This document shows positions 1 to 64,000 of a DNA stretch of 64,000 nucleotides, one piece after another. How positions within the stretch are numbered: the first letter of the stretch is position 1; each line of letters opens with the position of its first letter. The position numbers and the translations under genes were made by a program. This DNA is from Clostridiales bacterium (GTDB taxonomy: Bacteria > Bacillota > Clostridia > Christensenellales > Borkfalkiaceae): NCBI GenBank assembly GCA_015069495.1, contig SVIN01000008.1, positions 1-64,000 on the forward strand, read 5' to 3'. The notes beneath the pieces were generated by a model. That model saw nothing but the letters and a program-made list of their open reading frames with translations, made no database searches and was not told where the DNA came from.

Positions 1-2582
1 ATGCCATTCGTAGGCATGGTCACGCTGACAGGCGCAACATTCTGTGCTTGTGCACGTGCCATGTTTACGTTGATGGGCGTTGCGTTTGCAACTTCTGCAC
101 CAGGTGTATTAATCGTCAATGCTTGTGCTTCAGGTGCAATGCCGTTCGTAGGCATGGTCACGCTGATAGGTGCTACGTTTTGAGCCTGCGCACGTGCCAT
201 ATTGATAGCAATAGGCGTTGCGTTTGCAACTTCCGCACCAGGCGTATTGATAGTCAACGCTTGTGCTTCAGGTGCTACACCGTTCGTAGGCATGGTCACG
301 CTGACAGGTGCAACGTTTTGAGCCTGCGCACGTGCCATATTGATAGCAATAGGCGTTGCGTTTGTAACTTCTGCACCAGGTGTATTGATAGTCAACGCTT
401 GTGCGCTAGGTGCTACACCATTCGTAGGCATGGTCACGCTGATAGGCGCAACATTCTGTGCTTGTGCTCTTGCAACATTAACCGCAATAGGCGTCGCTTC
501 TTCCACTTGAACGCTAGGCGTATTGATGGTCAAAGGTTGAACCGCTTGTTTCTTCACACCAGGCATGTTTACGCCAACCGCTGCAGGTTTCTGCGCTTGC
601 GCGCCCGCTACATTCACATTGATGGGTGTTGCAGGTTCCACTTGCGCACTAGGTACATTGATAGTCAAAGGCATTGCAGCGGCTTTCTGCTTCGACTTAG
701 ACATACGAACCGATACGGGTGCGGAAGAAGTAGCACCAGCACCAGGCATATTGACGTTGACAGTGCCAGGTTTTTGAACTTGCGCGCTGGGCATATTGAT
801 GGTCAAAGGCGTTGTTTCTTCCGTCTGCGCATTGGGCAAGTTCACCGTCAAAGGCGTTACGCCGCGTTTTTGTGTTTTTGCCATATTGACATTGACGGGC
901 GTAGGCTTTTGAGCCTGAGCCGCGGGCATGTTGATGCTGATAGGCGTAGGCTTTTGAGCCTGAGCCGCGGGCATGTTGATGCTGATAGGCGTAGGTTTTT
1001 GAGCCTGAGCCGCGGGCATATTGATGCTGATAGGCGTAGGGTTCTGCGCTTTTGCCGTAGGAACGTTGATACTGATTGGAGCAACCGTAGTAGGTTGAGC
1101 CTTGGGCATGCTGACGTTGATGGGCGCAGGCTTCTGTTGCGCTTTTGCCGCCGGCATGCTGATATTGATAGGAGTAGGCGTCTGCTGAGGCTTTGCCGCA
1201 GGCATATTTACATTGATAGAAGCTTCCTTCTTGCGAGCCTTTGCCGCAGGCATGTTAATGCTGATAGGCGTAGGCTGTTGCGTTTGAGCCGAAGGCATAT
1301 TCACATTGATAGACGACGCATCCTTCGCTTGCGCTGCAGGAAGATGGACATTGATTGCAGGCATATCGCTAGGTTTCGATGCAGGCGTATGCACGTTGAT
1401 TTCGGGTGCTTGTTGATGAGGCACTTGAATATTGATCGGCTGTTTGGGGGTAGTAATGTTGATATTGGGCATAATTTGCTTGCGGCCTTTTTGTTCTGCA
1501 AGCGCATCCTTCGTCCATCTCAACTTCAGCACGAAGTCACTGACTGCCATCACGAATGCAATCCCCGAAACAAGAAGTGTATACTTGTCTAAGGATTTCG
1601 TCAAGACTGCCACAACTTTACCGCCAACTTGTAAGAATGCAGCTTCCCCGAGGAGATATTCACATGCACCGGAGAACCCAGCCGTGACAAACATCAATCC
1701 CGAGAATATACGGAAATTGCGAATACCGGGAGTGTAAGGACCTTCAACGCTGTATTCGGAGGTATTCAACGCATGTCCAATCATCCCCATTAACCAAATA
1801 AGGGTAAACGCTTCAGCCACAACGGGCAATACGCCGCGACCGCCTACGGTAAGAGATTTCGCTCCCGCCGAAAGGCAAATACACGCTATGTTGTAGAGCA
1901 CGCTTCTCTTGATAAACACGTAGCCGATGACACCCACTGCCCCAAGTTGTAATACATTGCGGAGCAAGGGAATAAATCTGCCGTAAGGACGCTTACTTTC
2001 TGAAACGCCCGTTTCTTCGTCTATGTAGAATACGCTGACTTTACCGCCTACGAACCCGCAAACAAAGTGCACTGCAAGTCCAAAAGCAGCCAGAGCGTAA
2101 CCTGCAAGAGTCAAAGATGCCGCAGAATTGCACAGCATATAAATCAACATGTGGTTGATGACGATACAGGAAAGCGAAGCGGAGAAAATCTTTCCCAACG
2201 TTTCCATTGCGTCAATATTCGCATTCAACCCATAGACGCGGCTGACCTTTTTCTTGAACAGGTTTTTCAGGTGAGTCAACGCCCTGAGAATGTTGACACC
2301 CAAAAACGTCAAAGTAAAGAGATATAACCCAGCGGTTAAAAATCTTAACTTTGACTCTACTGTCCCCAAGTCGTGTTTAAGGGCCACCACAAGCGCGCTC
2401 TTAATCCCCGTAGCGCCCACGTTGGTCGCCATCAAGGAAAGACACGTTAACCCAGTCAACACAAACAAAGCAAAAATGTAGGCCATCCCTACCAATTCCG
2501 CTCTGCGACGACTCTTGTCAATCCGTCTACGAATAAACGCACCATGCTTCGTAGGCACTGATTTGATCTTGTATTTTTTCAT
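1..2582 (-). CDS. Polytopic membrane protein with long C-terminal tandem-repeat tail (3' end beyond window)
   Basis: Reading the minus strand from ATG 2582 gives at least 860 codons without a stop, so the 3' end lies left of base 1. GGAGG sits 9 bases before the ATG and a consensus promoter lies further upstream. The N-terminus is very basic (about 30 residues), followed by roughly nine hydrophobic segments between residues 31 and 354. From about residue 371 to the edge the protein is a Pro/Ala/Gln/Asn-rich repeat. The basic unit is about 15 residues, of the form P-(I/V)-(N/S)-(I/V)-N-M-P-x-A-Q-A-Q-K-P-T. Towards the edge three units combine into a 46-residue super-repeat. Basic residues after the last hydrophobic segment suggest that the tail is cytoplasmic, but the segment count is uncertain. 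I recognise no family for either half and assign no function. A 514-codon plus-strand frame over the same region is only its antisense shadow. Confidence 0.85.
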   Translation of the reverse strand, partial: MKKYKIKSVPTKHGAFIRRRIDKSRRRAELVGMAYIFALFVLTGLTCLSLMATNVGATGIKSALVVALKHDLGTVESKLRFLTAGLYLFTLTFLGVNILRALTHLKNLFKKKVSRVYGLNANIDAMETLGKIFSASLSCIVINHMLIYMLCNSAASLTLAGYALAAFGLAVHFVCGFVGGKVSVFYIDEETGVSESKRPYGRFIPLLRNVLQLGAVGVIGYVFIKRSVLYNIACICLSAGAKSLTVGGRGVLPVVAEAFTLIWLMGMIGHALNTSEYSVEGPYTPGIRNFRIFSGLMFVTAGFSGACEYLLGEAAFLQVGGKVVAVLTKSLDKYTLLVSGIAFVMAVSDFVLKLRWTKDALAEQKGRKQIMPNINITTPKQPINIQVPHQQAPEINVHTPASKPSDMPAINVHLPAAQAKDASSINVNMPSAQTQQPTPISINMPAAKARKKEASINVNMPAAKPQQTPTPINISMPAAKAQQKPAPINVSMPKAQPTTVAPISINVPTAKAQNPTPISINMPAAQAQKPTPISINMPAAQAQKPTPISINMPAAQAQKPTPVNVNMAKTQKRGVTPLTVNLPNAQTEETTPLTINMPSAQVQKPGTVNVNMPGAGATSSAPVSVRMSKSKQKAAAMPLTINVPSAQVEPATPINVNVAGAQAQKPAAVGVNMPGVKKQAVQPLTINTPSVQVEEATPIAVNVARAQAQNVAPISVTMPTNGVAPSAQALTINTPGAEVTNATPIAINMARAQAQNVAPVSVTMPTNGVAPEAQALTINTPGAEVANATPIAINMARAQAQNVAPISVTMPTNGIAPEAQALTINTPGAEVANATPINVNMARAQAQNVAPVSVTMPTNG
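7..500. repeat. 138-bp tandem super-repeat (46 codons)
   Basis: The sequence beginning ttcgtaggcatggtcacgct recurs at 7, 145, 283 and 421, exactly 138 bp apart. Copies are nearly identical until about 500 and then diverge. The period is a multiple of three and lies in frame within the minus-strand membrane/repeat protein. The array runs off the left edge. Confidence 0.93.
901..1080. repeat. 45-bp tandem repeat (15 codons)
   Basis: Units starting gtagg at 901, 946, 991 and 1036 are almost identical at the DNA level. Each encodes one 15-residue unit of the same repeat protein. The homogeneity suggests recent unequal exchange or slippage. Confidence 0.9.
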
Positions 2583-2708
2583 CTATCCAAACCTCCGACG
2601 GTTTTTACTGGTTTTTAAGGGAATTTTCCGCTCCCTCCGCGGGAATTTTTAACACCGATTTTCTCGCGCGCTCACGCGAATAAAATTAATGTCTAGTATT
2701 TCTAAACT

Positions 2709-2737
2709 ATTATACTCTTTTTTCATAGTTATGTCAA
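2709..2737 (-). promoter_or_regulatory. Sigma-A promoter of the repeat-protein gene
   Basis: On the minus strand TTGACA (2737-2732), 17 bp, TATAAT (2714-2709), a perfect consensus. The leader to ATG 2582 is about 120 bases and contains GC-rich inverted segments that I cannot assign to a known regulator. Confidence 0.85.
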
Positions 2738-2820
2738 TTTCATAAACGCCAAATTGATAATAAAATTTGTGAAAAATAAAAATATTTTTTATTTTCCCTT
2801 ACTTGAGCCAATCGAGCCAC

Positions 2821-2851
2821 AAAAAAAAGACACCGACCAATCGTCAGTGCC
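2821..2851 (-). terminator. Rho-independent terminator of ppa
   Basis: Minus-strand stem GGCACTGAC / GTCGGTGTC (9 bp with two G-U pairs) followed by eight T residues. Confidence 0.85.
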
Positions 2852-2870
2852 TTTCTATCAAGGTAAAATT

Positions 2871-3401
2871 TTATTTACAAAACACTTCTTTATAGGATGC
2901 AATGCACTTGTTGATAATTTCCATTGCCTCATCACGGTGGCAGATTTCTTTCACCGTCGTTTGCTTGTGTTCTAAAGATTTATACACCTCAAAGAAGTGC
3001 ATCATTTCCTCAAAAATGTGTTTCGGAAGTTCTTGAATATCATAAAAATGGTTGTAGGTTGGATCCCCGAAAGGGATTGCGATGATTTTTTCATCCAACG
3101 AACCGCCGTCAATCATGGTGATAACCCCGATAGGATAACACTTTACCAACGTAGAGGGATAAATCGACTCGTTACACAACACCAAAACGTCCAACGGGTC
3201 TCCGTCGTCTGCAAAGGTACGAGGGATAAAACCATAGTTGGCAGGGTATACGGTGGAAGTATACAATACACGGTCCAATTTCAATAAACCCGTGTCCTTA
3301 TCCAATTCATATTTTGCCTTACAACCTTTGGGTATTTCGATAAATACTTCAAAACTTTTTGCTGTAATACGATTTGCTTCAATGTCATGCCAAATATTCA
3401 T
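2871..3401 (-). CDS. ppa: Inorganic pyrophosphatase, family I
   Basis: 176 residues, the usual size for a bacterial family I soluble pyrophosphatase, which hydrolyses PPi to two phosphates in the cytoplasm. The diagnostic metal-binding segment D-D-G-D-P-L-D-V-L-V-L is present, together with the N-terminal I-P-K-G and the Y-P-A-N-Y-G-F-I-P motifs. GAGGT lies just before ATG 3401. The gene has its own promoter and terminator and stands alone. A PPi-type phosphofructokinase is encoded at 52042, so PPi could be either hydrolysed or used for glycolysis in this organism. Confidence 0.97.
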   Translation of the reverse strand: MNIWHDIEANRITAKSFEVFIEIPKGCKAKYELDKDTGLLKLDRVLYTSTVYPANYGFIPRTFADDGDPLDVLVLCNESIYPSTLVKCYPIGVITMIDGGSLDEKIIAIPFGDPTYNHFYDIQELPKHIFEEMMHFFEVYKSLEHKQTTVKEICHRDEAMEIINKCIASYKEVFCK

Positions 3402-3422
3402 ACGTTTACCTCATTTTCTTTT

Positions 3423-3451
3423 ATTTTAGCATATTTTTCACGATAAGGCAA
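3423..3451 (-). promoter_or_regulatory. Promoter of ppa
   Basis: Minus strand TTGCCT (3451-3446), 17 bp, TAAAAT (3428-3423), about 22 bases before the start codon. Confidence 0.75.
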
Positions 3452-3545
3452 GAATACAAACGGACTTATTGTTGATTTTTTGTAAAATTTTCAACGCGTA
3501 CATGGGTACCTCATTTTTATTTTTTATAAATTTCAACGCGTACAT
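3438..3545 (-). other. Possible 35-codon ORF with an internal 14-codon duplication
   Basis: ATG 3545 to TGA 3438 encodes 35 residues in which M-Y-A-L-K occurs at positions 1 and 15, because of a 17-bp direct repeat (3489-3505 and 3531-3547) spaced 42 bp apart. The inner ATG (3503) has GAGG 5 bases upstream and would give a 21-residue peptide. The end of the frame overlaps the -35 of ppa. Coding status is unproven; it may be only a repeat. Confidence 0.25.
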
Positions 3546-3773
3546 GGTATACCCGTTTTTATTTCTTGAATTGTAAAAAAATAACGCATATTTTCTCTTA
3601 TCTTCTCATCTTTATCACGCGATAGCGTGTATGTAACCCGCAACGCGCGATGCAATCCATTCAGCAGAATGGCATGGTATCAAACCGAAAATGACATACA
3701 CCTGGCGCTGATTCCATACACGGCAAGCCGTGATTACATGCCAAGCCTTTCGGCTTGAATCGAAGCGAGCTTC

Positions 3774-4120
3774 TCCGCCCCTCGCACGTAAGGAGCGTAG
3801 CGACGGAATAGCGAAGAATGAGCGTCAGTCGTGAACACCCCACAAAACCGAGCGGTTCGTCTTATACGCCAAAAAAAGGATGCCCAACGGACCCCAACCG
3901 CAGAAGACGACATACCGCGCTACGCGCGGAGCGTCGGGGCTCGATGTATCTTACGGAAGAAATTTTCACCCGCATTTTCCGCCCCTCGCGCGTAAGGAGC
4001 GTAGCGACGGAATAGCGAAGAATGAGCGTCACTCGTGAACACCTCACGAAACCGAGCGGTTCGTCTTATACGCCAAAAAAAGGATGCCCAACGGACATCC
4101 TTTTTTTGGCGCAGAAGACG
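3774..4120. repeat. Direct duplication (about 140 bp, offset 204 bp) including the tRNA-Ser 3' tip
   Basis: The segment from 3774 (tccgcccctcgc) to about 3910 recurs from 3978 to about 4120 with only a few mismatches. It includes the run ending ggatgcccaacggac and, after a small replaced stretch, gcagaagacga, which are the last 11 bases of the tRNA-Ser body. The left copy therefore carries a tRNA 3'-tip remnant but lacks one arm of the terminator. Short frames inside both copies (minus 3661-3843 and 3862-4047) look alike only because of the duplication. The rest of 3546-4074 holds no gene I can support. Confidence 0.8.
4075..4107 (-). terminator. Terminator of tRNA-Ser
   Basis: Minus strand GGATGTCC-GTT-GGGCATCC followed by seven T residues, directly after the encoded CCA. 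Flanking A7 and T7 make it symmetrical. Confidence 0.85.
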
Positions 4121-4197
4121 AGATTCGAACTCGTGCTACGGTTTCCCATACTACTCCCTTAGCAGGGGAGCCCCTTGAGCCTCTTGGGTACTTCTGC
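4107..4197 (-). tRNA. tRNA-Ser(GCU)
   Basis: Minus strand. Acceptor GCAGAAG pairs with CTTCTGC. The anticodon stem-loop CTCCCCTGCTAAGGGAG gives anticodon GCT, which reads AGC/AGU. There is a long variable arm as expected for class II tRNAs, and a T-arm CGAG-TTCGAAT-CTCG. The discriminator is G and the CCA end is genomically encoded (bases 4109-4107). Confidence 0.95.
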
Positions 4198-4236
4198 ATG
4201 GCTCAATTTGATTGGTTTTATTCAAAAAGCTATATT

Positions 4237-4265
4237 ACTATATCACATTTTTCGATACTTGTCAA
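4237..4265 (-). promoter_or_regulatory. Promoter of tRNA-Ser
   Basis: Minus strand TTGACA (4265-4260), 17 bp, TATAGT (4242-4237), about 40 bases before the mature tRNA 5' end. Confidence 0.8.
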
Positions 4266-4345
4266 AGCTTTTCACCCGAAAAAACAAAAATTCTTCGGGA
4301 AATTTTACACTTTTGAAAAAATATCGCAAAATTCTTTCCAAACGC

Positions 4346-4374
4346 TTGACCCCGCCCGATTTATCGTCTATAAT
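4346..4374 (+). promoter_or_regulatory. Promoter of nagB
   Basis: TTGACC (4346-4351), 17 bp, TATAAT (4369-4374), 37 bases before the ATG. Confidence 0.85.
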
Positions 4375-4411
4375 TAATACTGTAAAAAAATAAATCATTG
4401 AGGTGAATTAT

Positions 4412-5134
4412 ATGAAGGTTATCATTACCGAAAATTACGACGAAATGAGTAAAAAAGCTGCCGAAATCATGATTGATTTGGTGAAGAACAATCCCAACGC
4501 AGTATTGGGTCTTGCAACTGGTTCCAGCCCCATCGGCATGTATCAATATATGGCAAAAGATTGCAAGGAAAACGGTACCTCTTATAAAAACGTTTCCACC
4601 GTCAACCTTGACGAATACGTTGGCTTGACCGCTGATCACGACCAAAGCTATGCTTACTTTATGCGTAAAAACTTATTCGACAACATCGATATCGATTTGA
4701 AGAACACCAACTTGCCTTGCGGAAGCGCACCCGATTCGCAGGCAGAATGCGACCGCTACAACGCATTGTTGGAAACGAAAAAACAAGACGTGCAGGTGCT
4801 TGGCCTTGGTTCAAACGGTCATATCGGTTTCAATGAACCCGGTACCCCGCTTAATTCCGTAACCCATCTCGTAGACTTGACGGAAAATACCATCAAAGAC
4901 AACTCCCGTCTTTTCAACTCGATTGACGAAGTACCCCGCCAAGCACTTTCCATGGGTATCAAAAATATCATGCAGGCAAAATCCATCCTCATGGTTGTTT
5001 CGGGTAAGAACAAAGCAGAAGCCGTACGCGGTATGGTGAAGGGTGAAATCACCACCCAATTGCCCGCATCCGTATTGCAGTTGCACCCCTTCGTAACCAT
5101 CATTTGCGACAAGGATGCTGCAAGCCTTCTTTAA
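4412..5134 (+). CDS. nagB: Glucosamine-6-phosphate deaminase
   Basis: 240 residues. It converts glucosamine 6-phosphate to fructose 6-phosphate plus ammonia in the cytoplasm. Family motifs are the N-terminal G-L-A-T-G-S-S-P, N-L-D-E-Y-V-G-L, and G-L-G-S-N-G-H-I-G-F-N-E-P-G. I chose ATG 4412, because a GTG at 4403 lies inside the GAGGTG Shine-Dalgarno itself. The gene is monocistronic with its own promoter and terminator; no nagA or GlcNAc transporter is adjacent. It would feed amino-sugars from glycans into glycolysis, which fits the glycosidases elsewhere in the window. Confidence 0.96.
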   Translation: MKVIITENYDEMSKKAAEIMIDLVKNNPNAVLGLATGSSPIGMYQYMAKDCKENGTSYKNVSTVNLDEYVGLTADHDQSYAYFMRKNLFDNIDIDLKNTNLPCGSAPDSQAECDRYNALLETKKQDVQVLGLGSNGHIGFNEPGTPLNSVTHLVDLTENTIKDNSRLFNSIDEVPRQALSMGIKNIMQAKSILMVVSGKNKAEAVRGMVKGEITTQLPASVLQLHPFVTIICDKDAASLL

Positions 5135-5152
5135 TTGAAAATTGTACAAATC

Positions 5153-5178
5153 GGACGGTGTTACACCGTCCTTTTTTC
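5153..5178 (+). terminator. Terminator of nagB
   Basis: GGACGGTG-TTA-CACCGTCC followed by TTTTTT. Confidence 0.92.
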
Positions 5179-5295
5179 TTGTAAAAAATCAATATAAAAT
5201 TCCTACAATATATTATAAGAAAGAATTTTCACGAAAATTTCACCCGAATCGGCAGTAAAATCGTCAAAATATCGTTCAGTAACTTTATAAAACGG

Positions 5296-5324
5296 TTGCA
5301 ATTTCAACGTTTTTATGGTAGAAT
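5296..5324 (+). promoter_or_regulatory. Promoter of the lipoprotein cluster
   Basis: TTGCAA (5296-5301), 17 bp, TAGAAT (5319-5324). It probably serves the 5423 gene and, with only 31 bp between them, the 5916 gene. Confidence 0.7.
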
Positions 5325-5422
5325 TAAACTACGGTATTATAACATGCCGAAGTATACTTTAAAAAATATAAACGAGACAGCGGTTTTTTCAAACCAACCG
5401 TTGACTTGAGGAGGAAATAATC

Positions 5423-5884
5423 ATGAAAATTTTTAAGAAATTAGCAACTCTTTCCATGGCATTGATGTTTGTGGTTGGGCTTGGCGCGTTGACGGCTTGC
5501 AATGGCGACGACAGCAGTTCCGCCCCCGCTTCCAGCAGTGCTTCTGCCTCTGTTTCCAGTGAAGAAAACAAAAACTATACTTGCTATGAATTCATCGTAT
5601 TGGATGCAGATGGTAATAAAGTAGGCGATGGTTACAACGTACAACTTTGTATGGTAAATGCCGACGGCTCATTAGGCTCTTGCTTAATGCCTAGTCCAGT
5701 TGTTAATGGTGTTTGCGAATACACTTCTATTAAAACCCCTGGCATCTATGAAGTCCATATTGTAACAGGTTCTCAGGATGAGGGTTATAGCGATGAAGGT
5801 GTTTCTTTGAAAGAAGTTGTTAGAACCAGCGCAGACGCATTCGGCTTATATACTATTCAACTTGCACCCGTAGAAGCAGAATAA
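5423..5884 (+). CDS. Small surface lipoprotein, prealbumin-like fold
   Basis: 153 residues. A signal peptide ends in lipobox L-T-A-C (Cys26), followed by a Ser/Ala-rich tether (about 29-48). One globular domain of about 100 residues resembles the CNA-B/SpaA type of beta-sandwich: an opening strand, D-A-D-G-N-K-V, and a closing G-I-Y-E-V. That fold assignment is inference from pattern. AGGAGG precedes the ATG. The first 26 residues are nearly identical to those of the next gene, and its domain resembles that protein's first domain, so the two look like a short and a long paralogue. Function unknown. Confidence 0.85.
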   Translation: MKIFKKLATLSMALMFVVGLGALTACNGDDSSSAPASSSASASVSSEENKNYTCYEFIVLDADGNKVGDGYNVQLCMVNADGSLGSCLMPSPVVNGVCEYTSIKTPGIYEVHIVTGSQDEGYSDEGVSLKEVVRTSADAFGLYTIQLAPVEAE

Positions 5885-5915
5885 TTAAAAAATCCCCTAC
5901 TCAGGAGAATATTAT

Positions 5916-8753
5916 ATGAAAATATTTAAAAAACTTGCCTTTTTATGCACGGCGCTGTTAATGACGGCAGGGCTTGGCACGGCAACGGCATGTCACGGAG
6001 ACGATACGGAAAGCACCGTTTCCTCATCCGCACAATCCAGTGAAAACCTTTCCACGGACAGCGAAGAAAGCTCCTCGGAAAGTTCGGATTCTACCAGCGA
6101 TTCCTCGGACAGCGGTGAGCAGGAAGAAACGAAAAATTTCACCTACCGCGTAAAAGTAGAAACGGAAAACCGCTTTGGGTTGAAGAACGTTACCATTCGT
6201 TTGATGGACGGTGAAACGGAAGTGGCAAGAAACACCACTTCAGCAAATGGTATCGCAGATTTCCAAAAGAGCGATAATCTTCCCCTCGGCAATTATACAA
6301 TAGCCATCGAAAATCTGCCCAAAGGTTACGCCTTGAAATATGCAGATTCGACCTATGAAACCATGCCCGAAGACGGGTTTGAAGTAAGAATCGTGGTCGT
6401 TCCTACGGGCGTTATCATGGAAACTGCGCCGATTGGTATCATGTACAACCTCGGTGACGTTATGTACGATTTCACCGTAAAGACCTCGGACGGCAATGAT
6501 TTCACGCTTTCCGAAGTTTTACAAGAAAAGGAAATGGTCATGATCAATTTCTGGGCGACTTGGTGCGGTCCTTGTAAGAGTGAGTTCCCTGCAATGAACA
6601 ACGCTTACATTGAATATCAAGACCAAGTTGCCATCATCGCCATCAGTACCACGGACACCATGAAGCAAGTTGTTGATTTCAAAGGCAGCAATGGTTTGGC
6701 GTTTGATATGACCAGCAATACCGAATCGGGCGCAAACGTAGCAGGTATGTTCAATACTTCGGGTATCCCCGTTTCCATCATGGTGGATAGATATGGCGTA
6801 ATCTCTTTCTACCACATGGGTTCCATGACTGCCACGCAGGATTTCACCTCTCGTTTCGATCGTTTCCTTGGCGATGATTACGTACCTACCGTCATCCAAG
6901 GCAGCGGCAGCAACGAAAATGAAGGCGGCGGCGAGGAGAACGTTGACCTTCGCGTGGAATGCGATATGCCGAATCCTAACCCTGACGATATCAAAACCGC
7001 ACTTGGCGGTGACAACCATTTCACTTACGGCTGGATTACGGATGATAAATATTCCTGGCCTTGGCTTGTTACCGAAGGCGGAAACTCGATCGAACCTGGT
7101 TTCTCGTATAGAGACGGCAATTACTCGACCATGACTGTAAAAGTCAACGCGAAAGGCGGTAACGCATTCTCGTTCGATTACGAACTGAACACGGAAGAAA
7201 ACAGCGATATCCTCTACGTCATGGTAGACGGAGACCCTGCCTATCAATTGTCGGGTACGGGCGTTCCCGCGGGCACGCCGAAACACGGTACTTGCACCTA
7301 TATCTTCCCGTCCTATTTGACCGAAGTCAGCGAACACACCATTCACCTAATCTATTTGAAAGACAATGATACTTCTATCTCGGGCGAATGTGTAAAAATC
7401 AGCAACTTCACCTTTATGGAAGACGGTACGCAGGAAGACGGTTTGATTTTCCGCCACGCGGCAAACGTAGTCAACACCGATAAAAATGCAACCAGTTACT
7501 ACAAATATTATGCAGACGTTGTATTCAACGAAACGGATGGATATTACCACGTAGGCACTGAAAACGGTCCTATCCTCTTTGCAAACTTGATGTTATCCTC
7601 TCGCTGGAGCGATACCAGCGTTTGGTTGCTTGCTTATTACGATTATATCGTAGCGGAAGGTTACAACTTCCATTACGACATCGAAGATCAGGCTTGGGCT
7701 GCAAACCAACCTATCCCTGGTAAAGGTTTGACCTATGGTTATACACCCGTTACCGAAGAATTGAAAGAATTGTTGGTATTTGCCACAATGAGCGAATCCG
7801 TCAAAGCCGAAGGCCTGAAATTCTGGACGGGCGCATGGCATGAAAACGAATGGTTGGAAGCTTGCGTATATTGGGAACACACCGGTGATACGCCTGCTTT
7901 GGAAGACCCGATGAAAACCATCACTTTCCACGCGGCGGAAGAAGTATTTGAAGGGCAAAACACTGCAAAAGTCCTCTTCTCGATGACTCCTCGCGGATTC
8001 AAGTATAAGTTCACCCCCACGAGAGATGGTGTTTACCACATCTATTCTTCAACGAAAGACGTGGATACCGAATGTTTCTTGGTGGCACCTGACGGCAAGA
8101 CCTTCCTCGGCAACTACACCGACGTCATCGGTAAAACGTACGCGGACGGTACTTACGATTACAACTTCTACTTCCACCACTATTTAGAAGCAGGTCAGAC
8201 CTATTACTTGTTGATGACCACCTACCTAGATCAAGCATGCGAATATCCTTTCTTCATCGAATACGTAGGGGAAACGTATACCTATCTTGACACCATGGCA
8301 ACGGGTCCTTACAGCTTCAACGAAGTTTCCTTCGAGTTGTATATCCCCGACGCAAAACAATACGTATACAATGAAGCAGACGGATATTACCATGTTTTGA
8401 ATAACGACGGTACGATGGGCAGTGTTATTTACGTAGACATGACCAGAGCAACGTCCTTCTTCCCCAACAATTCGTTGTTTGACACCGCTGTTGCAGACAA
8501 TAAAAAAGACGTCACGAAACGCAACTTCTACATCAACGGTGTGGATTACACCCCTATTATTTTGCAATACGGCGTTGCTTCTAAGAGCAGACCCGATGAA
8601 AATCCTATGTTGGACGGTTTCATCGAACTCAATCAAGAACTCTTCAATGCATTGGTTGCAATCACCCGCTCCGAACGTTTTGAAGGTATCTCCGATTCCT
8701 GGCAGATGCTTTGCTATTACGAAAAAGTGTTGGGTGCACCCGCAAATTCTTAA
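5916..8753 (+). CDS. Large surface lipoprotein with an internal TlpA/thioredoxin-like domain
   Basis: 945 residues. Lipobox T-A-T-A-C (Cys26), a Ser/Glu-rich linker (about 30-70), then a prealbumin-like domain (about 72-160). A TlpA/ResA-type thioredoxin domain follows (about 175-315) with F-W-A-T-W-C-G-P-C (Cys217, Cys220) and the cis-Pro segment G-I-P-V-S. After a Gly/Glu linker come about 600 residues with several carbohydrate-binding-like beta domains that I cannot name. The thioredoxin part would act outside the membrane on disulphides, which is established for TlpA-family domains. Fusing it inside an adhesin-like protein is unusual. A membrane electron-transfer operon on the opposite strand (10997-13370) is a plausible partner. 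Confidence 0.88.
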   Translation: MKIFKKLAFLCTALLMTAGLGTATACHGDDTESTVSSSAQSSENLSTDSEESSSESSDSTSDSSDSGEQEETKNFTYRVKVETENRFGLKNVTIRLMDGETEVARNTTSANGIADFQKSDNLPLGNYTIAIENLPKGYALKYADSTYETMPEDGFEVRIVVVPTGVIMETAPIGIMYNLGDVMYDFTVKTSDGNDFTLSEVLQEKEMVMINFWATWCGPCKSEFPAMNNAYIEYQDQVAIIAISTTDTMKQVVDFKGSNGLAFDMTSNTESGANVAGMFNTSGIPVSIMVDRYGVISFYHMGSMTATQDFTSRFDRFLGDDYVPTVIQGSGSNENEGGGEENVDLRVECDMPNPNPDDIKTALGGDNHFTYGWITDDKYSWPWLVTEGGNSIEPGFSYRDGNYSTMTVKVNAKGGNAFSFDYELNTEENSDILYVMVDGDPAYQLSGTGVPAGTPKHGTCTYIFPSYLTEVSEHTIHLIYLKDNDTSISGECVKISNFTFMEDGTQEDGLIFRHAANVVNTDKNATSYYKYYADVVFNETDGYYHVGTENGPILFANLMLSSRWSDTSVWLLAYYDYIVAEGYNFHYDIEDQAWAANQPIPGKGLTYGYTPVTEELKELLVFATMSESVKAEGLKFWTGAWHENEWLEACVYWEHTGDTPALEDPMKTITFHAAEEVFEGQNTAKVLFSMTPRGFKYKFTPTRDGVYHIYSSTKDVDTECFLVAPDGKTFLGNYTDVIGKTYADGTYDYNFYFHHYLEAGQTYYLLMTTYLDQACEYPFFIEYVGETYTYLDTMATGPYSFNEVSFELYIPDAKQYVYNEADGYYHVLNNDGTMGSVIYVDMTRATSFFPNNSLFDTAVADNKKDVTKRNFYINGVDYTPIILQYGVASKSRPDENPMLDGFIELNQELFNALVAITRSERFEGISDSWQMLCYYEKVLGAPANS

Positions 8754-8765
8754 TCAACAACAATC

Positions 8766-8789
8766 ACTCGCCCCATGTTTGGGGCGAGT
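8766..8789. other. Intercistronic hairpin
   Basis: ACTCGCCCC A-TGTT-T GGGGCGAGT, a 10-bp perfect stem between two lipoprotein genes. No T-run follows on either strand, so it is more likely an mRNA-stability or partial-termination element than a strong terminator. Confidence 0.6.
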
Positions 8790-8808
8790 GCAATAAAAGG
8801 AGAAATTT

Positions 8809-10938
8809 ATGACAACATTGAAAAAAGCAGCCCTCCTTTGCCTTTCTTTGATGACAACCTTGGCTATCACAGCAGGTTGTAATACAGGCAATACCAGCAG
8901 TTCAAATACTTCCACTACTTCCACCGAATCTTCTTCTGTGAACGAAAACAGTAACACTTCTTCTATCGAAGACAGCTCCTCGGACATCCTCTCTGGTCCC
9001 GATACCCCTGCCCCCGATGAAAATTCTTCCAGCAGTGACAGTTCTTCCGATGAAAATTCTTCCAGCAGTGAAACTCCGCCCGTAGATGAAGACCCTTACA
9101 AGGACGTCGTTATCCCCCCCATCGAAAACACCTTAACCGATGATTGTACGGTTGGCGAATGGCAATTGATTAAACCCGCAAAATGCGAAGATATCGGTGC
9201 AATGGTACGTTACTGCGCAGACGACGATACCCATAAGGAAGTGGTAGAAATCCCCGCGAAAGGACACAATTATGCAAACAACGGTTTGTGTGCTTGCGGT
9301 AAAACGCCCACTTTACCCGATTTACCCGACAGCGGTTACGTCAATATCACCAAAGCCGAATCGGGCATTGCCTTGTCGCAATCTTCAGCTATTGGCAACG
9401 AAATGTTCAATCGTTACGTATTAACCACAGATGCTTTGTATACGGCGGAAACGGTTACCTGGACGTATGAAGACCCTGAAACGTTCACAATGATTACCGA
9501 ATATGCTTGTTGGATTCAGTTCTCTATCCCCGAACCTGGTCAATATGCATTGATTTCCAACAGCAACCCCAGCAATTTAACCATTGCAAGATATGATGCC
9601 AGCGCGCATTACGTAAACCCGAAAGCGTGGGAAGGCCGTATCATGGAAGACGGCAACTTCATTTCCACGGTGAGCGTTAGCCAAAAATATTTCAACGAAC
9701 AATGGTTGACCGCTTGTTGTATCAGAGGTACCGCGCCTGGTCAAACGGTCGATTTTACCATCGTACGTATTGACGAACCCGCTTGGGAAGCTACCCCCAT
9801 TTATGAACAAATTACCGCAAAGGATATCGACGGTGTCGTTGCACCCGAAGGCGTAGTTGGCACGAAACCTTCCGAAGTGCCTTATGAAACGGACGGCATT
9901 TATTTTGACGCAACCAAAGGCTACTACTGTATGCCCGACGGCAGCCCGATTTTCGTGGCTATCACGAAAAAAGCAGCACGTCAATTCGGCGGCGGTAACA
10001 CCGCGTTCAGCGATTTGTTAAATGCAGGATCGGAACGCAATTTCATCATTCATACCTCTACCCTTCCCAACGGAAATCCCTTGGTAAAGGTTTACACCAC
10101 CATGATCTTGGCGAACCCTTACGGCGAAGGTTACAACGAAAACAGCTACGAAGCGCAGGTCAACAGCGACGGTTTGTATCCCGTTACGAAAGAATTGTAC
10201 GAATTCTTGAAACTCCACGCAAACCACGCACGTCCTGCAACCGCTCCTTCGGCAGAATATGCTGACAACGCTTGGCTCGCAGCTTGCTACTACTACAAGG
10301 CAATGGAATTGGGTTCGCAGGAATATCCCCTCGAAATCACCGAAGCGGGTACTTATACCCTTCAACAATACGATGCGTTCTCTGATTTCTATTTCACTGT
10401 AAACCTCAACGCGGGCGCATTATCTACCTACAAAATTAGTATCAATACCCATAACGTACGCTTGTATGTAGGCACTGTTTATTACACGAACAATGCTACG
10501 ACGTTGAATATCCAAAACCTTTGTTTTGAATCCAGCGCAGTAAACAGCATTCTTTTCTACGTATACGATACGACTTTTGCGCAAAACCAAATAGAAGTTG
10601 TGATTGAAGAAGTTGTCGGTTCCTACACGAACCCCATCGCAATCGAAGCGAACGGCGAAACCGTTTCCATGCAACCCATTAAAATCACAACCGCGGATGC
10701 TGCGACGAAATACGAAGTATATTACCTTTACACGATTACCCAATCGGGTAAGTTGACCTTGACCTCTGATTCGACCGCAACCATTATGTTGGGCGGTGCG
10801 GAATTGTCAGAAGGTACGGCAACCATCGACGTTGTATACGATGCGGAAACGCCTGAAAACAACGTGATTATGATTTGCGTAACTTCTACCAATACAGAAG
10901 CTGTCAACGCAACCTTAACCTTTACACCAGCAGTGTAA
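8809..10938 (+). CDS. Surface lipoprotein of unknown function
   Basis: 709 residues. Lipobox I-T-A-G-C (Cys24) is followed by a long Ser/Thr/Asp/Pro tether to about residue 100, containing a repeated D-E-N-S-S-S-S segment. A short cysteine-bearing module (about 110-165) has the pattern C..C..H-N-Y..G-L-C-A-C-G-K, common in clostridial surface proteins and possibly metal-binding. The rest is predicted beta-rich with two similar stretches (about 175-330 and 360-500). The AGGAG site precedes the ATG. It follows the 5916 gene by 55 bp and may be co-transcribed. No enzyme motif seen. Confidence 0.82.
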   Translation: MTTLKKAALLCLSLMTTLAITAGCNTGNTSSSNTSTTSTESSSVNENSNTSSIEDSSSDILSGPDTPAPDENSSSSDSSSDENSSSSETPPVDEDPYKDVVIPPIENTLTDDCTVGEWQLIKPAKCEDIGAMVRYCADDDTHKEVVEIPAKGHNYANNGLCACGKTPTLPDLPDSGYVNITKAESGIALSQSSAIGNEMFNRYVLTTDALYTAETVTWTYEDPETFTMITEYACWIQFSIPEPGQYALISNSNPSNLTIARYDASAHYVNPKAWEGRIMEDGNFISTVSVSQKYFNEQWLTACCIRGTAPGQTVDFTIVRIDEPAWEATPIYEQITAKDIDGVVAPEGVVGTKPSEVPYETDGIYFDATKGYYCMPDGSPIFVAITKKAARQFGGGNTAFSDLLNAGSERNFIIHTSTLPNGNPLVKVYTTMILANPYGEGYNENSYEAQVNSDGLYPVTKELYEFLKLHANHARPATAPSAEYADNAWLAACYYYKAMELGSQEYPLEITEAGTYTLQQYDAFSDFYFTVNLNAGALSTYKISINTHNVRLYVGTVYYTNNATTLNIQNLCFESSAVNSILFYVYDTTFAQNQIEVVIEEVVGSYTNPIAIEANGETVSMQPIKITTADAATKYEVYYLYTITQSGKLTLTSDSTATIMLGGAELSEGTATIDVVYDAETPENNVIMICVTSTNTEAVNATLTFTPAV

Positions 10939-10950
10939 AACGACAAACGA

Positions 10951-10985
10951 AAAGAGCTTGATGTTCCACCATCAAGCTCTTTTAT
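10951..10985. terminator. Bidirectional terminator
   Basis: AAAGAGCTTGATG / CATCAAGCTCTTT, a 13-bp stem with a 6-base loop, between the converging lipoprotein and TlpA genes. T/A tracts flank both sides. Confidence 0.88.
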
Positions 10986-10996
10986 TCTGCCGAAAT

Positions 10997-11572
10997 TTAG
11001 GTTTCTAACAAGGGCAAAACAATGCCTTGCAAATCCTCATAAGTGAGGGCAACTTCCGCACTGTAACAAATCGTTCCGTTTTCATCCACCACCACGGTCA
11101 TCGGCCACATACTCTGCCCGCCCATCGTTTCATATACGTTTTGATCCTTGCTTTCATCGTAGAATCCAAAGATCAGCGAAAAATCCGACCAACCGTTTTT
11201 CTGCGCGTCCTGTTTTTCGTTATTCATCCAAGAAATCACGATATCTTCCGCACCGCTTGCCCCGCAAACAGCAATCACTTCCACGTCGGGATACGCCTTA
11301 GCGAACTTGTCAAAGTCGGGCAATTCGTGCTTACATGCCGCACACCAAGTCGCCCAAAAGTTAATCACGCGCACCTTACCCGTATTGCCGTACAAGTTAT
11401 ATTCCACGTCCGTCATTGCAAAGGTTTCACCGTCCGCCGCCATCGTTGCCACGGTGAAATCAGGGCTCTTATCCCCTACTTCCACACCAGGCGTTTGTTT
11501 ATCGATAAAGTTATAATACACCAACGCCCCCGCCAAGACCAAAGCAAGCGCACCAACAAGTTTCTTATTCAT
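10997..11572 (-). CDS. Membrane-anchored TlpA-family thiol-disulphide protein
   Basis: 191 residues. An N-terminal hydrophobic anchor (about 5-22, no lipobox) leaves the rest extracytoplasmic. The TlpA/ResA thioredoxin domain has F-W-A-T-W-C-A-A-C (Cys77, Cys80) and a cis-Pro region M-W-P-M-T. The family reduces or oxidises substrate disulphides outside the membrane. It overlaps the upstream ferredoxin gene by 8 bp and is the last gene of a three-gene operon. The operon context, an Fe-S membrane protein plus a CXXC mini-protein tail, suggests that it is kept reduced by electrons passed through the membrane. Confidence 0.93.
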   Translation of the reverse strand: MNKKLVGALALVLAGALVYYNFIDKQTPGVEVGDKSPDFTVATMAADGETFAMTDVEYNLYGNTGKVRVINFWATWCAACKHELPDFDKFAKAYPDVEVIAVCGASGAEDIVISWMNNEKQDAQKNGWSDFSLIFGFYDESKDQNVYETMGGQSMWPMTVVVDENGTICYSAEVALTYEDLQGIVLPLLET

Positions 11573-12530
11573 TTTTCCCCTCCGTTTCCGCAGGCGTTTC
11601 CTTACCTTTTAACATAGAAGCCAAAGGCTTGATTTCCGTGCTAACAGGCGCATCCACGTCGTTTGCACGTACAAAAATCTTTTCCGCTTTCCACGAAATG
11701 GCTTTTGCGGGACACACTTTGATACAGTCCCCGCAATGAATACATTCATGGTCGCCCACGTGCTTGATATCCATTTTACAAGCGGTAATACAAAGCCCGC
11801 AATCGGTACACTTGTTTTTATCCAACTTCACGCCCAACACCGCGATACGGCAGAAGAACCCATACAGCGCGCCCAAAGGACAAAGGAAACGGCAGAAGAA
11901 GCGGAAGAAGAAGATACTGCCCACGATGATGAGTACCATCACCGTAAACTTCCACGTGAACAACGGACCAAGCTGTGCAAGCGTTGCATAGCGTTCTTCC
12001 TGCAATAACAAACCCAAACCGCCTTCAAACGTACCGGCAGGGCAGATATATTCGCAGAACCCAGGGATGAATGCAATCATAGGTACAATCAACACCAAGA
12101 CCGCAAGTAAGACGTATTTCAAATACGAGAATACGTTCGTTACTTTATTTTTCTTCACTTTAGGCGTTTTTATCTTGTAAAGTAATTCCTGCCCAAGCCC
12201 AATCGGACAAAGCCAACCGCAAATCGTTCTGCCCAGCAACAGGCCAAACAGAATAATCGTACCGAATATGTAAGCAGGCAAGCGGGTATCCGATTCCATC
12301 AACGCATTTTGCAACGAACCCAACGGACACGCCCCGATTGCGCCAGGACAAGAATAACAATTCAAGCCAGGTACGCAGAGATTTTTGGTCGCGCCTTTAT
12401 AAATTTGACCGTTGAAAAATCCTTTGATATTGGCGTTGGTCAGCAACGCAGCGTACAACTGCACAATTTTACGCTTCGAGGGTTTTATCCGCACGAAGAA
12501 ATTTTTAATTTTTGTCCATACTTTCTTCAT
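11565..12530 (-). CDS. NapH/YccM-like membrane 4Fe-4S protein
   Basis: 321 residues. An N-terminal Cys cluster (52, 58, 61, 68) is followed by about five or six membrane helices carrying C-x3-C-P motifs at 104/108, 159/163 and 213/217, typical of the NapH/CcoG-related family. A C-terminal two-cluster ferredoxin domain has Cys 241, 244, 247, 251 and 263, 266, 269, 273. It probably moves electrons across the membrane to the extracytoplasmic thioredoxin-like protein encoded next. It starts 3 bp after the upstream gene ends. The substrate is inferred from context. Confidence 0.92.
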   Translation of the reverse strand: MKKVWTKIKNFFVRIKPSKRKIVQLYAALLTNANIKGFFNGQIYKGATKNLCVPGLNCYSCPGAIGACPLGSLQNALMESDTRLPAYIFGTIILFGLLLGRTICGWLCPIGLGQELLYKIKTPKVKKNKVTNVFSYLKYVLLAVLVLIVPMIAFIPGFCEYICPAGTFEGGLGLLLQEERYATLAQLGPLFTWKFTVMVLIIVGSIFFFRFFCRFLCPLGALYGFFCRIAVLGVKLDKNKCTDCGLCITACKMDIKHVGDHECIHCGDCIKVCPAKAISWKAEKIFVRANDVDAPVSTEIKPLASMLKGKETPAETEGKNE

Positions 12531-12533
12531 AGC

Positions 12534-13370
12534 TTAACCCAACCCTATACATTGTGTACAAATATTGATTGCTTTTTCCAATATCGACGCCATACCGCCG
12601 TTGAAAATACCAACGACAACCAATACCGCACCGCAGACCGCCAGGACGATACGCGTAATATTTTTCGCGCGATCACTGCCCAAAAATGCAAGCCGTCCTT
12701 TAAGTTTCTCCAAACGCCCCGTTTTCACTTCCTTTACAACGGGTTTTTCACCTCGCTTCGCACTGTCCGCCACCATCTGTTTCACCATAGACAGTTCCTT
12801 GTTTAAACTGTACGAATGATAAACAAGTGCACAAACACACGTGCAAAGGGACGCAAATACCCAAGTGCTCACCTTAATCAACTTTTCCGCAATCACGTGT
12901 TCTTGGAAAAACTTGCTTGTCAATTCACCGACGTATTCCTTATTCATCAGGTACTTCCACGCAATCACCGCAGACACCGCACACATGGCAAAGCTGACCG
13001 CCCAAGTCACCGTACGCATCCCGTTTTCGCGCTTCACCTCAACCATGCCCTCGGCATTTTCAGGCAAACGCCCTTTTAAGCGAGTCAACGTTTTCGTTAC
13101 GGAAACAAACGCCTTGGGTTTTTCTTCCCCGTCGGGAAACGCCCATGCAAGCAAACCGCTGATGGCAACCATCGCAATCCATACCCAAAACGGCACTGCA
13201 ACCTTAGCAAAATGCCGTGATACACTTTCTACCGAATACGGCTTTATATCCGTTGCACGGAACAATGCCCAAATTTGCAGGATAAACATTAACCCCACGG
13301 CGATTGTCCAAATGGTCAAATATACCCCAAGAGCAACGCGGACAGATTGTGTCTTTTTCTCTGTTTTCAT
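12534..13370 (-). CDS. Membrane protein with fused CD1871A-type C-terminal CXXC tail
   Basis: 278 residues from ATG 13370, chosen because AGAGGA lies 7 bases upstream; an upstream extension to 13568 would cross the consensus promoter. Hydrophobic segments occur at about 10-33, 52-70, 115-137 and 155-175, then a basic cytoplasmic stretch. A final segment (about 236-278) ends in N-G-G-M-A and I-C-T-Q-C-I-G-L-G. From family knowledge, that ending matches the small stand-alone CD1871A-family CXXC proteins usually encoded beside 4Fe-4S/TlpA pairs. Here it appears fused to a larger membrane domain. Role in redox relay is inferred. Confidence 0.85.
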   Translation of the reverse strand: MKTEKKTQSVRVALGVYLTIWTIAVGLMFILQIWALFRATDIKPYSVESVSRHFAKVAVPFWVWIAMVAISGLLAWAFPDGEEKPKAFVSVTKTLTRLKGRLPENAEGMVEVKRENGMRTVTWAVSFAMCAVSAVIAWKYLMNKEYVGELTSKFFQEHVIAEKLIKVSTWVFASLCTCVCALVYHSYSLNKELSMVKQMVADSAKRGEKPVVKEVKTGRLEKLKGRLAFLGSDRAKNITRIVLAVCGAVLVVVGIFNGGMASILEKAINICTQCIGLG

Positions 13371-13442
13371 GTCTTTTCCTCTTATTTTTATACATGCGCA
13401 CACGCGCATACGCGACTTAGGCATACTCACCGAGTCTATCAC

Positions 13443-13471
13443 ATTATACCGCATATCTTGTATTTTGTCAA
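13443..13471 (-). promoter_or_regulatory. Promoter of the redox operon
   Basis: Minus strand TTGACA (13471-13466), 17 bp, TATAAT (13448-13443), a perfect consensus about 70 bases before ATG 13370. Confidence 0.88.
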
Positions 13472-13552
13472 GTGATAGCCTGATTTTTTCAAAACGGAAA
13501 ATATTACTTTTGTGAAAAAAGGATAAAAATTGCAAAAACAACCTATTTTTTC

Positions 13553-13581
13553 TTGTTATTTCCCGCAATTTATTATATAAT
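13553..13581 (+). promoter_or_regulatory. Promoter of the 1485-residue lipoprotein gene
   Basis: TTGTTA (13553-13558), 17 bp, TATAAT (13576-13581). It is divergent from the redox-operon promoter, whose -35 lies about 82 bp away. The 100-base leader includes a short GGGG-TTACG-CCCC-TTTT hairpin (13603-13622). Confidence 0.72.
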
Positions 13582-13683
13582 AAATTGGGTGTTTATTAAA
13601 TGGGGGTTACGCCCCTTTTCTTCACCCATGATTGTTAAATCAATAAATCATATCTCCGCCCACAAGGCGGTCACGGAGTATTT

Positions 13684-16600
13684 ATGAAAAAATCATTACA
13701 ACTATTACTACTCTCCCTCGCCAGCTTATGTCTCGTTGGGGCAGTCGCATGCAAGGACAATGATTCGAGTTCTGATTCGGTAGAATCCACCCCCTCATAC
13801 TCCTCGCCTGACGATTCGGAAAGCGCAGACAGCTCGTCTAATACTTCTTCCGAAGACGAAAAAAAGGAACGCACTCTTAAGGTGAATTTCACCGAAGGCG
13901 ACGGTTATTCCTTTGAAACGGATTTCAACGACGGCTATCTCGCCTATGAAGGCGAAGCCATCACTTTCCGCGTAAAAAAGAGCGTTTTCTACGACGGCTC
14001 CCCCGTGGTAAAACTCAACGGAGAAGCGCAATCGCACGAAGACGGCTTGTATACGGTAACGATTACGGAAGATTCGGAAATCACGGTCGAAGGTATTTAC
14101 AAGGCGGTTTCCGCCCTCTCCACAGGTACGGCAGGCACGGGTGCGTTTGACGATGCTTTCGTCGTATCGAAACCTATTGACTTGGTGTATATCGCAGAAC
14201 AAGTGAATAAAGGCGTTTACGAATACGTAACGGGCGCATACATACTTGCGAACGATATCGATTGCGGCGGGGAAGAATTGGAAATCATTGGAGATATGTC
14301 CACCGAAAATTCCTTCTTCAGCGGTTGCTTTACTTGCTATACCGACCCTGAAACCAATACGATGGTACCCGCAACTATTTCCAACTTTGTCATCAACTCG
14401 GAAAACGCAAACTACGTTGGGTTGTTCGGCACGGTTTATAACGACCTCAGCGTGACCAGCAGCGGTTTGTTCTATGGTATTAACCTTGCCAACTTCACCA
14501 TCAACGCAAGCTTGTCTGAAGATATGATGTCGGCAAATCGTTCCATTTCCGTAGGCGGTTTGATTGGTTACGGTGTGGGTGCAAACGTATACGTATGCAG
14601 TGCGACCGATGCTGAAATCAACGTTTACGGCGACAACAATTACTTCGCGTTCGCAGGCGGTTTGGTTGGTTATCAACAAGCCTTCTATGCCACCGACTAC
14701 GATATGTACTTCTCGTCCGAAATCGTTTATTCGCATACCGACGTAAATATCCGCGTTTTGAGAGGTATGTGCTTGTACGCGGGCGGTATTTCGGGATATT
14801 TGGCAACCAACGTACCTTCGGGCGCGACAGCATTTATCCATAACTCCTACGCAAACGGCAACGTCAGCGGTGCACTCCGTGCGGGCGGTATCGCAGGCGG
14901 GTTGGGGCAATATACCTCGGTCGGAAATTGCTATGCAACGGGTACGATTTTCGCAAGAGCAAACCAATCCTTAGACGACGTATTATTGACCGACGACCAA
15001 TATTGCTACGCGAATGCGGGCGGTATTGCAGGTTATGCGGAAAACGACACGATTGTCAGCGATTGCTTCTTTGCAGGCTCAACCTCGGCAAACGCCGCAT
15101 CAGCAGGTTGTTCGTTTACACACGACATTATCGGAGGCGGATATGAAAAGGCATACACGTCTTCGGCATCCGAAAAATATACCCTTCACAACTGCTTGAC
15201 CAAAGACCAGTTGTTGGACAGCAAAACGGAAAATACCACGCTAATCCAAAACACCTTGGCGTGGAACAATGCGGATTGGGATTTTGCAAACCAAGACAGC
15301 GATTACCCCACCATCAATTACAACATGGTAGAAGGTAACGTCATCAACACCATCACCTTTGAATACGTGTCAAACGGCACAACAGACCCTATCAAGGTGA
15401 AAAATCAAACCTCTGAATCCATCGATTATTTCAACAGCGGTTATCAATCGAATAATATTTACGCCCCGATGGGAAATTACTTTATCACAGAATCCTTCGA
15501 CCGCATGTTGAAAGCGGATAACGGGTTCCTGTCCTATGGGTACTTCTTCGACAAGGAATGCACGCAAAAAGTGCCTTATGCCTTCGTACCTCAAAAGAAC
15601 ATGACGCTGTATATCGGGTTTGCGGACCCTACCGCGATTTTGGGTGAATATCAATTGACCAATGGCAACAGCCTCCATGATTGGAATATTACCTTTGACG
15701 AAGACGGTTATGCAACCTATACGGACGGCAAAACCACGCAGACCTCGTATTATTTCTTCGACGGCACGAATATCTTGATCGAAGGCGCGCGCCTGGCGAG
15801 ATATTACGACGGTGAAATCATTGTCGATGAAAACGATACTTCGTCCGTACAAGACGCTAACTTTGACTTGGCTCGCTACAACTACTATGACTTCGTTGGC
15901 GTTTGGAGCGAAAACGGCTTGGTATTGTACGATGGTACTTACTTCACCGCTGACAATCCTTTGAATGCGTATAGAGATTTATTCCGCGGGGAATATTACA
16001 CCGCTGACGGCACCGTATATAAATTCTTCGGAGCAACGGCAACAGCGGAACACGGTGCAACCTATACCGAATACACGTATGTAAAAAATGGCGAAACCTT
16101 ACAATTGACGGATACGGCTGGCAACAGCACAACCTTGAACATCAACGATTTGACGGAATTAGACAACTTCAAGGGTTCGTGGACGAAATCGGCAACCATC
16201 AACAAGACCTACACCTTCGACGGTATGGGCAAATGGACCTACGAATACGTTTCCTACGAACGCGTAACCAACGGTTATGCTTACACCTACGAAAAACGCT
16301 TGATTGACCAAGCAAGCGGTACCTACACCAACAACGCAGGTACGCTTACCTTGAGCAATGGCGCAACGGTTTCCTTCAATGCAGACGGCGAGTTGGTAAT
16401 AGAAGAAAACGCAAAGCAACAAATCTACTATCAATCGAACAGCTACGTCGGGGTTTGGCAGTCGTCGGGCTTGACCGTCACCTTGGACGGTATCGGTAAA
16501 AGCGGTTACGGCAACGCAACGCTTAGCTACAACGGCACCGTATACAACCTTGTATACGAAGCAAGTGAAACGGAAGATTACGTTTGCTTGTACTGGGCGC

Positions 16601-18141
16601 ATGACGTATATACAAAAGACGCGTTGTTTGGCTATTTCACTTATGACCTCGCAACCAATACGCTGTTGGCAACCATCAGCGACGCAAACAACGTGGATAC
16701 GGGCTATACACAAGGCAACTTGTTCATTGTCGATGATTACATTGGGGAATGGATTTGCGATGCGGAAGAATTCCAAAACGTAGAATTCACCTTCAACGGC
16801 AATGGTTTGTACGGTTTCCTCTACGGTTATGACGGCATGGAAGGTCAAGTGACTTTGCGCGATTTGACCACCGATAAGAAAACCACCCTTACCTACACCT
16901 TGGATTCTTCCTTGAGGGGTTACTTCTCCTACAACGGTACCAAGTGGCAAATGGAATACGACGAAGACCTCAAGGCGGTTATTTTGACCGTAAGCGGTAA
17001 GGATGACGCACACTTACAACGCAAGGATGAATTGGCAAACACCTCTTTCGTGGACAATGACGGCAATACCTATTCGTTCGACGGCAGAAGCAATTTAACC
17101 GAAGGCGGTAAGCTGACGGTAAACGGCACGACGGTTTACACCTACCACGTAAACGATGCGGGTTGGATTGTGAAAGATAACGGCACTCAAATCGGTGAAA
17201 TCCTCCTTTCCGCAGATAAAACGCATTATACGTTGACCTTGAACAGCAACGATACAAGCTTGTACTTATTCAATGAATTTATAGGCAAATGGGCAATCGG
17301 CGGTGAATTTTCCACCTTTGAAATCGGCCCTACCGATTTAAACGGCAATATCCAAGCCGTTTTCAAAGGACACAACGTTCAATTGTCCACGGTAGAAAGC
17401 AACCTTTTGACCTTCAAGTATCGTGAAAACAACATGCCTATCACCTACTACGTATTCGTTATCGAAGACGAAGCGCTCGGATATGACGTATTGGTATTGT
17501 CGCAATACACCAACCTTTACAGCGGTGATTACGCGATTTGTACAAAGGCAATTGACCTCTTCGGAGAATGGGTCGGTAAATCCTTCACCCTTCGTTTCGA
17601 CGGTATTGAAAGCGGTTCGTACGCTTACGGTTATGCAACTCTTTCCAGAGGTTCAGGACAAACCGATTACAGCTACCGCTACTCTGAACACGGTACGGTA
17701 ATGTGGTCGCAGGCGGTTCTTGGCGGTAAATATTGGTATTACGATATCAAGACGTTGAGTGCGGAAGAAATGGCAACCTTAAACGTAAACAACTTACCCA
17801 ACGACGTATTTGTTAAGACAGATAAAGACGGCAATATCACCGCTGCAATCAAGCGTATAAGCCGTGACAGCGTAGACGATTTGTTGTTTGCAAACGCAAA
17901 AGATAATAAAGGCAGTAAATATTTCTTCTATGGCAATAATATCAATGACGAAGCGGGCGACTTATACGTAAACGGCACGTTAACCTATTCCTACAAGATT
18001 GTCAACCGTGACGAAGCAACGAAAACCTTCACCTTAGAATTGACGGAATTATCCACGGGCAAGGTTTTCAACGCAACGGTGAATTTCACAAACAGCACCG
18101 CAATGACCATTGCAATCGGCGCAGAAATTACCCCTGCTTAA
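13684..18141 (+). CDS. Giant surface lipoprotein with GLUG-like and repeated G-x-W beta units
   Basis: 1485 residues. Lipobox V-G-A-V-A-C (Cys23), an acidic Ser-rich tether (24-62), and a small beta domain (about 64-140). Then comes a region (about 155-480) with repeated A-G-G-(I/L)-(A/V)-G-Y segments typical of GLUG-type adhesin repeats. From about 640 to the end there are some seven or eight units, each starting with a G-(V/E/K)-W signature and a short hairpin, resembling repeated lipocalin-like or adhesin barrels. No catalytic motif or C-terminal anchor is seen, so it is held only by the lipid. Likely an adhesin or glycan-binding protein, by inference. Confidence 0.85.
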   Translation: MKKSLQLLLLSLASLCLVGAVACKDNDSSSDSVESTPSYSSPDDSESADSSSNTSSEDEKKERTLKVNFTEGDGYSFETDFNDGYLAYEGEAITFRVKKSVFYDGSPVVKLNGEAQSHEDGLYTVTITEDSEITVEGIYKAVSALSTGTAGTGAFDDAFVVSKPIDLVYIAEQVNKGVYEYVTGAYILANDIDCGGEELEIIGDMSTENSFFSGCFTCYTDPETNTMVPATISNFVINSENANYVGLFGTVYNDLSVTSSGLFYGINLANFTINASLSEDMMSANRSISVGGLIGYGVGANVYVCSATDAEINVYGDNNYFAFAGGLVGYQQAFYATDYDMYFSSEIVYSHTDVNIRVLRGMCLYAGGISGYLATNVPSGATAFIHNSYANGNVSGALRAGGIAGGLGQYTSVGNCYATGTIFARANQSLDDVLLTDDQYCYANAGGIAGYAENDTIVSDCFFAGSTSANAASAGCSFTHDIIGGGYEKAYTSSASEKYTLHNCLTKDQLLDSKTENTTLIQNTLAWNNADWDFANQDSDYPTINYNMVEGNVINTITFEYVSNGTTDPIKVKNQTSESIDYFNSGYQSNNIYAPMGNYFITESFDRMLKADNGFLSYGYFFDKECTQKVPYAFVPQKNMTLYIGFADPTAILGEYQLTNGNSLHDWNITFDEDGYATYTDGKTTQTSYYFFDGTNILIEGARLARYYDGEIIVDENDTSSVQDANFDLARYNYYDFVGVWSENGLVLYDGTYFTADNPLNAYRDLFRGEYYTADGTVYKFFGATATAEHGATYTEYTYVKNGETLQLTDTAGNSTTLNINDLTELDNFKGSWTKSATINKTYTFDGMGKWTYEYVSYERVTNGYAYTYEKRLIDQASGTYTNNAGTLTLSNGATVSFNADGELVIEENAKQQIYYQSNSYVGVWQSSGLTVTLDGIGKSGYGNATLSYNGTVYNLVYEASETEDYVCLYWAHDVYTKDALFGYFTYDLATNTLLATISDANNVDTGYTQGNLFIVDDYIGEWICDAEEFQNVEFTFNGNGLYGFLYGYDGMEGQVTLRDLTTDKKTTLTYTLDSSLRGYFSYNGTKWQMEYDEDLKAVILTVSGKDDAHLQRKDELANTSFVDNDGNTYSFDGRSNLTEGGKLTVNGTTVYTYHVNDAGWIVKDNGTQIGEILLSADKTHYTLTLNSNDTSLYLFNEFIGKWAIGGEFSTFEIGPTDLNGNIQAVFKGHNVQLSTVESNLLTFKYRENNMPITYYVFVIEDEALGYDVLVLSQYTNLYSGDYAICTKAIDLFGEWVGKSFTLRFDGIESGSYAYGYATLSRGSGQTDYSYRYSEHGTVMWSQAVLGGKYWYYDIKTLSAEEMATLNVNNLPNDVFVKTDKDGNITAAIKRISRDSVDDLLFANAKDNKGSKYFFYGNNINDEAGDLYVNGTLTYSYKIVNRDEATKTFTLELTELSTGKVFNATVNFTNSTAMTIAIGAEITPA

Positions 18142-18181
18142 CGCCAGATTTCAAGCCTTAAACGGCGAAAATTTACAAGCA

Positions 18182-18219
18182 AAAAGGATGTGAGTAAATC
18201 CCTCACATCCTTTTGTTTT
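18182..18219 (+). terminator. Terminator after the giant lipoprotein gene
   Basis: AAAAGGATGTGAG / CTCACATCCTTTT stem with loop TAAATCC, then GTTTTT. Confidence 0.9.
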
Positions 18220-18275
18220 TACAAAGAAAATAGGCAATAAAAGCCTTTAAAAGCAATTTCAGTATAAAGCATACT

Positions 18276-18296
18276 GGGCGAGCAGTTTGCTCGCCC
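18276..18296. terminator. Hairpin downstream of the zinc-ribbon gene
   Basis: GGGCGAGC-AGTTT-GCTCGCCC, an 8-bp perfect stem 83 bases past the minus-strand stop at 18380. The T-tract is weak on both strands, so terminator function is uncertain. Confidence 0.5.
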
Positions 18297-18379
18297 GTAT
18301 ATTTTATCTTTGCCAAAGCAAATCAAGCATGCGGACGTACCGCATACTTACTTTGCATAAAATGCCGATGGAAATATTA

Positions 18380-18685
18380 TTACATCTCTTCCTTATTCTT
18401 AAGCGCGTTTACGTAAGCTTCCGCAACCACAACGCGGGTAACGTCTTTCACAAGTTTTTCGCACTTACGAACACGGAAAAGGTTGTTGCAAACGGGGCAC
18501 ATATATACCATGTTGCCTTCCTGCACGTGCAAGGATGCGCCGCATCTGTGGCAATTTACAATCCATTTTTTCACGTTATCTGCGGGGAGTGCATCGTATA
18601 CCGTAGGTTTTTCTACAGGTACGGTTTGCGCTACGTATTCGGGTTCTTCTACTACGTTCATAGGTTGTTGTTTCTTCTTTGCCAT
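18380..18685 (-). CDS. Small zinc-ribbon protein
   Basis: 101 residues, no signal peptide. A single four-cysteine zinc ribbon (C-H-R-C-G at about 46 and C-P-V-C-N at about 63) lies after a polar N-terminus and before a basic helical tail. AGGTAGGAAAG precedes the ATG. It starts 83 bp downstream of the giant protease gene and could be co-transcribed; I see no separate promoter. Probably nucleic-acid or protein binding; no specific family recognised. Confidence 0.8.
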   Translation of the reverse strand: MAKKKQQPMNVVEEPEYVAQTVPVEKPTVYDALPADNVKKWIVNCHRCGASLHVQEGNMVYMCPVCNNLFRVRKCEKLVKDVTRVVVAEAYVNALKNKEEM

Positions 18686-18758
18686 AATAACTTTCCTACC
18701 TTTATATTTTCTATCACAAAGTTTTGTTTATCTTGCGGAAATACCGCTGTCGGCGCGG

Positions 18759-18778
18759 GGAGAAATGCTTATTTCTCC
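18759..18778 (-). other. Hairpin straddling the protease stop codon
   Basis: GGAGAAAT-AAGC-ATTTCTCC, perfect 8-bp stem whose loop holds the TAA stop of the 18769-26580 gene. No T-run follows, so it is perhaps an mRNA 3' structure rather than a terminator. Confidence 0.45.
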
Positions 18779-21700
18779 TCGTCGCCTTGTTCTTCATTTT
18801 CTTGGGGTTCCGTCTCAGTGGATTCTGCTTCAGGTTCTTGCGATTCCTCGTTGCTTTCTTCCGTTTCGATTTCCTGCGTTTCAGTTTCAGCGGGTTCTGC
18901 CACGATTTCTTCCGTTTCCTCGTTGCCTTCTTCCGCTTCGATTTCCTGCGTTTCAGTTTCGGTGAGTTCCACCTCGATTTCTTCCGCTTCTTCGTTGCTT
19001 TTCTTTACTTCGATAACCTGCGTTTCCGCCTTATTTTCGGTCTTCTTTTTCCAATACAACACTGCGAACGCCGCACCGCCTGCTACCAATACGAGGATAA
19101 CCGCAATCACGATACCTATACCCTTGCAACCGCTTTCCGTTACGTCGCTTGAGCTGTCTGCGCTGCTATCCGCGCTGTCTTCCACACTGTCGCTGGCGGA
19201 ATCCTCTGCGTCGGGGGTATCCACCACGGTCTTTTCCACTGTTACAGAAACACGTACGTCCTTACCGTTGCAGGTAACCACCACGTATCTCGTCAAAGAG
19301 CTGAGCGCATTGGTCGTCTTCAAGGACAATTGCGAACCGCTTGCCGTTTGTACCGAATAATCGTCGTAAATCATTTCGACAACCAATCCCGTCATATCGA
19401 AGGTATCCCCTTCTTTATATTCGGACTTATGCGCGGAATTGGAAGCCACACGCAATTCGACCAACTTCACCTTGATACCGAAGTAATCTTTCACAGAGCG
19501 CAATGCATTTTCCACGCTTTCCAACGTCGCTACGCGCGCATCGGTGATGAAATCTATCTGACCTTCCTTATTCTTTGCGTTGTTGAGATACAAACGCGCC
19601 GTCTTCACCTTTTCCGACCATTCTTCTACCATTGCCTTGTTCGCGTCGGTTTTATCCAACTGCGCCCAAGCATTGATATCCGTCACGGAAGGCAAGCTGT
19701 CGATGATGTCAATACATGTGCGGGTATCGTCTTCTGCCAAAATACCAATTGCGTTTCTCGTAGAGAAGTACAATTCATAAATATGGTTGTCATAGCCATT
19801 GCCGTTGGAAGGATAATTCATCGTCAACGTGCTGGTTTCACGAACGTATTTTGTGAAGTTGTACACTTCCGTTTCAAAGTTCGTATTGTAGTAACCCTTA
19901 TAGTATGCAGCACCGTTCAGCTCCGTCACAATCCCTTCAATCTTATCCGCGATTTCCTGACGGTATACCGCTTCAAGGGTGGGCGCTTGGATACTTTCAA
20001 AGGTATATTCCTTTATACCGCTTGCATAGAATGCGCTGTCACCGATTGTGTTGAGGGTGTAAGGAAGAGTTACTTTTTCCAATACGCCATTCTTCAAACC
20101 GTAGAACGCATACGAATCAACACGCAGCGTACCCGCTTTCACCGTCAAAGCCTTGTTTTCCGCTTCGTAAGCGGCAGGGTAGCAAATCACTTCGTATTCG
20201 CCTGCATCCTTATCGATAACGCGGTACAACACACCGTTTCCCACAAAATACTGCGCGTTGTTTTCTACCGTGAAGGTTGTCAAATTCTTCGAATTTGCAA
20301 ACGCACCATAGCCAATCTTCGTCAAGGTCGAAGGCAATACCACTTCACTTTCGCTGCCGCCGAAGAAAGCAAAGTTACCAATGCTTTCTGCCACGGGAAT
20401 ATTGATTTCGGTATAAGCCATACGGCCCGTCTGCGTACCAAACGCAAACTCACCAATCGTCTTTGCCGATTGCAAATCCAAGTCCGCAATTCCCGTACCG
20501 TAGAATGCTTTCGCACCAAACGTTACAATTTGATTCACGTTGACCGTCGTCAAGTCACGGCAGTTTTGGAAGGCTGCCTCACCGATTTCCACAACCGTTT
20601 CAGGTAAAGTCACCGCTGTCAAATCCGCACAGCCGTAGAACGCGCCGTTCGCGATTTTAGTCAAGCCGTCGCCAAGCGTTACCGTTTCAATGCCAGAGTT
20701 ATAGAACGTATATGCGCCAATCGTCTTTGCACCGTCGGCAAACGTCACTTCTTTCAAGTTTTTCAAATCACCGAAGGTATATCTGCCCATGGATTCAACC
20801 GCAGGCATTGCCACAGACGTCAAATCCGTACAACCGCGGAATACGTTGTTGCCCAAGGTTTTCACCGTTTCGCTAAGGGTCAATACGTACTTTCCGCCAG
20901 TCAAATCCCCGCGAAGCGCGGTACAATTTTCAAAGGCATTGTTACCAATCGTCGTTACACCGTTTGCGGTGAAATTGCTCAACGCGGATTCTGCAAACGC
21001 ATACGCACCAATCTTCGTTACACTTTCAGGCAATACCACAAACGAAAGTCTCGACGATTTGAATGCATTGTCGGGGATTTCCGTCAGCGTTGCGCCGTTG
21101 AAGTTGATGGAGCTCAACCCCGATTTTTCAAACGCGCCTGCGCCAATCTTCGTTACGTTGGCGGAAAGCGTCACAGTTTCCACGTTACTACCTGCAAACG
21201 CATATGCGCCGATTTCCGTCACGGTATCTTCCACCGTCAAAGCAGTCACCGTAGGATTTACGTGCAATAATTTGGTTTTGTTTGCGTTATACAATACACC
21301 GTTTTCCTGCACGTACTTGGCAGAACCTGTTTCCAGAACAAGCGTCATACCCGCGAAAGGTACGCCTGCAAAACGCAAGTTTTCAATATCCATGTCATCG
21401 TTGATGGCAATTGTCGTAATGCTTGTACCTGCGAAGATATCCGTACCCCATATTTCCAAGCCCTTCAACGCATCCAATGCAACCAACGAAGAACCTGCAA
21501 ACGCTCTATCGCCAATCACACGAATATTTTCGCCGTTGAAATTCACGGTAAAGTTCGCGCCCTTAAGGTTCGTACCGCAATTTTTAAACGCTTCCGCACC
21601 AATTTCAAAGGCAAGGGTTTTGCCAGAGTCGAACTTCACGCCCTCAAGGTTGATACAACCCAAGAACGCACCCGCACCGACCTTGGTCGTACAGATGATG

Positions 21701-24700
21701 ATTTCATCACGCAATGCCGTACAGTCTTGGAACATGTAGTTGCCGATTGCCGTGAATTTACCGATTTCTACCGAGCTGAGGTTTTTACAGCCTGCAAAGA
21801 CGTAATTACCGCTCATGTACAAGCCCGTCAAATCCACCGTTTCAAGGGCTGTATTGGCAAATGCATAATGGTGCATTGTACCGATACTGGGCATATCCAC
21901 TACCTCGGAAAGGCTGGTACAATCCGCAAACGCGTAATGCGCAACCGTAACCGTCTTCACGTTGGAGAAATCCAACTTCTTCAAATTAGGACAGCCGTAG
22001 AAAGCATATTCGTAAATCATGGAGATATCCGCCCAGTCAATCTTTTGGTTGACCGTACCGCCGTTTTCACGGTGATTGAGGCTTACAAAATATACTTCTT
22101 CCAACGCTGTACAATTCATAAACGCGTATTCGCTGATTTGCGTTACCGATTTAGGAATGATGATTTTCTTGATGTTGTTATTTTCCTTAAACGCTTCCGC
22201 GCCGATATACCAAATGTTCATATCGGTAGGAATTTTCAAGATATCCGTCGACTTGTTACATTCTACACCGCAATCGGGGCAGAGGTTGATAAGGAACTCC
22301 GTACCCCCTTCAGCCTGCGCGGACTTCAACTCGCTAGGAGCCCAAGCTTCACCGCAATCGGGACAAAGCCATGCGTTGTAACCCGTGCCTTTGTATGCGC
22401 TTAAGGTGTAGTTGCTGACCGTAAATTCGTTTTGTACGCGCAAGGTTACGCTGGTCGAATACAAAGTCGATTCCCACGAGCCGTCCGCTTTCTTACGTTC
22501 GACACTGGCGGTGATACTGGTCGTACCTTTCTTCAAGGTCGTTACTTTACCATCTTCCACCGTAGCAACCGAGGGGTCGGTACTGTTCCAAACCAAACGC
22601 AAATCCGTCATCGGGTGATACCAGGGATCGGTTTCTACAGGCAGGAGAATTTCTTCCCCGACGTTGACCTTGACCATACCCGTTGCCTTTGCAAGCGCGT
22701 CTTGGTTGGTTTTAATTACCCCAAACGAGATGGACGGTACGTTGACCAAAGCCGTATTCTTTTGATCGGTTACCGTGACCTCGATGAACTTCGGCGTGCC
22801 TTTGCCCGTGCTGACAATGACCTCTGCCGTACCCGCTTTCAAACCAACGATTTCGCCGTTTTTCACCGCTACGCAGTCATTGGTGCTGGACCATACGAAG
22901 TTGGAAGCGTCCCCTTCGCCTGCGAAGTTCAGTTTCACCTTATATGCTTCATATTGATCCACGGTCAATTTATAATTGTTTTTATCCAACGTCAAATCGG
23001 TATCCGTTACGATGGTGAAATCCTTCACGTCCTTCAACGGAGCGCGGTTTGCCGCGTTGATATCCACTTGATATAAACAGCTGTTGATTGCGTAATCGTC
23101 TACCTGCAAGTAGAATTGCGAGCCGTACTTTTCATAGATATCGGTGATTTCAATCGAGACCGTCGTCGTACCGTTGGGGTTCGCGTTGCGGATGGGGGTG
23201 GGATAATCCGTCGCCAACATCAAGGACAAATCGCCCTGCGCATCCTTTTGAGGATAGCACAACATCAACGCCTGCGCGTAATGATTGTCGTAAACGTCTA
23301 CGTCCAAATAGATACGCTGTTTTTCCTTTTTGCCGTCTTTATAATTGTAATAACGTACGCGCACGTCTTCCAAGATGGGCGCTTCGTAGTCAACGGTAAA
23401 GGTAAATTGATAGGTGTTTTCTTCCTTTGCCTTTTCGCCTTCCGCGGGAGTATCCATGAAGAAATCAAATTCCATGCGATACTTACCATTTGCCATCAAG
23501 CCTTCCGCTTCGGGGCTGAGTTCCAACTCTACGTTCGCAGGAGTGCCTTGACCGCCGCCCGCGTACGCTTTACCGATACGGTTGCATACGTCTTCAAGAA
23601 TCAATTCGCCCGTTTCTTCGCTGTACAATCTGTATTTCACCACACGCGCGTTTCTCAAAAGACCTGCGTAAACCGCCTTAATCGCGGTAGAAGTCGTATA
23701 GTTTTCCGCATTGCCGTTCCCGTAATAAATGTTGTAACGGGATACCGAGCATTTCGCCTCGTCAACGTACATAGGTTCTGCATCGTCAGGGAGCAAGTAT
23801 ACGTAACCGCCCATAGGCAAAATGTACGTTTCGTTGTAGTAGCTGGTGTAAGGCAACGTTTCCCAAACACTCGCCTTGATTTTATCTTCTTCTTTTACCG
23901 ATGCGTCTTGTTTACTTTGCGCCACTTCAAACGCGGTGTAATCAAGCATCGGCGCCGCTTCCCAATCCCCATAGAAAGCAAGGAAAGGAATGCTGAGGTC
24001 GCATTGGCCTGCCGTGGCGGAGTTGAGTTTCAAGAAACCTTCCACGTACATACCGTTTTCAAAGCAGTCGTCGATGTATTTCTTTTCGCTTTCGTCCAAG
24101 GTGATTTGTACGTTTACCGTTACCGTGGTCTCTGCGCCAACAGTGATTTCACTCACTTGCTGACCGCCTACCGTCCAAACGGTTTTTGCCTTATCTAGCA
24201 TGCGCGCTTGTTCGCTGACCGTCAATTTATCACTGGACAAAGTTTCCGTCATAATCAATTGGTCGGTGCTGAATTTTAACTCGGTCGCGCCAAAATTGGT
24301 CACCTTAAAGGACATGGTATAAACGCCCGTCTTATCGTCATCATCGCCAAGTTCCAGCTTCGGACGGTTATCGTTTTCTGCATTTTCCGTCCAAAGGTAA
24401 GCCTTCGTACCGCCGATAACACGTTCCATACGCGCGATACCCGCACCCTGCTTACGAGGAGAATAAGGCAAGCCGTCTTGATCGTAAGCGGTCGTTGCCG
24501 TACTCATAATCATCTGCATCGCAAGACGGTTGATTTCTACGGGGTCAGTAATCCCCAAATCCGTTTTCAAGTAGCTTCTCACAAGCGCCGTGAAGCCCGC
24601 CATGTTGGGCGACGCCATCGAGGTACCGCTTTGTTCACCGTAACCGCCGGGTACGGTGGAAGTAATTTCACCGCCGTGCGCCGTGATTTCGGGTTTTAAT

Positions 24701-26580
24701 TTCAAATCGTGCGTAGGTCCCCAAGAGGAGAATTCACTCATGAAAGGCCCTGCTTTCAAATTTTCGTCCAAACGAATCGTACCAACACGGTTCACCGCGC
24801 CCGCAACCATTGCGTTCCCTGCGTTCATGTTGATGGAAACAGAAGGTACGGGGTTTTCGATTTCACCGAGGTTCATACGGATAACACCCGCAACGTTGTT
24901 GTAAATAATAACACCCGCCGCACCCAACTGCATTGCGATTTCTACCTTTTCTTGGAAGGTGGAATCACCGCGCTTGATGAGGGCGATTCTGGGTTTCCCT
25001 TCTTCTTTCAAGAGCGCACGCACCTTCGAATCGTAGTCCGCCGCCTGACCGTTGCCGGGGATAACGACGTATTCAAATTCACTCTTACCAGGATATGCCT
25101 TTTGCAAATCTTTTACGAAGTCGAAAGGATTGCCGTCGATATCACGGGACTCTTCAAAAAAGACAAACGCTTTGTTTTCGGTATTTTCGTTGGCTACCAT
25201 GTAACTTGCCTTTTGACCATTTACACTGGCAACGGACAAGGATGCCGCAAAGGTCGAGGGCGAACCTACCGTACCCGAATCGGGATTGGAGGCAAGGTTG
25301 GTACCATACACACCGCCATAACCCGCACTGTAATCGTTACTTGCCGCACAGACAAGGCTGATGCCCGCTTCTTTGATGCTTTCGTAAACGCGGTTGAGCA
25401 TTTCACCTTCATCGTCGCCATCATTCGTGGTGGTGAAACCGCAAGACGTACCCAAACTCATGTTGATAACGTCTACGTTCAACATCACGCAATCGTCCAA
25501 TGCCGCCACGATATCGGGCGCAACTGCACCGCCAAGGTCGGGATCGTCCAAATCGTCGGTGAATACTTTACAAATCACCAACTGCGAATCGGGAACAACC
25601 CCTTTAAACGTTTTATCAATAGGGTTGCCGTCTTTGTCGGTATAACCGTTGGTATCGTAACCGCCGATGATACCCGCAACGTGCGTACCGTGGTTGGAAT
25701 ACGAGGGATATACGTCGGGATCGTCGTCTGCGTAGTCGTACGCAAAAGGTACTTTCGCGCTGACGTATACGTCCGAAACGTCCAAGGAACCCGAACGCTG
25801 TTCGGCAATCATGTCCTTATCGTTCAACACGTTCTTCACGTAATCTTTATCCCAAGCCGCGTTATTTCTACCATTATCGGTTGCAAAATCTTGGAAAGCG
25901 GGATGGGTGTAATCCAACCCCGTATCCAATACAGCCACAACCGTGCCTGCGCCGTATGCTTCATAACCATCGGAATTGTAAATACCCGTTTCGTATACGC
26001 TGGTTTCGTTGGTGACAACGTTGTCGCCGTCAGAAACCGTTTCCACCGTCTTCGGTTCTGCGTAAGCGGTAGTAATAACCACGCTTTCCACCCCTTTCAT
26101 CTTTTTGATGTCGGAAACGTATTTGGTATCGATTTCAATGGCAACACCGTTCAGGACGTTGCTGTAACGTCTTTCCAGTTTATACGAGATACCCTTTTTC
26201 TTCAACGCGCTTAAGAATGCGTCCTGTTCGTCCGCGATATCGGCCGAAGCAAGATTACCGCCCCAAGTGGACAAATAATCTAAGACGTTTTCACCATTCG
26301 CCCTATCTACCATATTTTTACCCGACAGCGTAACGATAACCGAGCGCGTTTCATACTTCGGCGCGGTATCTTCCGCTTTCATAACCGACGTATTTAAGTA
26401 GCTTTGCATCAACGCCGAGGTATCATATTGCCCCGTCACGTTTTTGAACGATACGTCCGTCGAGGTTATCGTGGTGGAATTCTTTCCGTCTGCATTTGCC
26501 AAAGCGCGTTCTAACACAATCGAAGACACCGACACTAAGGACAATACACCGCAAAGAATGCGTTTTAACGTTTTCTTCAT
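18769..26580 (-). CDS. Giant S8 subtilase with PA insert, Ig-like, zinc-ribbon and LRR regions and C-terminal membrane anchor
   Basis: 2603 residues. Sec signal peptide (1-30), I9-type propeptide (about 78-172) and S8 catalytic domain with Asp219 (V-L-D-T-G), His297 (H-G-T-H-V-A-G) and Ser654 (G-T-S-M-A-S-P). A protease-associated insert lies at about 465-610. Fn3-like regions follow, then two Big_2-type domains (about 1205-1385), a CPDCG/CPDCG zinc ribbon (about 1400-1440), BspA-type LRR_5 repeats (about 1445-2200), a helical part and a Big_3-like domain (about 2345-2430). The end is a Ser/Asp tether, Gly-Cys-Lys-Gly, one membrane helix, KKK and about 95 acidic residues made of 24-residue repeats, which would be cytoplasmic. 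A surface protease, probably auto-activated; substrate unknown. Confidence 0.93.
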   Translation of the reverse strand: MKKTLKRILCGVLSLVSVSSIVLERALANADGKNSTTITSTDVSFKNVTGQYDTSALMQSYLNTSVMKAEDTAPKYETRSVIVTLSGKNMVDRANGENVLDYLSTWGGNLASADIADEQDAFLSALKKKGISYKLERRYSNVLNGVAIEIDTKYVSDIKKMKGVESVVITTAYAEPKTVETVSDGDNVVTNETSVYETGIYNSDGYEAYGAGTVVAVLDTGLDYTHPAFQDFATDNGRNNAAWDKDYVKNVLNDKDMIAEQRSGSLDVSDVYVSAKVPFAYDYADDDPDVYPSYSNHGTHVAGIIGGYDTNGYTDKDGNPIDKTFKGVVPDSQLVICKVFTDDLDDPDLGGAVAPDIVAALDDCVMLNVDVINMSLGTSCGFTTTNDGDDEGEMLNRVYESIKEAGISLVCAASNDYSAGYGGVYGTNLASNPDSGTVGSPSTFAASLSVASVNGQKASYMVANENTENKAFVFFEESRDIDGNPFDFVKDLQKAYPGKSEFEYVVIPGNGQAADYDSKVRALLKEEGKPRIALIKRGDSTFQEKVEIAMQLGAAGVIIYNNVAGVIRMNLGEIENPVPSVSINMNAGNAMVAGAVNRVGTIRLDENLKAGPFMSEFSSWGPTHDLKLKPEITAHGGEITSTVPGGYGEQSGTSMASPNMAGFTALVRSYLKTDLGITDPVEINRLAMQMIMSTATTAYDQDGLPYSPRKQGAGIARMERVIGGTKAYLWTENAENDNRPKLELGDDDDKTGVYTMSFKVTNFGATELKFSTDQLIMTETLSSDKLTVSEQARMLDKAKTVWTVGGQQVSEITVGAETTVTVNVQITLDESEKKYIDDCFENGMYVEGFLKLNSATAGQCDLSIPFLAFYGDWEAAPMLDYTAFEVAQSKQDASVKEEDKIKASVWETLPYTSYYNETYILPMGGYVYLLPDDAEPMYVDEAKCSVSRYNIYYGNGNAENYTTSTAIKAVYAGLLRNARVVKYRLYSEETGELILEDVCNRIGKAYAGGGQGTPANVELELSPEAEGLMANGKYRMEFDFFMDTPAEGEKAKEENTYQFTFTVDYEAPILEDVRVRYYNYKDGKKEKQRIYLDVDVYDNHYAQALMLCYPQKDAQGDLSLMLATDYPTPIRNANPNGTTTVSIEITDIYEKYGSQFYLQVDDYAINSCLYQVDINAANRAPLKDVKDFTIVTDTDLTLDKNNYKLTVDQYEAYKVKLNFAGEGDASNFVWSSTNDCVAVKNGEIVGLKAGTAEVIVSTGKGTPKFIEVTVTDQKNTALVNVPSISFGVIKTNQDALAKATGMVKVNVGEEILLPVETDPWYHPMTDLRLVWNSTDPSVATVEDGKVTTLKKGTTSITASVERKKADGSWESTLYSTSVTLRVQNEFTVSNYTLSAYKGTGYNAWLCPDCGEAWAPSELKSAQAEGGTEFLINLCPDCGVECNKSTDILKIPTDMNIWYIGAEAFKENNNIKKIIIPKSVTQISEYAFMNCTALEEVYFVSLNHRENGGTVNQKIDWADISMIYEYAFYGCPNLKKLDFSNVKTVTVAHYAFADCTSLSEVVDMPSIGTMHHYAFANTALETVDLTGLYMSGNYVFAGCKNLSSVEIGKFTAIGNYMFQDCTALRDEIIICTTKVGAGAFLGCINLEGVKFDSGKTLAFEIGAEAFKNCGTNLKGANFTVNFNGENIRVIGDRAFAGSSLVALDALKGLEIWGTDIFAGTSITTIAINDDMDIENLRFAGVPFAGMTLVLETGSAKYVQENGVLYNANKTKLLHVNPTVTALTVEDTVTEIGAYAFAGSNVETVTLSANVTKIGAGAFEKSGLSSINFNGATLTEIPDNAFKSSRLSFVVLPESVTKIGAYAFAESALSNFTANGVTTIGNNAFENCTALRGDLTGGKYVLTLSETVKTLGNNVFRGCTDLTSVAMPAVESMGRYTFGDLKNLKEVTFADGAKTIGAYTFYNSGIETVTLGDGLTKIANGAFYGCADLTAVTLPETVVEIGEAAFQNCRDLTTVNVNQIVTFGAKAFYGTGIADLDLQSAKTIGEFAFGTQTGRMAYTEINIPVAESIGNFAFFGGSESEVVLPSTLTKIGYGAFANSKNLTTFTVENNAQYFVGNGVLYRVIDKDAGEYEVICYPAAYEAENKALTVKAGTLRVDSYAFYGLKNGVLEKVTLPYTLNTIGDSAFYASGIKEYTFESIQAPTLEAVYRQEIADKIEGIVTELNGAAYYKGYYNTNFETEVYNFTKYVRETSTLTMNYPSNGNGYDNHIYELYFSTRNAIGILAEDDTRTCIDIIDSLPSVTDINAWAQLDKTDANKAMVEEWSEKVKTARLYLNNAKNKEGQIDFITDARVATLESVENALRSVKDYFGIKVKLVELRVASNSAHKSEYKEGDTFDMTGLVVEMIYDDYSVQTASGSQLSLKTTNALSSLTRYVVVTCNGKDVRVSVTVEKTVVDTPDAEDSASDSVEDSADSSADSSSDVTESGCKGIGIVIAVILVLVAGGAAFAVLYWKKKTENKAETQVIEVKKSNEEAEEIEVELTETETQEIEAEEGNEETEEIVAEPAETETQEIETEESNEESQEPEAESTETEPQENEEQGDEEK
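18840..18995. repeat. 72-bp coding repeat in the acidic tail
   Basis: gatttcctgcgtttcagtttc recurs at 18868 and 18940 (72 bp, 24 codons), with partial copies on both sides. It encodes the Glu/Thr-rich cytoplasmic tail of the protease. Confidence 0.85.
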
Positions 26581-26670
26581 AAATCCTCCTGAACCATTAG
26601 GTTCTTTCTTCCTAGATAGGGCTTACGAAAATATTTTTTCGACTTTTCGCCCAATTTTCCATTCTATCAT

Positions 26671-26699
26671 ATTGTACACGGAAATCGAACTTTTGTCAA
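26671..26699 (-). promoter_or_regulatory. Promoter of the giant protease gene
   Basis: Minus strand TTGACA (26699-26694), 17 bp, TACAAT (26676-26671), about 90 bases before the ATG, which has GGAGG upstream. Confidence 0.85.
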
Positions 26700-26777
26700 G
26701 GTTTTTCACGCGCATATACGCGCGCGAATGCATTTTTTTGTGAAAGTTTTGTGATTTAACAATTTTTACATGAAACA

Positions 26778-26797
26778 CGACCCGTCGAAACGGGTCG
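26778..26797 (-). terminator. Hairpin/terminator after the GH2 gene
   Basis: CGACCCGT-TTCG-ACGGGTCG, a perfect 8-bp stem with a stable tetraloop 12 bases past the GH2 stop. Only a short T-tract follows (TGTTTC). Confidence 0.7.
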
Positions 26798-26809
26798 CAA
26801 TTGAATCGA

Positions 26810-28546
26810 TTATTCAAATATTTTCGTCCACTCATCCGCCAAGCGGTCGTTGATGGCGCGCATGGTTTTTACGGGTACTTTCACCACGGCGCGGTCGTAG
26901 GTTACCAAACCGTTGATTTCCTCTTCCACGTCCGATACCTGCGTGTAGATGCACCCGCACAGCCCTTTCCTCAAAAGAGGCATCAATTTTTTCAGGTATA
27001 ATTTCTCCAGCGCATCCGTCAAAGATTCTTGCGTTTTGAACTTCTTATAACCAAATTCTTTGTCTTCATCAAATACATGCCCCTCTGTTTTCATCGAATA
27101 TCCGCCAAATTCACTCAACACCACAGGACGGGGATCGGAAGGAACTTTTAAGGGCGTATAATAGGTGTGCAAGCTTTTCAACTCCGTTTTGCCCACACCT
27201 TGGTCGTGCCAACCGCTGACCGTATCAATGATACGCGTATGATCGCGTTCGTAGATAAAATCGTTCATCTGCGCAGAATCAAATTGCCCCCAACCCTCAT
27301 TGAACGGCACCCATACACCGATACATGGACAGTTGTACAATTGCGCCAAAGTTTCCTGGGACGCGTGCATGAACTCGTACCTGCCCCCCTCGTTTTCACG
27401 CGCGAAGTATTTATAATCATCATCACGGTGATGAAAACCAAGGAAAGGAAACGCAGCAATATGAGTAAATTTATACTCACCGCCGCCGTTGACAAAATCC
27501 TGCCAAACCACCAAACCAAGCTTATCACAATGATGATACCAACGCATCGGTTCTAACTTGATATGCTTACGCACTGTGTTAAAACCCATCTCCTTAAGCA
27601 TCGTCAATTCATCCAACGCCGCGGCGTCACAAGGATAGGTCAACATGCCGTCCGACCAATACCCTTGGTCAAGTACCCCGTTGAAGAAATACGGCTTACC
27701 GTTTAAGGTCAAACGCATCACCCCTTTTTCGTCTTTCATGCGCCCGAACGAACGCATCGCGAAATAGGATTGTACTTCATCCCCCGCTTCATTGCGCAAG
27801 ATAAAGGGGTAGAGTTTCGGGTTTTCAGGCGACCACAATTCAAAATCGTAAGATAGCGTAATCCCGCCTTGGAAGTTTTCACAATGGATAACGTTTTCGC
27901 CGTCGTAAAGGGTAATTTCCGCCCTTTCTGCGCGCGCAAGGTCTATGCGCACCGTTTTCTCGCGCACGTTGGGTGTAATGCGGAAATCAGGAATGGATGG
28001 CGTGGGCATACTTTCCAGCCATACAGTCTGCCAAATACCGCTTTGCGGAGTATACCAAATCCCGCCTCGTTTATCGCTCTGTTTCCCGCGTGCCCCGCCG
28101 TTACGCGTTGCCTCGTCCGTACAAACAACCGTCAAGATATTTTCACCCTCGCGGATATAATCGCTGACGTTGATGGTAAAAGCGGTGAACCCGCCCACGT
28201 GTCCGCCTACTTTTTCACCGTTTAGATACACTTTGCATTCGCTGTCCACTGCGCCAAAATGTAACAGCGTACAACCAAGCAATAAATTCTTTTCAACACA
28301 CACCTTACGAGTGTAAACAATTTTTTCTCCCCTGTACAAACAGAAATCTTCCGCGATTCCGCTGTTGAGGGTTTCGGGGGAAAATGGCACCAAAATTTTA
28401 CCATCATAAGATTTTTCGCCTTGGGCGTTTTCCTTGTAAAAATCCCACTCACCGTTCAAACACAGCCAGTTTTTCCGCATCGCCTGCGGATGGGGATGTT
28501 CGTTATGCGGAATCTCACCTATATTATATCTCGTCTTCAATCTCAT
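26810..28546 (-). CDS. Glycoside hydrolase family 2 enzyme (beta-galactosidase/glucuronidase type)
   Basis: 578 residues, a compact GH2 without C-terminal extensions. Sugar-binding jelly roll (about 25-180), Ig-like domain (185-270) and TIM barrel (275-570). Acid/base Glu417 sits in P-F-N-E-G-W-G, nucleophile Glu479 in L-S-E-F-G-G. No signal peptide, so cytoplasmic. Retaining hydrolysis of a terminal beta-linked sugar is established for the family; the exact sugar cannot be read from sequence. Its start overlaps the end of the upstream MFS transporter gene by 23 bp, so the transporter probably supplies its substrate. Confidence 0.93.
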   Translation of the reverse strand: MRLKTRYNIGEIPHNEHPHPQAMRKNWLCLNGEWDFYKENAQGEKSYDGKILVPFSPETLNSGIAEDFCLYRGEKIVYTRKVCVEKNLLLGCTLLHFGAVDSECKVYLNGEKVGGHVGGFTAFTINVSDYIREGENILTVVCTDEATRNGGARGKQSDKRGGIWYTPQSGIWQTVWLESMPTPSIPDFRITPNVREKTVRIDLARAERAEITLYDGENVIHCENFQGGITLSYDFELWSPENPKLYPFILRNEAGDEVQSYFAMRSFGRMKDEKGVMRLTLNGKPYFFNGVLDQGYWSDGMLTYPCDAAALDELTMLKEMGFNTVRKHIKLEPMRWYHHCDKLGLVVWQDFVNGGGEYKFTHIAAFPFLGFHHRDDDYKYFARENEGGRYEFMHASQETLAQLYNCPCIGVWVPFNEGWGQFDSAQMNDFIYERDHTRIIDTVSGWHDQGVGKTELKSLHTYYTPLKVPSDPRPVVLSEFGGYSMKTEGHVFDEDKEFGYKKFKTQESLTDALEKLYLKKLMPLLRKGLCGCIYTQVSDVEEEINGLVTYDRAVVKVPVKTMRAINDRLADEWTKIFE

Positions 28547-29882
28547 ATTCTTCTTCCTTATTCTTTCTGACTTTCACCAACAGAGGGATAATTGCATACA
28601 TCAACAGCACGGCAATTGCGCCCGCCAAGAAGATTTCAGGTGCGGGGATATAGCTGGTCGTCATCGCGTCCGCGCCTGCATTTTCCAATAGATTGCCTGC
28701 CATTTTGTTGATACCGTTGCCAATCATCGGACCAATCAACATGGGCAATAATACACTGAAAATCATACGCACGCCCTGCAATTTACCTGCATCGCTTTCG
28801 GGGGTATAATCACGCACCAACGCCCCCGTGAGCGCCGCCACCAAGATATACCCAGAAATCATAATAAACCCAAAGAAACCAAATACAATCATGGTCGCAA
28901 TTTTACTCTCAAAGTGGGAAACATACATTCCTGCCAAGCCGACCGCCAAAATTCCCGTCGCGATATACAGCAATTTCGCCTTGTCGATTTGGTCTGTTTT
29001 CGCACCAAAAATAAGGTTTAATACCGCACCAAGACCAATCGCCAACCCAAATACAATACTGTAATCCAACACTTCAAACTTCAAATAAGTCTTCATGTAA
29101 ATAATCATATAGGGCATGAAAATTTGACATGCGATACCGTATACACCCACTAAGCAAAGGGTTAAATACAAGGGTTTGTTCCCCCTAATAACGCTAGGTT
29201 TAAAGCCGTACGTAATATCCTTTAAAGTACCCTTTTTCTGCAAGTTAGGGCTGTCTTTAATCATAAATAAACCCGCAACCCCGCAAAGGGTAATCACCCC
29301 GCCAAGCACGCAAAACAGCGCGGGATAATCCATCATTTCTACCAAGATACCAAACCCGCCCGCAACAATCAACATAGCGATGAGAGGCATCACGGATAAA
29401 ACCCCTTCCACTTTACCGCGGAAACTTTCCTCGGTGTTGTCCGTTACCCAAGCGTTAAACGCCGCATCGTTGGCGGTAGAACCGAACAAGGTCATTATGC
29501 AATCCCCTACGACTACCAACGCCAAAGCGACCGCTGTTGCCTTTGCCATATCTTTGATGTTGAAAAGTTTCATCATATTATTTTCGGATATCATCCCGAA
29601 TAACGCCACGGTCACACCCCAAATGATATAACCGTAGGCGATAAAACTTCGCCGATTGCCCGCTTTGTCGGACAGCGTACCCGCAATCAAAGTGGTCAAG
29701 GTTGCCGCAATCCCCGACAGTTGCACCATCAAGGTAACCACGTCCAAGTTTTCATCAATCGTTTCGTAGACGAATAAGTTAAAATACATATTTTCCACAG
29801 CCCAGGCGATTTGACCAATCAACCCGAACAATGCCAATATCCACCAATTTTGCCGTCCGAAACTCTTCGTTTGTGTCGTCAT
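28524..29882 (-). CDS. MFS sugar transporter
   Basis: 452 residues from ATG 29882, chosen for AAAAGGAGA 8 bases upstream; an in-frame extension to 29981 lacks a ribosome site and crosses the promoter. Twelve hydrophobic segments, with loop motif G-T-L-S-D-K-A-G-N-R-R between helices 2 and 3, typical of major facilitator proteins. It resembles the branch often found with glycosidases (GPH/SLC45-like). Translationally coupled to the GH2 enzyme. The imported sugar is presumably a beta-glycoside or short oligosaccharide (inference). Confidence 0.92.
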   Translation of the reverse strand: MTTQTKSFGRQNWWILALFGLIGQIAWAVENMYFNLFVYETIDENLDVVTLMVQLSGIAATLTTLIAGTLSDKAGNRRSFIAYGYIIWGVTVALFGMISENNMMKLFNIKDMAKATAVALALVVVGDCIMTLFGSTANDAAFNAWVTDNTEESFRGKVEGVLSVMPLIAMLIVAGGFGILVEMMDYPALFCVLGGVITLCGVAGLFMIKDSPNLQKKGTLKDITYGFKPSVIRGNKPLYLTLCLVGVYGIACQIFMPYMIIYMKTYLKFEVLDYSIVFGLAIGLGAVLNLIFGAKTDQIDKAKLLYIATGILAVGLAGMYVSHFESKIATMIVFGFFGFIMISGYILVAALTGALVRDYTPESDAGKLQGVRMIFSVLLPMLIGPMIGNGINKMAGNLLENAGADAMTTSYIPAPEIFLAGAIAVLLMYAIIPLLVKVRKNKEEEYEIEDEI

Positions 29883-29909
29883 AATATTTCTCCTTTTGTT
29901 GTCCAAAGT

Positions 29910-29938
29910 ATTATAACACATAACAACGCGTTTGTATA
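29910..29938 (-). promoter_or_regulatory. Promoter of the MFS-GH2 operon
   Basis: Minus strand TATACA (29938-29933), 17 bp, TATAAT (29915-29910). The -35 is weak (4/6), consistent with regulated expression. Confidence 0.6.
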
Positions 29939-30011
29939 TACTTTTCAGAAAATTTCTTGTGAAAATATATTTTTTGTGCAATGCCCCCTACCATGTACGC
30001 ATTGAATGAAA

Positions 30012-30038
30012 AAATCCTCGATTTTCATCGAGGATTTT
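30012..30038. terminator. Terminator after the InlB-repeat protein gene
   Basis: AAATCCTCGAT-TTTC-ATCGAGGATTT, a near-perfect stem 20 bases past the stop at 30059, with A/T tracts on both sides. Confidence 0.88.
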
Positions 30039-30058
30039 GCTTTATTGATATCGGGAAA

Positions 30059-32461
30059 TTAGTCTTCCTTTTTCTTCAAAACTGCAACAGCTGCAACGCC
30101 AAGCGCCGTAAGTGTGCAAGCGATACCGCCTACTACGCTGCCGCAACCGCCTTTTTCTTCTGCCGAACTGCTATCTTCCACAGTAGAATCCGTCGTGCTG
30201 TCTGCCGTCGAATCCGTCGAACTATCAGGCGTTGTCGTAGGTTCTTCTGCTTCCGTATACACAGCAGTCAACGTAACGTCTTCCAATTTCAATCTGTCAA
30301 CCGTCTTGTTCCACGTACCCGTGTAACCTTCCTTTTCGGGAACTGCGGGCAATACGAGGCTGCCGATTGTTGCCTTGGTAAAGGTGATGGGCGCAACGCC
30401 GATATCTTCACCGTTTTCACCAACGAAAGTGATGGTGAATACTACCTTCACCGTTTCTACCGTAAAGGTATAATTTTGCATCTGGAATACGTTAGGTACA
30501 CGTTCCTTAAAAGCATAACCTTCGGTTGCGGTTTCTTCGGGCAAGCATGCATTCAAAACGTCTACCATTTCATCTGCCGAGTAAAGCACACCGTTTTCAA
30601 CGTCTTTCATCATACCGAATACCAACGTTTCTTCCGTACCATCCAAGTGTTTAACCGTTACCGTGTAAGGAACGGGTTTCCAGCTTGCGTACAAGGTCAA
30701 TACAGATTCGGGCATCGTTGCGGGAGCGGGGTTACCGTCTGCGTCTACCCAACCTGCGAAAATCAAGCTTTCAGCTTCAGGCGTAGGCAAGCTATCCAAT
30801 GCATTGCCAGCCTTTACCGACATTTCATTGAACTTCGTATTGCCAACCATAAGATTCAAGGTATAACCAACTGCGTATACTTCTGCAGTTACGTCTTCCG
30901 CCAACACTTTACCGTTTACCTTATCGCTTGCAGAAATGTCCGCTTTGATGGTCAAAGTAATGGTGTCGCCAAAATTCGAACAAAGCGAGTTTACGTAATT
31001 CTTGTGGATGTACAAAATTAAGGTATTGCCTCTCACTTCCAGCAACGTAGGATTCTTGAATACGTCATTGCCATTCTGTTGGGTGTCATTTTCCTTCATA
31101 GGGGACGTGCTGTATTCATAATCCGTATCGTCTACTGTGGTATTGATTTCATACAAGGATTTGCCGTTGAGCAAGATACTCTTTCTAACAAGGTCTCTCG
31201 AACCGAAGTCAAAATAAGCAAGGTCGAATGCGTCGGGATTCGTTTGTCCCTCGGGAATCAGAGGATTCAATTGCCAAGCGTCGGACGTGATATCGATACG
31301 ATACAATTCTTTTTTATCACCTGCTTCCATTGCCCATCCTACGTTTACGTCCGATGCATACATCAAAGTTTCAGGGTTCGCAAACGCACCGCTGGGTTGA
31401 CGGGTAAAGGTTACGTCTTCCGTCGTCTGATATACGGTATCTGCTTTACCGTATGCAGGGAATTGACAGCCCGCCAAGATGGTTACTTCTTGTACGGAGT
31501 CAATCAAACCTTGTGCTTTCATCCATTCGGGCCAACGTGTACCAAAAGGCACGCCCCATGCATTGTAGTATACTTCGCCTTGACCGCCTTGCTTCATCAA
31601 AGCACCAAGCTTTTGACCGTCAACCAAAATATAATCGTAGTAATTAATGGAAGCAAGAAATGCCTTATCAACAGCCGTTGTTGCAGGAGCCATTTCATAG
31701 TTAGAGAAGAGGAAGCCCAAAGACTTATCCTCCTGACCGTACTTACCATCGATACCCGTAACCGACGTTTCGATCACCGTCTTTTCGCCTACCACTTTTG
31801 CGCCGCCATACGAGTTTTGCATCCACTTGATATCTTGAGAAATTCCCCAAGTATCCGTACCGTTCGTGATTGTCAAGTCCTTCGACAATTCAATCGACGT
31901 TACTTCGGAAAGGTAAGAAGTAGGGATGTACATATCGATTGCGTTACCATTTGCAGCAGCATGACACGTGAAGTTCACGAAGATAGGAGCATAACAAGTC
32001 GCTTTATTACCCGCGGTTTCATCTGCGATGTTGGGTTGCATGATACGTTGACCTTCCAAAAGCCCATCAGCCGACATGCCCGTCCAAGAAATTTTCTTTT
32101 CACCACCATTTGCAAGCATTTCAGCGTATTCCTCACGGTGCTGAGCAACCGTTTTACCGTTTACCTTAATATAGTCAAGCAAGTAAGCATTTGCATTTTC
32201 ATTTGCGCATTTACCACCGCTCGTCCAAGCGTTCGTTTTGTCGCCGCCTACCCAAAAACGGTACAATCCAGCTTCCTTATAATCGCCAACCGTACCCCAA
32301 TCCGCTGAAGAAATCGTTTCCGTCATATCGATGGTATAAGTAGCCGCATCTGCCATGATGACCGACTGATTATCCAATACGTTGTACGTACCCGCGCCGA
32401 TTGTGAATGCAAGCGCCGCGCCAAAAGCTACGCCTACGATTCTTTTCGTCATTTTTTTCAT
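30059..32461 (-). CDS. Adhesin-like surface protein with InlB-type repeat and Cys/KKK C-terminus
   Basis: 800 residues. Sec signal peptide (about 1-39, ending A-D-A), then about 500 residues of beta-rich sequence with three similar segments. An InlB/Listeria-Bacteroides-type repeat (about 545-600, F-A-G-W-V-D..G..L-Y-A-S-W) and a beta domain follow, then a Thr/Ser/Asp tether. The end is K-G-G-C-G-S, a Gly/Ala-rich hydrophobic helix with L-T-A-L-G, and K-K-K-E-D. It is probably membrane anchored with the main body outside. The signal peptide shares the Y-N-V pattern with the next gene. Ligand unknown. Confidence 0.87.
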   Translation of the reverse strand: MKKMTKRIVGVAFGAALAFTIGAGTYNVLDNQSVIMADAATYTIDMTETISSADWGTVGDYKEAGLYRFWVGGDKTNAWTSGGKCANENANAYLLDYIKVNGKTVAQHREEYAEMLANGGEKKISWTGMSADGLLEGQRIMQPNIADETAGNKATCYAPIFVNFTCHAAANGNAIDMYIPTSYLSEVTSIELSKDLTITNGTDTWGISQDIKWMQNSYGGAKVVGEKTVIETSVTGIDGKYGQEDKSLGFLFSNYEMAPATTAVDKAFLASINYYDYILVDGQKLGALMKQGGQGEVYYNAWGVPFGTRWPEWMKAQGLIDSVQEVTILAGCQFPAYGKADTVYQTTEDVTFTRQPSGAFANPETLMYASDVNVGWAMEAGDKKELYRIDITSDAWQLNPLIPEGQTNPDAFDLAYFDFGSRDLVRKSILLNGKSLYEINTTVDDTDYEYSTSPMKENDTQQNGNDVFKNPTLLEVRGNTLILYIHKNYVNSLCSNFGDTITLTIKADISASDKVNGKVLAEDVTAEVYAVGYTLNLMVGNTKFNEMSVKAGNALDSLPTPEAESLIFAGWVDADGNPAPATMPESVLTLYASWKPVPYTVTVKHLDGTEETLVFGMMKDVENGVLYSADEMVDVLNACLPEETATEGYAFKERVPNVFQMQNYTFTVETVKVVFTITFVGENGEDIGVAPITFTKATIGSLVLPAVPEKEGYTGTWNKTVDRLKLEDVTLTAVYTEAEEPTTTPDSSTDSTADSTTDSTVEDSSSAEEKGGCGSVVGGIACTLTALGVAAVAVLKKKED

Positions 32462-32525
32462 AATTTGCCTCCTGATGTTTTCTCAATATTTTTTTGCGGA
32501 AAAACCACAATATATTCCGTATATT

Positions 32526-32554
32526 ATTATACAATAAATTTTTCTATCTGTAAA
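32526..32554 (-). promoter_or_regulatory. Promoter of the 800-residue surface protein gene
   Basis: Minus strand TTTACA (32554-32549), 17 bp, TATAAT (32531-32526). The remaining gap 32462-32832 otherwise holds only the downstream gene's terminator. Confidence 0.75.
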
Positions 32555-32765
32555 GATAGTTTTTAAGTTTTTTTTATGGAAAACGTTTCAAATTTTACGC
32601 ACTTCATGTCATTTTTATCTTAACGCACGTTTCCATTGTCGTTTGCGCGCGCTTTTTTGTACCGTTGCCGACTTACTCTACCCCACCTCTAGTGCGTTAG
32701 GGGCGCATCCCCATGAAGATTTATCACTTCGTTCCAGAGTAACCTTAATGATAGGTAAATGATCG

Positions 32766-32797
32766 AAAAATAGAGCGCCTCTATGCAAGAGGCGCTC
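32766..32797 (-). terminator. Terminator of the OB-fold/PD-repeat protein gene
   Basis: Minus strand GAGCGCCTCT-TGCAT-AGAGGCGCTC, 10-bp perfect stem, then TATTTTT. Confidence 0.92.
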
Positions 32798-32832
32798 CAC
32801 CTTTTTAGATAAACTTGTCTTGTGAAACGAAA

Positions 32833-35800
32833 TTATTCGTTATCTTCCTTCTTTTTAAGAAGCGTTACCGCCGCAACACCAAGCGCCGTAAGACCGCCTG
32901 CGATACCGCCAACTACGCCCGAGCAACCGGGAATCATGTTCTTGATGGAATCAGGAACCATACCGGTAACTTTGTCTTTTACCTTGTCAACGATCGAGGG
33001 ATCTTCTGCAGGTTCGTCGGGAGTCGTGGGTTCATCGGGAGTCGTGGGCTCGTCGGGAGTCGTAGGCTCGTCGGGAGTCGTAGGCTCGTCGGGAGTCGTA
33101 GGCTCGTCGGGAGTCGTGGGCTCGTCGGGAGTCGTGGGCTCGTCGGGAGTCGTAGGCTCGTCGGGATTCGTAGGAACGTCAGGCGTATCCGTAGGATCGT
33201 CGGGATTCGTAGGATTGTCAGGCGTATCCGTAGGATCATCGGGATTCGTAGGATTGTCAGGCGTATCCGTAGGATCGTCGGGATTTGTAGGATCATCGGG
33301 ATTCGTAGGAACGTCAGGTTCCGTAGGCTCATCAGGAGTGATGATTTCCGTCAATCTTGCGTTCTTTAATTGGATTGTACCATTGTAAACGGAAAGAATG
33401 GAACGCAAGGAAATTTCATCGCCAACTGCGGGTTTCGTTTCCATGCTATCGAATCTTGCACCTGTCCACATATCATACAAACCGTAAACAAGGATGCGGT
33501 TGCCTTCTTCATCTTCGATATACATGTTACCATAGGTGGTATTGGTGATTTCTACAACGGTACCGCTAATGCAATACTGTCTCAAGGTGTCCCCTGCTAT
33601 CGACAATGCATTGATTTCAGCAATCGTAAGATCGGAAAGGTTTGCGGGAAGACTTGCTTCAGGGTCAACGTCAGGTTGTACAACATTTTTAAGTTCAGCA
33701 TCTGCAAATTGGTTAACACCCTTAAACGCACTTACTTCACCATAGAACTGAACTGTTGCGCCTACCTGAGGTTTCTGATTATAACGCATTGCGCTAAAAT
33801 CTTTATAGTTTGCGTTGTTTGCAATCTTCATACCGTAGATTTGAATTTCTTTACCGTTTGCATCTGCGATATACAAGCTACCCTTATAAGGATCTGCATA
33901 ACGTACAACCGTACCTTCTACGTAATACTTGTTGCCAGCAGCTGCTTCAACGTCCAAAGCCAACGCTTCTTCAATCGTCAAGGTCGAGCCGTCTGCAGGA
34001 ATTGCGGGAACCGCATTCGGATCGGACAATACAACGTCAATTACGTCTGCTTCCCAATTTTGGGCCATAACTACGAATACGTAGGATTCGCCTTCTGCAA
34101 CAGTGAAGTTGTAAGGCATTTCAATCATTTCAGAACCATACATGGTTTCCATCATGATAAAGCCGTTGGTTTCGCCTTCCGCCCAGTTAAGAACGTATTC
34201 ACCAGGGGTGGTAACCTGTACCTTAACTTCTCCAGCAACGTCGATTGCAGTAGCACCCATTTCCAATTCGGGAATCACTTCTACGTAAGGCGTAATGGTT
34301 ACGTCAACCGTCAAAGCTGCGCTGTCCGTCGTTGTAAAGGTAATTTCAAAAGGAGCCATAGGCGAATAGTGGTCTAATACCATACCGCTTTGAGACATCC
34401 AGTTCATACCAACCTGCAAGTTGGTTACGGTCGTATCATCCCAAGTAATTTGATAAAGGCCAGTGAAGTTCGTCAAATCAGGCGTACCGATTGCGGTAAT
34501 CGTTTTCCCAGCGGGGATAGAAACCGACGTCGTACCATTCATATTCAACGCGATAGGCGCAGGACCGAATTCAAGCAATTGCGCGTTCTTCAACTGAACC
34601 ACGCCATTGTAAGTAGCAAGAATCGATTTTACTTTGATTTGATCGCCAACTGCGGGTTTTTCTTCCATCTTATCAAATCTGTTGCCATTCCAATAATCAT
34701 ACAAACCATATACGTACAACTGATTGCCTTCGCTATCTTCGATATATACGTTGCCATACGTCGTGTTTTTAATTTCGGTAATAACACCCGTTACGTAATA
34801 TTGTCTTAACGTATCGCTCGTTACGGTCAATTCGTTGATTTCCGCAATCGAAAGTTCAGAACTATCTTCAGGAAGAGCCGCTTCAGGATCCGTTTCGGGT
34901 TGCGCAATGATGGTGTATTCAGGATTAGCGAATTGGTTAAGACCATTATATGCACTGATTTCACCGTAGAACTTCACCGTGGCCCCTACTTGAGGTTTAT
35001 TTTCATACCAGAAATCCTTGAACGTTTCAACGTATTCATCCGAGAATTCATCCGCAGGATATACTTTCTGCATACCGTAAATTTGGATTTTATTATTTTC
35101 CGCGTCCTTAATATACAAAGAACCCTTGTATACGTCTGCATATTCGGCAACGGTACCTTCCACGTAATATTTGTTGCCTGCAGCAGCGGTAATATCCAAT
35201 GCCAATGCTTGCGCAATCGTCAAGGTCGAACCATCAGCGGGAATACCTACGTTAAAATCAACCGTGTCAGCTTCACCGTTTGCGGTTTGTACGGTGAATC
35301 GGAATTTCGCGCCGTTGGTAAGCGTTACCGTATAAGGAAGCGCAATTTCTTCACCGTCTACAACAATCTTACCATTCGTTTCGCCTTCAGCCCAGTTCAA
35401 TACGTGTACGCCGTTGGTCTTCAATTCCACCGTCGTACCAGCAGCATCTGCTACTTCTACGCTGTTTGCACCCTTTACAACTTCTTGCAAGGTTTCCACT
35501 TCTTCACCTGCAGGAGCTGCGTAGTACGTAATGGAGTTAATCATCGCTCTCACAGCGCCGCTTACCGTAGCTACGCTTACAGTTTTCGTGGAAGAAGTAT
35601 CAACCGTGATTTCATCATACGCGCCATCATTCGAACTCTTCGACAATGTATACGTCGTACCATTAACGGAAAGCTTACTAGTCTTTGCCTTATATTTTGC
35701 AGCTTTAATAACAACCTGCACAACGTCATCAGGTACAGTAAACGAGAAGGATGCCGCTACACTGCTCGTACCAAGTTTGATACAAGAATTCCCCTTCTCA

Positions 35801-36081
35801 TCACACGCGCCCGTATACATTTTCGATGCGCCCGAAATAGACAAGGTGTAAGAACCTACCGTTTCCGAATAGGACTTGTCTTCGGTTGTATCCGTACCAT
35901 CCTTATGACCTGCACTGCCGTTTGCACCAAATTCAAACGTTGCAACAGCCGTCATTTCTGCTTCCGCCGATGCGGTAACCGTAGCTTGATCGTTGTATAC
36001 GTTGTATACAGCCGTCGTACTTGCGCCAACCAATACGGTCGACAAAGCAACCAACAATAATTTTTTGGCAATTTTGTTCAT
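32833..36081 (-). CDS. Surface protein with repeated OB-fold-like domains, Pro-Asp stalk and Cys/KKK C-terminus
   Basis: 1082 residues. Sec signal peptide (about 1-39, ending T-A-S-A). A Fn3/CBM-like N-terminal domain is followed by two long repeats, each with a pair of OB-fold-like modules marked Y-Y-V-E-G-T-V..Y-K-G-S-L-Y-I and I-Q-I-Y-G..P-Q-V-G-A-T-V. Such modules occur in exported bacterial proteins and secreted nucleases, but no catalytic part is seen here. A Pro-Asp-Glu-Thr stalk (about 905-1020) leads to a short amphipathic helix and P-G-C-S-G, a Gly/Ala-rich hydrophobic helix, and K-K-K-E-D-N-E. The stalk probably spans the wall. Ligand unknown. Confidence 0.88.
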   Translation of the reverse strand: MNKIAKKLLLVALSTVLVGASTTAVYNVYNDQATVTASAEAEMTAVATFEFGANGSAGHKDGTDTTEDKSYSETVGSYTLSISGASKMYTGACDEKGNSCIKLGTSSVAASFSFTVPDDVVQVVIKAAKYKAKTSKLSVNGTTYTLSKSSNDGAYDEITVDTSSTKTVSVATVSGAVRAMINSITYYAAPAGEEVETLQEVVKGANSVEVADAAGTTVELKTNGVHVLNWAEGETNGKIVVDGEEIALPYTVTLTNGAKFRFTVQTANGEADTVDFNVGIPADGSTLTIAQALALDITAAAGNKYYVEGTVAEYADVYKGSLYIKDAENNKIQIYGMQKVYPADEFSDEYVETFKDFWYENKPQVGATVKFYGEISAYNGLNQFANPEYTIIAQPETDPEAALPEDSSELSIAEINELTVTSDTLRQYYVTGVITEIKNTTYGNVYIEDSEGNQLYVYGLYDYWNGNRFDKMEEKPAVGDQIKVKSILATYNGVVQLKNAQLLEFGPAPIALNMNGTTSVSIPAGKTITAIGTPDLTNFTGLYQITWDDTTVTNLQVGMNWMSQSGMVLDHYSPMAPFEITFTTTDSAALTVDVTITPYVEVIPELEMGATAIDVAGEVKVQVTTPGEYVLNWAEGETNGFIMMETMYGSEMIEMPYNFTVAEGESYVFVVMAQNWEADVIDVVLSDPNAVPAIPADGSTLTIEEALALDVEAAAGNKYYVEGTVVRYADPYKGSLYIADANGKEIQIYGMKIANNANYKDFSAMRYNQKPQVGATVQFYGEVSAFKGVNQFADAELKNVVQPDVDPEASLPANLSDLTIAEINALSIAGDTLRQYCISGTVVEITNTTYGNMYIEDEEGNRILVYGLYDMWTGARFDSMETKPAVGDEISLRSILSVYNGTIQLKNARLTEIITPDEPTEPDVPTNPDDPTNPDDPTDTPDNPTNPDDPTDTPDNPTNPDDPTDTPDVPTNPDEPTTPDEPTTPDEPTTPDEPTTPDEPTTPDEPTTPDEPTTPDEPTTPDEPAEDPSIVDKVKDKVTGMVPDSIKNMIPGCSGVVGGIAGGLTALGVAAVTLLKKKEDNE
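33013..33293. repeat. In-frame stalk repeats: 18-bp and 39-bp arrays
   Basis: 33013-33165 contains about nine 18-bp units (tcgtcgggagtcgtgggc and variants), encoding P-T-T-P-D-E. 33177-33293 contains three 39-bp units, encoding D-T-P-D-N-P-T-N-P-D-D-P-T. Both lie in the Pro-Asp stalk of the surface protein and have no spacers, so this is not CRISPR. Confidence 0.93.
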
Positions 36082-36197
36082 AGTTTTTTCTCCTTTGTGT
36101 TTCTTTGCCTAAAAAATGATTAGGACGCAACTGAGTTTTTCACTTACGCCCACGCCTAAAAAGTTACATTAATAATTTAACATTATCTTATAATACT

Positions 36198-36226
36198 ATT
36201 TTAGCACACCCACGGCAAAGTGTCAA
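36198..36226 (-). promoter_or_regulatory. Promoter of the OB-fold/PD-repeat protein gene
   Basis: Minus strand TTGACA (36226-36221), 17 bp, TAAAAT (36203-36198). Confidence 0.82.
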
Positions 36227-36270
36227 ACCTTTTATGAGGCATATTGTAGAAATTATAAAAATTTTTCTCC

Positions 36271-36303
36271 AAAAAAAAGGGCTGAATTTTCATCCAACCC
36301 TTT
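36271..36303 (-). terminator. Terminator of the duplicated-domain surface protein gene
   Basis: Minus strand AAAGGGTTGGAT-GAAA-ATTCAGCCCTTT (12-bp stem with two G-U pairs and a GAAA tetraloop) continuing into T8. Confidence 0.92.
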
Positions 36304-36311
36304 CTCCAAGT

Positions 36312-39300
36312 TTAATCTTCTTTCTTTTTAAGCAATACAACGGTTGCCGCGCCAAGCGCAGTCAACCCGCCTGCTACACCGCCAACCATACCGAAACAAC
36401 CTTTCAATGCGTTGTCACTGCCAGGTTGTGCAGTATCGCTTGCGCTATCGTTTACAGAATCCGAGGTAATATCGCTATCGCTTGCGGTATCACTGTCACC
36501 GTCTTCGACTGTGGACGAATCCTGCGTGTTGTCAGAGCTGTCCTCAGGGAGAATTTCCACCTTTTCAAAACGAGGTTCCAAATGTACTTCACCCGTTACA
36601 ACACTGGTTTCAAAATTCCACAATTCATCACCATTGTACCAACCCAAGAATACGTACTTGTAACCGTCTCCGCCGCTCTTCGTCGGTGCGCTAGGGATTT
36701 TATCCGCGGGAATAAGTTCGCCGTATGCAACCTTCAACCCAGTATATTCATCGTCAAAGTATACACGGTAAACGCGTTTTGTTTCCGACCACTTCGCAGT
36801 CAAATTCATATCCTGCGTAACAGCGTTTGTGAAATCCCATTCCTCGTCACCGAAATACCAACCTACGAAGGTATAGCTTGCCGCTTCCGTCGTTTCTTTT
36901 ACAGGGTCTGCGGGTTTATCCACGGTGAAGCCATAAGGCACCGTCACGGGATTTTCTCCGTCAAACGTAACGGTATATTTCATCACAGCATTTTCTTCGT
37001 TGGTAACGTAACCATATTGAGGCTCCTCTTCCGTTACAATGAAAGTGATTACCTTTTTCGCAACGTTTCCAAATGGATCTTCCGCCTGAATCGTCCAAGT
37101 ATGCGTACCTTCCACCAATCGACCGCGCATATCCAACGCGCCTTGCGACCAAGTTTTGCTCAACGTAACGCTACCGCTGTTATCCGTTGCCGTAACGTCA
37201 AGCATAGGTTTCGTACCAACGGTCGTCTTTACTGTGTCAAAATTCACGTTGATGACAGGCACTTCGTTGTCTGCTTCTATAATGCTAACCTTTACAATTT
37301 TTGTGGCGAGGTTGCCATAGAAATCCTTCGCGGTTAAGGTCAAGTTGTACGTACCTACCGCCGTAGGCGTACCGTTTGCGTTAAGTTCAACACCGTCATC
37401 CCAAGCGTAGGAAACCGCAACGTTACGTTTTTCCTGCGCATCGTATGCCGTTGCGCCTAAGGTCAAAGCTTCACCCAATTCCACCGCGTACGCTTCACCG
37501 CTGGTAATCGCGGGCGCAACGCCGTCGTTGGCTTTCAAGGTATAAGTAATGCTGTCTACGTAAATTTTGATAAAAGCATTGGAACGGAACGCCAATTCAA
37601 ATTTATCCAACATGCCGTCCTTGGAAATCTTGGCAAAATTATCTTCATGGTAAGGTATCGTAACCGTTGTCCATATATCTGTTGCGGTTGCAACGCCTGG
37701 CTGATGAATCCACTCATTCGGTCGGGTAGGATCGGGGATACGTACCTCGGGATATTTACCCGTATTTGCCACATTGCTTTCAAGGTATACGCGGAACTGC
37801 AAGTTTTCCAATAAAGTTACGGGTATTTTTGCATTGAAGAATTCCAACAAAATCCCGCAACTGCCTTGATCATTAGGACGTATGATTTCCAATACTTCGT
37901 TTTCGTAGCCCGTAGGAATACCTGCCGCCGCCGCTTCTTCCGCCGTATAAGTGTTCACCTCAGTAGCGCCATAAGCCACGTAGTGTCCGTCTGCTTTTTG
38001 TGCCGTGTAATCACACGCAAAATCACTCGAATCGTCCTCAGCGGGAATTTCCACCTTTTCAAAACGAGATACCAAATCCAACGTACCCGTTACAACGTTG
38101 GTTTCAAAATTCCACAATTCATCACCGTTGTACCAACCCAAGAATACGTACTTGTAACCTTCTTCGGCTTCCATAGTCGGTTCATTAGGGATTTTACTTT
38201 CGGGAATGCGATTGCCGTAAGACACCTGCAAACCGATATCTTCACCGTCAAACGTAACGGGATATTTCGCCACTGCGTTTTCTTCGTTGGTAACGTAACC
38301 GTATTGAGGTTCGTCTTCCGTCACGATAAAGGTAATAACTTTTTCCGCGGTATTGCCAAACACGTCTTCCGCCTGAATCGTCCAAGTATGCGCACCTTCG
38401 GTCAATCGACCGCGCATATCCAACGCGCCCTGCGACCAAGCTTTGGTCACGGTAACGCTACCGCTGTTATCCGTTGCCGTAACGTCAAGCATAGGTTTCG
38501 TACCAACGGTCGTCTTTACTGTGTCAAAATTTACATTGATGACAGGTGCTTCGTTGTCCTCTTCCATCACACTGACCTTTACCGTCTTCGTCGCAAGGTT
38601 ACCATAAAAATCCTCTGCCGTTAAGGTCAAGTTATACGCACCCACTTGCGCAGGCGTACCGTTTGCATTGAGCGCAACACCGTCATCCCAAGCGTAGGAA
38701 ACCGCAACGTTACGTTTTTCCTGCGCATCATATGCTGTTGCGCCTAAGTTCAAAGCTTTCCCCAATTCCATTGCGTACGTGTCGTCGCAGGTAATTACGG
38801 GCGCAACACCTTCATTGGCTTTTACCGTATAACCAATGCTGTCTACGTAAACGTCGATAAAGGCATTAGAACGGACTGCCAATTCAAATCTATCCAACAT
38901 ACCGTCTTTGGCAATCTTGGCAAATTTGCTTTCATTGTAATTTACCGTAACCGTTGTCCATTCGTCTGTTGCGGTTGCAACGCCTGGCTGATGAATCCAT
39001 GCATCTTTTTGTGTCGGGTCAGGAATACGCACCTCGGGATATTTACCCGCATTTGCCGCATTGCTTTCAAGATAGACGCGGAATTGCAAGTTTTCCAATA
39101 AAACGACGGGTACTTGTTCCTCAGAAAAATCTAACAAAATCCCGCAACTGACTTGATTATTAGGACGTATGATTTCCAATACTTCGTTTTCATAACCCGC
39201 AGGGATACCCGCTGTTGCAGCCTGCTCCGCCGTATAGGTATTTATCCCAGTAGAACCATACGCCAAACCGGTCGACTGCGCCGTATACTTACACGCAAAA

Positions 39301-39401
39301 TCACGCATGTCTGCCGAAGCCATTTCCAACGTTGTTGGCGCCATACACCCGACCGCCGCACAAGAAAGCGCTGTCAATAATACAGCTTTTAACTTTCTCA
39401 T
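36312..39401 (-). CDS. Surface protein made of two near-identical halves, with Cys/KKK C-terminus
   Basis: 1029 residues. An N-terminal signal peptide has a possible lipobox A-A-V-G-C (Cys19) or a later A-S-A cleavage site. Residues 34-399 recur at 463-828: a carbohydrate-binding-like domain, then Ig-like/cadherin-like domains with E-D-F-Y-G-N and D-V-F-G-N turns. InlB-type repeats (F-L-G-W-Y-N-G) close each half, with one extra in the second. An acidic Ser/Asp tether leads to K-G-C-F-G, L-T-A-L-G and K-K-K-E-D. GAGGAGG lies inside the last codons of the phosphatase gene upstream, so the two are translationally coupled. Probable glycan-binding adhesin. Confidence 0.88.
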   Translation of the reverse strand: MRKLKAVLLTALSCAAVGCMAPTTLEMASADMRDFACKYTAQSTGLAYGSTGINTYTAEQAATAGIPAGYENEVLEIIRPNNQVSCGILLDFSEEQVPVVLLENLQFRVYLESNAANAGKYPEVRIPDPTQKDAWIHQPGVATATDEWTTVTVNYNESKFAKIAKDGMLDRFELAVRSNAFIDVYVDSIGYTVKANEGVAPVITCDDTYAMELGKALNLGATAYDAQEKRNVAVSYAWDDGVALNANGTPAQVGAYNLTLTAEDFYGNLATKTVKVSVMEEDNEAPVINVNFDTVKTTVGTKPMLDVTATDNSGSVTVTKAWSQGALDMRGRLTEGAHTWTIQAEDVFGNTAEKVITFIVTEDEPQYGYVTNEENAVAKYPVTFDGEDIGLQVSYGNRIPESKIPNEPTMEAEEGYKYVFLGWYNGDELWNFETNVVTGTLDLVSRFEKVEIPAEDDSSDFACDYTAQKADGHYVAYGATEVNTYTAEEAAAAGIPTGYENEVLEIIRPNDQGSCGILLEFFNAKIPVTLLENLQFRVYLESNVANTGKYPEVRIPDPTRPNEWIHQPGVATATDIWTTVTIPYHEDNFAKISKDGMLDKFELAFRSNAFIKIYVDSITYTLKANDGVAPAITSGEAYAVELGEALTLGATAYDAQEKRNVAVSYAWDDGVELNANGTPTAVGTYNLTLTAKDFYGNLATKIVKVSIIEADNEVPVINVNFDTVKTTVGTKPMLDVTATDNSGSVTLSKTWSQGALDMRGRLVEGTHTWTIQAEDPFGNVAKKVITFIVTEEEPQYGYVTNEENAVMKYTVTFDGENPVTVPYGFTVDKPADPVKETTEAASYTFVGWYFGDEEWDFTNAVTQDMNLTAKWSETKRVYRVYFDDEYTGLKVAYGELIPADKIPSAPTKSGGDGYKYVFLGWYNGDELWNFETSVVTGEVHLEPRFEKVEILPEDSSDNTQDSSTVEDGDSDTASDSDITSDSVNDSASDTAQPGSDNALKGCFGMVGGVAGGLTALGAATVVLLKKKED
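36920..39302. repeat. 1287-bp-offset direct duplication inside one gene
   Basis: Roughly 36920-38015 and 38207-39302 are near-identical direct repeats. Example anchors are gaccgcgcat at 37121 and at 38408. The offset is 429 codons and the frame is kept. Long stretches match almost base for base, indicating recent duplication or ongoing conversion. Confidence 0.88.
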
Positions 39402-39403
39402 GA

Positions 39404-40573
39404 TTATACCTCCTCTAACATGATTTCACGGATTGTATCGATTTCCTCCTGCGTAATACCAAGATGTTCCATCATAAACGCCGCAGCATTATCCGCCATT
39501 GAGCCGCCCCTTTTGTAATTTTTAATGTAATCGTAGAGTCCTTGGAAGACGCCAACCATAGCATTAAGCTGTCCAGCACCTTGCGCCGCATCTGCCCAAC
39601 CATTTTTGGAGAAGAAAGACATTTCATAATCACGGAAAATATCCATCTCATTCATACCAAGCAACGCGGAAATCAAGAACGCAAGCGTACCTGCGCGGTC
39701 ACGGCCCAACGAGCAGTGTAAGTAGATGGGATAATTGTCAGGGTTTGCAAAGGTACGGATTTCTTTAATCAAGGATTCTTTATATTCCGCGCTAATTATT
39801 TTATCCGTGTAATAAGGCGCTTTGGGCGCATTGACGTAATTCAACGAAGGATCGATGGGCGACTGCGTAAGAGGCGCACCGCTTGCCTCACGAAGGTCAA
39901 GATCAGTCTTGATACCCAATTCGTGCACCATTACGCGTTTGCCCTCTTCGGTGATTTTACCCCAATTTCTATCCACTTCACCGCGGCGGTAAATCATACC
40001 CTGCTTGATACGATGCGTACCGTCTACCGTCAAATAACCGCCCATATCTCGGGTATTGGAAACCCCTTCGATGTATACCGTACGAGGCAATGCCGCCGTG
40101 GTGAAATCAAACACGCGGGATTTCAACACTTCGTCGTTGTCGTAGTGCGCGTAGATTTGGTAGTAGTAGTCCGTTGCGGCGTAAAGATAATCAATGTGAA
40201 TGATGGTTTCCGAAACCAAATATGTATCTGCATCTTCCAATTCTTTATCCGTGCCGATTTTGAAGGTATAATACAACGCGCCTTCACGTTGATTTTTCCA
40301 GGTCAACGTTGCAGGTCGGGGCATATAACGATCCCCTTGATAATCACCTAACGTGAAATTCATACCGCAATACTTCGAGTAATTGGAAGCAAATTCATAG
40401 ATATCTCCTTCCAACAACGAAATCGTCTTCCCCTGCTGAGGGGACGTAATCGTAGGAACGTAAGGTTCCCCGCTGGAATTATCCGCATTTGCCTGCGCGC
40501 CTGCGCAAGCGACTGTACTGAACGCCATACCGATTGCAAGCGCCATTGCCAAACATTTTCTCTTATTATTCAT
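39404..40573 (-). CDS. Secreted tyrosine-protein-phosphatase-like lipoprotein
   Basis: 389 residues. Lipobox T-V-A-C (Cys23), a Fn3-like domain (about 45-155), and a phosphatase domain of the Y_phosphatase3 type (about 165-345). The domain has the N-T-R-D-M-G-G entry motif and P-loop H-C-S-L-G-R-D-R-A-G-T, in which Cys and Arg are the catalytic residues. Dephosphorylation of phosphotyrosine, phosphoserine or phosphoinositide is established for the family; the substrate is unknown. The export signal places it outside the cell. AAGGAGGAT precedes the ATG. It is followed after 2 bp by the duplicated-domain adhesin gene, and its promoter region carries an operator like that of the XRE gene at 58764. 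Confidence 0.92.
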   Translation of the reverse strand: MNNKRKCLAMALAIGMAFSTVACAGAQANADNSSGEPYVPTITSPQQGKTISLLEGDIYEFASNYSKYCGMNFTLGDYQGDRYMPRPATLTWKNQREGALYYTFKIGTDKELEDADTYLVSETIIHIDYLYAATDYYYQIYAHYDNDEVLKSRVFDFTTAALPRTVYIEGVSNTRDMGGYLTVDGTHRIKQGMIYRRGEVDRNWGKITEEGKRVMVHELGIKTDLDLREASGAPLTQSPIDPSLNYVNAPKAPYYTDKIISAEYKESLIKEIRTFANPDNYPIYLHCSLGRDRAGTLAFLISALLGMNEMDIFRDYEMSFFSKNGWADAAQGAGQLNAMVGVFQGLYDYIKNYKRGGSMADNAAAFMMEHLGITQEEIDTIREIMLEEV

Positions 40574-40599
40574 AGGTTTTATCCTCCTTAACTTCTATA

Positions 40600-40632
40600 A
40601 TTATATAACAGTATATTTAGGCACTGCCTAAA
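40600..40632 (-). promoter_or_regulatory. Promoter region and 15-bp operator of the phosphatase-adhesin operon
   Basis: A TATAAT -10 lies on the minus strand at 40605-40600. No good -35 is visible at the right distance. Instead a perfect palindrome TTTAGGCA-C-TGCCTAAA occupies 40616-40632, over the -35 position. Its core TTAGGC-ACT-GCCTAA fits the pattern of the two sites at the XRE gene. A repressor or activator site is inferred. Confidence 0.6.
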
Positions 40633-40639
40633 ACAAGTT

Positions 40640-41182
40640 TCATTCGTACACTTTACGGCTTAAAATACCCACGTAGGGCAAATCACGGTATTTTTCCGCA
40701 TAATCCAAGCCATACCCAATCACAAATTCGTCTTCGATTTCAAAGCAGGTATAATCCGCTTCAATCGGTGCGACACGGCGGGAAGGTTTATCCAACAGCG
40801 TTACAATGCGCAGGGTCGCGGGATTTCTGGTTTTCAACATATCCGTCAATGCTTTCATGGTATGCCCAGAGTCGATAATATCTTCCACAATCAACACGTC
40901 CTTATTTTCAATATTAGACATAATATCCAAAGACACCGACAATTTCCCGCTGCTGGTGGTGCTTGCACCGTAAGAAGATACTTTCATAAATTCTAAGGTA
41001 ACGGGCACTTCCATCGCGCGTATCAAATCCGCACAGAACACCAAACTGCCCTTTAAGATACAAATAACGATGGGAATTTTCCCCTGATAATCAGCGTCGA
41101 TTTGCGCCGCGATTTCGCCGATTCTTTCAGCGATTTCCCCCTCGTCAATCAACACTCTTTCAATATCGTTCGAACGTTCCAT
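40640..41182 (-). CDS. hpt: Hypoxanthine phosphoribosyltransferase
   Basis: 180 residues. Forms IMP or GMP from hypoxanthine or guanine plus PRPP in purine salvage; cytoplasmic. The PRPP loop V-L-I-V-E-D-I-I-D-S-G-H-T-M is present, with G-S-L-V-F and a typical C-terminal region. AGAGGAG precedes the ATG. It follows tilS by 14 bp, a conserved neighbour pair in Firmicutes, and is the last gene of the five-gene operon starting at 47876. Confidence 0.96.
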   Translation of the reverse strand: MERSNDIERVLIDEGEIAERIGEIAAQIDADYQGKIPIVICILKGSLVFCADLIRAMEVPVTLEFMKVSSYGASTTSSGKLSVSLDIMSNIENKDVLIVEDIIDSGHTMKALTDMLKTRNPATLRIVTLLDKPSRRVAPIEADYTCFEIEDEFVIGYGLDYAEKYRDLPYVGILSRKVYE

Positions 41183-41196
41183 ATTTTCTCCTCTGT

Positions 41197-42498
41197 TTAT
41201 CCTTTTCTAATCGCGATATACACGATATTTTCTGTCAAATCCGTCACTTTCACAGCGTCGGATATTTCTACACCGCACACTGCGTACACTTCACCGTGTT
41301 CCTCAGCGATGAGGGGTAAAAATCCCCGCTCTGCAACGGGTATCTTTTCCTCGTTGAAAAATTTCTTCAAGGTTTTCGTACCCCCGCCAAAGCGACGTAT
41401 ATAATCCCCGTCTTCACGGAACCGATACACCGCCGTAGGCGGAATTTTATCCCTATCCAAGCGCAAAACGCGCCATTCGCTGTCCTGCAAAATAGGCGTA
41501 TCTGCCACCATTACCTGATATCTTCCGCCCTCAAAACCTTGTTTTGTAAAAGGTTTCGCGGGGCTTTTTTCTTCAAAGACTTCTTCGCGTTTACGGTAAA
41601 AATAAACACCGTTTTCCCGTTTCTCCGCTTCCACGCCTTTGGGAAAAGTCTGTTTTGCACCGCGCTGTAACGCCTGCAATGCATAGGCGTTTTCCAAATG
41701 CAACGCGGTATAATCTTTCTCCACACCAAGCGTTTTCAACGCCGTCAAACACGCACGGCGGAACAAGGGTTTTTCCTTGCAAAAGCGCACCAAAATACCT
41801 TCTGCATCCATCGTCAAAAGTTCTTGCGACAGCCGATATAACAGCTCGTCGTCCTCACTGGCAAGCTTTGCAAATCGGGTCAAATTTTCCATCCCGCCCG
41901 CAACGCAATCTTCCAATATAGGCAGAGCGTGCAAACGCAATTTATTGCGGGTCGCATCCGTTTCCAAATTGGTACAATCGATGCAAAAATCCAATCCGTT
42001 TTCCTTGGCATACGCCTCGATTTCCGCCCTCGTCCAAGACAAGAACGGACGGATGATTTGACCGTTATTGGCAGAGATGCCCCCTACGCCCGTAAGCGAA
42101 GTTCCGCGCAATAACCGAAACAACACCGTTTCCGCATCATCGTTTTTATGGTGCGCCGTGGCGATGATATCCGCTTTTCCTTCCGCAAGCAAACGTCCAA
42201 AACATTCGATACGAAAAGCGCGCGCCGCCGTTTCTAAGCTTTGCTTATTCCGCTCCGCACGCTTTGGACAATCCTCGGAAAAGTTATACAACTCAATCCC
42301 TAAATTTTTACAAAACTCACAGACAAACCGCGCATCGCGCAAGCTGTCTTCTCCGCGAATCCCATGTTCGCAATGCACCGCGCATAAGGTGTAGCCGTAC
42401 TCCGTTTCCCGCCCTTTCAACCAATGCAAAAGGGACACCGAATCCACACCCCCGCTGACCGCAACGCATATCCTTTTTCCTGTAAATTCCGTCAGCAT
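41197..42498 (-). CDS. tilS: tRNA(Ile)-lysidine synthetase
   Basis: 433 residues. Adds lysine to C34 of the CAU-anticodon tRNA-Ile using ATP, so that it reads AUA. P-loop V-S-G-G-V-D-S-V-S near the N-terminus, the H-C-E-H-G-I-R-G-E-D-S segment, an internal TilS substrate-binding region and the C-terminal lysidine domain (about 340-425) are all recognisable. It starts 3 bp after the SDR stop and is followed by hpt. Essential housekeeping gene placed inside a glycan-degradation transcription unit. Confidence 0.96.
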   Translation of the reverse strand: MLTEFTGKRICVAVSGGVDSVSLLHWLKGRETEYGYTLCAVHCEHGIRGEDSLRDARFVCEFCKNLGIELYNFSEDCPKRAERNKQSLETAARAFRIECFGRLLAEGKADIIATAHHKNDDAETVLFRLLRGTSLTGVGGISANNGQIIRPFLSWTRAEIEAYAKENGLDFCIDCTNLETDATRNKLRLHALPILEDCVAGGMENLTRFAKLASEDDELLYRLSQELLTMDAEGILVRFCKEKPLFRRACLTALKTLGVEKDYTALHLENAYALQALQRGAKQTFPKGVEAEKRENGVYFYRKREEVFEEKSPAKPFTKQGFEGGRYQVMVADTPILQDSEWRVLRLDRDKIPPTAVYRFREDGDYIRRFGGGTKTLKKFFNEEKIPVAERGFLPLIAEEHGEVYAVCGVEISDAVKVTDLTENIVYIAIRKG

Positions 42499-42501
42499 AC
42501 T

Positions 42502-43290
42502 TTACTTTTTATCCCATTTCCGCGCAGTCATACCGCCGTCGCAAAGCACGTCCGTACCCGTAAGGAAACCGTTTCGCTCGTCGGCAACCGTTGCGAGAAG
42601 ATATCCCACCTCGGAAGCTTTACCCAAACGAGTTGACATGGCGGAAGTTTCTTCCGTGTTTTCTTCCAACAACCCAGGGCTCACGGATACCACGCGAATC
42701 CCGTTTTCGCCAAAATCCAACGCGCATTTTTTCGCGTACCAAAGGACGAAATTTTTCGACAATGCGTATGCAAAATCCTTTTGTTGGCTTTCGTCTTTGA
42801 GGGAATGCACTTTCTTCAAAATTTTCTGCCAGAAGTTTTCCCCATCCGTTTCCAACATAGCGTATACCTTATGCGGGATATCGTTCACCGCAGGATCATA
42901 CGCCGCGTACGATCCCACGTTTACAATCGCCCCGCCCGCGGTCATTGCCTTGGCAAAGACTCGATTGATATAGGTAACGCTGAGGATATTATACCGTAAA
43001 ATCCATTCGATATTTTCCGTTTCCGCGGTGAGTTCCATGGTGTGAATTACCTGCTTCACCTTGCCAAGTTCCGAGGCAAACGCCGACAGTTCTTTCACGC
43101 TGTTGGGGTTGAATACGTCGCAATATTTGGCAAACACAGTATAACCGTGCGCGCGCAAAATTTGCACCGCGTTTTCCAACGTTTCCACCTCGTTACCCGC
43201 AAGCACGAGGATTTTTTCCTTGGATATATTTTTCGCGGTTTCCAGCCCAATGCCGTTACCGCCGCCCGTAATCACACATACGTTTGCCAT
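42502..43290 (-). CDS. SDR-family oxidoreductase
   Basis: 262 residues, one Rossmann domain. Cofactor loop T-G-G-G-N-G-I-G at the N-terminus; catalytic Y-A-L-S-K (Y-x3-K) in the second half; C-terminal G-T-D-V-L-C-D-G-G typical of classical short-chain dehydrogenases. Acts on an unknown alcohol or sugar substrate with NAD(P). It sits 9 bp after the GH78-like gene, so a role in handling the released sugar is plausible but unproven. Confidence 0.9.
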   Translation of the reverse strand: MANVCVITGGGNGIGLETAKNISKEKILVLAGNEVETLENAVQILRAHGYTVFAKYCDVFNPNSVKELSAFASELGKVKQVIHTMELTAETENIEWILRYNILSVTYINRVFAKAMTAGGAIVNVGSYAAYDPAVNDIPHKVYAMLETDGENFWQKILKKVHSLKDESQQKDFAYALSKNFVLWYAKKCALDFGENGIRVVSVSPGLLEENTEETSAMSTRLGKASEVGYLLATVADERNGFLTGTDVLCDGGMTARKWDKK

Positions 43291-43299
43291 ACTGACTCC

Positions 43300-44937
43300 T
43301 TAATACTGAACCTCAATCCCCTTAGGCGCGTCCACAATCGTGTTCACTGTGCCGTTTTCCTGCAAGGTGTGTTCCACCGTCACGACGCCATGCAGGGTGG
43401 GGAATTTCACCTTCACGTGTTTCAAACCGCTTAAATGCGGGGTAATCGTTATTTTTTGTACCCCTGCGCCCTCAGTCTTAATCCCTGCAACCGTCTCCAC
43501 CAAATACGGGATAACGCCCGCCGACCATGCGTGGCAGAAACTGTGACGGAAGCTCTGGTAACAGAATTTACCGTAATCTCCGTGAATATCCTTTTTCCCT
43601 TCCACAGGCATCTCGTCCAAGCGAGTGCAATTTTCCAACCATTCCAGGTCAAAATCTTCCCAGAACGTCGTCGCACCCACGGACAGCATACCGCCGTAAT
43701 ATTCTTTCATCATAGACAGTGCGGCTTCATATTCGCCAAAGCCCGCAACCGCCGTCAAAATGGGGTAGGATTGGAAGGTAGAAAGCCCATTTGCGCCGCC
43801 GCGCATCAAGGTTGTTTTCAAACACTCGTCCGTTTCTCCTGCCCACGCGCCAAGCGCAGCAATCTGTTTGTAAATATCAATTGTGTATTTCTTTTGCGCT
43901 ATCTTTGCAAGCACTTCGTCGCAAAGCGACGTATCTTCGTCAAAGGCAACCAACAATTCTTTCAGTGCACGCAATGCAACCGTGGTCAAGTACGCAACAC
44001 CCGCAAGGCGCTCGCTTTGGCGTTGTTCCGTCCTATCCTCGCCTTCTTGAATACACGAGGGCCAATCGATATAATTGAACGAGTAGGAAACCGTGCCGTC
44101 CTCTGCCACCGCAGGAGAAACAATCTGTTCCAAAATCCCTTTCGCGTAAGGAAGATAAGGCGCAACGCTTGCTTTATCTCCGTTTGCGTGATACGCTTCG
44201 CGCAGGTTAATTATCCACCACAGCGAATAAGTAGGCATGCCGTTGATTGGATTGGGCAACGGTGCTTGCACCATAGAAAAATCCAAACAACGCAAGGTTT
44301 CGGGGATATCCCCGAACAAGCAGTTCGCCGCGCGTACTTCGGGATATAAATCCCCAATCCACACCAAGCGGTCGCGCTTGATACCGTCCCACAGCATACC
44401 GTTTTGCAAGCAAAGGCGTAAGGTATACGCCGCTGTCGTCCAAATATCGTTGACCAAAGCATCGTCGCATTCAAACGAACCGATTTCCGCACGCGTATCG
44501 GTATCCACCGCCGCCACCACCGTTTTTAAGAAAACCACAGTATCGTCCGACAAAGTATCAATACGCAGGAAACGGAACCCCGTTTGGCCAAAAGTCATAT
44601 CTGAATATCTCTGTAATTCCACGCAGAAATCACGCAAGGAATGGTCGTTGGTCGCACCGTAACCGTTTTCACCTTGTTTCAGTTCCGCACAGGTTTCCCC
44701 GACCGATTCACCAAAACGCAAGCGTACCGTTTTTTGGTTTTGTACGGCATAGGTTAACATTCTCGCCCCGCCCGACACTTCTTTGCCAAAATCAAGGATC
44801 ACGGACGCACGCCCTTTCATGATGCAAGTATTGGGTTCGCTCAAACCAATTTGCAAAATTTGTTCTTTCAATAAATTTTCCGCATTGGTCACTTCGCCTT
44901 GCGTGTAAATGATTTTTGTAGCATTTATATATTTCAT
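43300..44937 (-). CDS. GH78-like alpha-L-rhamnosidase
   Basis: 545 residues from ATG 44937 (GGAGAGAAGT just upstream; an in-frame TTG 12 bases earlier is not needed). N-terminal beta domain (about 30-150) and an (alpha/alpha)6 barrel (about 165-470) with D-G-I-K-R-D-R-L-V-W-I-G-D, the hallmark acidic region of bacterial rhamnosidases. A C-terminal beta domain follows. No signal peptide, so cytoplasmic. It is shorter than many GH78 enzymes, lacking extra N-terminal domains. Cleavage of terminal alpha-rhamnose or a related sugar is likely; specificity is uncertain. Confidence 0.85.
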   Translation of the reverse strand: MKYINATKIIYTQGEVTNAENLLKEQILQIGLSEPNTCIMKGRASVILDFGKEVSGGARMLTYAVQNQKTVRLRFGESVGETCAELKQGENGYGATNDHSLRDFCVELQRYSDMTFGQTGFRFLRIDTLSDDTVVFLKTVVAAVDTDTRAEIGSFECDDALVNDIWTTAAYTLRLCLQNGMLWDGIKRDRLVWIGDLYPEVRAANCLFGDIPETLRCLDFSMVQAPLPNPINGMPTYSLWWIINLREAYHANGDKASVAPYLPYAKGILEQIVSPAVAEDGTVSYSFNYIDWPSCIQEGEDRTEQRQSERLAGVAYLTTVALRALKELLVAFDEDTSLCDEVLAKIAQKKYTIDIYKQIAALGAWAGETDECLKTTLMRGGANGLSTFQSYPILTAVAGFGEYEAALSMMKEYYGGMLSVGATTFWEDFDLEWLENCTRLDEMPVEGKKDIHGDYGKFCYQSFRHSFCHAWSAGVIPYLVETVAGIKTEGAGVQKITITPHLSGLKHVKVKFPTLHGVVTVEHTLQENGTVNTIVDAPKGIEVQY

Positions 44938-44951
44938 ACTTCTCTCCAAAG

Positions 44952-47876
44952 TTATTTGACTACTTTAAACGAACGAATTTGGAAAGGTCTAAAATCAAGC
45001 TGTCCGCTTACTTCGCCCATCTTTTCTTCCAACAAGTCCACTTCGCAATCCAATCGATAGCCCTTAGGCAAAGTCAAGTTGGCTGTACCCGCTTTCCCCG
45101 TACGTTCGAACATACGAAGAATATATCCTTCGCCGTCGTATGCAGGTTTGAATGCGGTGATTTCCACTTGCTTATTGTCCACCGTAGGCATCTCTATCGT
45201 CTGATTGCCATACAAACCGCGTGTGTTAAATTCTTTCGCACGATCGTCTACGTCAATCGGGTCAAACCCGCCTGCATGGGGATAGAACGCATAGGAATAG
45301 CTGACGAATTCACGTTCGATAGAAGGATATTCGGTCGAACGAACAAGGTTGATAGACAAGATATTTTCTTTTGCCATGAACCCGTTTTTCGCGTTGTTGA
45401 GGACTGCCAAGCCCTGCGTATCGGCGGACACGTCAAACCATTTTTGACAGCAAATTTCAAACTGCGCCGCATCGTGTTCGGTTTCGTCGGTCGTCGGTCT
45501 GCCAAGGTAACCGAACTGAATATCACTGTTGACAACGTCCGACCAAACAGCAGGGGAAGTTTCCGAACGAATCATATGCCCCGCATCTACCAAACGCACG
45601 TCGTGCTTGATTTGAATGGTCGGTTCGTTTTTGTGCATTAAAATCGTTTGGGTGAGTTTGGAATTTTTATATTCGTAGCATTGTACGACTTCCACCAAAT
45701 CCCCGAAATTACGCACCTTGGTATCCGTAAGCGTCATGAAGATTTCCGGTTGGTCACGGTAATCGTCTTCAAAATCCCACGAATCGCCTTTATCGATAAA
45801 CACGCGCAATTTGTTTGCCCAATCGGTTGCTTTTCTGCCGTCTTTTAAGAGGATGGATTTGAACGAACCGTCCGTATCGAACGTTACGGTGTAATAATCG
45901 GTTTCCACCTCATCTACCCAATCGGAAGCCACCGCTTGGTCGTAAACGACAGGCGCAATCAAATCGCCGTTGCCTTTATAATACAAATACCCATCGCCCG
46001 ATTTTTCGATTCTTGCCACCGAATCCTTGGACATGTTGACGTATTTTTTATCTTTATCCGCCACGAAGGACAAACCCTTTTCGTTGACGAGGGATTCCAT
46101 GCGGTTGTACAATTTTTCGTATGCAACCTCAGTTTCATCGTATACACGCTGAATGGACGAACCAGGCAAAATATCATGGAATTGATACAACAACACTTCC
46201 TTCCAAGTATCGTCAATTACCGCTTTGTCACCCTTTTCGCCAAGGCAGGCAAGCAAGGCTTCGTACGCAATCAACTTGCTTTCGCAATCACGGTTTTTGT
46301 TTTTGTTGTTCGATTGCGAAGTATAGGTTGCACGGTGTTTTTCCAAATACATTTCACCATGATAGGTGGGCAAATCTTTATTTTTCAAATTATTGAAATA
46401 GCTATGTGCGGGGGCTTGTTTTACCTGCGGGAGATAGGACATTTTTTCCATGCGTTCCAAACGTTCGACCATCTTCACGGACGGACCGCCGCCACCGTCG
46501 CCAATGCCGTACACGATCATGAAATCGTCCTTTTGATCCGCTTCGCGAAGTTGATTTTTACTGTGAATCAACGAACGGGGACACGCATAGGAATTGTACG
46601 TGCCTTCGGGGGGCATATGCACGAGCACACTAGAACCGTCCAACCCTGCCCAATGGAAGCTGTGATAAGGGAACAGCGTACGGTTCGACCAAGAAATTTT
46701 AATGGTCAAAAAGTAATCCTGCTGGGAAAGTTTTAACACCTGCGGCATCCCTGCGCTGTAACCAAAGGTATCGGGCAGCCAACGCAATTTTACGTAATGT
46801 CCAAATTCCTCTTTCCAGAATTTCTGTCCGTAGAGTTCCTGACGGACAAGCGCTTCTTCACAAGGCACGTTGGTGTCGTTTTCTACCCAACCGCCGCCGA
46901 CGGGTTCAAAACGTCCCTCTTTTGCAAACTGCTTGATTTCCTCGTACAGTTTCGGGTCAAGTTCCTTCATCCACGCCAACTGCTGAGGCTGAGATACGAC
47001 GAAATGGAACTTGGGATATTTTTTCATAAGGTAAATAGCGCTGGCGAACGTACGCTTTGCCTTGCGCTTGCTTTCACGGATCGGCCACAGCCACGCCAAA
47101 TCCAAATGCGCGTGCCCTACCGCCGTAATCTTGATATTTTCATAACCCGCCAAACCGAACAATTCGGTCATAATCGCCTTCGCGCGGGGATAAATATCGG
47201 GCGCATTGTAAACAAACATGTTCATCACTTTGCGCAAACCGTACAAAATTTTGATTTTTCTCTGTTCGGTAAAAGCCGTACCAAGGCAATAATCCAACAA
47301 CACGTCGAAATCGAAATACAACTCTTGCATTTCACGGTTTTCGCGAACGATTGCAGCCGCCGTCAATTTGGATTCGCCGAAAAATTCACCGACAAGATTA
47401 TTGGATGCAGCATCTATGTAAATATCGATATTGCCATCCTCGTCCGCTACGTTTTCATCCACGGGATAATAGCGTTTTTCAGACATACCGTCGCGCGATT
47501 CAAATACGGGCGAACCTGCGGTAAAGCCTTTGACCGCATGCCCCGTTTTATCCACCAGCAAACCTTCGCCGTCGTTTGCAAAATCAAGGTAGAGATCCTT
47601 GCGGTCCATATCCTTGGGCAATTGCCCTTTTAAATGAAACCACGCACAGGCAAAATTCTTCTTCGCCCAAACGTCCCCCACCTTGATAGGTTCAAAGGTA
47701 AGCGTAGAAATTTCTTCAAAAGGAACGGGCTCGTCCGAATACGCAAAGCTTACTTCCAAACCCAATACATGGGTATGCCCATAAACAGGCAATTCTTTGT
47801 CGAAAAATTTCTTTAATTTCAGCCATTCTAACTCGCGGTCATATTGGTCTTTATGCGCAAATATCGTTTGTTGCAT
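44952..47876 (-). CDS. Alpha-mannosidase, GH38
   Basis: 974 residues from ATG 47876; GAGG lies 11 bases upstream, and upstream in-frame codons run into the operator and promoter. Cytoplasmic class II mannosidase: Zn-binding H-A-H-L-D-L-A-W, nucleophile Asp in L-P-D-T-F-G-Y, then the middle helical bundle and large beta C-terminal domains. Releases alpha-mannose (or a related sugar) from imported oligosaccharides. First gene of the operon with the GH78-like enzyme, SDR, tilS and hpt; spacings of 3-14 bp throughout. Confidence 0.95.
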   Translation of the reverse strand: MQQTIFAHKDQYDRELEWLKLKKFFDKELPVYGHTHVLGLEVSFAYSDEPVPFEEISTLTFEPIKVGDVWAKKNFACAWFHLKGQLPKDMDRKDLYLDFANDGEGLLVDKTGHAVKGFTAGSPVFESRDGMSEKRYYPVDENVADEDGNIDIYIDAASNNLVGEFFGESKLTAAAIVRENREMQELYFDFDVLLDYCLGTAFTEQRKIKILYGLRKVMNMFVYNAPDIYPRAKAIMTELFGLAGYENIKITAVGHAHLDLAWLWPIRESKRKAKRTFASAIYLMKKYPKFHFVVSQPQQLAWMKELDPKLYEEIKQFAKEGRFEPVGGGWVENDTNVPCEEALVRQELYGQKFWKEEFGHYVKLRWLPDTFGYSAGMPQVLKLSQQDYFLTIKISWSNRTLFPYHSFHWAGLDGSSVLVHMPPEGTYNSYACPRSLIHSKNQLREADQKDDFMIVYGIGDGGGGPSVKMVERLERMEKMSYLPQVKQAPAHSYFNNLKNKDLPTYHGEMYLEKHRATYTSQSNNKNKNRDCESKLIAYEALLACLGEKGDKAVIDDTWKEVLLYQFHDILPGSSIQRVYDETEVAYEKLYNRMESLVNEKGLSFVADKDKKYVNMSKDSVARIEKSGDGYLYYKGNGDLIAPVVYDQAVASDWVDEVETDYYTVTFDTDGSFKSILLKDGRKATDWANKLRVFIDKGDSWDFEDDYRDQPEIFMTLTDTKVRNFGDLVEVVQCYEYKNSKLTQTILMHKNEPTIQIKHDVRLVDAGHMIRSETSPAVWSDVVNSDIQFGYLGRPTTDETEHDAAQFEICCQKWFDVSADTQGLAVLNNAKNGFMAKENILSINLVRSTEYPSIEREFVSYSYAFYPHAGGFDPIDVDDRAKEFNTRGLYGNQTIEMPTVDNKQVEITAFKPAYDGEGYILRMFERTGKAGTANLTLPKGYRLDCEVDLLEEKMGEVSGQLDFRPFQIRSFKVVK

Positions 47877-47901
47877 CTTGATTAATACCTCATTCATAAT
47901 G

Positions 47902-47920
47902 TATTTAACTTTGTTAAATA
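47902..47920. promoter_or_regulatory. Palindromic operator at the glycan-operon start site
   Basis: TATTTAAC-TTT-GTTAAATA, perfect 8-bp arms, placed 3 bases downstream of the -10 box and hence over the transcription start. Position is that of a repressor site. Arms recall ROK- or LacI-type sites, but no such regulator gene is in the window. Confidence 0.65.
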
Positions 47921-47922
47921 GC

Positions 47923-47951
47923 ATTATACCCTTTTTTACCGCGTAAGTCAA
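47923..47951 (-). promoter_or_regulatory. Promoter of the glycan/tilS/hpt operon
   Basis: Minus strand TTGACT (47951-47946), 17 bp, TATAAT (47928-47923). Confidence 0.87.
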
Positions 47952-48151
47952 TACCTTTTTGAAAATTTTTCCTTATAAAACGTAATATTCTTTCTGTCAA
48001 AGTGCAAAATCTCCTTTCCTTACGAAGATGGTACGTAGATTTTCGGACTCTTTTATCTTCCGCGTTTCTCCTTGTTGATTTTCCTGTGTTTTATTAAAAA
48101 GATTTTGCAACAGCTTTAACAAATTTTCAAAAAAATTTTTTTAATGAAGTA

Positions 48152-48180
48152 TTGACTTTTCCGCACTCGCGGATTATAAT
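48152..48180 (+). promoter_or_regulatory. Promoter of the PHP gene
   Basis: TTGACT (48152-48157), 17 bp, TATAAT (48175-48180), 34 bases before the ATG. Confidence 0.87.
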
Positions 48181-48214
48181 AATCGTATTCATTCCATATT
48201 AGACGGGGTTTGTT

Positions 48215-49591
48215 ATGTCTATTTATCTTCAAAATGAAATCGATATTTTTCCCTTGGTATTCCCTACGAAAACAGAGGTGGAATTTACCGTACAATCCCT
48301 TGGCACGCGTCTTCGCTTACAAGGGGAATATACTGTTGCCGTGCACCGTGCCAACGCGGGGTCGGCAAACGAAAGTTTCAGCGCGTGGAACGTAACCAAA
48401 ATCACCGCTACCGCTGATGAAAAATGCACTTTACGTTTTACCTATAACGCGGAAGAAGAGTGCGAGTATTACGTACGTCTATACCAAGGCGATACCATGG
48501 TATCTCAATTGCACGTATATGCAGTTGCACATGATTTGGCTTGCCGTTATCCCCTGCGCGGGGATTTCCACGTCCACACCACTGGTTCAGACGGTCGGGA
48601 AGATCCCGCCATTGTCTGCGCAAACTACCGCAGAAAGGGGTACGATTTTATGGTTATCACCGACCACGCGAGATATTACCCCTCTTTGGAAGCCATCCAC
48701 TTTTATAAGGACGTCCGTATCGCTTTGAATATTTTACCAGGCGAAGAAGTCCACCTGCCCTACACCCCCGTACATATTGTCAACGCAGGGTGTCTGTTCT
48801 CCGTCAACGGCTTGTTGCCCGTCAAAGAAAATTACTTGGAAACCAACGGCGAACTGTCCAAACGCAGATTTGACGAAAGCATTCAACCGCCTGAAATTTA
48901 TTACAACATGGACGATTACTACCGTGAAATTGATGAAATTGAAAAGAAACTGAAAGAGGGAGACAACCCCATCCCAGCCTCGATTGACAGCCGTTCGTAT
49001 GCGGAATGTCTGTGGGCGTATGAAAAAATCCGCGAGGCGCAGGGTTTAAGTATTTTCGCCCATCCCTATTGGCTGTTTGATTTGTACCAAATCCCCGAAG
49101 ATTTCACCCGATATATGCTGGAACAGCACCCCTTCGACGCGTTTGAGGTGTTGGGCGGTGAAAATTACTACCAACAGAACGGTTTGCAAACGGCGATGTA
49201 TTACGACGAGTATCGTTACGGCAGAATCCACCCCATCGTGGGATCTACGGACAGCCATGGCTCCACCCCGAAAAACCGCAATTGGGATATCTGTTCCACC
49301 ATCGTATTCGCCAAAGAAAATACCCGCGAGGAAATTTTACAATCGGTACGAGACCGCTATACGGTAGCGGTAGATACCATTTCCAAGGAATACCGTTTGG
49401 TGGGCGAATACCGTTATCAAAAATACGGAGCTTTCCTGATAGAACACTACTTCCCGATACATGATAAGCAAGCGGCGATGGACGGTGAAATGATGTATCA
49501 ATACGCCAACGGCAACGCTGAAAAAACCGAAGTAGAAATGCTTAGCGCGCGCGCGGAGAAACTGCTGAAAAAGTATATTCGGTTGTTGTAA
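48215..49591 (+). CDS. PHP-domain metal-dependent phosphoesterase family protein
   Basis: 458 residues. An N-terminal beta domain (about 1-110), then a PHP domain with the metal ligands G-D-F-H-V-H-T, V-I-T-D-H, E-E-V-H, F-A-H-P-Y and a final S-T-D-S-H-G. It resembles the CehA/McbA-like group. No signal peptide. The family hydrolyses phosphoesters or related bonds with a tri-metal centre; this substrate is unknown. The Shine-Dalgarno is weak (GGGG). Own promoter and terminator; it stands divergently from the glycan operon 338 bp away. Confidence 0.9.
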   Translation: MSIYLQNEIDIFPLVFPTKTEVEFTVQSLGTRLRLQGEYTVAVHRANAGSANESFSAWNVTKITATADEKCTLRFTYNAEEECEYYVRLYQGDTMVSQLHVYAVAHDLACRYPLRGDFHVHTTGSDGREDPAIVCANYRRKGYDFMVITDHARYYPSLEAIHFYKDVRIALNILPGEEVHLPYTPVHIVNAGCLFSVNGLLPVKENYLETNGELSKRRFDESIQPPEIYYNMDDYYREIDEIEKKLKEGDNPIPASIDSRSYAECLWAYEKIREAQGLSIFAHPYWLFDLYQIPEDFTRYMLEQHPFDAFEVLGGENYYQQNGLQTAMYYDEYRYGRIHPIVGSTDSHGSTPKNRNWDICSTIVFAKENTREEILQSVRDRYTVAVDTISKEYRLVGEYRYQKYGAFLIEHYFPIHDKQAAMDGEMMYQYANGNAEKTEVEMLSARAEKLLKKYIRLL

Positions 49592-49627
49592 TTCTTTTAA
49601 GGCAATATAAAATATCGAACAATTAAA

Positions 49628-49664
49628 AACCGACCAACGAACGCGATCGTTGGTCGGTTTTATT
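49628..49664. terminator. Bidirectional terminator
   Basis: ACCGACCAACGA-ACGCGA-TCGTTGGTCGGT followed by TTTATTTT, between the converging PHP and metallophosphoesterase genes. Confidence 0.92.
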
Positions 49665-49671
49665 TTACAAA

Positions 49672-51885
49672 TTAGGAGAAATACATATCTCTCAAATACA
49701 ACGTATTCCCCGTTGCGATGATAAACGAAAACTCGGTGCAAGTTTCCGAAATGGAAGAAATATCCACCGTAAAGGTCTGCCATTCGCCAACCTTCACAAA
49801 TACTTCTTCCGTCGCATTGGCATCGTTGTCGTAATCAATGTAGTATTTCCCGCTGGCATTGATAACGCCCGCAATTCCCGAAGAACTGCCATCGTCGGGT
49901 TTCAAACGAATTGCATAAGGCCCCATACCTGCCAATCTACCCATAATTTCCCCGATATACACGGTGAAAGTAAAGGTCGTTTTTCCACGCATCAACGCGG
50001 TATTGATAAGGATTTTACCCTGCTGAGAAACGTTCACTTCATACGCGTTGGGTTGTCCGTCCATCTGAACACCTATCATGGAAACGCCCGATTCAAGCGT
50101 TACGTCCGTTTTCTGTAAGCCGTTTACTTCATAAGTAATAAAGCTACTCCAATCGATTTGCCCGCCGTTTTCTTCACAGTAATAAATGTACGCGTCCTGA
50201 ATCGAACCGTCCGTTTCGGACAATACAATCACCGTACCGCCCATCAAGGAAATCGCACCTTCGGGAATGGTATAATCCCCCGTAATCGTACCGTCAGGCG
50301 ATACGCTGTTGAAGCGGTCGTATTCGCTGGATTTTTGACCGAATTGGAAACGAATCCCCTCGTAGACAACGCTGACGCTGTTGCAATGTTCGTGACCGAC
50401 GAAAATCGAGTCCACGCCCAACTTCTTCATACCGTTATAAACCGAATAATCGATATCCCAAGGTCCTTTCAACTGTCTGCCGATATGGCCAAAATCACCT
50501 TCCGCGGTATCTTCCATCATTTCAAGGTTAATATTTTGATACTTTTCCGATTGCTTGAAGCCATATTTTTCATACGCTTTCGCGAAAATCGCCTGCTGAA
50601 TGTGATATGCAAAGGAAATTTTCGTATCGGGCGATTGTTCTTTCATCACCGTAATTTGATTGGTATACCAATCAATTTGGTCCTGCTTAAAGCCTACGAA
50701 GTCGGAATAAGTATGACCGTTTGCCAAACTTTCCGCACTCGCGTTACCGCAACCGTTGCTGTCAAGTAAGTAGAACGCGCGCGTCAATTTTTCGCCCTGC
50801 ATAATCCCCACCGAGTAGTTGCCGTTCCCCGACAGAGTTTTTTGTTCGAACAAGCAATATTCCGCTTTTTCCAACTGTTCGCATTGCCAATCCACGCCCA
50901 TTTTACTTTCGTTGTCGTGGTTGCCGAATACAACCGACCAAGGCGTTTCAAAGCTGTCCATAAACTCGATAAAATCAAGCCATACGCTGCCGTTATCGTC
51001 AAATTCGCCATAGATAACGTCGCCCGTGATAAAGATGAAATCGGGGTTGGTCGCTTCAATCGTTTCGCGTACGTATTGATAGCAACGTTCTTCCCTCTTA
51101 TCCGTTGCCCACCAATCCCAATATACGCCGTCACGCCCTGGACGAGTCTGTCCAGCGTCGATGATTTGGGTATCCGATAATTGTAAAATGACGGGGTCTT
51201 TGCCTACGGGAACTTCTACCACGAAATCCACCAAGTTGCCAAGCGAATACAAAATAAGGTCTTCTTCTCTCAATTCTTCCGTAGCCATTTCATCCGCGAA
51301 GAAATGGTTGCAGACGTTACAGCTCCAATGTTCTTTCACGCCGTTTTCCTGACCGTTTACGGGTACTTCCGCATGGTAAGTCACTTCGTGAGGTAACTTG
51401 CCAATGGTAAGATTGTTGATATCGCAAGGCTGTGTCCCTTCTTCATCTAAGAAAGTATTTCCACAGCCGTCATTTAAACAAATATAATAGGTGGCAATCC
51501 CTTCTGCTTCACAAGTTGCCGCTTCCCCCAGAACCACCTCAAGCGCATGAGGCGGTGTTTCCAACAAAGTATCTTCGTAAGAAATTTCCTCGTTGCCGTT
51601 TGCATCGGCAAAATATTTATCGCACGTTTCACAATACCAATGTAAAATATTACCAGGTCTGTTACACTTAGACGAACGAGCCGCAATGCGTTTTAAATTA
51701 TGCGGATGCCCTTCGTCAGAGCTTGTCTCATCCCCTTTCTCCGAGGACGATTCTTCTACGGACGAAATTTCTTCCACAGACGAACCAACGCTGTCTTGTG
51801 AACCAGTGCTTTCACCGCCATTATCACACGCCGCCAACGCGCCGACAAACAGCACGCTCATCAATAACGTTAAAATCTTTTTCAT
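49672..51885 (-). CDS. Metallophosphoesterase surface lipoprotein
   Basis: 737 residues. Lipobox L-A-A-C (Cys20), an acidic Ser tether, and three short cysteine modules (about 65-210) of the pattern C..C-x-Y-F-A-D repeated, resembling extracellular zinc-ribbon-like tags. A calcineurin-like phosphoesterase domain follows (about 220-540) with L-S-D-T-Q, G-D-V-I, G-N-H-D-N and V-G-H-E-H, then a C-terminal CBM-like domain. The first motif has Gln where most members have His (D-x-H). Acts on phosphoesters outside the cell, possibly nucleotides or phosphosugars; substrate unknown. Confidence 0.9.
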   Translation of the reverse strand: MKKILTLLMSVLFVGALAACDNGGESTGSQDSVGSSVEEISSVEESSSEKGDETSSDEGHPHNLKRIAARSSKCNRPGNILHWYCETCDKYFADANGNEEISYEDTLLETPPHALEVVLGEAATCEAEGIATYYICLNDGCGNTFLDEEGTQPCDINNLTIGKLPHEVTYHAEVPVNGQENGVKEHWSCNVCNHFFADEMATEELREEDLILYSLGNLVDFVVEVPVGKDPVILQLSDTQIIDAGQTRPGRDGVYWDWWATDKREERCYQYVRETIEATNPDFIFITGDVIYGEFDDNGSVWLDFIEFMDSFETPWSVVFGNHDNESKMGVDWQCEQLEKAEYCLFEQKTLSGNGNYSVGIMQGEKLTRAFYLLDSNGCGNASAESLANGHTYSDFVGFKQDQIDWYTNQITVMKEQSPDTKISFAYHIQQAIFAKAYEKYGFKQSEKYQNINLEMMEDTAEGDFGHIGRQLKGPWDIDYSVYNGMKKLGVDSIFVGHEHCNSVSVVYEGIRFQFGQKSSEYDRFNSVSPDGTITGDYTIPEGAISLMGGTVIVLSETDGSIQDAYIYYCEENGGQIDWSSFITYEVNGLQKTDVTLESGVSMIGVQMDGQPNAYEVNVSQQGKILINTALMRGKTTFTFTVYIGEIMGRLAGMGPYAIRLKPDDGSSSGIAGVINASGKYYIDYDNDANATEEVFVKVGEWQTFTVDISSISETCTEFSFIIATGNTLYLRDMYFS

Positions 51886-51925
51886 TTTACCTCCTTCAGT
51901 TGACCAAATAGTATCATCTATTCAC

Positions 51926-51954
51926 AGTATACATTTTTTCCGCCAAAATGTCAA
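51926..51954 (-). promoter_or_regulatory. Promoter of the metallophosphoesterase gene
   Basis: Minus strand TTGACA (51954-51949), 17 bp, TATACT (51931-51926). Confidence 0.85.
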
Positions 51955-52007
51955 TATCATTTTTTACGGTTTTTCTTACAATTTTTATTCTATTAGGGTA
52001 AAATGTA

Positions 52008-52031
52008 ACACCGCATCAAAAGATGCGGTGT
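52008..52031 (-). terminator. Terminator of the phosphofructokinase gene
   Basis: ACACCGCATC-TTTT-GATGCGGTGT on the minus strand, 10-bp perfect stem, then TACATTTT. Confidence 0.88.
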
Positions 52032-52041
52032 CATAAAACCA

Positions 52042-53259
52042 TTATTTCAAAACCAAATGTTGAGGCAAACCGTCTACAAAGTACGGTGTCAATTCCCCTT
52101 GAATCAAAGGACGCGCATAGGTCAAGTACGCTTCCGTCAAATCGGTACCGTCCGCATTGATCCATTCGACGGGTACCGTTTTTTCCAAGTTGGCGATTTC
52201 GTGAATATCCGCCACGCCCGTTTCACAGCAATAGGGTTTATCCGAAGCACGCACAAATATGGCAGCTACGCCGCTTTGCCCATTCATTGCCGCCGCCACC
52301 GCTTCTCCGCCGACACGGCAGGATTCTTCGATATCCGTCAAGCTTGCGATATGCGAAGCCGCACGTTGCGGTGTAGAAAGTTCAATCGCGCGGGTTTTGA
52401 TACCGAAACGCTTTCCGCATTCGCCCGCCAAGAATAATGCTGTGCCCGTCAACTGCTTATGACCGAACACGTCTTCGCCCTGCCCGCATGCAGCCAACTC
52501 GCAAACGTAACGCCCGTCGGGCAATTTCACCCCTTCGGAAACGGCAATGATGAGGTTCTTTTTCACCTGCAAGCGTTCTTCAATTTTTTGGAAAAAGTTT
52601 TCCATAGTAAAAGGGATTTCGGGCAGGAAAATCATATCCGCACCGTTGCAATCATCCCCCTTTGCCAGCGCGGCCGCCGCAGTCAGCCAACCGCTGTTTC
52701 TGCCCATAATTTCCACGATGGTCACCGCTTTCAAATCATAAATTTCCGTATCGCGGACCAATTCTTTGATAACGGTTGCAACGTACTTCGCGGCACTGCC
52801 GTAACCAGGAGTATGATCAGTCACCATCAAATCGTTGTCAATCGTTTTCGGCACGCCGACAAAACGGACTTTACTGCCAATTTTTTTACCGTACGCGGAA
52901 AGTTTATCCACGGTATCCATGCTGTCGTTTCCACCGATATAGAAAAAGCAATCGATTTCGTATTTGGTCAAAATTTCAAAAATCTTTTGATATTCTTCTT
53001 CGCTCTTTTCCGCAGATTTCAACTTATAACGGCAACTGCCCAGAAAACACGCAGGCGTACGTTTCAATAATTCGATTTTCTCTTCGTTGTAAAGTATCTC
53101 GTTGAGCACCACCAAGCGTTCCTGCAAGAACCCAGAAATACCATTGCGCATACCGTACACTTTATCTGCGCCCGCTTGTACAGCCGCTTGGTATACCCCA
53201 GCCAAACTGGCGTTGATTGCTACCGTCGGTCCGCCCGATTGTCCTACCACTACGTTCAT
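52042..53259 (-). CDS. 6-phosphofructokinase, probably PPi-dependent type
   Basis: 405 residues, longer than ATP-type PfkA (about 320). Phosphorylates fructose 6-phosphate in glycolysis. N-terminal G-Q-S-G-G-P-T, I-G-G-N-D-S-M-D-T in place of the ATP-type G-G-D-G-S, and P-K-T-I-D-N-D-L with Lys where ATP enzymes have Gly. These substitutions are the established marks of PPi-using enzymes, though donor use cannot be proved from sequence. GGAGA precedes the ATG. Monocistronic with its own promoter and terminator. Confidence 0.92.
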   Translation of the reverse strand: MNVVVGQSGGPTVAINASLAGVYQAAVQAGADKVYGMRNGISGFLQERLVVLNEILYNEEKIELLKRTPACFLGSCRYKLKSAEKSEEEYQKIFEILTKYEIDCFFYIGGNDSMDTVDKLSAYGKKIGSKVRFVGVPKTIDNDLMVTDHTPGYGSAAKYVATVIKELVRDTEIYDLKAVTIVEIMGRNSGWLTAAAALAKGDDCNGADMIFLPEIPFTMENFFQKIEERLQVKKNLIIAVSEGVKLPDGRYVCELAACGQGEDVFGHKQLTGTALFLAGECGKRFGIKTRAIELSTPQRAASHIASLTDIEESCRVGGEAVAAAMNGQSGVAAIFVRASDKPYCCETGVADIHEIANLEKTVPVEWINADGTDLTEAYLTYARPLIQGELTPYFVDGLPQHLVLK

Positions 53260-53290
53260 ATTATTTCTCCGTTTATATGTAATTTGATTT

Positions 53291-53319
53291 ATTGTAACAT
53301 ATTACAAAAAATAAGGCAA
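53291..53319 (-). promoter_or_regulatory. Promoter of the phosphofructokinase gene
   Basis: Minus strand TTGCCT (53319-53314), 17 bp, TACAAT (53296-53291). Confidence 0.75.
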
Positions 53320-53357
53320 GCAAATACACAAAATTTATCCATGTAATATTGTAAAAT

Positions 53358-53387
53358 ACCCCGCGGGGCAAGCACGCCCTGCGGGGT
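53358..53387 (-). terminator. Terminator after the permease remnant
   Basis: ACCCCGC-GGGC / GCCC-GCGGGGT stem with one mismatch pair and a short loop, then ATTTTAC on the minus strand. Probably the surviving terminator of the once intact permease gene. Confidence 0.75.
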
Positions 53388-53395
53388 TCAATTCA

Positions 53396-53756
53396 TTAGA
53401 AGCTTACAGGCACGAAGAAATATACCACGAATAACGCCGCAATAATCAACAGCACCGCGTGTAAATCCCAAGCGGGTTTTACCTTATCTTCTTTATTGCT
53501 GCATGCATAGGCAATCCATTTTACAACGTAATCGCAAATACCAATCAATACGTAGGAAAGGATACCCAAGCCGATACCGGTGGTAATCGAATACCCGAAA
53601 GGCATCATGGCAATGGTCAAGAAGGAAGGTACGAAATCTTTCACTTCGTCCACTTTCACGTCTTTAACCCCTTGCAACATCAAACAGCCCACCCAAATCA
53701 ACGCCGCAGAAGCCGCCGCTTTCGGGATGGATGCAAATATAGATTTCTCGATAAGT
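53396..53756 (-). pseudogene. 3' remnant of an NCS2-type nucleobase permease
   Basis: The minus-strand frame reads from just after an in-frame stop at 53757 through A-A-A-S-A-A-L-I-W-V-G, and V-P-S-F-L-T-I-A-M-M-P-F-G-Y-S-I to a stop at 53396. That matches the last quarter (about 120 residues) of AzgA/PbuG-like NCS2 permeases, normally 430 residues or more. No start codon with a ribosome site exists; only an internal TTG. The rest of the gene is absent and a terminator belonging to the upstream ABC genes abuts it. A deletion remnant, judged non-functional. Confidence 0.82.
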
Positions 53757-53782
53757 CAAGAGGTATACCATATTTTGTGTCG

Positions 53783-53808
53783 AAAAAGACGCGCCCATCG
53801 CGGACGCG
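53783..53808 (-). terminator. Terminator of the ABC exporter operon
   Basis: Minus strand CGCGTCC-GCGAT-GGGCGCG (one G-U pair) followed by TCTTTTTC, about 97 bases past the stop at 53905. Confidence 0.78.
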
Positions 53809-53904
53809 CCTTTGATTGAATTGTACTGTGAAATTCCACGCGCTATAGGCGCATATCGTGCCATAGGCATATCGTACCGCTTTACAGTATATCATACCAT
53901 AGCA

Positions 53905-56496
53905 TTAAATATCATATTTGACCAAAATTTCCGAAGGCGTTTTTCTCAACAAAGTAACGATGGGCAACAACCCAAAGAAAAGATTGATTCCATATAAAAC
54001 CAACACCCCCAACAAAGGTACCGTCAACCCTCGGCTGAACAATTCCACGTAGAAAAAGTCGTTGATGGAATCAATTGCCGTCAAATACCCAGCCATCATC
54101 AAAACGTAGGCAATCAATGCCGTAAAGGTCACCATCACCAAAGTATCGCTTACGTACTTGAGGTAAATCTTCCACTTGTTCGACCCCAAACTGCGGTAAA
54201 CACCGATATTGTAAATGTCGTTAATCATTTTACTGCGCATCAAGAAGAAGACCATAATCGATGCAGAAATCAAACATACTCCGCCTAAAATGCCATAAAT
54301 CGTCATCGATTCCGCATTGTTCATTTTCAAGATATCGTACTCGTTTTGATACATACTTTTGAGAACGAGACTGCTTCCGTTCAGCCTCGTTTCCAAGGCT
54401 TCTGCGTCGTCCACGATAAATACTGTTTCATAATAGCTGTCTATACTTACCGCCGAGGTAGAATACAAAATTTCCGCGCCCAATACACCCTTCTTTGCAT
54501 TGTATCGACCCACGATTTTGTATCCATGGTAGCTATCCCCCACCTTCAAATCGCTGTATATACATACCAAACATTCGTTGTCCTTTTCAGGCGCACGGCC
54601 TTCTACTACGTGATAATTCGAGACGTTATAACTTTGTTTCTCCTTGTAATAGTTTTCCGCACCCGCATTAAGATTGGTGGCATGAATCATTTCATAGGGT
54701 CCGTAATCCACGTCTTTCATACGGTAGATACCGACGACAAACCCCCAGCCAGGGAGTTCCTGCCCCATATATTCTTCCCAGCCTTGGAAAGTATCGGGCA
54801 CCAAAATATTAGCCGTATTTTCGTCCGCTTCGGTCAAATCCCGCCCTGCGACGATTTCATAGGTATTGTATTTCTGTTCGGTTTTGTAATATCTTTCATA
54901 GGTATTCAACTCATAACCGTAACCTAAATCGTTCAAATACCGTTCTTCGCTGACGTACACCATTCGATATTCGCAGTCCACAATGCCTACCACGCGGTCG
55001 TTGGAATTTCCTATTGTTAAATCAAACAAATCCGCGTAGGTATTACAGCATTTGCTAAACTCGGTCAACAATTCATCGGCAAGTTTTTTACTGATGGCAA
55101 CGCCGTTCCCGCTTGGCTGTTGACCGTAAAGCACGGTATTTACCTTGGGATTGTAATACATTTGCTTACCCTCTACTTGGACTTTCTGATTTTCCACGTA
55201 ATTGAGCTGATAGGAAAAATGCGACCAATAATAACTTACCTTCTGCAGGGAAGAAATTTCACCGTTCTGCAAAGCGGCGTTCAATATTTCCGTCTGATCG
55301 CTATAATACCAATAATTATCTTCGCTTAACGTGGAATAATGCGCATCCGCGCTAATCGATTTGGTATCCACCTTCAACGCGTTGGAAATGGAAATGGCAC
55401 AAATCGCAAACAGTACCCCAATCGCCGTCAAAGCGGTATACAGCATCTTCACCTTTTTCGTTGGCGAGATAAAGGACAAAAACGAGCGTTTGATATTCGC
55501 CCAGACATCCTGCCAAACGTTACGCCTTTTGACCGAATTATTAAAGAAGGAATCATCGTAATCATATCCAGAAGCCGACGTTTTCTCTATCGGTTTATAA
55601 TGCTCGTTGAGCAAACGAATATTGCTGTTTTCTACCAATTTCAGGTTTTTGTTACTGCGGATATAAAACGTATTGTTACGTTCCACAATTTCAATTTCAA
55701 TCGCCTTGGGTTCGTCGCTGTACAATTTTACCCCGATCCCGTCCGCGCCACATTCCGTCAAGTTCATATCCTTGAGGTAAATCACGTTGTCGTTGCTCGT
55801 TTGCAGGCTGTCACTGCCCGCGTTTTCGTACTGTTCAATGATTTTACCGTCTTCAATTTTGTAAATATAATCCGAGTAGAAGTTCGCAAGCGCCTCGTTA
55901 TGCGTAACCAATAACACCAAGGTTTTCTTAGAAATACTCTTGAGGATATTCATAACTTCCACGGCATTCGCGCTGTCCAAATTCCCCGTCGGTTCGTCGG
56001 CAATGATGACCTTACAATGTTTTACCAAAGCGCGCGCAATCGCCACACGCTGTTGCTGACCGCCTGAAAGCTGGCTGGCTTTCTTTTTACGGTACTTGTA
56101 CAAACCTACGCTCTTCAAGGCGTATTCGATACGGCTGGAAACTTCGTCCTCATCGTAAATATCGATAAGCTCCAACGCGATTTTCAAGTTATCGTAAACG
56201 GTTTCGTTTAATAAGAGGTTATACGTTTGAAATACGTAGCCGAAGTTTTCGTTTCTGTATTTATCAATCTTCGACATGCTGTATTTCTGCATTTCAAACG
56301 AGTCGTAAGCGATATTCCCCGTCGCCTTATCCAACCCGCCGATAACGTTCAACAACGTGGTTTTTCCACTGCCCGACGCCCCCAAAAAGGCAACCAGACC
56401 GTTGTTTGGCAACTCCAAATTTACGTCGTTGATGACGTGGATTTCGTTGGATTTATTCTTGTTGTAAAACTTGTTTAAGTTTTTTACCGTAATCAT
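53905..56496 (-). CDS. ABC exporter: ATPase fused to FtsX-type permease (second subunit)
   Basis: 863 residues. ATPase domain (1-225) with Walker A G-A-S-G-S-G-K-T-T, signature L-S-G-G-Q-Q-Q-R and Walker B I-I-A-D-E-P. A linker (about 230-340) is followed by an FtsX/MacB-type permease: one helix near 350-372, a large extracytoplasmic domain (about 375-735) and three C-terminal helices. MacB-like type VII ABC systems work mechanically or export peptides, lipids or antibiotics rather than import. It follows the 697-residue paralogue by 3 bp, so the pair probably forms a heterodimer. Substrate unknown. Confidence 0.9.
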   Translation of the reverse strand: MITVKNLNKFYNKNKSNEIHVINDVNLELPNNGLVAFLGASGSGKTTLLNVIGGLDKATGNIAYDSFEMQKYSMSKIDKYRNENFGYVFQTYNLLLNETVYDNLKIALELIDIYDEDEVSSRIEYALKSVGLYKYRKKKASQLSGGQQQRVAIARALVKHCKVIIADEPTGNLDSANAVEVMNILKSISKKTLVLLVTHNEALANFYSDYIYKIEDGKIIEQYENAGSDSLQTSNDNVIYLKDMNLTECGADGIGVKLYSDEPKAIEIEIVERNNTFYIRSNKNLKLVENSNIRLLNEHYKPIEKTSASGYDYDDSFFNNSVKRRNVWQDVWANIKRSFLSFISPTKKVKMLYTALTAIGVLFAICAISISNALKVDTKSISADAHYSTLSEDNYWYYSDQTEILNAALQNGEISSLQKVSYYWSHFSYQLNYVENQKVQVEGKQMYYNPKVNTVLYGQQPSGNGVAISKKLADELLTEFSKCCNTYADLFDLTIGNSNDRVVGIVDCEYRMVYVSEERYLNDLGYGYELNTYERYYKTEQKYNTYEIVAGRDLTEADENTANILVPDTFQGWEEYMGQELPGWGFVVGIYRMKDVDYGPYEMIHATNLNAGAENYYKEKQSYNVSNYHVVEGRAPEKDNECLVCIYSDLKVGDSYHGYKIVGRYNAKKGVLGAEILYSTSAVSIDSYYETVFIVDDAEALETRLNGSSLVLKSMYQNEYDILKMNNAESMTIYGILGGVCLISASIMVFFLMRSKMINDIYNIGVYRSLGSNKWKIYLKYVSDTLVMVTFTALIAYVLMMAGYLTAIDSINDFFYVELFSRGLTVPLLGVLVLYGINLFFGLLPIVTLLRKTPSEILVKYDI

Positions 56497-56499
56497 TTC

Positions 56500-58593
56500 T
56501 TATTCACCCCCCTCTTTCAAGGCTTGGTAAACGCTGAATTTAAATATCTTCTTATTCAAACGATAAGCGGTTGCAACCCCGAACACCAACATTGTAAGGG
56601 TATATACCAGCATCATCGAAACGCTGACGTATTTGTACAAATCCAGCTTCCCCGCGATGATGATTACGTTGGTCAAAATCGCCCCCGCAAACATCGCCAT
56701 CACGGTGGTGGCAAGCACCTCGATATTCAAAATCTTTTTCAAATCCGTGCTAACCAAACCCAAGGTTCTAAAAATCGAATAATCCTTCGTTTTGGTCAAA
56801 TATACTCTTTGCAAAATAACGAAAGAAATGAAGAACATAATCACCAAAGCCATCACGATGACAATGGTCAATAAGTACAACACAATCAAGCTTGCGCCCG
56901 ATTGATTTTCCACCATGCTAGGGATACTGACGTCATAGCCAAGCGCAGTCACGTTTTTCGTTAATTTTTTAATATTGTCGGTGTAAACGCTGATTTCTTT
57001 GACGCCACCGAAATCGGGGGCAATTCCGCCTTCCACAAACTCCGTACCCATGATAAGGCAGGGTTCGCTTACATCATCCGTGTACTTGATGTCAAAATCA
57101 TAGGAAACGCCGTAAAGATTTTTCAGGTTGAATTGCAAGTCAAGTGCCTTATCCTTAAACGAAGCAGGCGCCCAAATTTCCGTTTTTTCCGCATTGCTTA
57201 CCCAACCCGTAGGCATCTCACTCAACCCCGTTTCCTCGCTGGAATACAGCCATTGCACAGCATTATTGATAGACATATTGATAAGCTTGGAGTCGGGCTT
57301 CCCTACCAAATACATTTTGTTGATTTCATTCGAAGTCCCAATCCCGACCAAGGTACCGATATCGATTGACGTTTCGCCAAAATACTGCCACGGGGTGGTA
57401 CTGATGGTATCGCCTACAGTAAATGCGCCATACCAATAATACGAATCGTTCGGCACAACCAAAACAAATTCACCCGCTTGCAGTTCATCCGTGCCGTTTA
57501 TTAACTCGTAATCCATTGCGTGAAAAGTCACCGCTACGTCCACACTGCCGTAACTGCTTACGTCCACGTAAAATACTTGTTCCTCATAAAAGGCGTTTTC
57601 GTAATATTCGTAATCCTCTAAAATAGGTTGCAATTTGGTCATATCCAATGACTCGTGATTGTCTGCGTAGATAATCGCGCGGTCTTCGGATACAATGCCG
57701 TAACTATCGCTATATGTATAATTCTCCTCGTAGGAAACTTTCACCATGAACAAGGACAACAGCAAAAACAAACACGCCACAAAGGTAAACACCAAGGTGG
57801 AAAAAATCGTTTTCTTGGGGGTGGAACGCAGGTTCAAAAACGCCAACTTGAACAGCGTTTGTTTGGTGGGTTTGGTATCTTCCAAAACCAATTCCTTCCG
57901 TTCTTCCTCAATCCCCTCGGTGAGCGTAATATCTTCTACAATCTCCCCGTCCGAAAGTTTAATTTTACGGGTGCAAATATCCTTAATACTGTCGTAATCA
58001 TGGGTAACAATCAACACCAGCTTATCCTTGGAAACTTCCCTGATGAGGTTGATAATTTCCGCGCTGGTCTTTTTATCCAAATTTCCCGTCGGTTCGTCGC
58101 ACGCCAAAATAGGCGCGTCCGTTGCCAACGCGCGCGCAATAACGCAACGCTGTTTTTCACCGCCCGAAAGTTTCGTACCCTTATTGTACGCCCTATGTTC
58201 CAAGCCCACGCGTTTGATGATTTCCAACGCTTCGGCCTTGGCTTCTTCTTCCGATTTTCCCTTGATAAGCAAGGGCAACATAACGTTTTCCAATACGGTG
58301 TACGAATCGACTATGTTATATTTTTGAAAGATAAAGGACACGTTGTTTTTACGAAACGTATCGCTGTCGTTTTGGTTAAAATAAAACGTTTCGTTGCCGT
58401 AATACAATATTTCCCCTTCGTCGTAGATATCGATGGAAGAAATTACGTTCAGCAAAGTCGATTTCCCGCTGCCCGAATCCCCGGTGATAGCGACAAATTC
58501 TCCCTTGTTGAGTTTCAAACTCACGTTTTTCAACCCTACGGTCACGATATTATTATCATTGTAAAATTTACTGACGTTTTTTAATTCAATCAT
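56500..58593 (-). CDS. ABC exporter: ATPase fused to FtsX-type permease (first subunit)
   Basis: 697 residues. ATPase (1-220) with Walker A G-D-S-G-S-G-K-S-T, signature L-S-G-G-E-K-Q-R and Walker B A-C-D-E-P. An FtsX-type permease follows, with one helix at about 260-283, an extracytoplasmic domain (285-565) and three terminal helices. Paired with the longer paralogue downstream. AAAGAGG precedes the ATG, with a consensus-like promoter. Divergent from the XRE regulator gene 170 bp away, an arrangement typical of antibiotic- or envelope-stress-responsive exporters; the link is inferred. Confidence 0.9.
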   Translation of the reverse strand: MIELKNVSKFYNDNNIVTVGLKNVSLKLNKGEFVAITGDSGSGKSTLLNVISSIDIYDEGEILYYGNETFYFNQNDSDTFRKNNVSFIFQKYNIVDSYTVLENVMLPLLIKGKSEEEAKAEALEIIKRVGLEHRAYNKGTKLSGGEKQRCVIARALATDAPILACDEPTGNLDKKTSAEIINLIREVSKDKLVLIVTHDYDSIKDICTRKIKLSDGEIVEDITLTEGIEEERKELVLEDTKPTKQTLFKLAFLNLRSTPKKTIFSTLVFTFVACLFLLLSLFMVKVSYEENYTYSDSYGIVSEDRAIIYADNHESLDMTKLQPILEDYEYYENAFYEEQVFYVDVSSYGSVDVAVTFHAMDYELINGTDELQAGEFVLVVPNDSYYWYGAFTVGDTISTTPWQYFGETSIDIGTLVGIGTSNEINKMYLVGKPDSKLINMSINNAVQWLYSSEETGLSEMPTGWVSNAEKTEIWAPASFKDKALDLQFNLKNLYGVSYDFDIKYTDDVSEPCLIMGTEFVEGGIAPDFGGVKEISVYTDNIKKLTKNVTALGYDVSIPSMVENQSGASLIVLYLLTIVIVMALVIMFFISFVILQRVYLTKTKDYSIFRTLGLVSTDLKKILNIEVLATTVMAMFAGAILTNVIIIAGKLDLYKYVSVSMMLVYTLTMLVFGVATAYRLNKKIFKFSVYQALKEGGE

Positions 58594-58613
58594 AATATAC
58601 CTCTTTGAAAAAT

Positions 58614-58642
58614 ATTATAGCATACTTTTTTGACAATTTCAA
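58614..58642 (-). promoter_or_regulatory. Promoter of the ABC exporter operon
   Basis: Minus strand TTGAAA (58642-58637), 17 bp, TATAAT (58619-58614). Confidence 0.8.
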
Positions 58643-58705
58643 GCGCTCTATAAAAAAAATCCCCTTATTCCTATCTAAATCTTTCCCCAATTATCCACAT
58701 TATAC

Positions 58706-58748
58706 TTAAGCATTACCTAAATGTCAAGCAAATTTAAGTGTTACTTAA
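58706..58748. promoter_or_regulatory. Two operator-like 15-bp sites of the XRE regulator
   Basis: TTAAGC-ATT-ACCTAA (58706-58720) and TTAAGT-GTT-ACTTAA (58734-58748) are direct copies 28 bp apart. Each is itself an inverted repeat of the form TTARGY-NNN-RCYTAA. The second touches the TATAAT at 58749, which suits autorepression. Confidence 0.7.
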
Positions 58749-58754
58749 TATAAT
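58749..58754 (+). promoter_or_regulatory. -10 box of the XRE gene, likely leaderless transcript
   Basis: TATAAT ends only 9 bases before the ATG at 58764 and no -35 consensus is found 16-18 bp upstream. No Shine-Dalgarno precedes the ATG, so transcription would start at or next to the start codon. An alternative -10, TATACT at 58701-58706, also lacks a good -35. Confidence 0.5.
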
Positions 58755-58763
58755 AATAGTAGT

Positions 58764-58982
58764 ATGGAAAAAAACTTAGACGAAATCATCAGTAAAAACT
58801 TAAAAGAAGAAATTGAGCAATCGGGCAAATCGAAAACGGAAATTGCCAAAGCGATTGGGGTATCCAACCCTACGATTTCACAATATTTATCGGGTAGAAT
58901 ACAACCCTCGCTGTCTACCCTTTCCAAACTGTGCACTTTTTTAAATTGCTCGGCAGACGATATCTTAAACGTAAAGAAGTAA
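58764..58982 (+). CDS. XRE-family helix-turn-helix regulator
   Basis: 72 residues, essentially one HTH_3 domain: K-T-E-I-A-K-A-I-G-V-S-N-P-T-I-S-Q-Y recognition region, then L-S-T-L-S-K-L and C-S-A-D-D-I-L. Binds DNA as a dimer in the usual model. It lies divergent to the ABC exporter operon, with two palindromic sites immediately upstream and a terminator after it. Autoregulation and control of the exporters are inferred from position. A third matching site lies at the phosphatase operon promoter near 40624. Confidence 0.93.
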   Translation: MEKNLDEIISKNLKEEIEQSGKSKTEIAKAIGVSNPTISQYLSGRIQPSLSTLSKLCTFLNCSADDILNVKK

Positions 58983-58990
58983 ACGCCAAA

Positions 58991-59016
58991 ACGCACCCAA
59001 TCGGGTGCGTTTTTCT
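58991..59016 (+). terminator. Terminator of the XRE gene
   Basis: AACGCACCC-AATC-GGGTGCGTT followed by TTTC; 9-bp perfect stem. Confidence 0.92.
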
Positions 59017-59028
59017 TACCATGGTGAA

Positions 59029-59724
59029 TTATTCCACTCTGTTTTTCTTCTTGCGCGCAAACTCTATGACAAACAAAAGCAACGCATAGCAAACCGCGTA
59101 AATCGGTGCCATCACCCAAGTTGTCAACGGCGTATTATCCAACAACGGCGTGTAAATATGATACGCGTCCGAAAAACCCAGACACCCGATCAAAAACGCC
59201 CCTACCGTTAAATAAGCAGTAAACCCCCAAAGGGTATAATGCCATTTTTTATAGGTAATATGAATCCAATGAAACAACAGCACCGCAATCGCTGTCGTTG
59301 CGCAAAAACTGTGATGAAGCAACCCGCTGATAGTCGGCAGATAAAACACAGTAGGTCCTTGCCCGATAAAGGCAGGGTATATGACTGTGGAAATTCCGCC
59401 GAATATCCCAAGTATCCACACAAAATGCAATACTGGATTATCCTTTTTCCCAAAGAGCACCGCCAAAGCAAGCACCAAGCTGGTCATCCCGCAGTAGCTG
59501 TCGGGGATAATCTGTTCCCACCGTACCGTATTATATCGAAATACCTGCGATAAACGATTTGCCATAATCGACACCAACAAGCCAAAGGCCAACGCCTTTA
59601 AGATAATCGTTTGCGCCCGCTCGCTTTTCGCGTACTTCTTGGCGCAAAGCAACCCCGCACTCGCCAAAACCGCGGTGACTGCCATATAGATAAAATGTTC
59701 TTTCCCAAAAACTGTTGCCGGCAT
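59029..59724 (-). CDS. YwaF/TIGR02206-family membrane protein
   Basis: 231 residues from the second ATG (59724), which has AGGATGGGG about 7 bases upstream; the first ATG (59736) follows AAGG with no spacer, so 235 residues is the alternative. Six or seven hydrophobic segments and conserved-looking P-D-S-Y-C-G-M, L-H-H and Y-P-A-F-I-G regions match the YwaF-like TIGR02206 family of integral membrane proteins. Function is not established for the family. Converges on the XRE gene. Confidence 0.82.
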   Translation of the reverse strand: MPATVFGKEHFIYMAVTAVLASAGLLCAKKYAKSERAQTIILKALAFGLLVSIMANRLSQVFRYNTVRWEQIIPDSYCGMTSLVLALAVLFGKKDNPVLHFVWILGIFGGISTVIYPAFIGQGPTVFYLPTISGLLHHSFCATTAIAVLLFHWIHITYKKWHYTLWGFTAYLTVGAFLIGCLGFSDAYHIYTPLLDNTPLTTWVMAPIYAVCYALLLFVIEFARKKKNRVE

Positions 59725-59946
59725 AATAGTCCCCATCCTTACAACTTTTTTCTGATTGTGATTTTTAAAAAAATGGCTATGTCACAGAGAATGGTTGATT
59801 TTAACTTTTAAGCGATTGACGAGAAAAATACAAGAAAGACAAGTGTTTTGTGAGGGCGCATACCCCCAGCGGTCTGTAACCGAGTAAAACACGAAGTATT
59901 TCACAGTATTTTCCCGTCAAAAATCAACCAAGTGAGGTGACAGAGC

Positions 59947-61266
59947 CTAAAAAATATTCGGTGCAACTTTACGTTTTATATTTCCGCGGTATACCATATT
60001 GATCCCAAAGAAAAATATCGTGCGGAACGGATGTTTCCACATACGCTTGTGGAAAAGCGTTCGTTTCAAAATCGCTTTCATTGTATACAGTTCTTTGTAA
60101 ACTCTCCAATACTGTTGCGTCACTTCTTCCGCTGTAAAGTTTGGCGTGTTATTCACCGATTTCGAAGGACAATATTCTAAAAAATTATCGTCCACAATCG
60201 AACCGCGCGCGTTCATTTCCTTGTTTAACGGCGTCCCTGGAATGGGAGTCAAACAATAGAATTTCGGTGCGATAATATTGCTGTTTTTCACAAACTCGAT
60301 GGTATCGTCCAAGGATTGTACGGTGTCTGTATCCAAGCCGATAATCATTTCACTTGCCACCTCTATCCCCGCTTCGTTGACCTTCTTAATCACGCGGAGA
60401 TAATCCGCAGGATCCGCCCAAGTTTTATTGATTTCCTTCATCCCGTCTTTCACGATGGTTTCTAAGCCGAAACTCAATACGTAACAACCGCTTTCCGCCG
60501 CCGTTTTCAACAACTCTTCATCGTCTGCAATTTGAATGGCGCATTGGCTCATCCAACGCATTTTTAACGGTTTAATCTGCCGACAAAGTTCCAACATGTA
60601 TTCTCTGTCCGATACGATATTATCGTCCACCAACAAAAACTCTTTGAAACCAAGCGATTTTATGTATTTGATATCCCGAATGACTTCGTCGATTTCCCTA
60701 CGTAAATATTTCCCTTTGAACAAGCAGGCAATCGTGCAAAATTTACAAGTATTCGGACACCCGCGTCCCGCTTGTACAGGTAAAAAATACCCTATCTTTT
60801 TCCCAATCACCAAATCGTAACGAGGCTGCGGGAAGGATAATTTCGTCAAAGGCTTTTCATAAAACGGCTGTAAACACCCGTTTTCTATGTCCTTGCAAAG
60901 CTGCGAAATGGTTTCTTCCGAATCCCCAATCATAACGCTGTCGCAATATTCTTTGGCGACCTCGGGGATTAAACTGACCATCGGTCCGCCCATAAACACG
61001 ATTTTACCGCGTTTTTTAAACTCCATCGCGATGTCTTTGGCGCGCCGCGCGGCATGCCCGACCCCGCCGATCCCAATGACGTCGCAGTCGGTATCCCAAG
61101 GAATTTCCTCAATGACTTCCAAACAGATTTCACTGGACCACCCCTCAGGCAGTAAAGCCGATAACAACGGATGGGCAAGCCCTACGAAATACAATCTGTT
61201 CTTTTTTAACAACTTCCCCTCATCATCGTAAATGGTGGGCTGAATAAATAGGATTTTCTTGTTCAT
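59947..61266 (-). CDS. B12-binding-domain radical SAM enzyme (second of pair)
   Basis: 439 residues. N-terminal cobalamin-binding-type Rossmann domain (about 1-150, G-G-P-M-V-S-L-I-P), then a radical SAM barrel with R-G-C-P-N-T-C-K-F-C-T, giving C-x3-C-x2-C for the 4Fe-4S cluster, and a C-terminal tail (about 350-439) rich in basic and aromatic residues. Class-B-like members methylate or rearrange unactivated carbons, in lipids, pigments or antibiotics; the substrate here is unknown. Last gene of the right-edge operon, 12 bp after its paralogue. GGGGGAGGGAG precedes the ATG. Confidence 0.92.
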   Translation of the reverse strand: MNKKILFIQPTIYDDEGKLLKKNRLYFVGLAHPLLSALLPEGWSSEICLEVIEEIPWDTDCDVIGIGGVGHAARRAKDIAMEFKKRGKIVFMGGPMVSLIPEVAKEYCDSVMIGDSEETISQLCKDIENGCLQPFYEKPLTKLSFPQPRYDLVIGKKIGYFLPVQAGRGCPNTCKFCTIACLFKGKYLRREIDEVIRDIKYIKSLGFKEFLLVDDNIVSDREYMLELCRQIKPLKMRWMSQCAIQIADDEELLKTAAESGCYVLSFGLETIVKDGMKEINKTWADPADYLRVIKKVNEAGIEVASEMIIGLDTDTVQSLDDTIEFVKNSNIIAPKFYCLTPIPGTPLNKEMNARGSIVDDNFLEYCPSKSVNNTPNFTAEEVTQQYWRVYKELYTMKAILKRTLFHKRMWKHPFRTIFFFGINMVYRGNIKRKVAPNIF

Positions 61267-61278
61267 ACTCCCTCCCCC

Positions 61279-62634
61279 TTATTTGGGAAAAATCATCAAT
61301 TTTATGTATTGAAAGGCAATTTTTGTTGCGCCTTTTTTCACACGCTTATAAATATCCTTGCCGTATTTTTCCCTGATAAATTTCCTTTGTTTTTTGTTTG
61401 CAGAAGTTTTCAAATACGCCCGTACGATATGGTAATAATATTTTCGCTTGCTCATGTATTTCGGCTGAAAAACAACGTGCGCCATATCCCAACATGCGTA
61501 CTCGTTTCGAGGAATGGTAACGGGGTAGGGATATTCGTCAAACAACGGCGTACCCGGCATCGGCGTAATCGGCTGAATGTTGACAAGCGGATGTTCAAAG
61601 GAATTTAAATAGGCGATTAAACTGTCAAAATCTTCCTTCTTCCAATCCTCGCCCACAATCAAACCGCTGTAACATTGCAAGCCGTTTCTTTCCAAAATTT
61701 CCACCGCTTTCATATTCTCTTCCACGGACGATTGTTTGGAAAATTCGTTCAATTCCTCTTTCTTGAACGACTCTATCCCCACAAAAAAGGCATCGAACCC
61801 ATGGTCGCGGAGAAGAATGATCAACTCCTCGTTTTTCGCAATGAAATCCGCGCGCCCAAAGGCAATATAATGCTTGCGGATATTCCGTTCGTCCAACCCC
61901 TTACAAAAGGCTTCCACGCGGTTTTTAGACACCAAAAAATTATCATCCACGATAAAGACGTTATTTTCTTGGATTTGTTCCAGCTCGTCCAATACGCTTT
62001 CCAAACCCCGCGCGCTGTATTCGCACACTTGGGTGCAGAAACAGAATTTACATTTGTACGGACAGCCAAACGAAGTTTTCATCGTCGCGCAATGATTGTG
62101 GTAGATATAATTGTAATGTTTACGATACTTCTGCGTAATCGTTCGATTGGGGAAATACGGCACTTCGCTTTCGATTGCAGGCTTGTTTTTTTCAGGTGAA
62201 TAAATACCTGCTATCGCCGTTTTATCAATATGGGGGTATGCTTTGACGATTTCCAACAGCGTTTTCACTCCGTTCGCCCACAAGACAAAATCGATGTTTT
62301 CATCCGCAAAATCGGTGAACACCACTTCCGCATGCACCCCGCCCACCGCGGTCAAAATATTCGGATTGTACGCTTTCACCGTTTTCGCGTAGGATTTCAC
62401 CATCCCCACCGTCGTGATGTAGGCGGTGAAACAAACCATGTCGTACGCCTTTTGTTTTAAAAAGTAAGACAGCGGTTTTTTCTCCAACAGCATGTCTATC
62501 AAATCCACTTCCGCGCCGTTTGCCTGCAGGGCGGATGCAACGTACTCTAACTCCAACGGTTCGCAAATCATAAAGCTTTGCAAATTGATAGATTGTTTGG
62601 GTGTATTCGGCCGAACCAACAATATTTTCATCAT
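61279..62634 (-). CDS. B12-binding-domain radical SAM enzyme (first of pair)
   Basis: 451 residues. N-terminal B12-binding-type domain (about 1-155, with A-V-G-G-V-H-A-E), radical SAM cluster motif F-G-C-P-Y-K-C-K-F-C-F, barrel with V-D-D-N-F and the G-I-E-S region, then a basic C-terminal extension (about 375-451). Similar in layout to the following gene but clearly diverged. Thirty-seven bp after the FemAB-like gene, AAAAGGGGAAAG upstream; ATG 62634 or 62631 could start it. Product unknown. Confidence 0.92.
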   Translation of the reverse strand: MMKILLVRPNTPKQSINLQSFMICEPLELEYVASALQANGAEVDLIDMLLEKKPLSYFLKQKAYDMVCFTAYITTVGMVKSYAKTVKAYNPNILTAVGGVHAEVVFTDFADENIDFVLWANGVKTLLEIVKAYPHIDKTAIAGIYSPEKNKPAIESEVPYFPNRTITQKYRKHYNYIYHNHCATMKTSFGCPYKCKFCFCTQVCEYSARGLESVLDELEQIQENNVFIVDDNFLVSKNRVEAFCKGLDERNIRKHYIAFGRADFIAKNEELIILLRDHGFDAFFVGIESFKKEELNEFSKQSSVEENMKAVEILERNGLQCYSGLIVGEDWKKEDFDSLIAYLNSFEHPLVNIQPITPMPGTPLFDEYPYPVTIPRNEYACWDMAHVVFQPKYMSKRKYYYHIVRAYLKTSANKKQRKFIREKYGKDIYKRVKKGATKIAFQYIKLMIFPK

Positions 62635-62671
62635 TCTTCTTTCCCCTTTTGCGGATTCAAATTATGTTGTC

Positions 62672-63661
62672 CTACTTAAATACTTCAAATTTCGTGGTTA
62701 TGTATTTATAGGACAAAAACCTGCCCAACAGTTGATTGACTTTGTTTTTAATCGGGTTGGAATGGTGCAAGTATGCGTATAAGAAAGTATATTCTGAACC
62801 CAATTTCAATTTCGACTCGTCCGCCGTTTGCCCGAAATCAATCGTCTTAAAACCGTGTTCTATCCCATATCGAACAATTTCCAACAATATGCGGTGATAA
62901 GTATCATATTGCGTATTGTACGCATAATCCACCCCGACAAATTCAAAGATAAGCTCGGTACCGTTTTCCAGCAATTGGCAAAAACCAACCACTTTATCCC
63001 CTTGCGATAAGGTAAAAATTTTAAACAGATTCCCGCGGAAAAATTCAATCGGCAACTTTTCAATTTTCACGCGCGATTTGTTGTATACTTGCAAATAACA
63101 CGCGTACATTTCCTCGGTAAAATCCGCATTGTCTTCCAAGTAGGTCAACTTCAACTCCTGCGATTTCTTCAAGGCTTGCTTGTACCGCCTTCTGTAATTA
63201 CTGCGTAAATTGTTCAAGTAATCGTCAAACGAGGAAAAGCGATTGGTAAAAATACACTTTGGACAGGTCAGCCCTTTGGCAAAGCCTTTCATCTGCATAT
63301 CTTCCAAATTCAGCATGATTTTAGGTCCTTTCATTTTCTTGATATACGCAAGCGCTTCGTCCAAACATTGGTTGTACACAATCCCAGGACGGGTCACCGA
63401 TAAGGGTACGTAAACAAAGGTCATGTCTTGATAAATATTGACGTTTGTAAACATGCCCAAATTGTAATGTTTACGCTCGTACGTCATAAACACGGTGTCC
63501 AATTGCCCGTCTTTATAGATGGCGTAATACCGCTGATTGCACTTGTCCACACTTTCCATAAAGGCAAGAAAACGCGCGGTCATGTAAATGTTGTCCCCGA
63601 CCAACGTATCCCATTCTTTCGGGGCTTTCGTTATACTGTCATACGTAAAAATTTCTATCAT
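62672..63661 (-). CDS. GNAT/FemAB-like acyltransferase
   Basis: 329 residues. The C-terminal two-thirds fits the GNAT-fold Acetyltransf_6/FemAB-like group, with N-Y-R-R-R-Y-K-Q-A-L-K-K after an N-terminal substrate-like half, then V-G-F-C-Q-L-L and I-D-F-G-Q-T-A-D-E-S-K. Such proteins transfer acyl or aminoacyl groups to polysaccharide, peptidoglycan or lipid precursors. ATG overlaps the stop of the upstream gene by 4 bases (ATGA). Part of an operon with two radical SAM enzymes. Confidence 0.85.
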   Translation of the reverse strand: MIEIFTYDSITKAPKEWDTLVGDNIYMTARFLAFMESVDKCNQRYYAIYKDGQLDTVFMTYERKHYNLGMFTNVNIYQDMTFVYVPLSVTRPGIVYNQCLDEALAYIKKMKGPKIMLNLEDMQMKGFAKGLTCPKCIFTNRFSSFDDYLNNLRSNYRRRYKQALKKSQELKLTYLEDNADFTEEMYACYLQVYNKSRVKIEKLPIEFFRGNLFKIFTLSQGDKVVGFCQLLENGTELIFEFVGVDYAYNTQYDTYHRILLEIVRYGIEHGFKTIDFGQTADESKLKLGSEYTFLYAYLHHSNPIKNKVNQLLGRFLSYKYITTKFEVFK

Positions 63662-64000
63662 ATCTCATACTCGTACACTGCAAAAGTGCGTTCAATTTTC
63701 TCCCCTATGCGTTGATTGAGCGTCATGGATTTCCGATTGTTTTCCCACACGAAATTGGTTTCCGCGTAAGTGTAAGGCTGCAGGTATTTCACCATTTCAT
63801 TTAGAAGCAGTATCGTCCCTCTGCCTTGAAATTTTTTCTTGACGCCGATTGAATTGAGTTTTATCGTTTGAATTTTTTTCTTGAACAAGGTATAGCGCAA
63901 AGCAATGCCCAGCAAGCCGTTTTGCTTGCCCTTTTTTAAGATTTCATTGTAATCGGGATGCCAGAATAGGAACCCGACCATTTCCTCGCCGTCAAACAAA
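63658..64000 (-). CDS. GNAT-family acyltransferase, 5' part beyond window
   Basis: At least 113 residues, open at the right edge; a TTG at 63999 is not a credible start. The visible C-terminal part has G-F-L-F-W-H-P-D-Y and the acetyl-CoA-binding-like segment G-V-K-K-K-F-Q-G-R-G-T-I-L-L, followed by E-N-N-R-K-S-M-T-L-N, typical of GNAT domains. It overlaps the FemAB-like gene by 4 bases. Substrate unknown. Confidence 0.85.
   Translation of the reverse strand, partial: LFDGEEMVGFLFWHPDYNEILKKGKQNGLLGIALRYTLFKKKIQTIKLNSIGVKKKFQGRGTILLLNEMVKYLQPYTYAETNFVWENNRKSMTLNQRIGEKIERTFAVYEYEI

Follow-up and report, generated by a model that had tools for sequence, protein, structure and literature searches.

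Proteins with unrelated bodies in a Clostridiales genome end in a common cysteine-containing tail, and across genera this tail co-occurs with a single clade of CPBP proteases with conserved catalytic motifs (hereafter type B), in a genus from which sortase, the textbook route for surface protein fixation in Gram-positive bacteria, is nearly absent. We consider it probable that the tail serves as a C-terminal sorting signal with type B as its dedicated processing enzyme; the pair would then be a Clostridia counterpart of MYXO-CTERM and myxosortase. A fuller account, to which we give slightly better than an even chance, would be that of a complete cysteine anchoring system of Clostridia, in which a G-C-[GSK]-[SG]-x-[VI]-G motif, a helix and a Lys/Arg end on many unrelated proteins are paired with a previously unnamed CPBP clade, stand in for sortase and pass between families as a two-part package, with one family (f18) using a second enzyme. 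If true, uncultured gut Clostridia would possess a second, Cys-based route of surface fixation with a candidate enzyme, the myxosortase principle would reach Clostridia, and it would become clear by what means a genus almost without sortase could retain its large secreted proteins.

The cysteine tail and its carriers

Within the window, by which we mean the whole 64,000-nucleotide stretch of DNA analysed, three minus-strand genes encode proteins that end in the tail: an 800-residue protein (30059..32461) with an Flg_new (InlB-type) repeat and a Ser/Thr/Asp tether, a 1082-residue protein (32833..36081) with a Pro/Thr/Asp tether, and a 1029-residue protein (36312..39401) with Ig-like and Flg_new repeats, each with an N-terminal signal peptide recognised by eye. 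The tails, read in translation and matched by profiles, lie on the minus strand at 30062..30151 (Cys 773 of 800; ...GGCGSVVGGIACTLTALGVAAVAVLKKKED), 32836..32931 (Cys 1053 of 1082, after a (P-T-T-P-D-E)n tether; ...PGCSGVVGGIAGGLTALGVAAVTLLKKKEDNE) and 36315..36404 (Cys 1002 of 1029, after a Ser/Asp-rich tether; ...KGCFGMVGGVAGGLTALGAATVVLLKKKED). They share G-C-x-[GS]-x-V-G-G...L-K-K-K-E-D, with 19 invariant alignment columns, and the stretch linking the Cys to the basic end is hydrophobic, with mean Kyte-Doolittle values of 1.8-2.4. As the original prediction had stated, no LPXTG was seen in the translated tails. The protein bodies are unrelated (lowest body-to-body BLASTP E = 0.28), and because the tail DNA is identical at 56-66 of 90 nucleotides in pairwise comparison and the same codon is used at only part of the shared residues (13/23, 9/19 and 13/23), the three tails are not recent copies of one another.

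A fourth minus-strand gene (18769..26580) encodes a 2603-residue subtilase (S8) with PA, fn3_5 and BspA-type LRR regions, and the looser version of the tail that had been attributed to this protease is visible in its translation as a GC, a helix and KKK (19033..19134, minus strand; Cys 2485 of 2603; ...SGCKGIGIVIAVILVLVAGGAAFAVLYWKKK), followed by an acidic extension that is presumably cytoplasmic. It is the weakest member of the set: the segment is missed by profile A1, made from the three window tails, does not appear when the rows of the broad profile A4 are taken at E ≤ 0.01, and is matched by A3, a profile that contains it. The nearest NCBIfam model to the whole protein is an LPXTG-anchored serine peptidase, at 247.9 bits against a cut-off of 1400.

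A search of the same genome with A1 at E ≤ 10 returned nine matches, comprising the three window tails themselves, four more GC tails belonging to further proteins (E 3e-10, 5e-6, 0.002 and 0.1), one internal match and one without a resolvable tail; this recovery of further GC tails on other proteins makes the tail more than a chance resemblance. Broader profiles brought the total in this genome to 15 tails plus the 18769 protease, although one of the 15 (L311), in a frame of 63 residues, is possibly a fragment. The carriers include a GDSL lipase, InlB/Ig-like repeat proteins and proteins without a Pfam match over cut-off, with the subtilase-LRR protein carrying the looser form, and restriction of the segment to one gene family by descent is thereby ruled out. 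The near-identity of tails on unrelated bodies holds for the three window proteins but not genome-wide, where only the G-C, the small residue at C+2 and a basic cluster are kept, the last lying 21-26 residues past the Cys in 14 of 15 tails. Across genomes, 109 tails selected for having a Cys show Gly at C-1 in 105 cases and a small residue at C+2 in all 109, with a variable helix; as profiles A4 and A8 were made from GC tails only, the GC is in part selected.

The profile search of related genomes that the original prediction called for found the tail, as GC or SC, in 24 of the 25 same-genus best matches read, and a comparable C-terminal tail in none of the four best matches read in other families. 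The tail is retained in several families, some f32 tails reading GCGCGG, and the named relatives are Clostridia or Clostridiales MAGs, not Myxococcota.

A clade of CPBP proteases that tracks the tail

A membrane enzyme whose presence follows the tail had also been sought, and the type B clade, found across genera, fits that description. Type B is one clade of the CPBP glutamic intramembrane proteases, the superfamily of myxosortase. Its representative in the present genome is a 273-residue protein encoded outside the window (G000:C3:60351-61160) that scores 68.0 bits against PF02517 (cut-off 22.4). The EE, R, H and H motifs are invariant in 37 of 37 aligned type B sequences, and EE, R and both His are present by eye in six further sequences that fell outside the script's pattern. 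Searches with the type B profile A7 are positive at E ≤ 1e-15 in 25 of the 297 genomes from the order, and also find 19 of 37 genomes of the genus and two of 398 genomes in a phylum sample, the present genome being among the last two; the match of G561, a member of that sample, to type B is weak (E 4e-20). The laxer cut-off of the genus survey (1e-8) also admits four outgroups (G042, G046, G048 and G059; E 1e-13 to 3e-9), which we do not count as type B. In the final tree (51 rows covering 33 of 43 type B loci, with L045, L048, L072, L074, L163, L164 and L212-L215 left out), type B is monophyletic with support of 99/98, and families are mixed within it (G001 and G002 of the genus, for example, sit next to f29 genomes), as would happen if the enzyme travelled with the tail. 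A first tree had needed two changes for type B because the long, poorly extracted row L045 fell inside the clade.

Our co-occurrence statistics cover the genus and families f1, f18, f19, f29 and f32, which were picked after the tail and A7 surveys. Outside the genus, 35 of the 38 rows read from type-B-positive genomes carry a Cys tail, and 20 of 23 such genomes have a read one; by contrast, the tail is present in 0 of 19 rows from type-B-negative genomes of f1, f19 and f32, all re-read with more upstream sequence. Among genomes with read rows or no match, 38 have both type B and GC tails, two type B only, 15 GC tails only and 28 neither, an overlap that was never reached in 100,000 trials in which type B was shuffled within genus or family strata. 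The corresponding counts for genomes at least 90% complete, f18 excluded, are 24, 2, 0 and 20. At this completeness, type B is present in 24/24 GC-tailed genomes of f1, f19, f29 and f32 (read or match-free), and no tail is seen in 20/20 genomes of these families without type B. Type B also varies in presence within genera g26 and g28 and within family f32, tracking the tail.

An earlier tally had taken type-B-negative genomes with weak unread matches as tail-less. The final tally drops these 11 genomes (G054, G068, G138, G181, G224, G235, G298, G308, G313, G323 and G327) together with three type-B-positive genomes whose tails were unread (G030, G163 and G292). The listed row of G054, read later, has no tail. 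The Cys tail of G176 (L298) was recovered at E 0.167, so weak unread matches can hide real tails. A check on 13 further type-B-negative genomes with a tail-profile row at E ≤ 0.01 gave 12 rows without a Cys tail; the thirteenth, a GC, helix and basic end on a 72-residue frame (a putative gene) in G212, a type-B-negative f31 genome of 92% completeness, may be a Cys tail.

Overall, the tail and type B show the co-occurrence seen between myxosortase and a Cys-type CTERM signal, the exceptions being f18, nine members of the genus with incomplete genomes and possibly G212. In f18 the Cys tail is found in 6/6 genomes examined and 19/19 rows read, with no type B at E ≤ 1e-15 in the six tail-bearing genomes and no CPBP gene beside the tails in a motif scan of 20 stretches; in G053 and G082 the CPBP genes adjoin an rlmH-like gene, the same setting as that of type A. 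Since f18 tails are shorter (median 25 residues from Cys to end versus 27-30 elsewhere) and have Gly at C+5 in only 3/20, this family may use a different enzyme. The nine genus members (61-89% complete) carry tails without type B, where 5.0 such genomes are expected from incompleteness (P of nine or more = 0.044). Two type-B-positive genomes depart the other way, G078 having no tail-profile match and G031 a sole match that is not GC. Beside type B, no constant partner gene was found in 28 loci, and a Cys-tail gene is recognisable within about 1.5 kb in one of them (L171, in G129). In the f32 genomes G131, G213 and G277, type B comes after a gene identified by eye as a ComEC-like metallo-hydrolase.

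Other enzymes were considered as partners. Sortase is ruled out within the genus, where it occurs in 1/37 genomes, a bin with 6% contamination. Rhomboid proteases are likewise ruled out, being present in 9/74 genomes and 3/37 GC-tailed ones. The first candidate, a type A CPBP protease encoded beside rlmH, was rejected as a specific partner because its profile matches 208/297 genomes, far more than bear the tail.

Proposed mechanism and alternatives

In the mechanism we propose, tail-bearing proteins would be exported via their N-terminal signal peptides, and the hydrophobic segment with its basic end would arrest them in the membrane; we infer these steps from sequence features. Type B, as a glutamic-type protease, would then process them at or near the invariant Cys, and they would be held on the surface through a group on this Cys, for which a lipid attached by a separate enzyme is the likeliest candidate; the cleavage event and its position, the lipidation and the identity of type B as the enzyme are all putative. 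In the nearly sortase-free genus, such a system would replace LPXTG and sortase.

The tail has every feature of a single-pass anchor and might be an unprocessed stop-transfer helix closed by a basic stop, with the Cys serving packing or being S-acylated without cleavage and type B coinciding for some other reason. Tails without type B in f18 and in nine genus members, and the continuation of the 18769 protease into a further acidic tail, would agree with this. We nonetheless judge it unlikely, given that ordinary anchors in type-B-negative f1, f19 and f32 genomes lack the GC (0/19 rows), that Gly at C-1 (105/109) and a small C+2 (109/109) are kept in the Cys-chosen tails while the helix varies, and that type B tracks GC tails within genera. 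A little less likely again, in our estimation, is a Cys-type signal served primarily by a different enzyme, for instance an Lgt-like transferase or some unknown protease, type B being an accessory missing in some lineages. The f18 tails and the inexact congruence of tail and type B in the genus would find a place here, but sortase and rhomboid do not track the tail, type-A-like CPBP proteases are general, all 24 GC-tailed genomes of 90% completeness read in f1, f19, f29 and f32 have type B, and the f18 tails differ, so f18 may rely on its own enzyme. We attach very little credence to the tails being relics of sortase substrates with a decayed LPXTG: several do reach or exceed the TIGR01167 LPXTG_anchor cut-off by virtue of helix and basic end, but they contain an invariant Cys near the motif's place and no LPXTG, sortase occurs in one contaminated bin among the 37 genus members, and the tail is kept in several families.

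Relation to known C-terminal sorting systems

A sorting signal served by type B would belong among the CTERM-type signals with a possible dedicated enzyme to which the original prediction likened the tail, a parallel strengthened by the type B clade tracking the tail, f18 excepted. In PMC11980579, MYXO-CTERM with MrtX is described as a GCGC motif, helix and Arg-rich end on many unrelated secreted substrates with a CPBP-family partner, and JDVT-CTERM with MrtJ as a Cys-signal/protease pair. The Clostridia tail has the MYXO-CTERM layout of Cys motif, helix and basic C-terminus, with secretion read from signal peptides by eye; its invariant Cys likewise sits in a short Gly-rich motif on many unrelated substrates per genome, and type B resembles myxosortase in its CPBP/Rce1-like domain and its EE..R, H and H motifs. 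It differs in that the genus tail ends Lys-rich, often with Glu/Asp, instead of Arg-rich, and in that its host belongs to the Clostridia and not the Gram-negative Myxococcota, so that no type II secretion step would be expected.

Synergist-CTERM with MrtS and CGP-CTERM with MrtA are reportedly (by Haft, in 2024) further Cys-containing CTERM signals paired with CPBP proteases, and the Clostridia tail is like these and JDVT-CTERM in combining a Cys-containing C-terminal signal with a candidate protease of this kind. All three have other signature motifs and lineages than the Clostridia tail. With LPXTG and sortase the tail shares a tripartite form on tethered, signal-peptide-bearing surface proteins, but it has Cys instead of LPXTG and sortase is nearly absent from the genus. 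GlyGly-CTERM, a signal cleaved by the intramembrane protease rhombosortase, is not known to have an invariant Cys, and, in contrast to that pair, rhomboid is missing from 34/37 GC-tailed genomes searched.

None of the four window tails matches TIGR03901 or TIGR03382, and the 30059 tail matches the MXAN_2561 family weakly (11.7 bits, cut-off 150). Of ten hand-picked tails drawn from five genera, three score above the TIGR03382 cut-off, and one of the three also reaches 20, the TIGR03901 value; caution is warranted, as current models can label such tails LPXTG or MYXO-CTERM. A search of solved structures with A7 gave no CPBP match. Two type B proteins scanned against the NCBIfam Mrt models fall 40 bits or more short of every cut-off, with 23.3 and 27.4 bits for Mrt_core (cut-off 100), 33.0 and 27.4 for MrtJ (cut-off 75), 19.2 for MrtS (cut-off 130) and 16.8 for MrtP (cut-off 250). 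The best sorting-enzyme models are MrtJ and Mrt_core for type B, and those for type A include MrtS.

Anatomy of the tail and its occurrence in this genome

The proteins encoded on the minus strand at 30059-32461, 32833-36081 and 36312-39401 were originally predicted to have unrelated bodies and almost identical ends, and both statements hold: translation and alignment give the ends as described, a Gly-Cys motif followed by a hydrophobic helix and a basic end (the GC tail) with 19 invariant columns, and the bodies have no mutual match (best E 0.28). Because the bodies are unmatched and the tails differ pairwise at 24-34 of 90 nucleotides, often synonymously, the likeness of the tails is maintained at the protein level. 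By eye, each of the three has an N-terminal signal peptide, and low-complexity tethers precede their tails. The looser version predicted for the subtilase at 18769-26580 is likewise present, with G-C, helix and KKK followed by an acidic tail; the protein contains this GC-type segment and acidic tail instead of an LPXTG, and its nearest NCBIfam model, the LPXTG-anchored SGO_0316/0317, matches far under cut-off.

The genome bin (1.74 Mb in 50 contigs, 76% complete) contains the window as contig C47; in it, a three-tail profile (A1) found GC tails on four other genes and two more matches, neither shown to be a tail. Broader profiles raised the total to 15 GC tails plus the subtilase. Among eight further tailed proteins scanned, one GDSL lipase and one InlB-type repeat protein scored over cut-off, and the other six had no Pfam match over cut-off. 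Five secreted lipoprotein-like proteins in the window (5423-5884, 5916-8753, 8809-10938, 13684-18141 and 49672-51885; N-terminal signal and early Cys, by eye) have no GC tail in their translations, and N-terminal and C-terminal Cys anchoring may thus be mutually exclusive. On the minus strand at 48-1592, antisense to a long Cys/Arg-rich plus-strand ORF, runs an open frame that begins with a hydrophobic stretch and contains numerous repeats of the type PTPISINMPAAQAQK.

A CPBP clade as candidate partner enzyme

Of the enzymes considered as partners for the tail, sortase occurs in 1 of 37 genus members (that bin having 6% contamination) versus 12 of 24 outgroups, and rhomboid in 9 of 74 genomes, among them 3 of the 37 with GC tails. 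CPBP glutamic intramembrane proteases (myxosortase superfamily) are found in 54 of 61 genomes, chiefly as two kinds within the genus. Type A, which adjoins rlmH, was rejected as general among relatives (profile matches in 208 of 297 genomes of the order). Type B, a 273-aa protein encoded downstream of tuf in this genome, is present in 19 of 37 genus members, in 25 of the 297 order genomes (profile A7) and in 2 of 398 genomes of a phylum sample (this one and a weak match in G561).

Type B scores 68.0 bits against PF02517, and all 37 aligned sequences share its EE, R, H and H residues; six more sequences outside the motif script's pattern have EE, R and both His on reading. Two type B proteins reached only 17-33 bits against the NCBIfam Mrt models, and by cut-off belong to no named Mrt family. 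The sequences form a single clade (99/98) recovered in 100% of 200 bootstrap trees; another tree, which contained a bad row, gave two changes for the group. Within the clade, G129 (family f29) falls beside our genus, G001 and G002 of our genus beside the f29 genomes G089 and G110, and G083 (f19) unresolved among f1 genomes, all with Cys tails; this mixing of families in the tree suggests horizontal transfer. In three genomes (L174 in G277, L176 in G131, L178 in G213), type B lies directly behind or overlaps a ComEC-like metallo-hydrolase gene (by eye).

Co-occurrence of tail and type B across genomes

A profile search of related genomes located tails in our genus and in other families, but the Gly-Cys itself was partly selected, since profiles A4 and A8 were made from GC tails; the genome-to-genome contrast serves as control. 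Among 61 relatives, best matches read at 29 loci gave a GC or SC tail in 24, all in our genus; the five without comprised one own-genus locus (G031) and four from other families, one of which has a GC at an internal position, not in a tail. Across the 297 order genomes, 29 loci read gave a GC tail in 16 (f1, f19, f29, f32 and, in one case, f18). Another 13 type-B-negative genomes had a row at E<=0.01 in the order search; in 12 this was a plain anchor or other sequence with no Cys tail (PPTGD motif in G226), and the thirteenth, in G212 (f31), may be a tail. With A8 (39 GC tails; 59 genomes, 76 rows read), type-B-positive genomes contributed 38 rows, of which 35 hold a Cys tail; all 19 f18 rows hold one, and none of the 19 rows of the remaining type-B-negative genomes does, these last re-read at greater length (two are internal IscU-like matches). 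The Cys tails are mostly GC, with a few SC and one DC. In 109 tabulated tails, all picked for Cys, the preceding residue is Gly in 105, position C+2 holds a small residue in all 109, and in 108 the basic cluster begins 20-30 residues past the Cys. Named relatives (5 loci) are Clostridia/Clostridiales MAGs, two recorded from sheep colon and roe deer rectum. The tail is a real C-terminal tag, carried by unrelated proteins and spread over several families within one order of Clostridia.

Scoring 97 genomes gave 38 with both type B and GC tail, 5 with type B only, 15 with the tail only and 39 with neither; among the 83 read or match-free genomes these counts were 38, 2, 15 and 28 (Fisher P 4e-9; when type B was shuffled 100,000 times inside genus or family strata, no trial reached the overlap). 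These P values treat genomes as independent within strata and are rough; the families, which exclude that of G212 (f31), were picked after the order-wide tail and type B searches. In the same order, with read or match-free counts in brackets, our genus gave 18/2/9/9 (18/1/9/9), f32 8/1/0/12 (8/0/0/6), g26 3/1/0/5 (3/0/0/3) and g28 3/0/0/6 (3/0/0/5). At completeness of at least 90% the counts were 24, 2, 2 and 20, both tail-only genomes being f18.

The original prediction called for a membrane protease or transferase gene that follows the motif, and type B does so across genomes except in f18, nine genus members and perhaps G212. The nine are 61-89% complete; incompleteness would account for 5.0 losses of type B versus the 9 seen (P 0.044 for 9 or more), so a few genus members may truly lack it. 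In the six f18 genomes examined (G053, G082, G104, G123, G141, G157), tails with a shorter end (GC[KG]xx..., e.g. L255-L268, several ending KKK[FY]) occur without type B, and scanning 20 stretches that surround these tails and the f18 CPBP genes for motifs revealed no other enzyme candidate. In G212, which has no type B, a GC, helix and basic end (WGCKGTTL...NKRMSKEAL) closes a 72-residue frame (L332) of doubtful gene status; this possible tail without type B slightly lowers our overall confidence. Conversely, type B is present in G078 and G031, where no GC tail was found. Type B is a strong candidate for the tail's enzyme.

Putative processing and existing models

The tail belongs with the Cys-type CTERM signals, as a variant whose chemistry is putative. 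What is shown for Clostridia is the sequence anatomy and the co-occurrence; processing is proposed by analogy with MYXO-CTERM, as set out in PMC11980579: Sec export would come first, the helix would arrest the exported protein, a separate enzyme would modify the Cys (in the MYXO-CTERM proposal, one for which the authors favour Lgt), the CPBP protease would cut next to it and the modified Cys would retain the protein. Searches of full texts, which included few subscription papers, for CPBP, myxosortase or Clostridia in connection with C-terminal sorting listed no account of a system like this in Clostridia.

Neither NCBIfam nor Pfam was found to contain a model of the tail. Of 36 tails, 24 match LPXTG_anchor (TIGR01167) at E<=1, and the tail of 36312 just equals the cut-off of that model; among ten picked tails, five exceed that cut-off (one scored one letter off before GC) and three exceed that of TIGR03382 (MYXO-CTERM). 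These matches are cross-fire of helix, basic end and Cys, and with such cut-offs exceeded, public annotation may label GC-tail proteins as LPXTG-anchored in sortase-free genomes.
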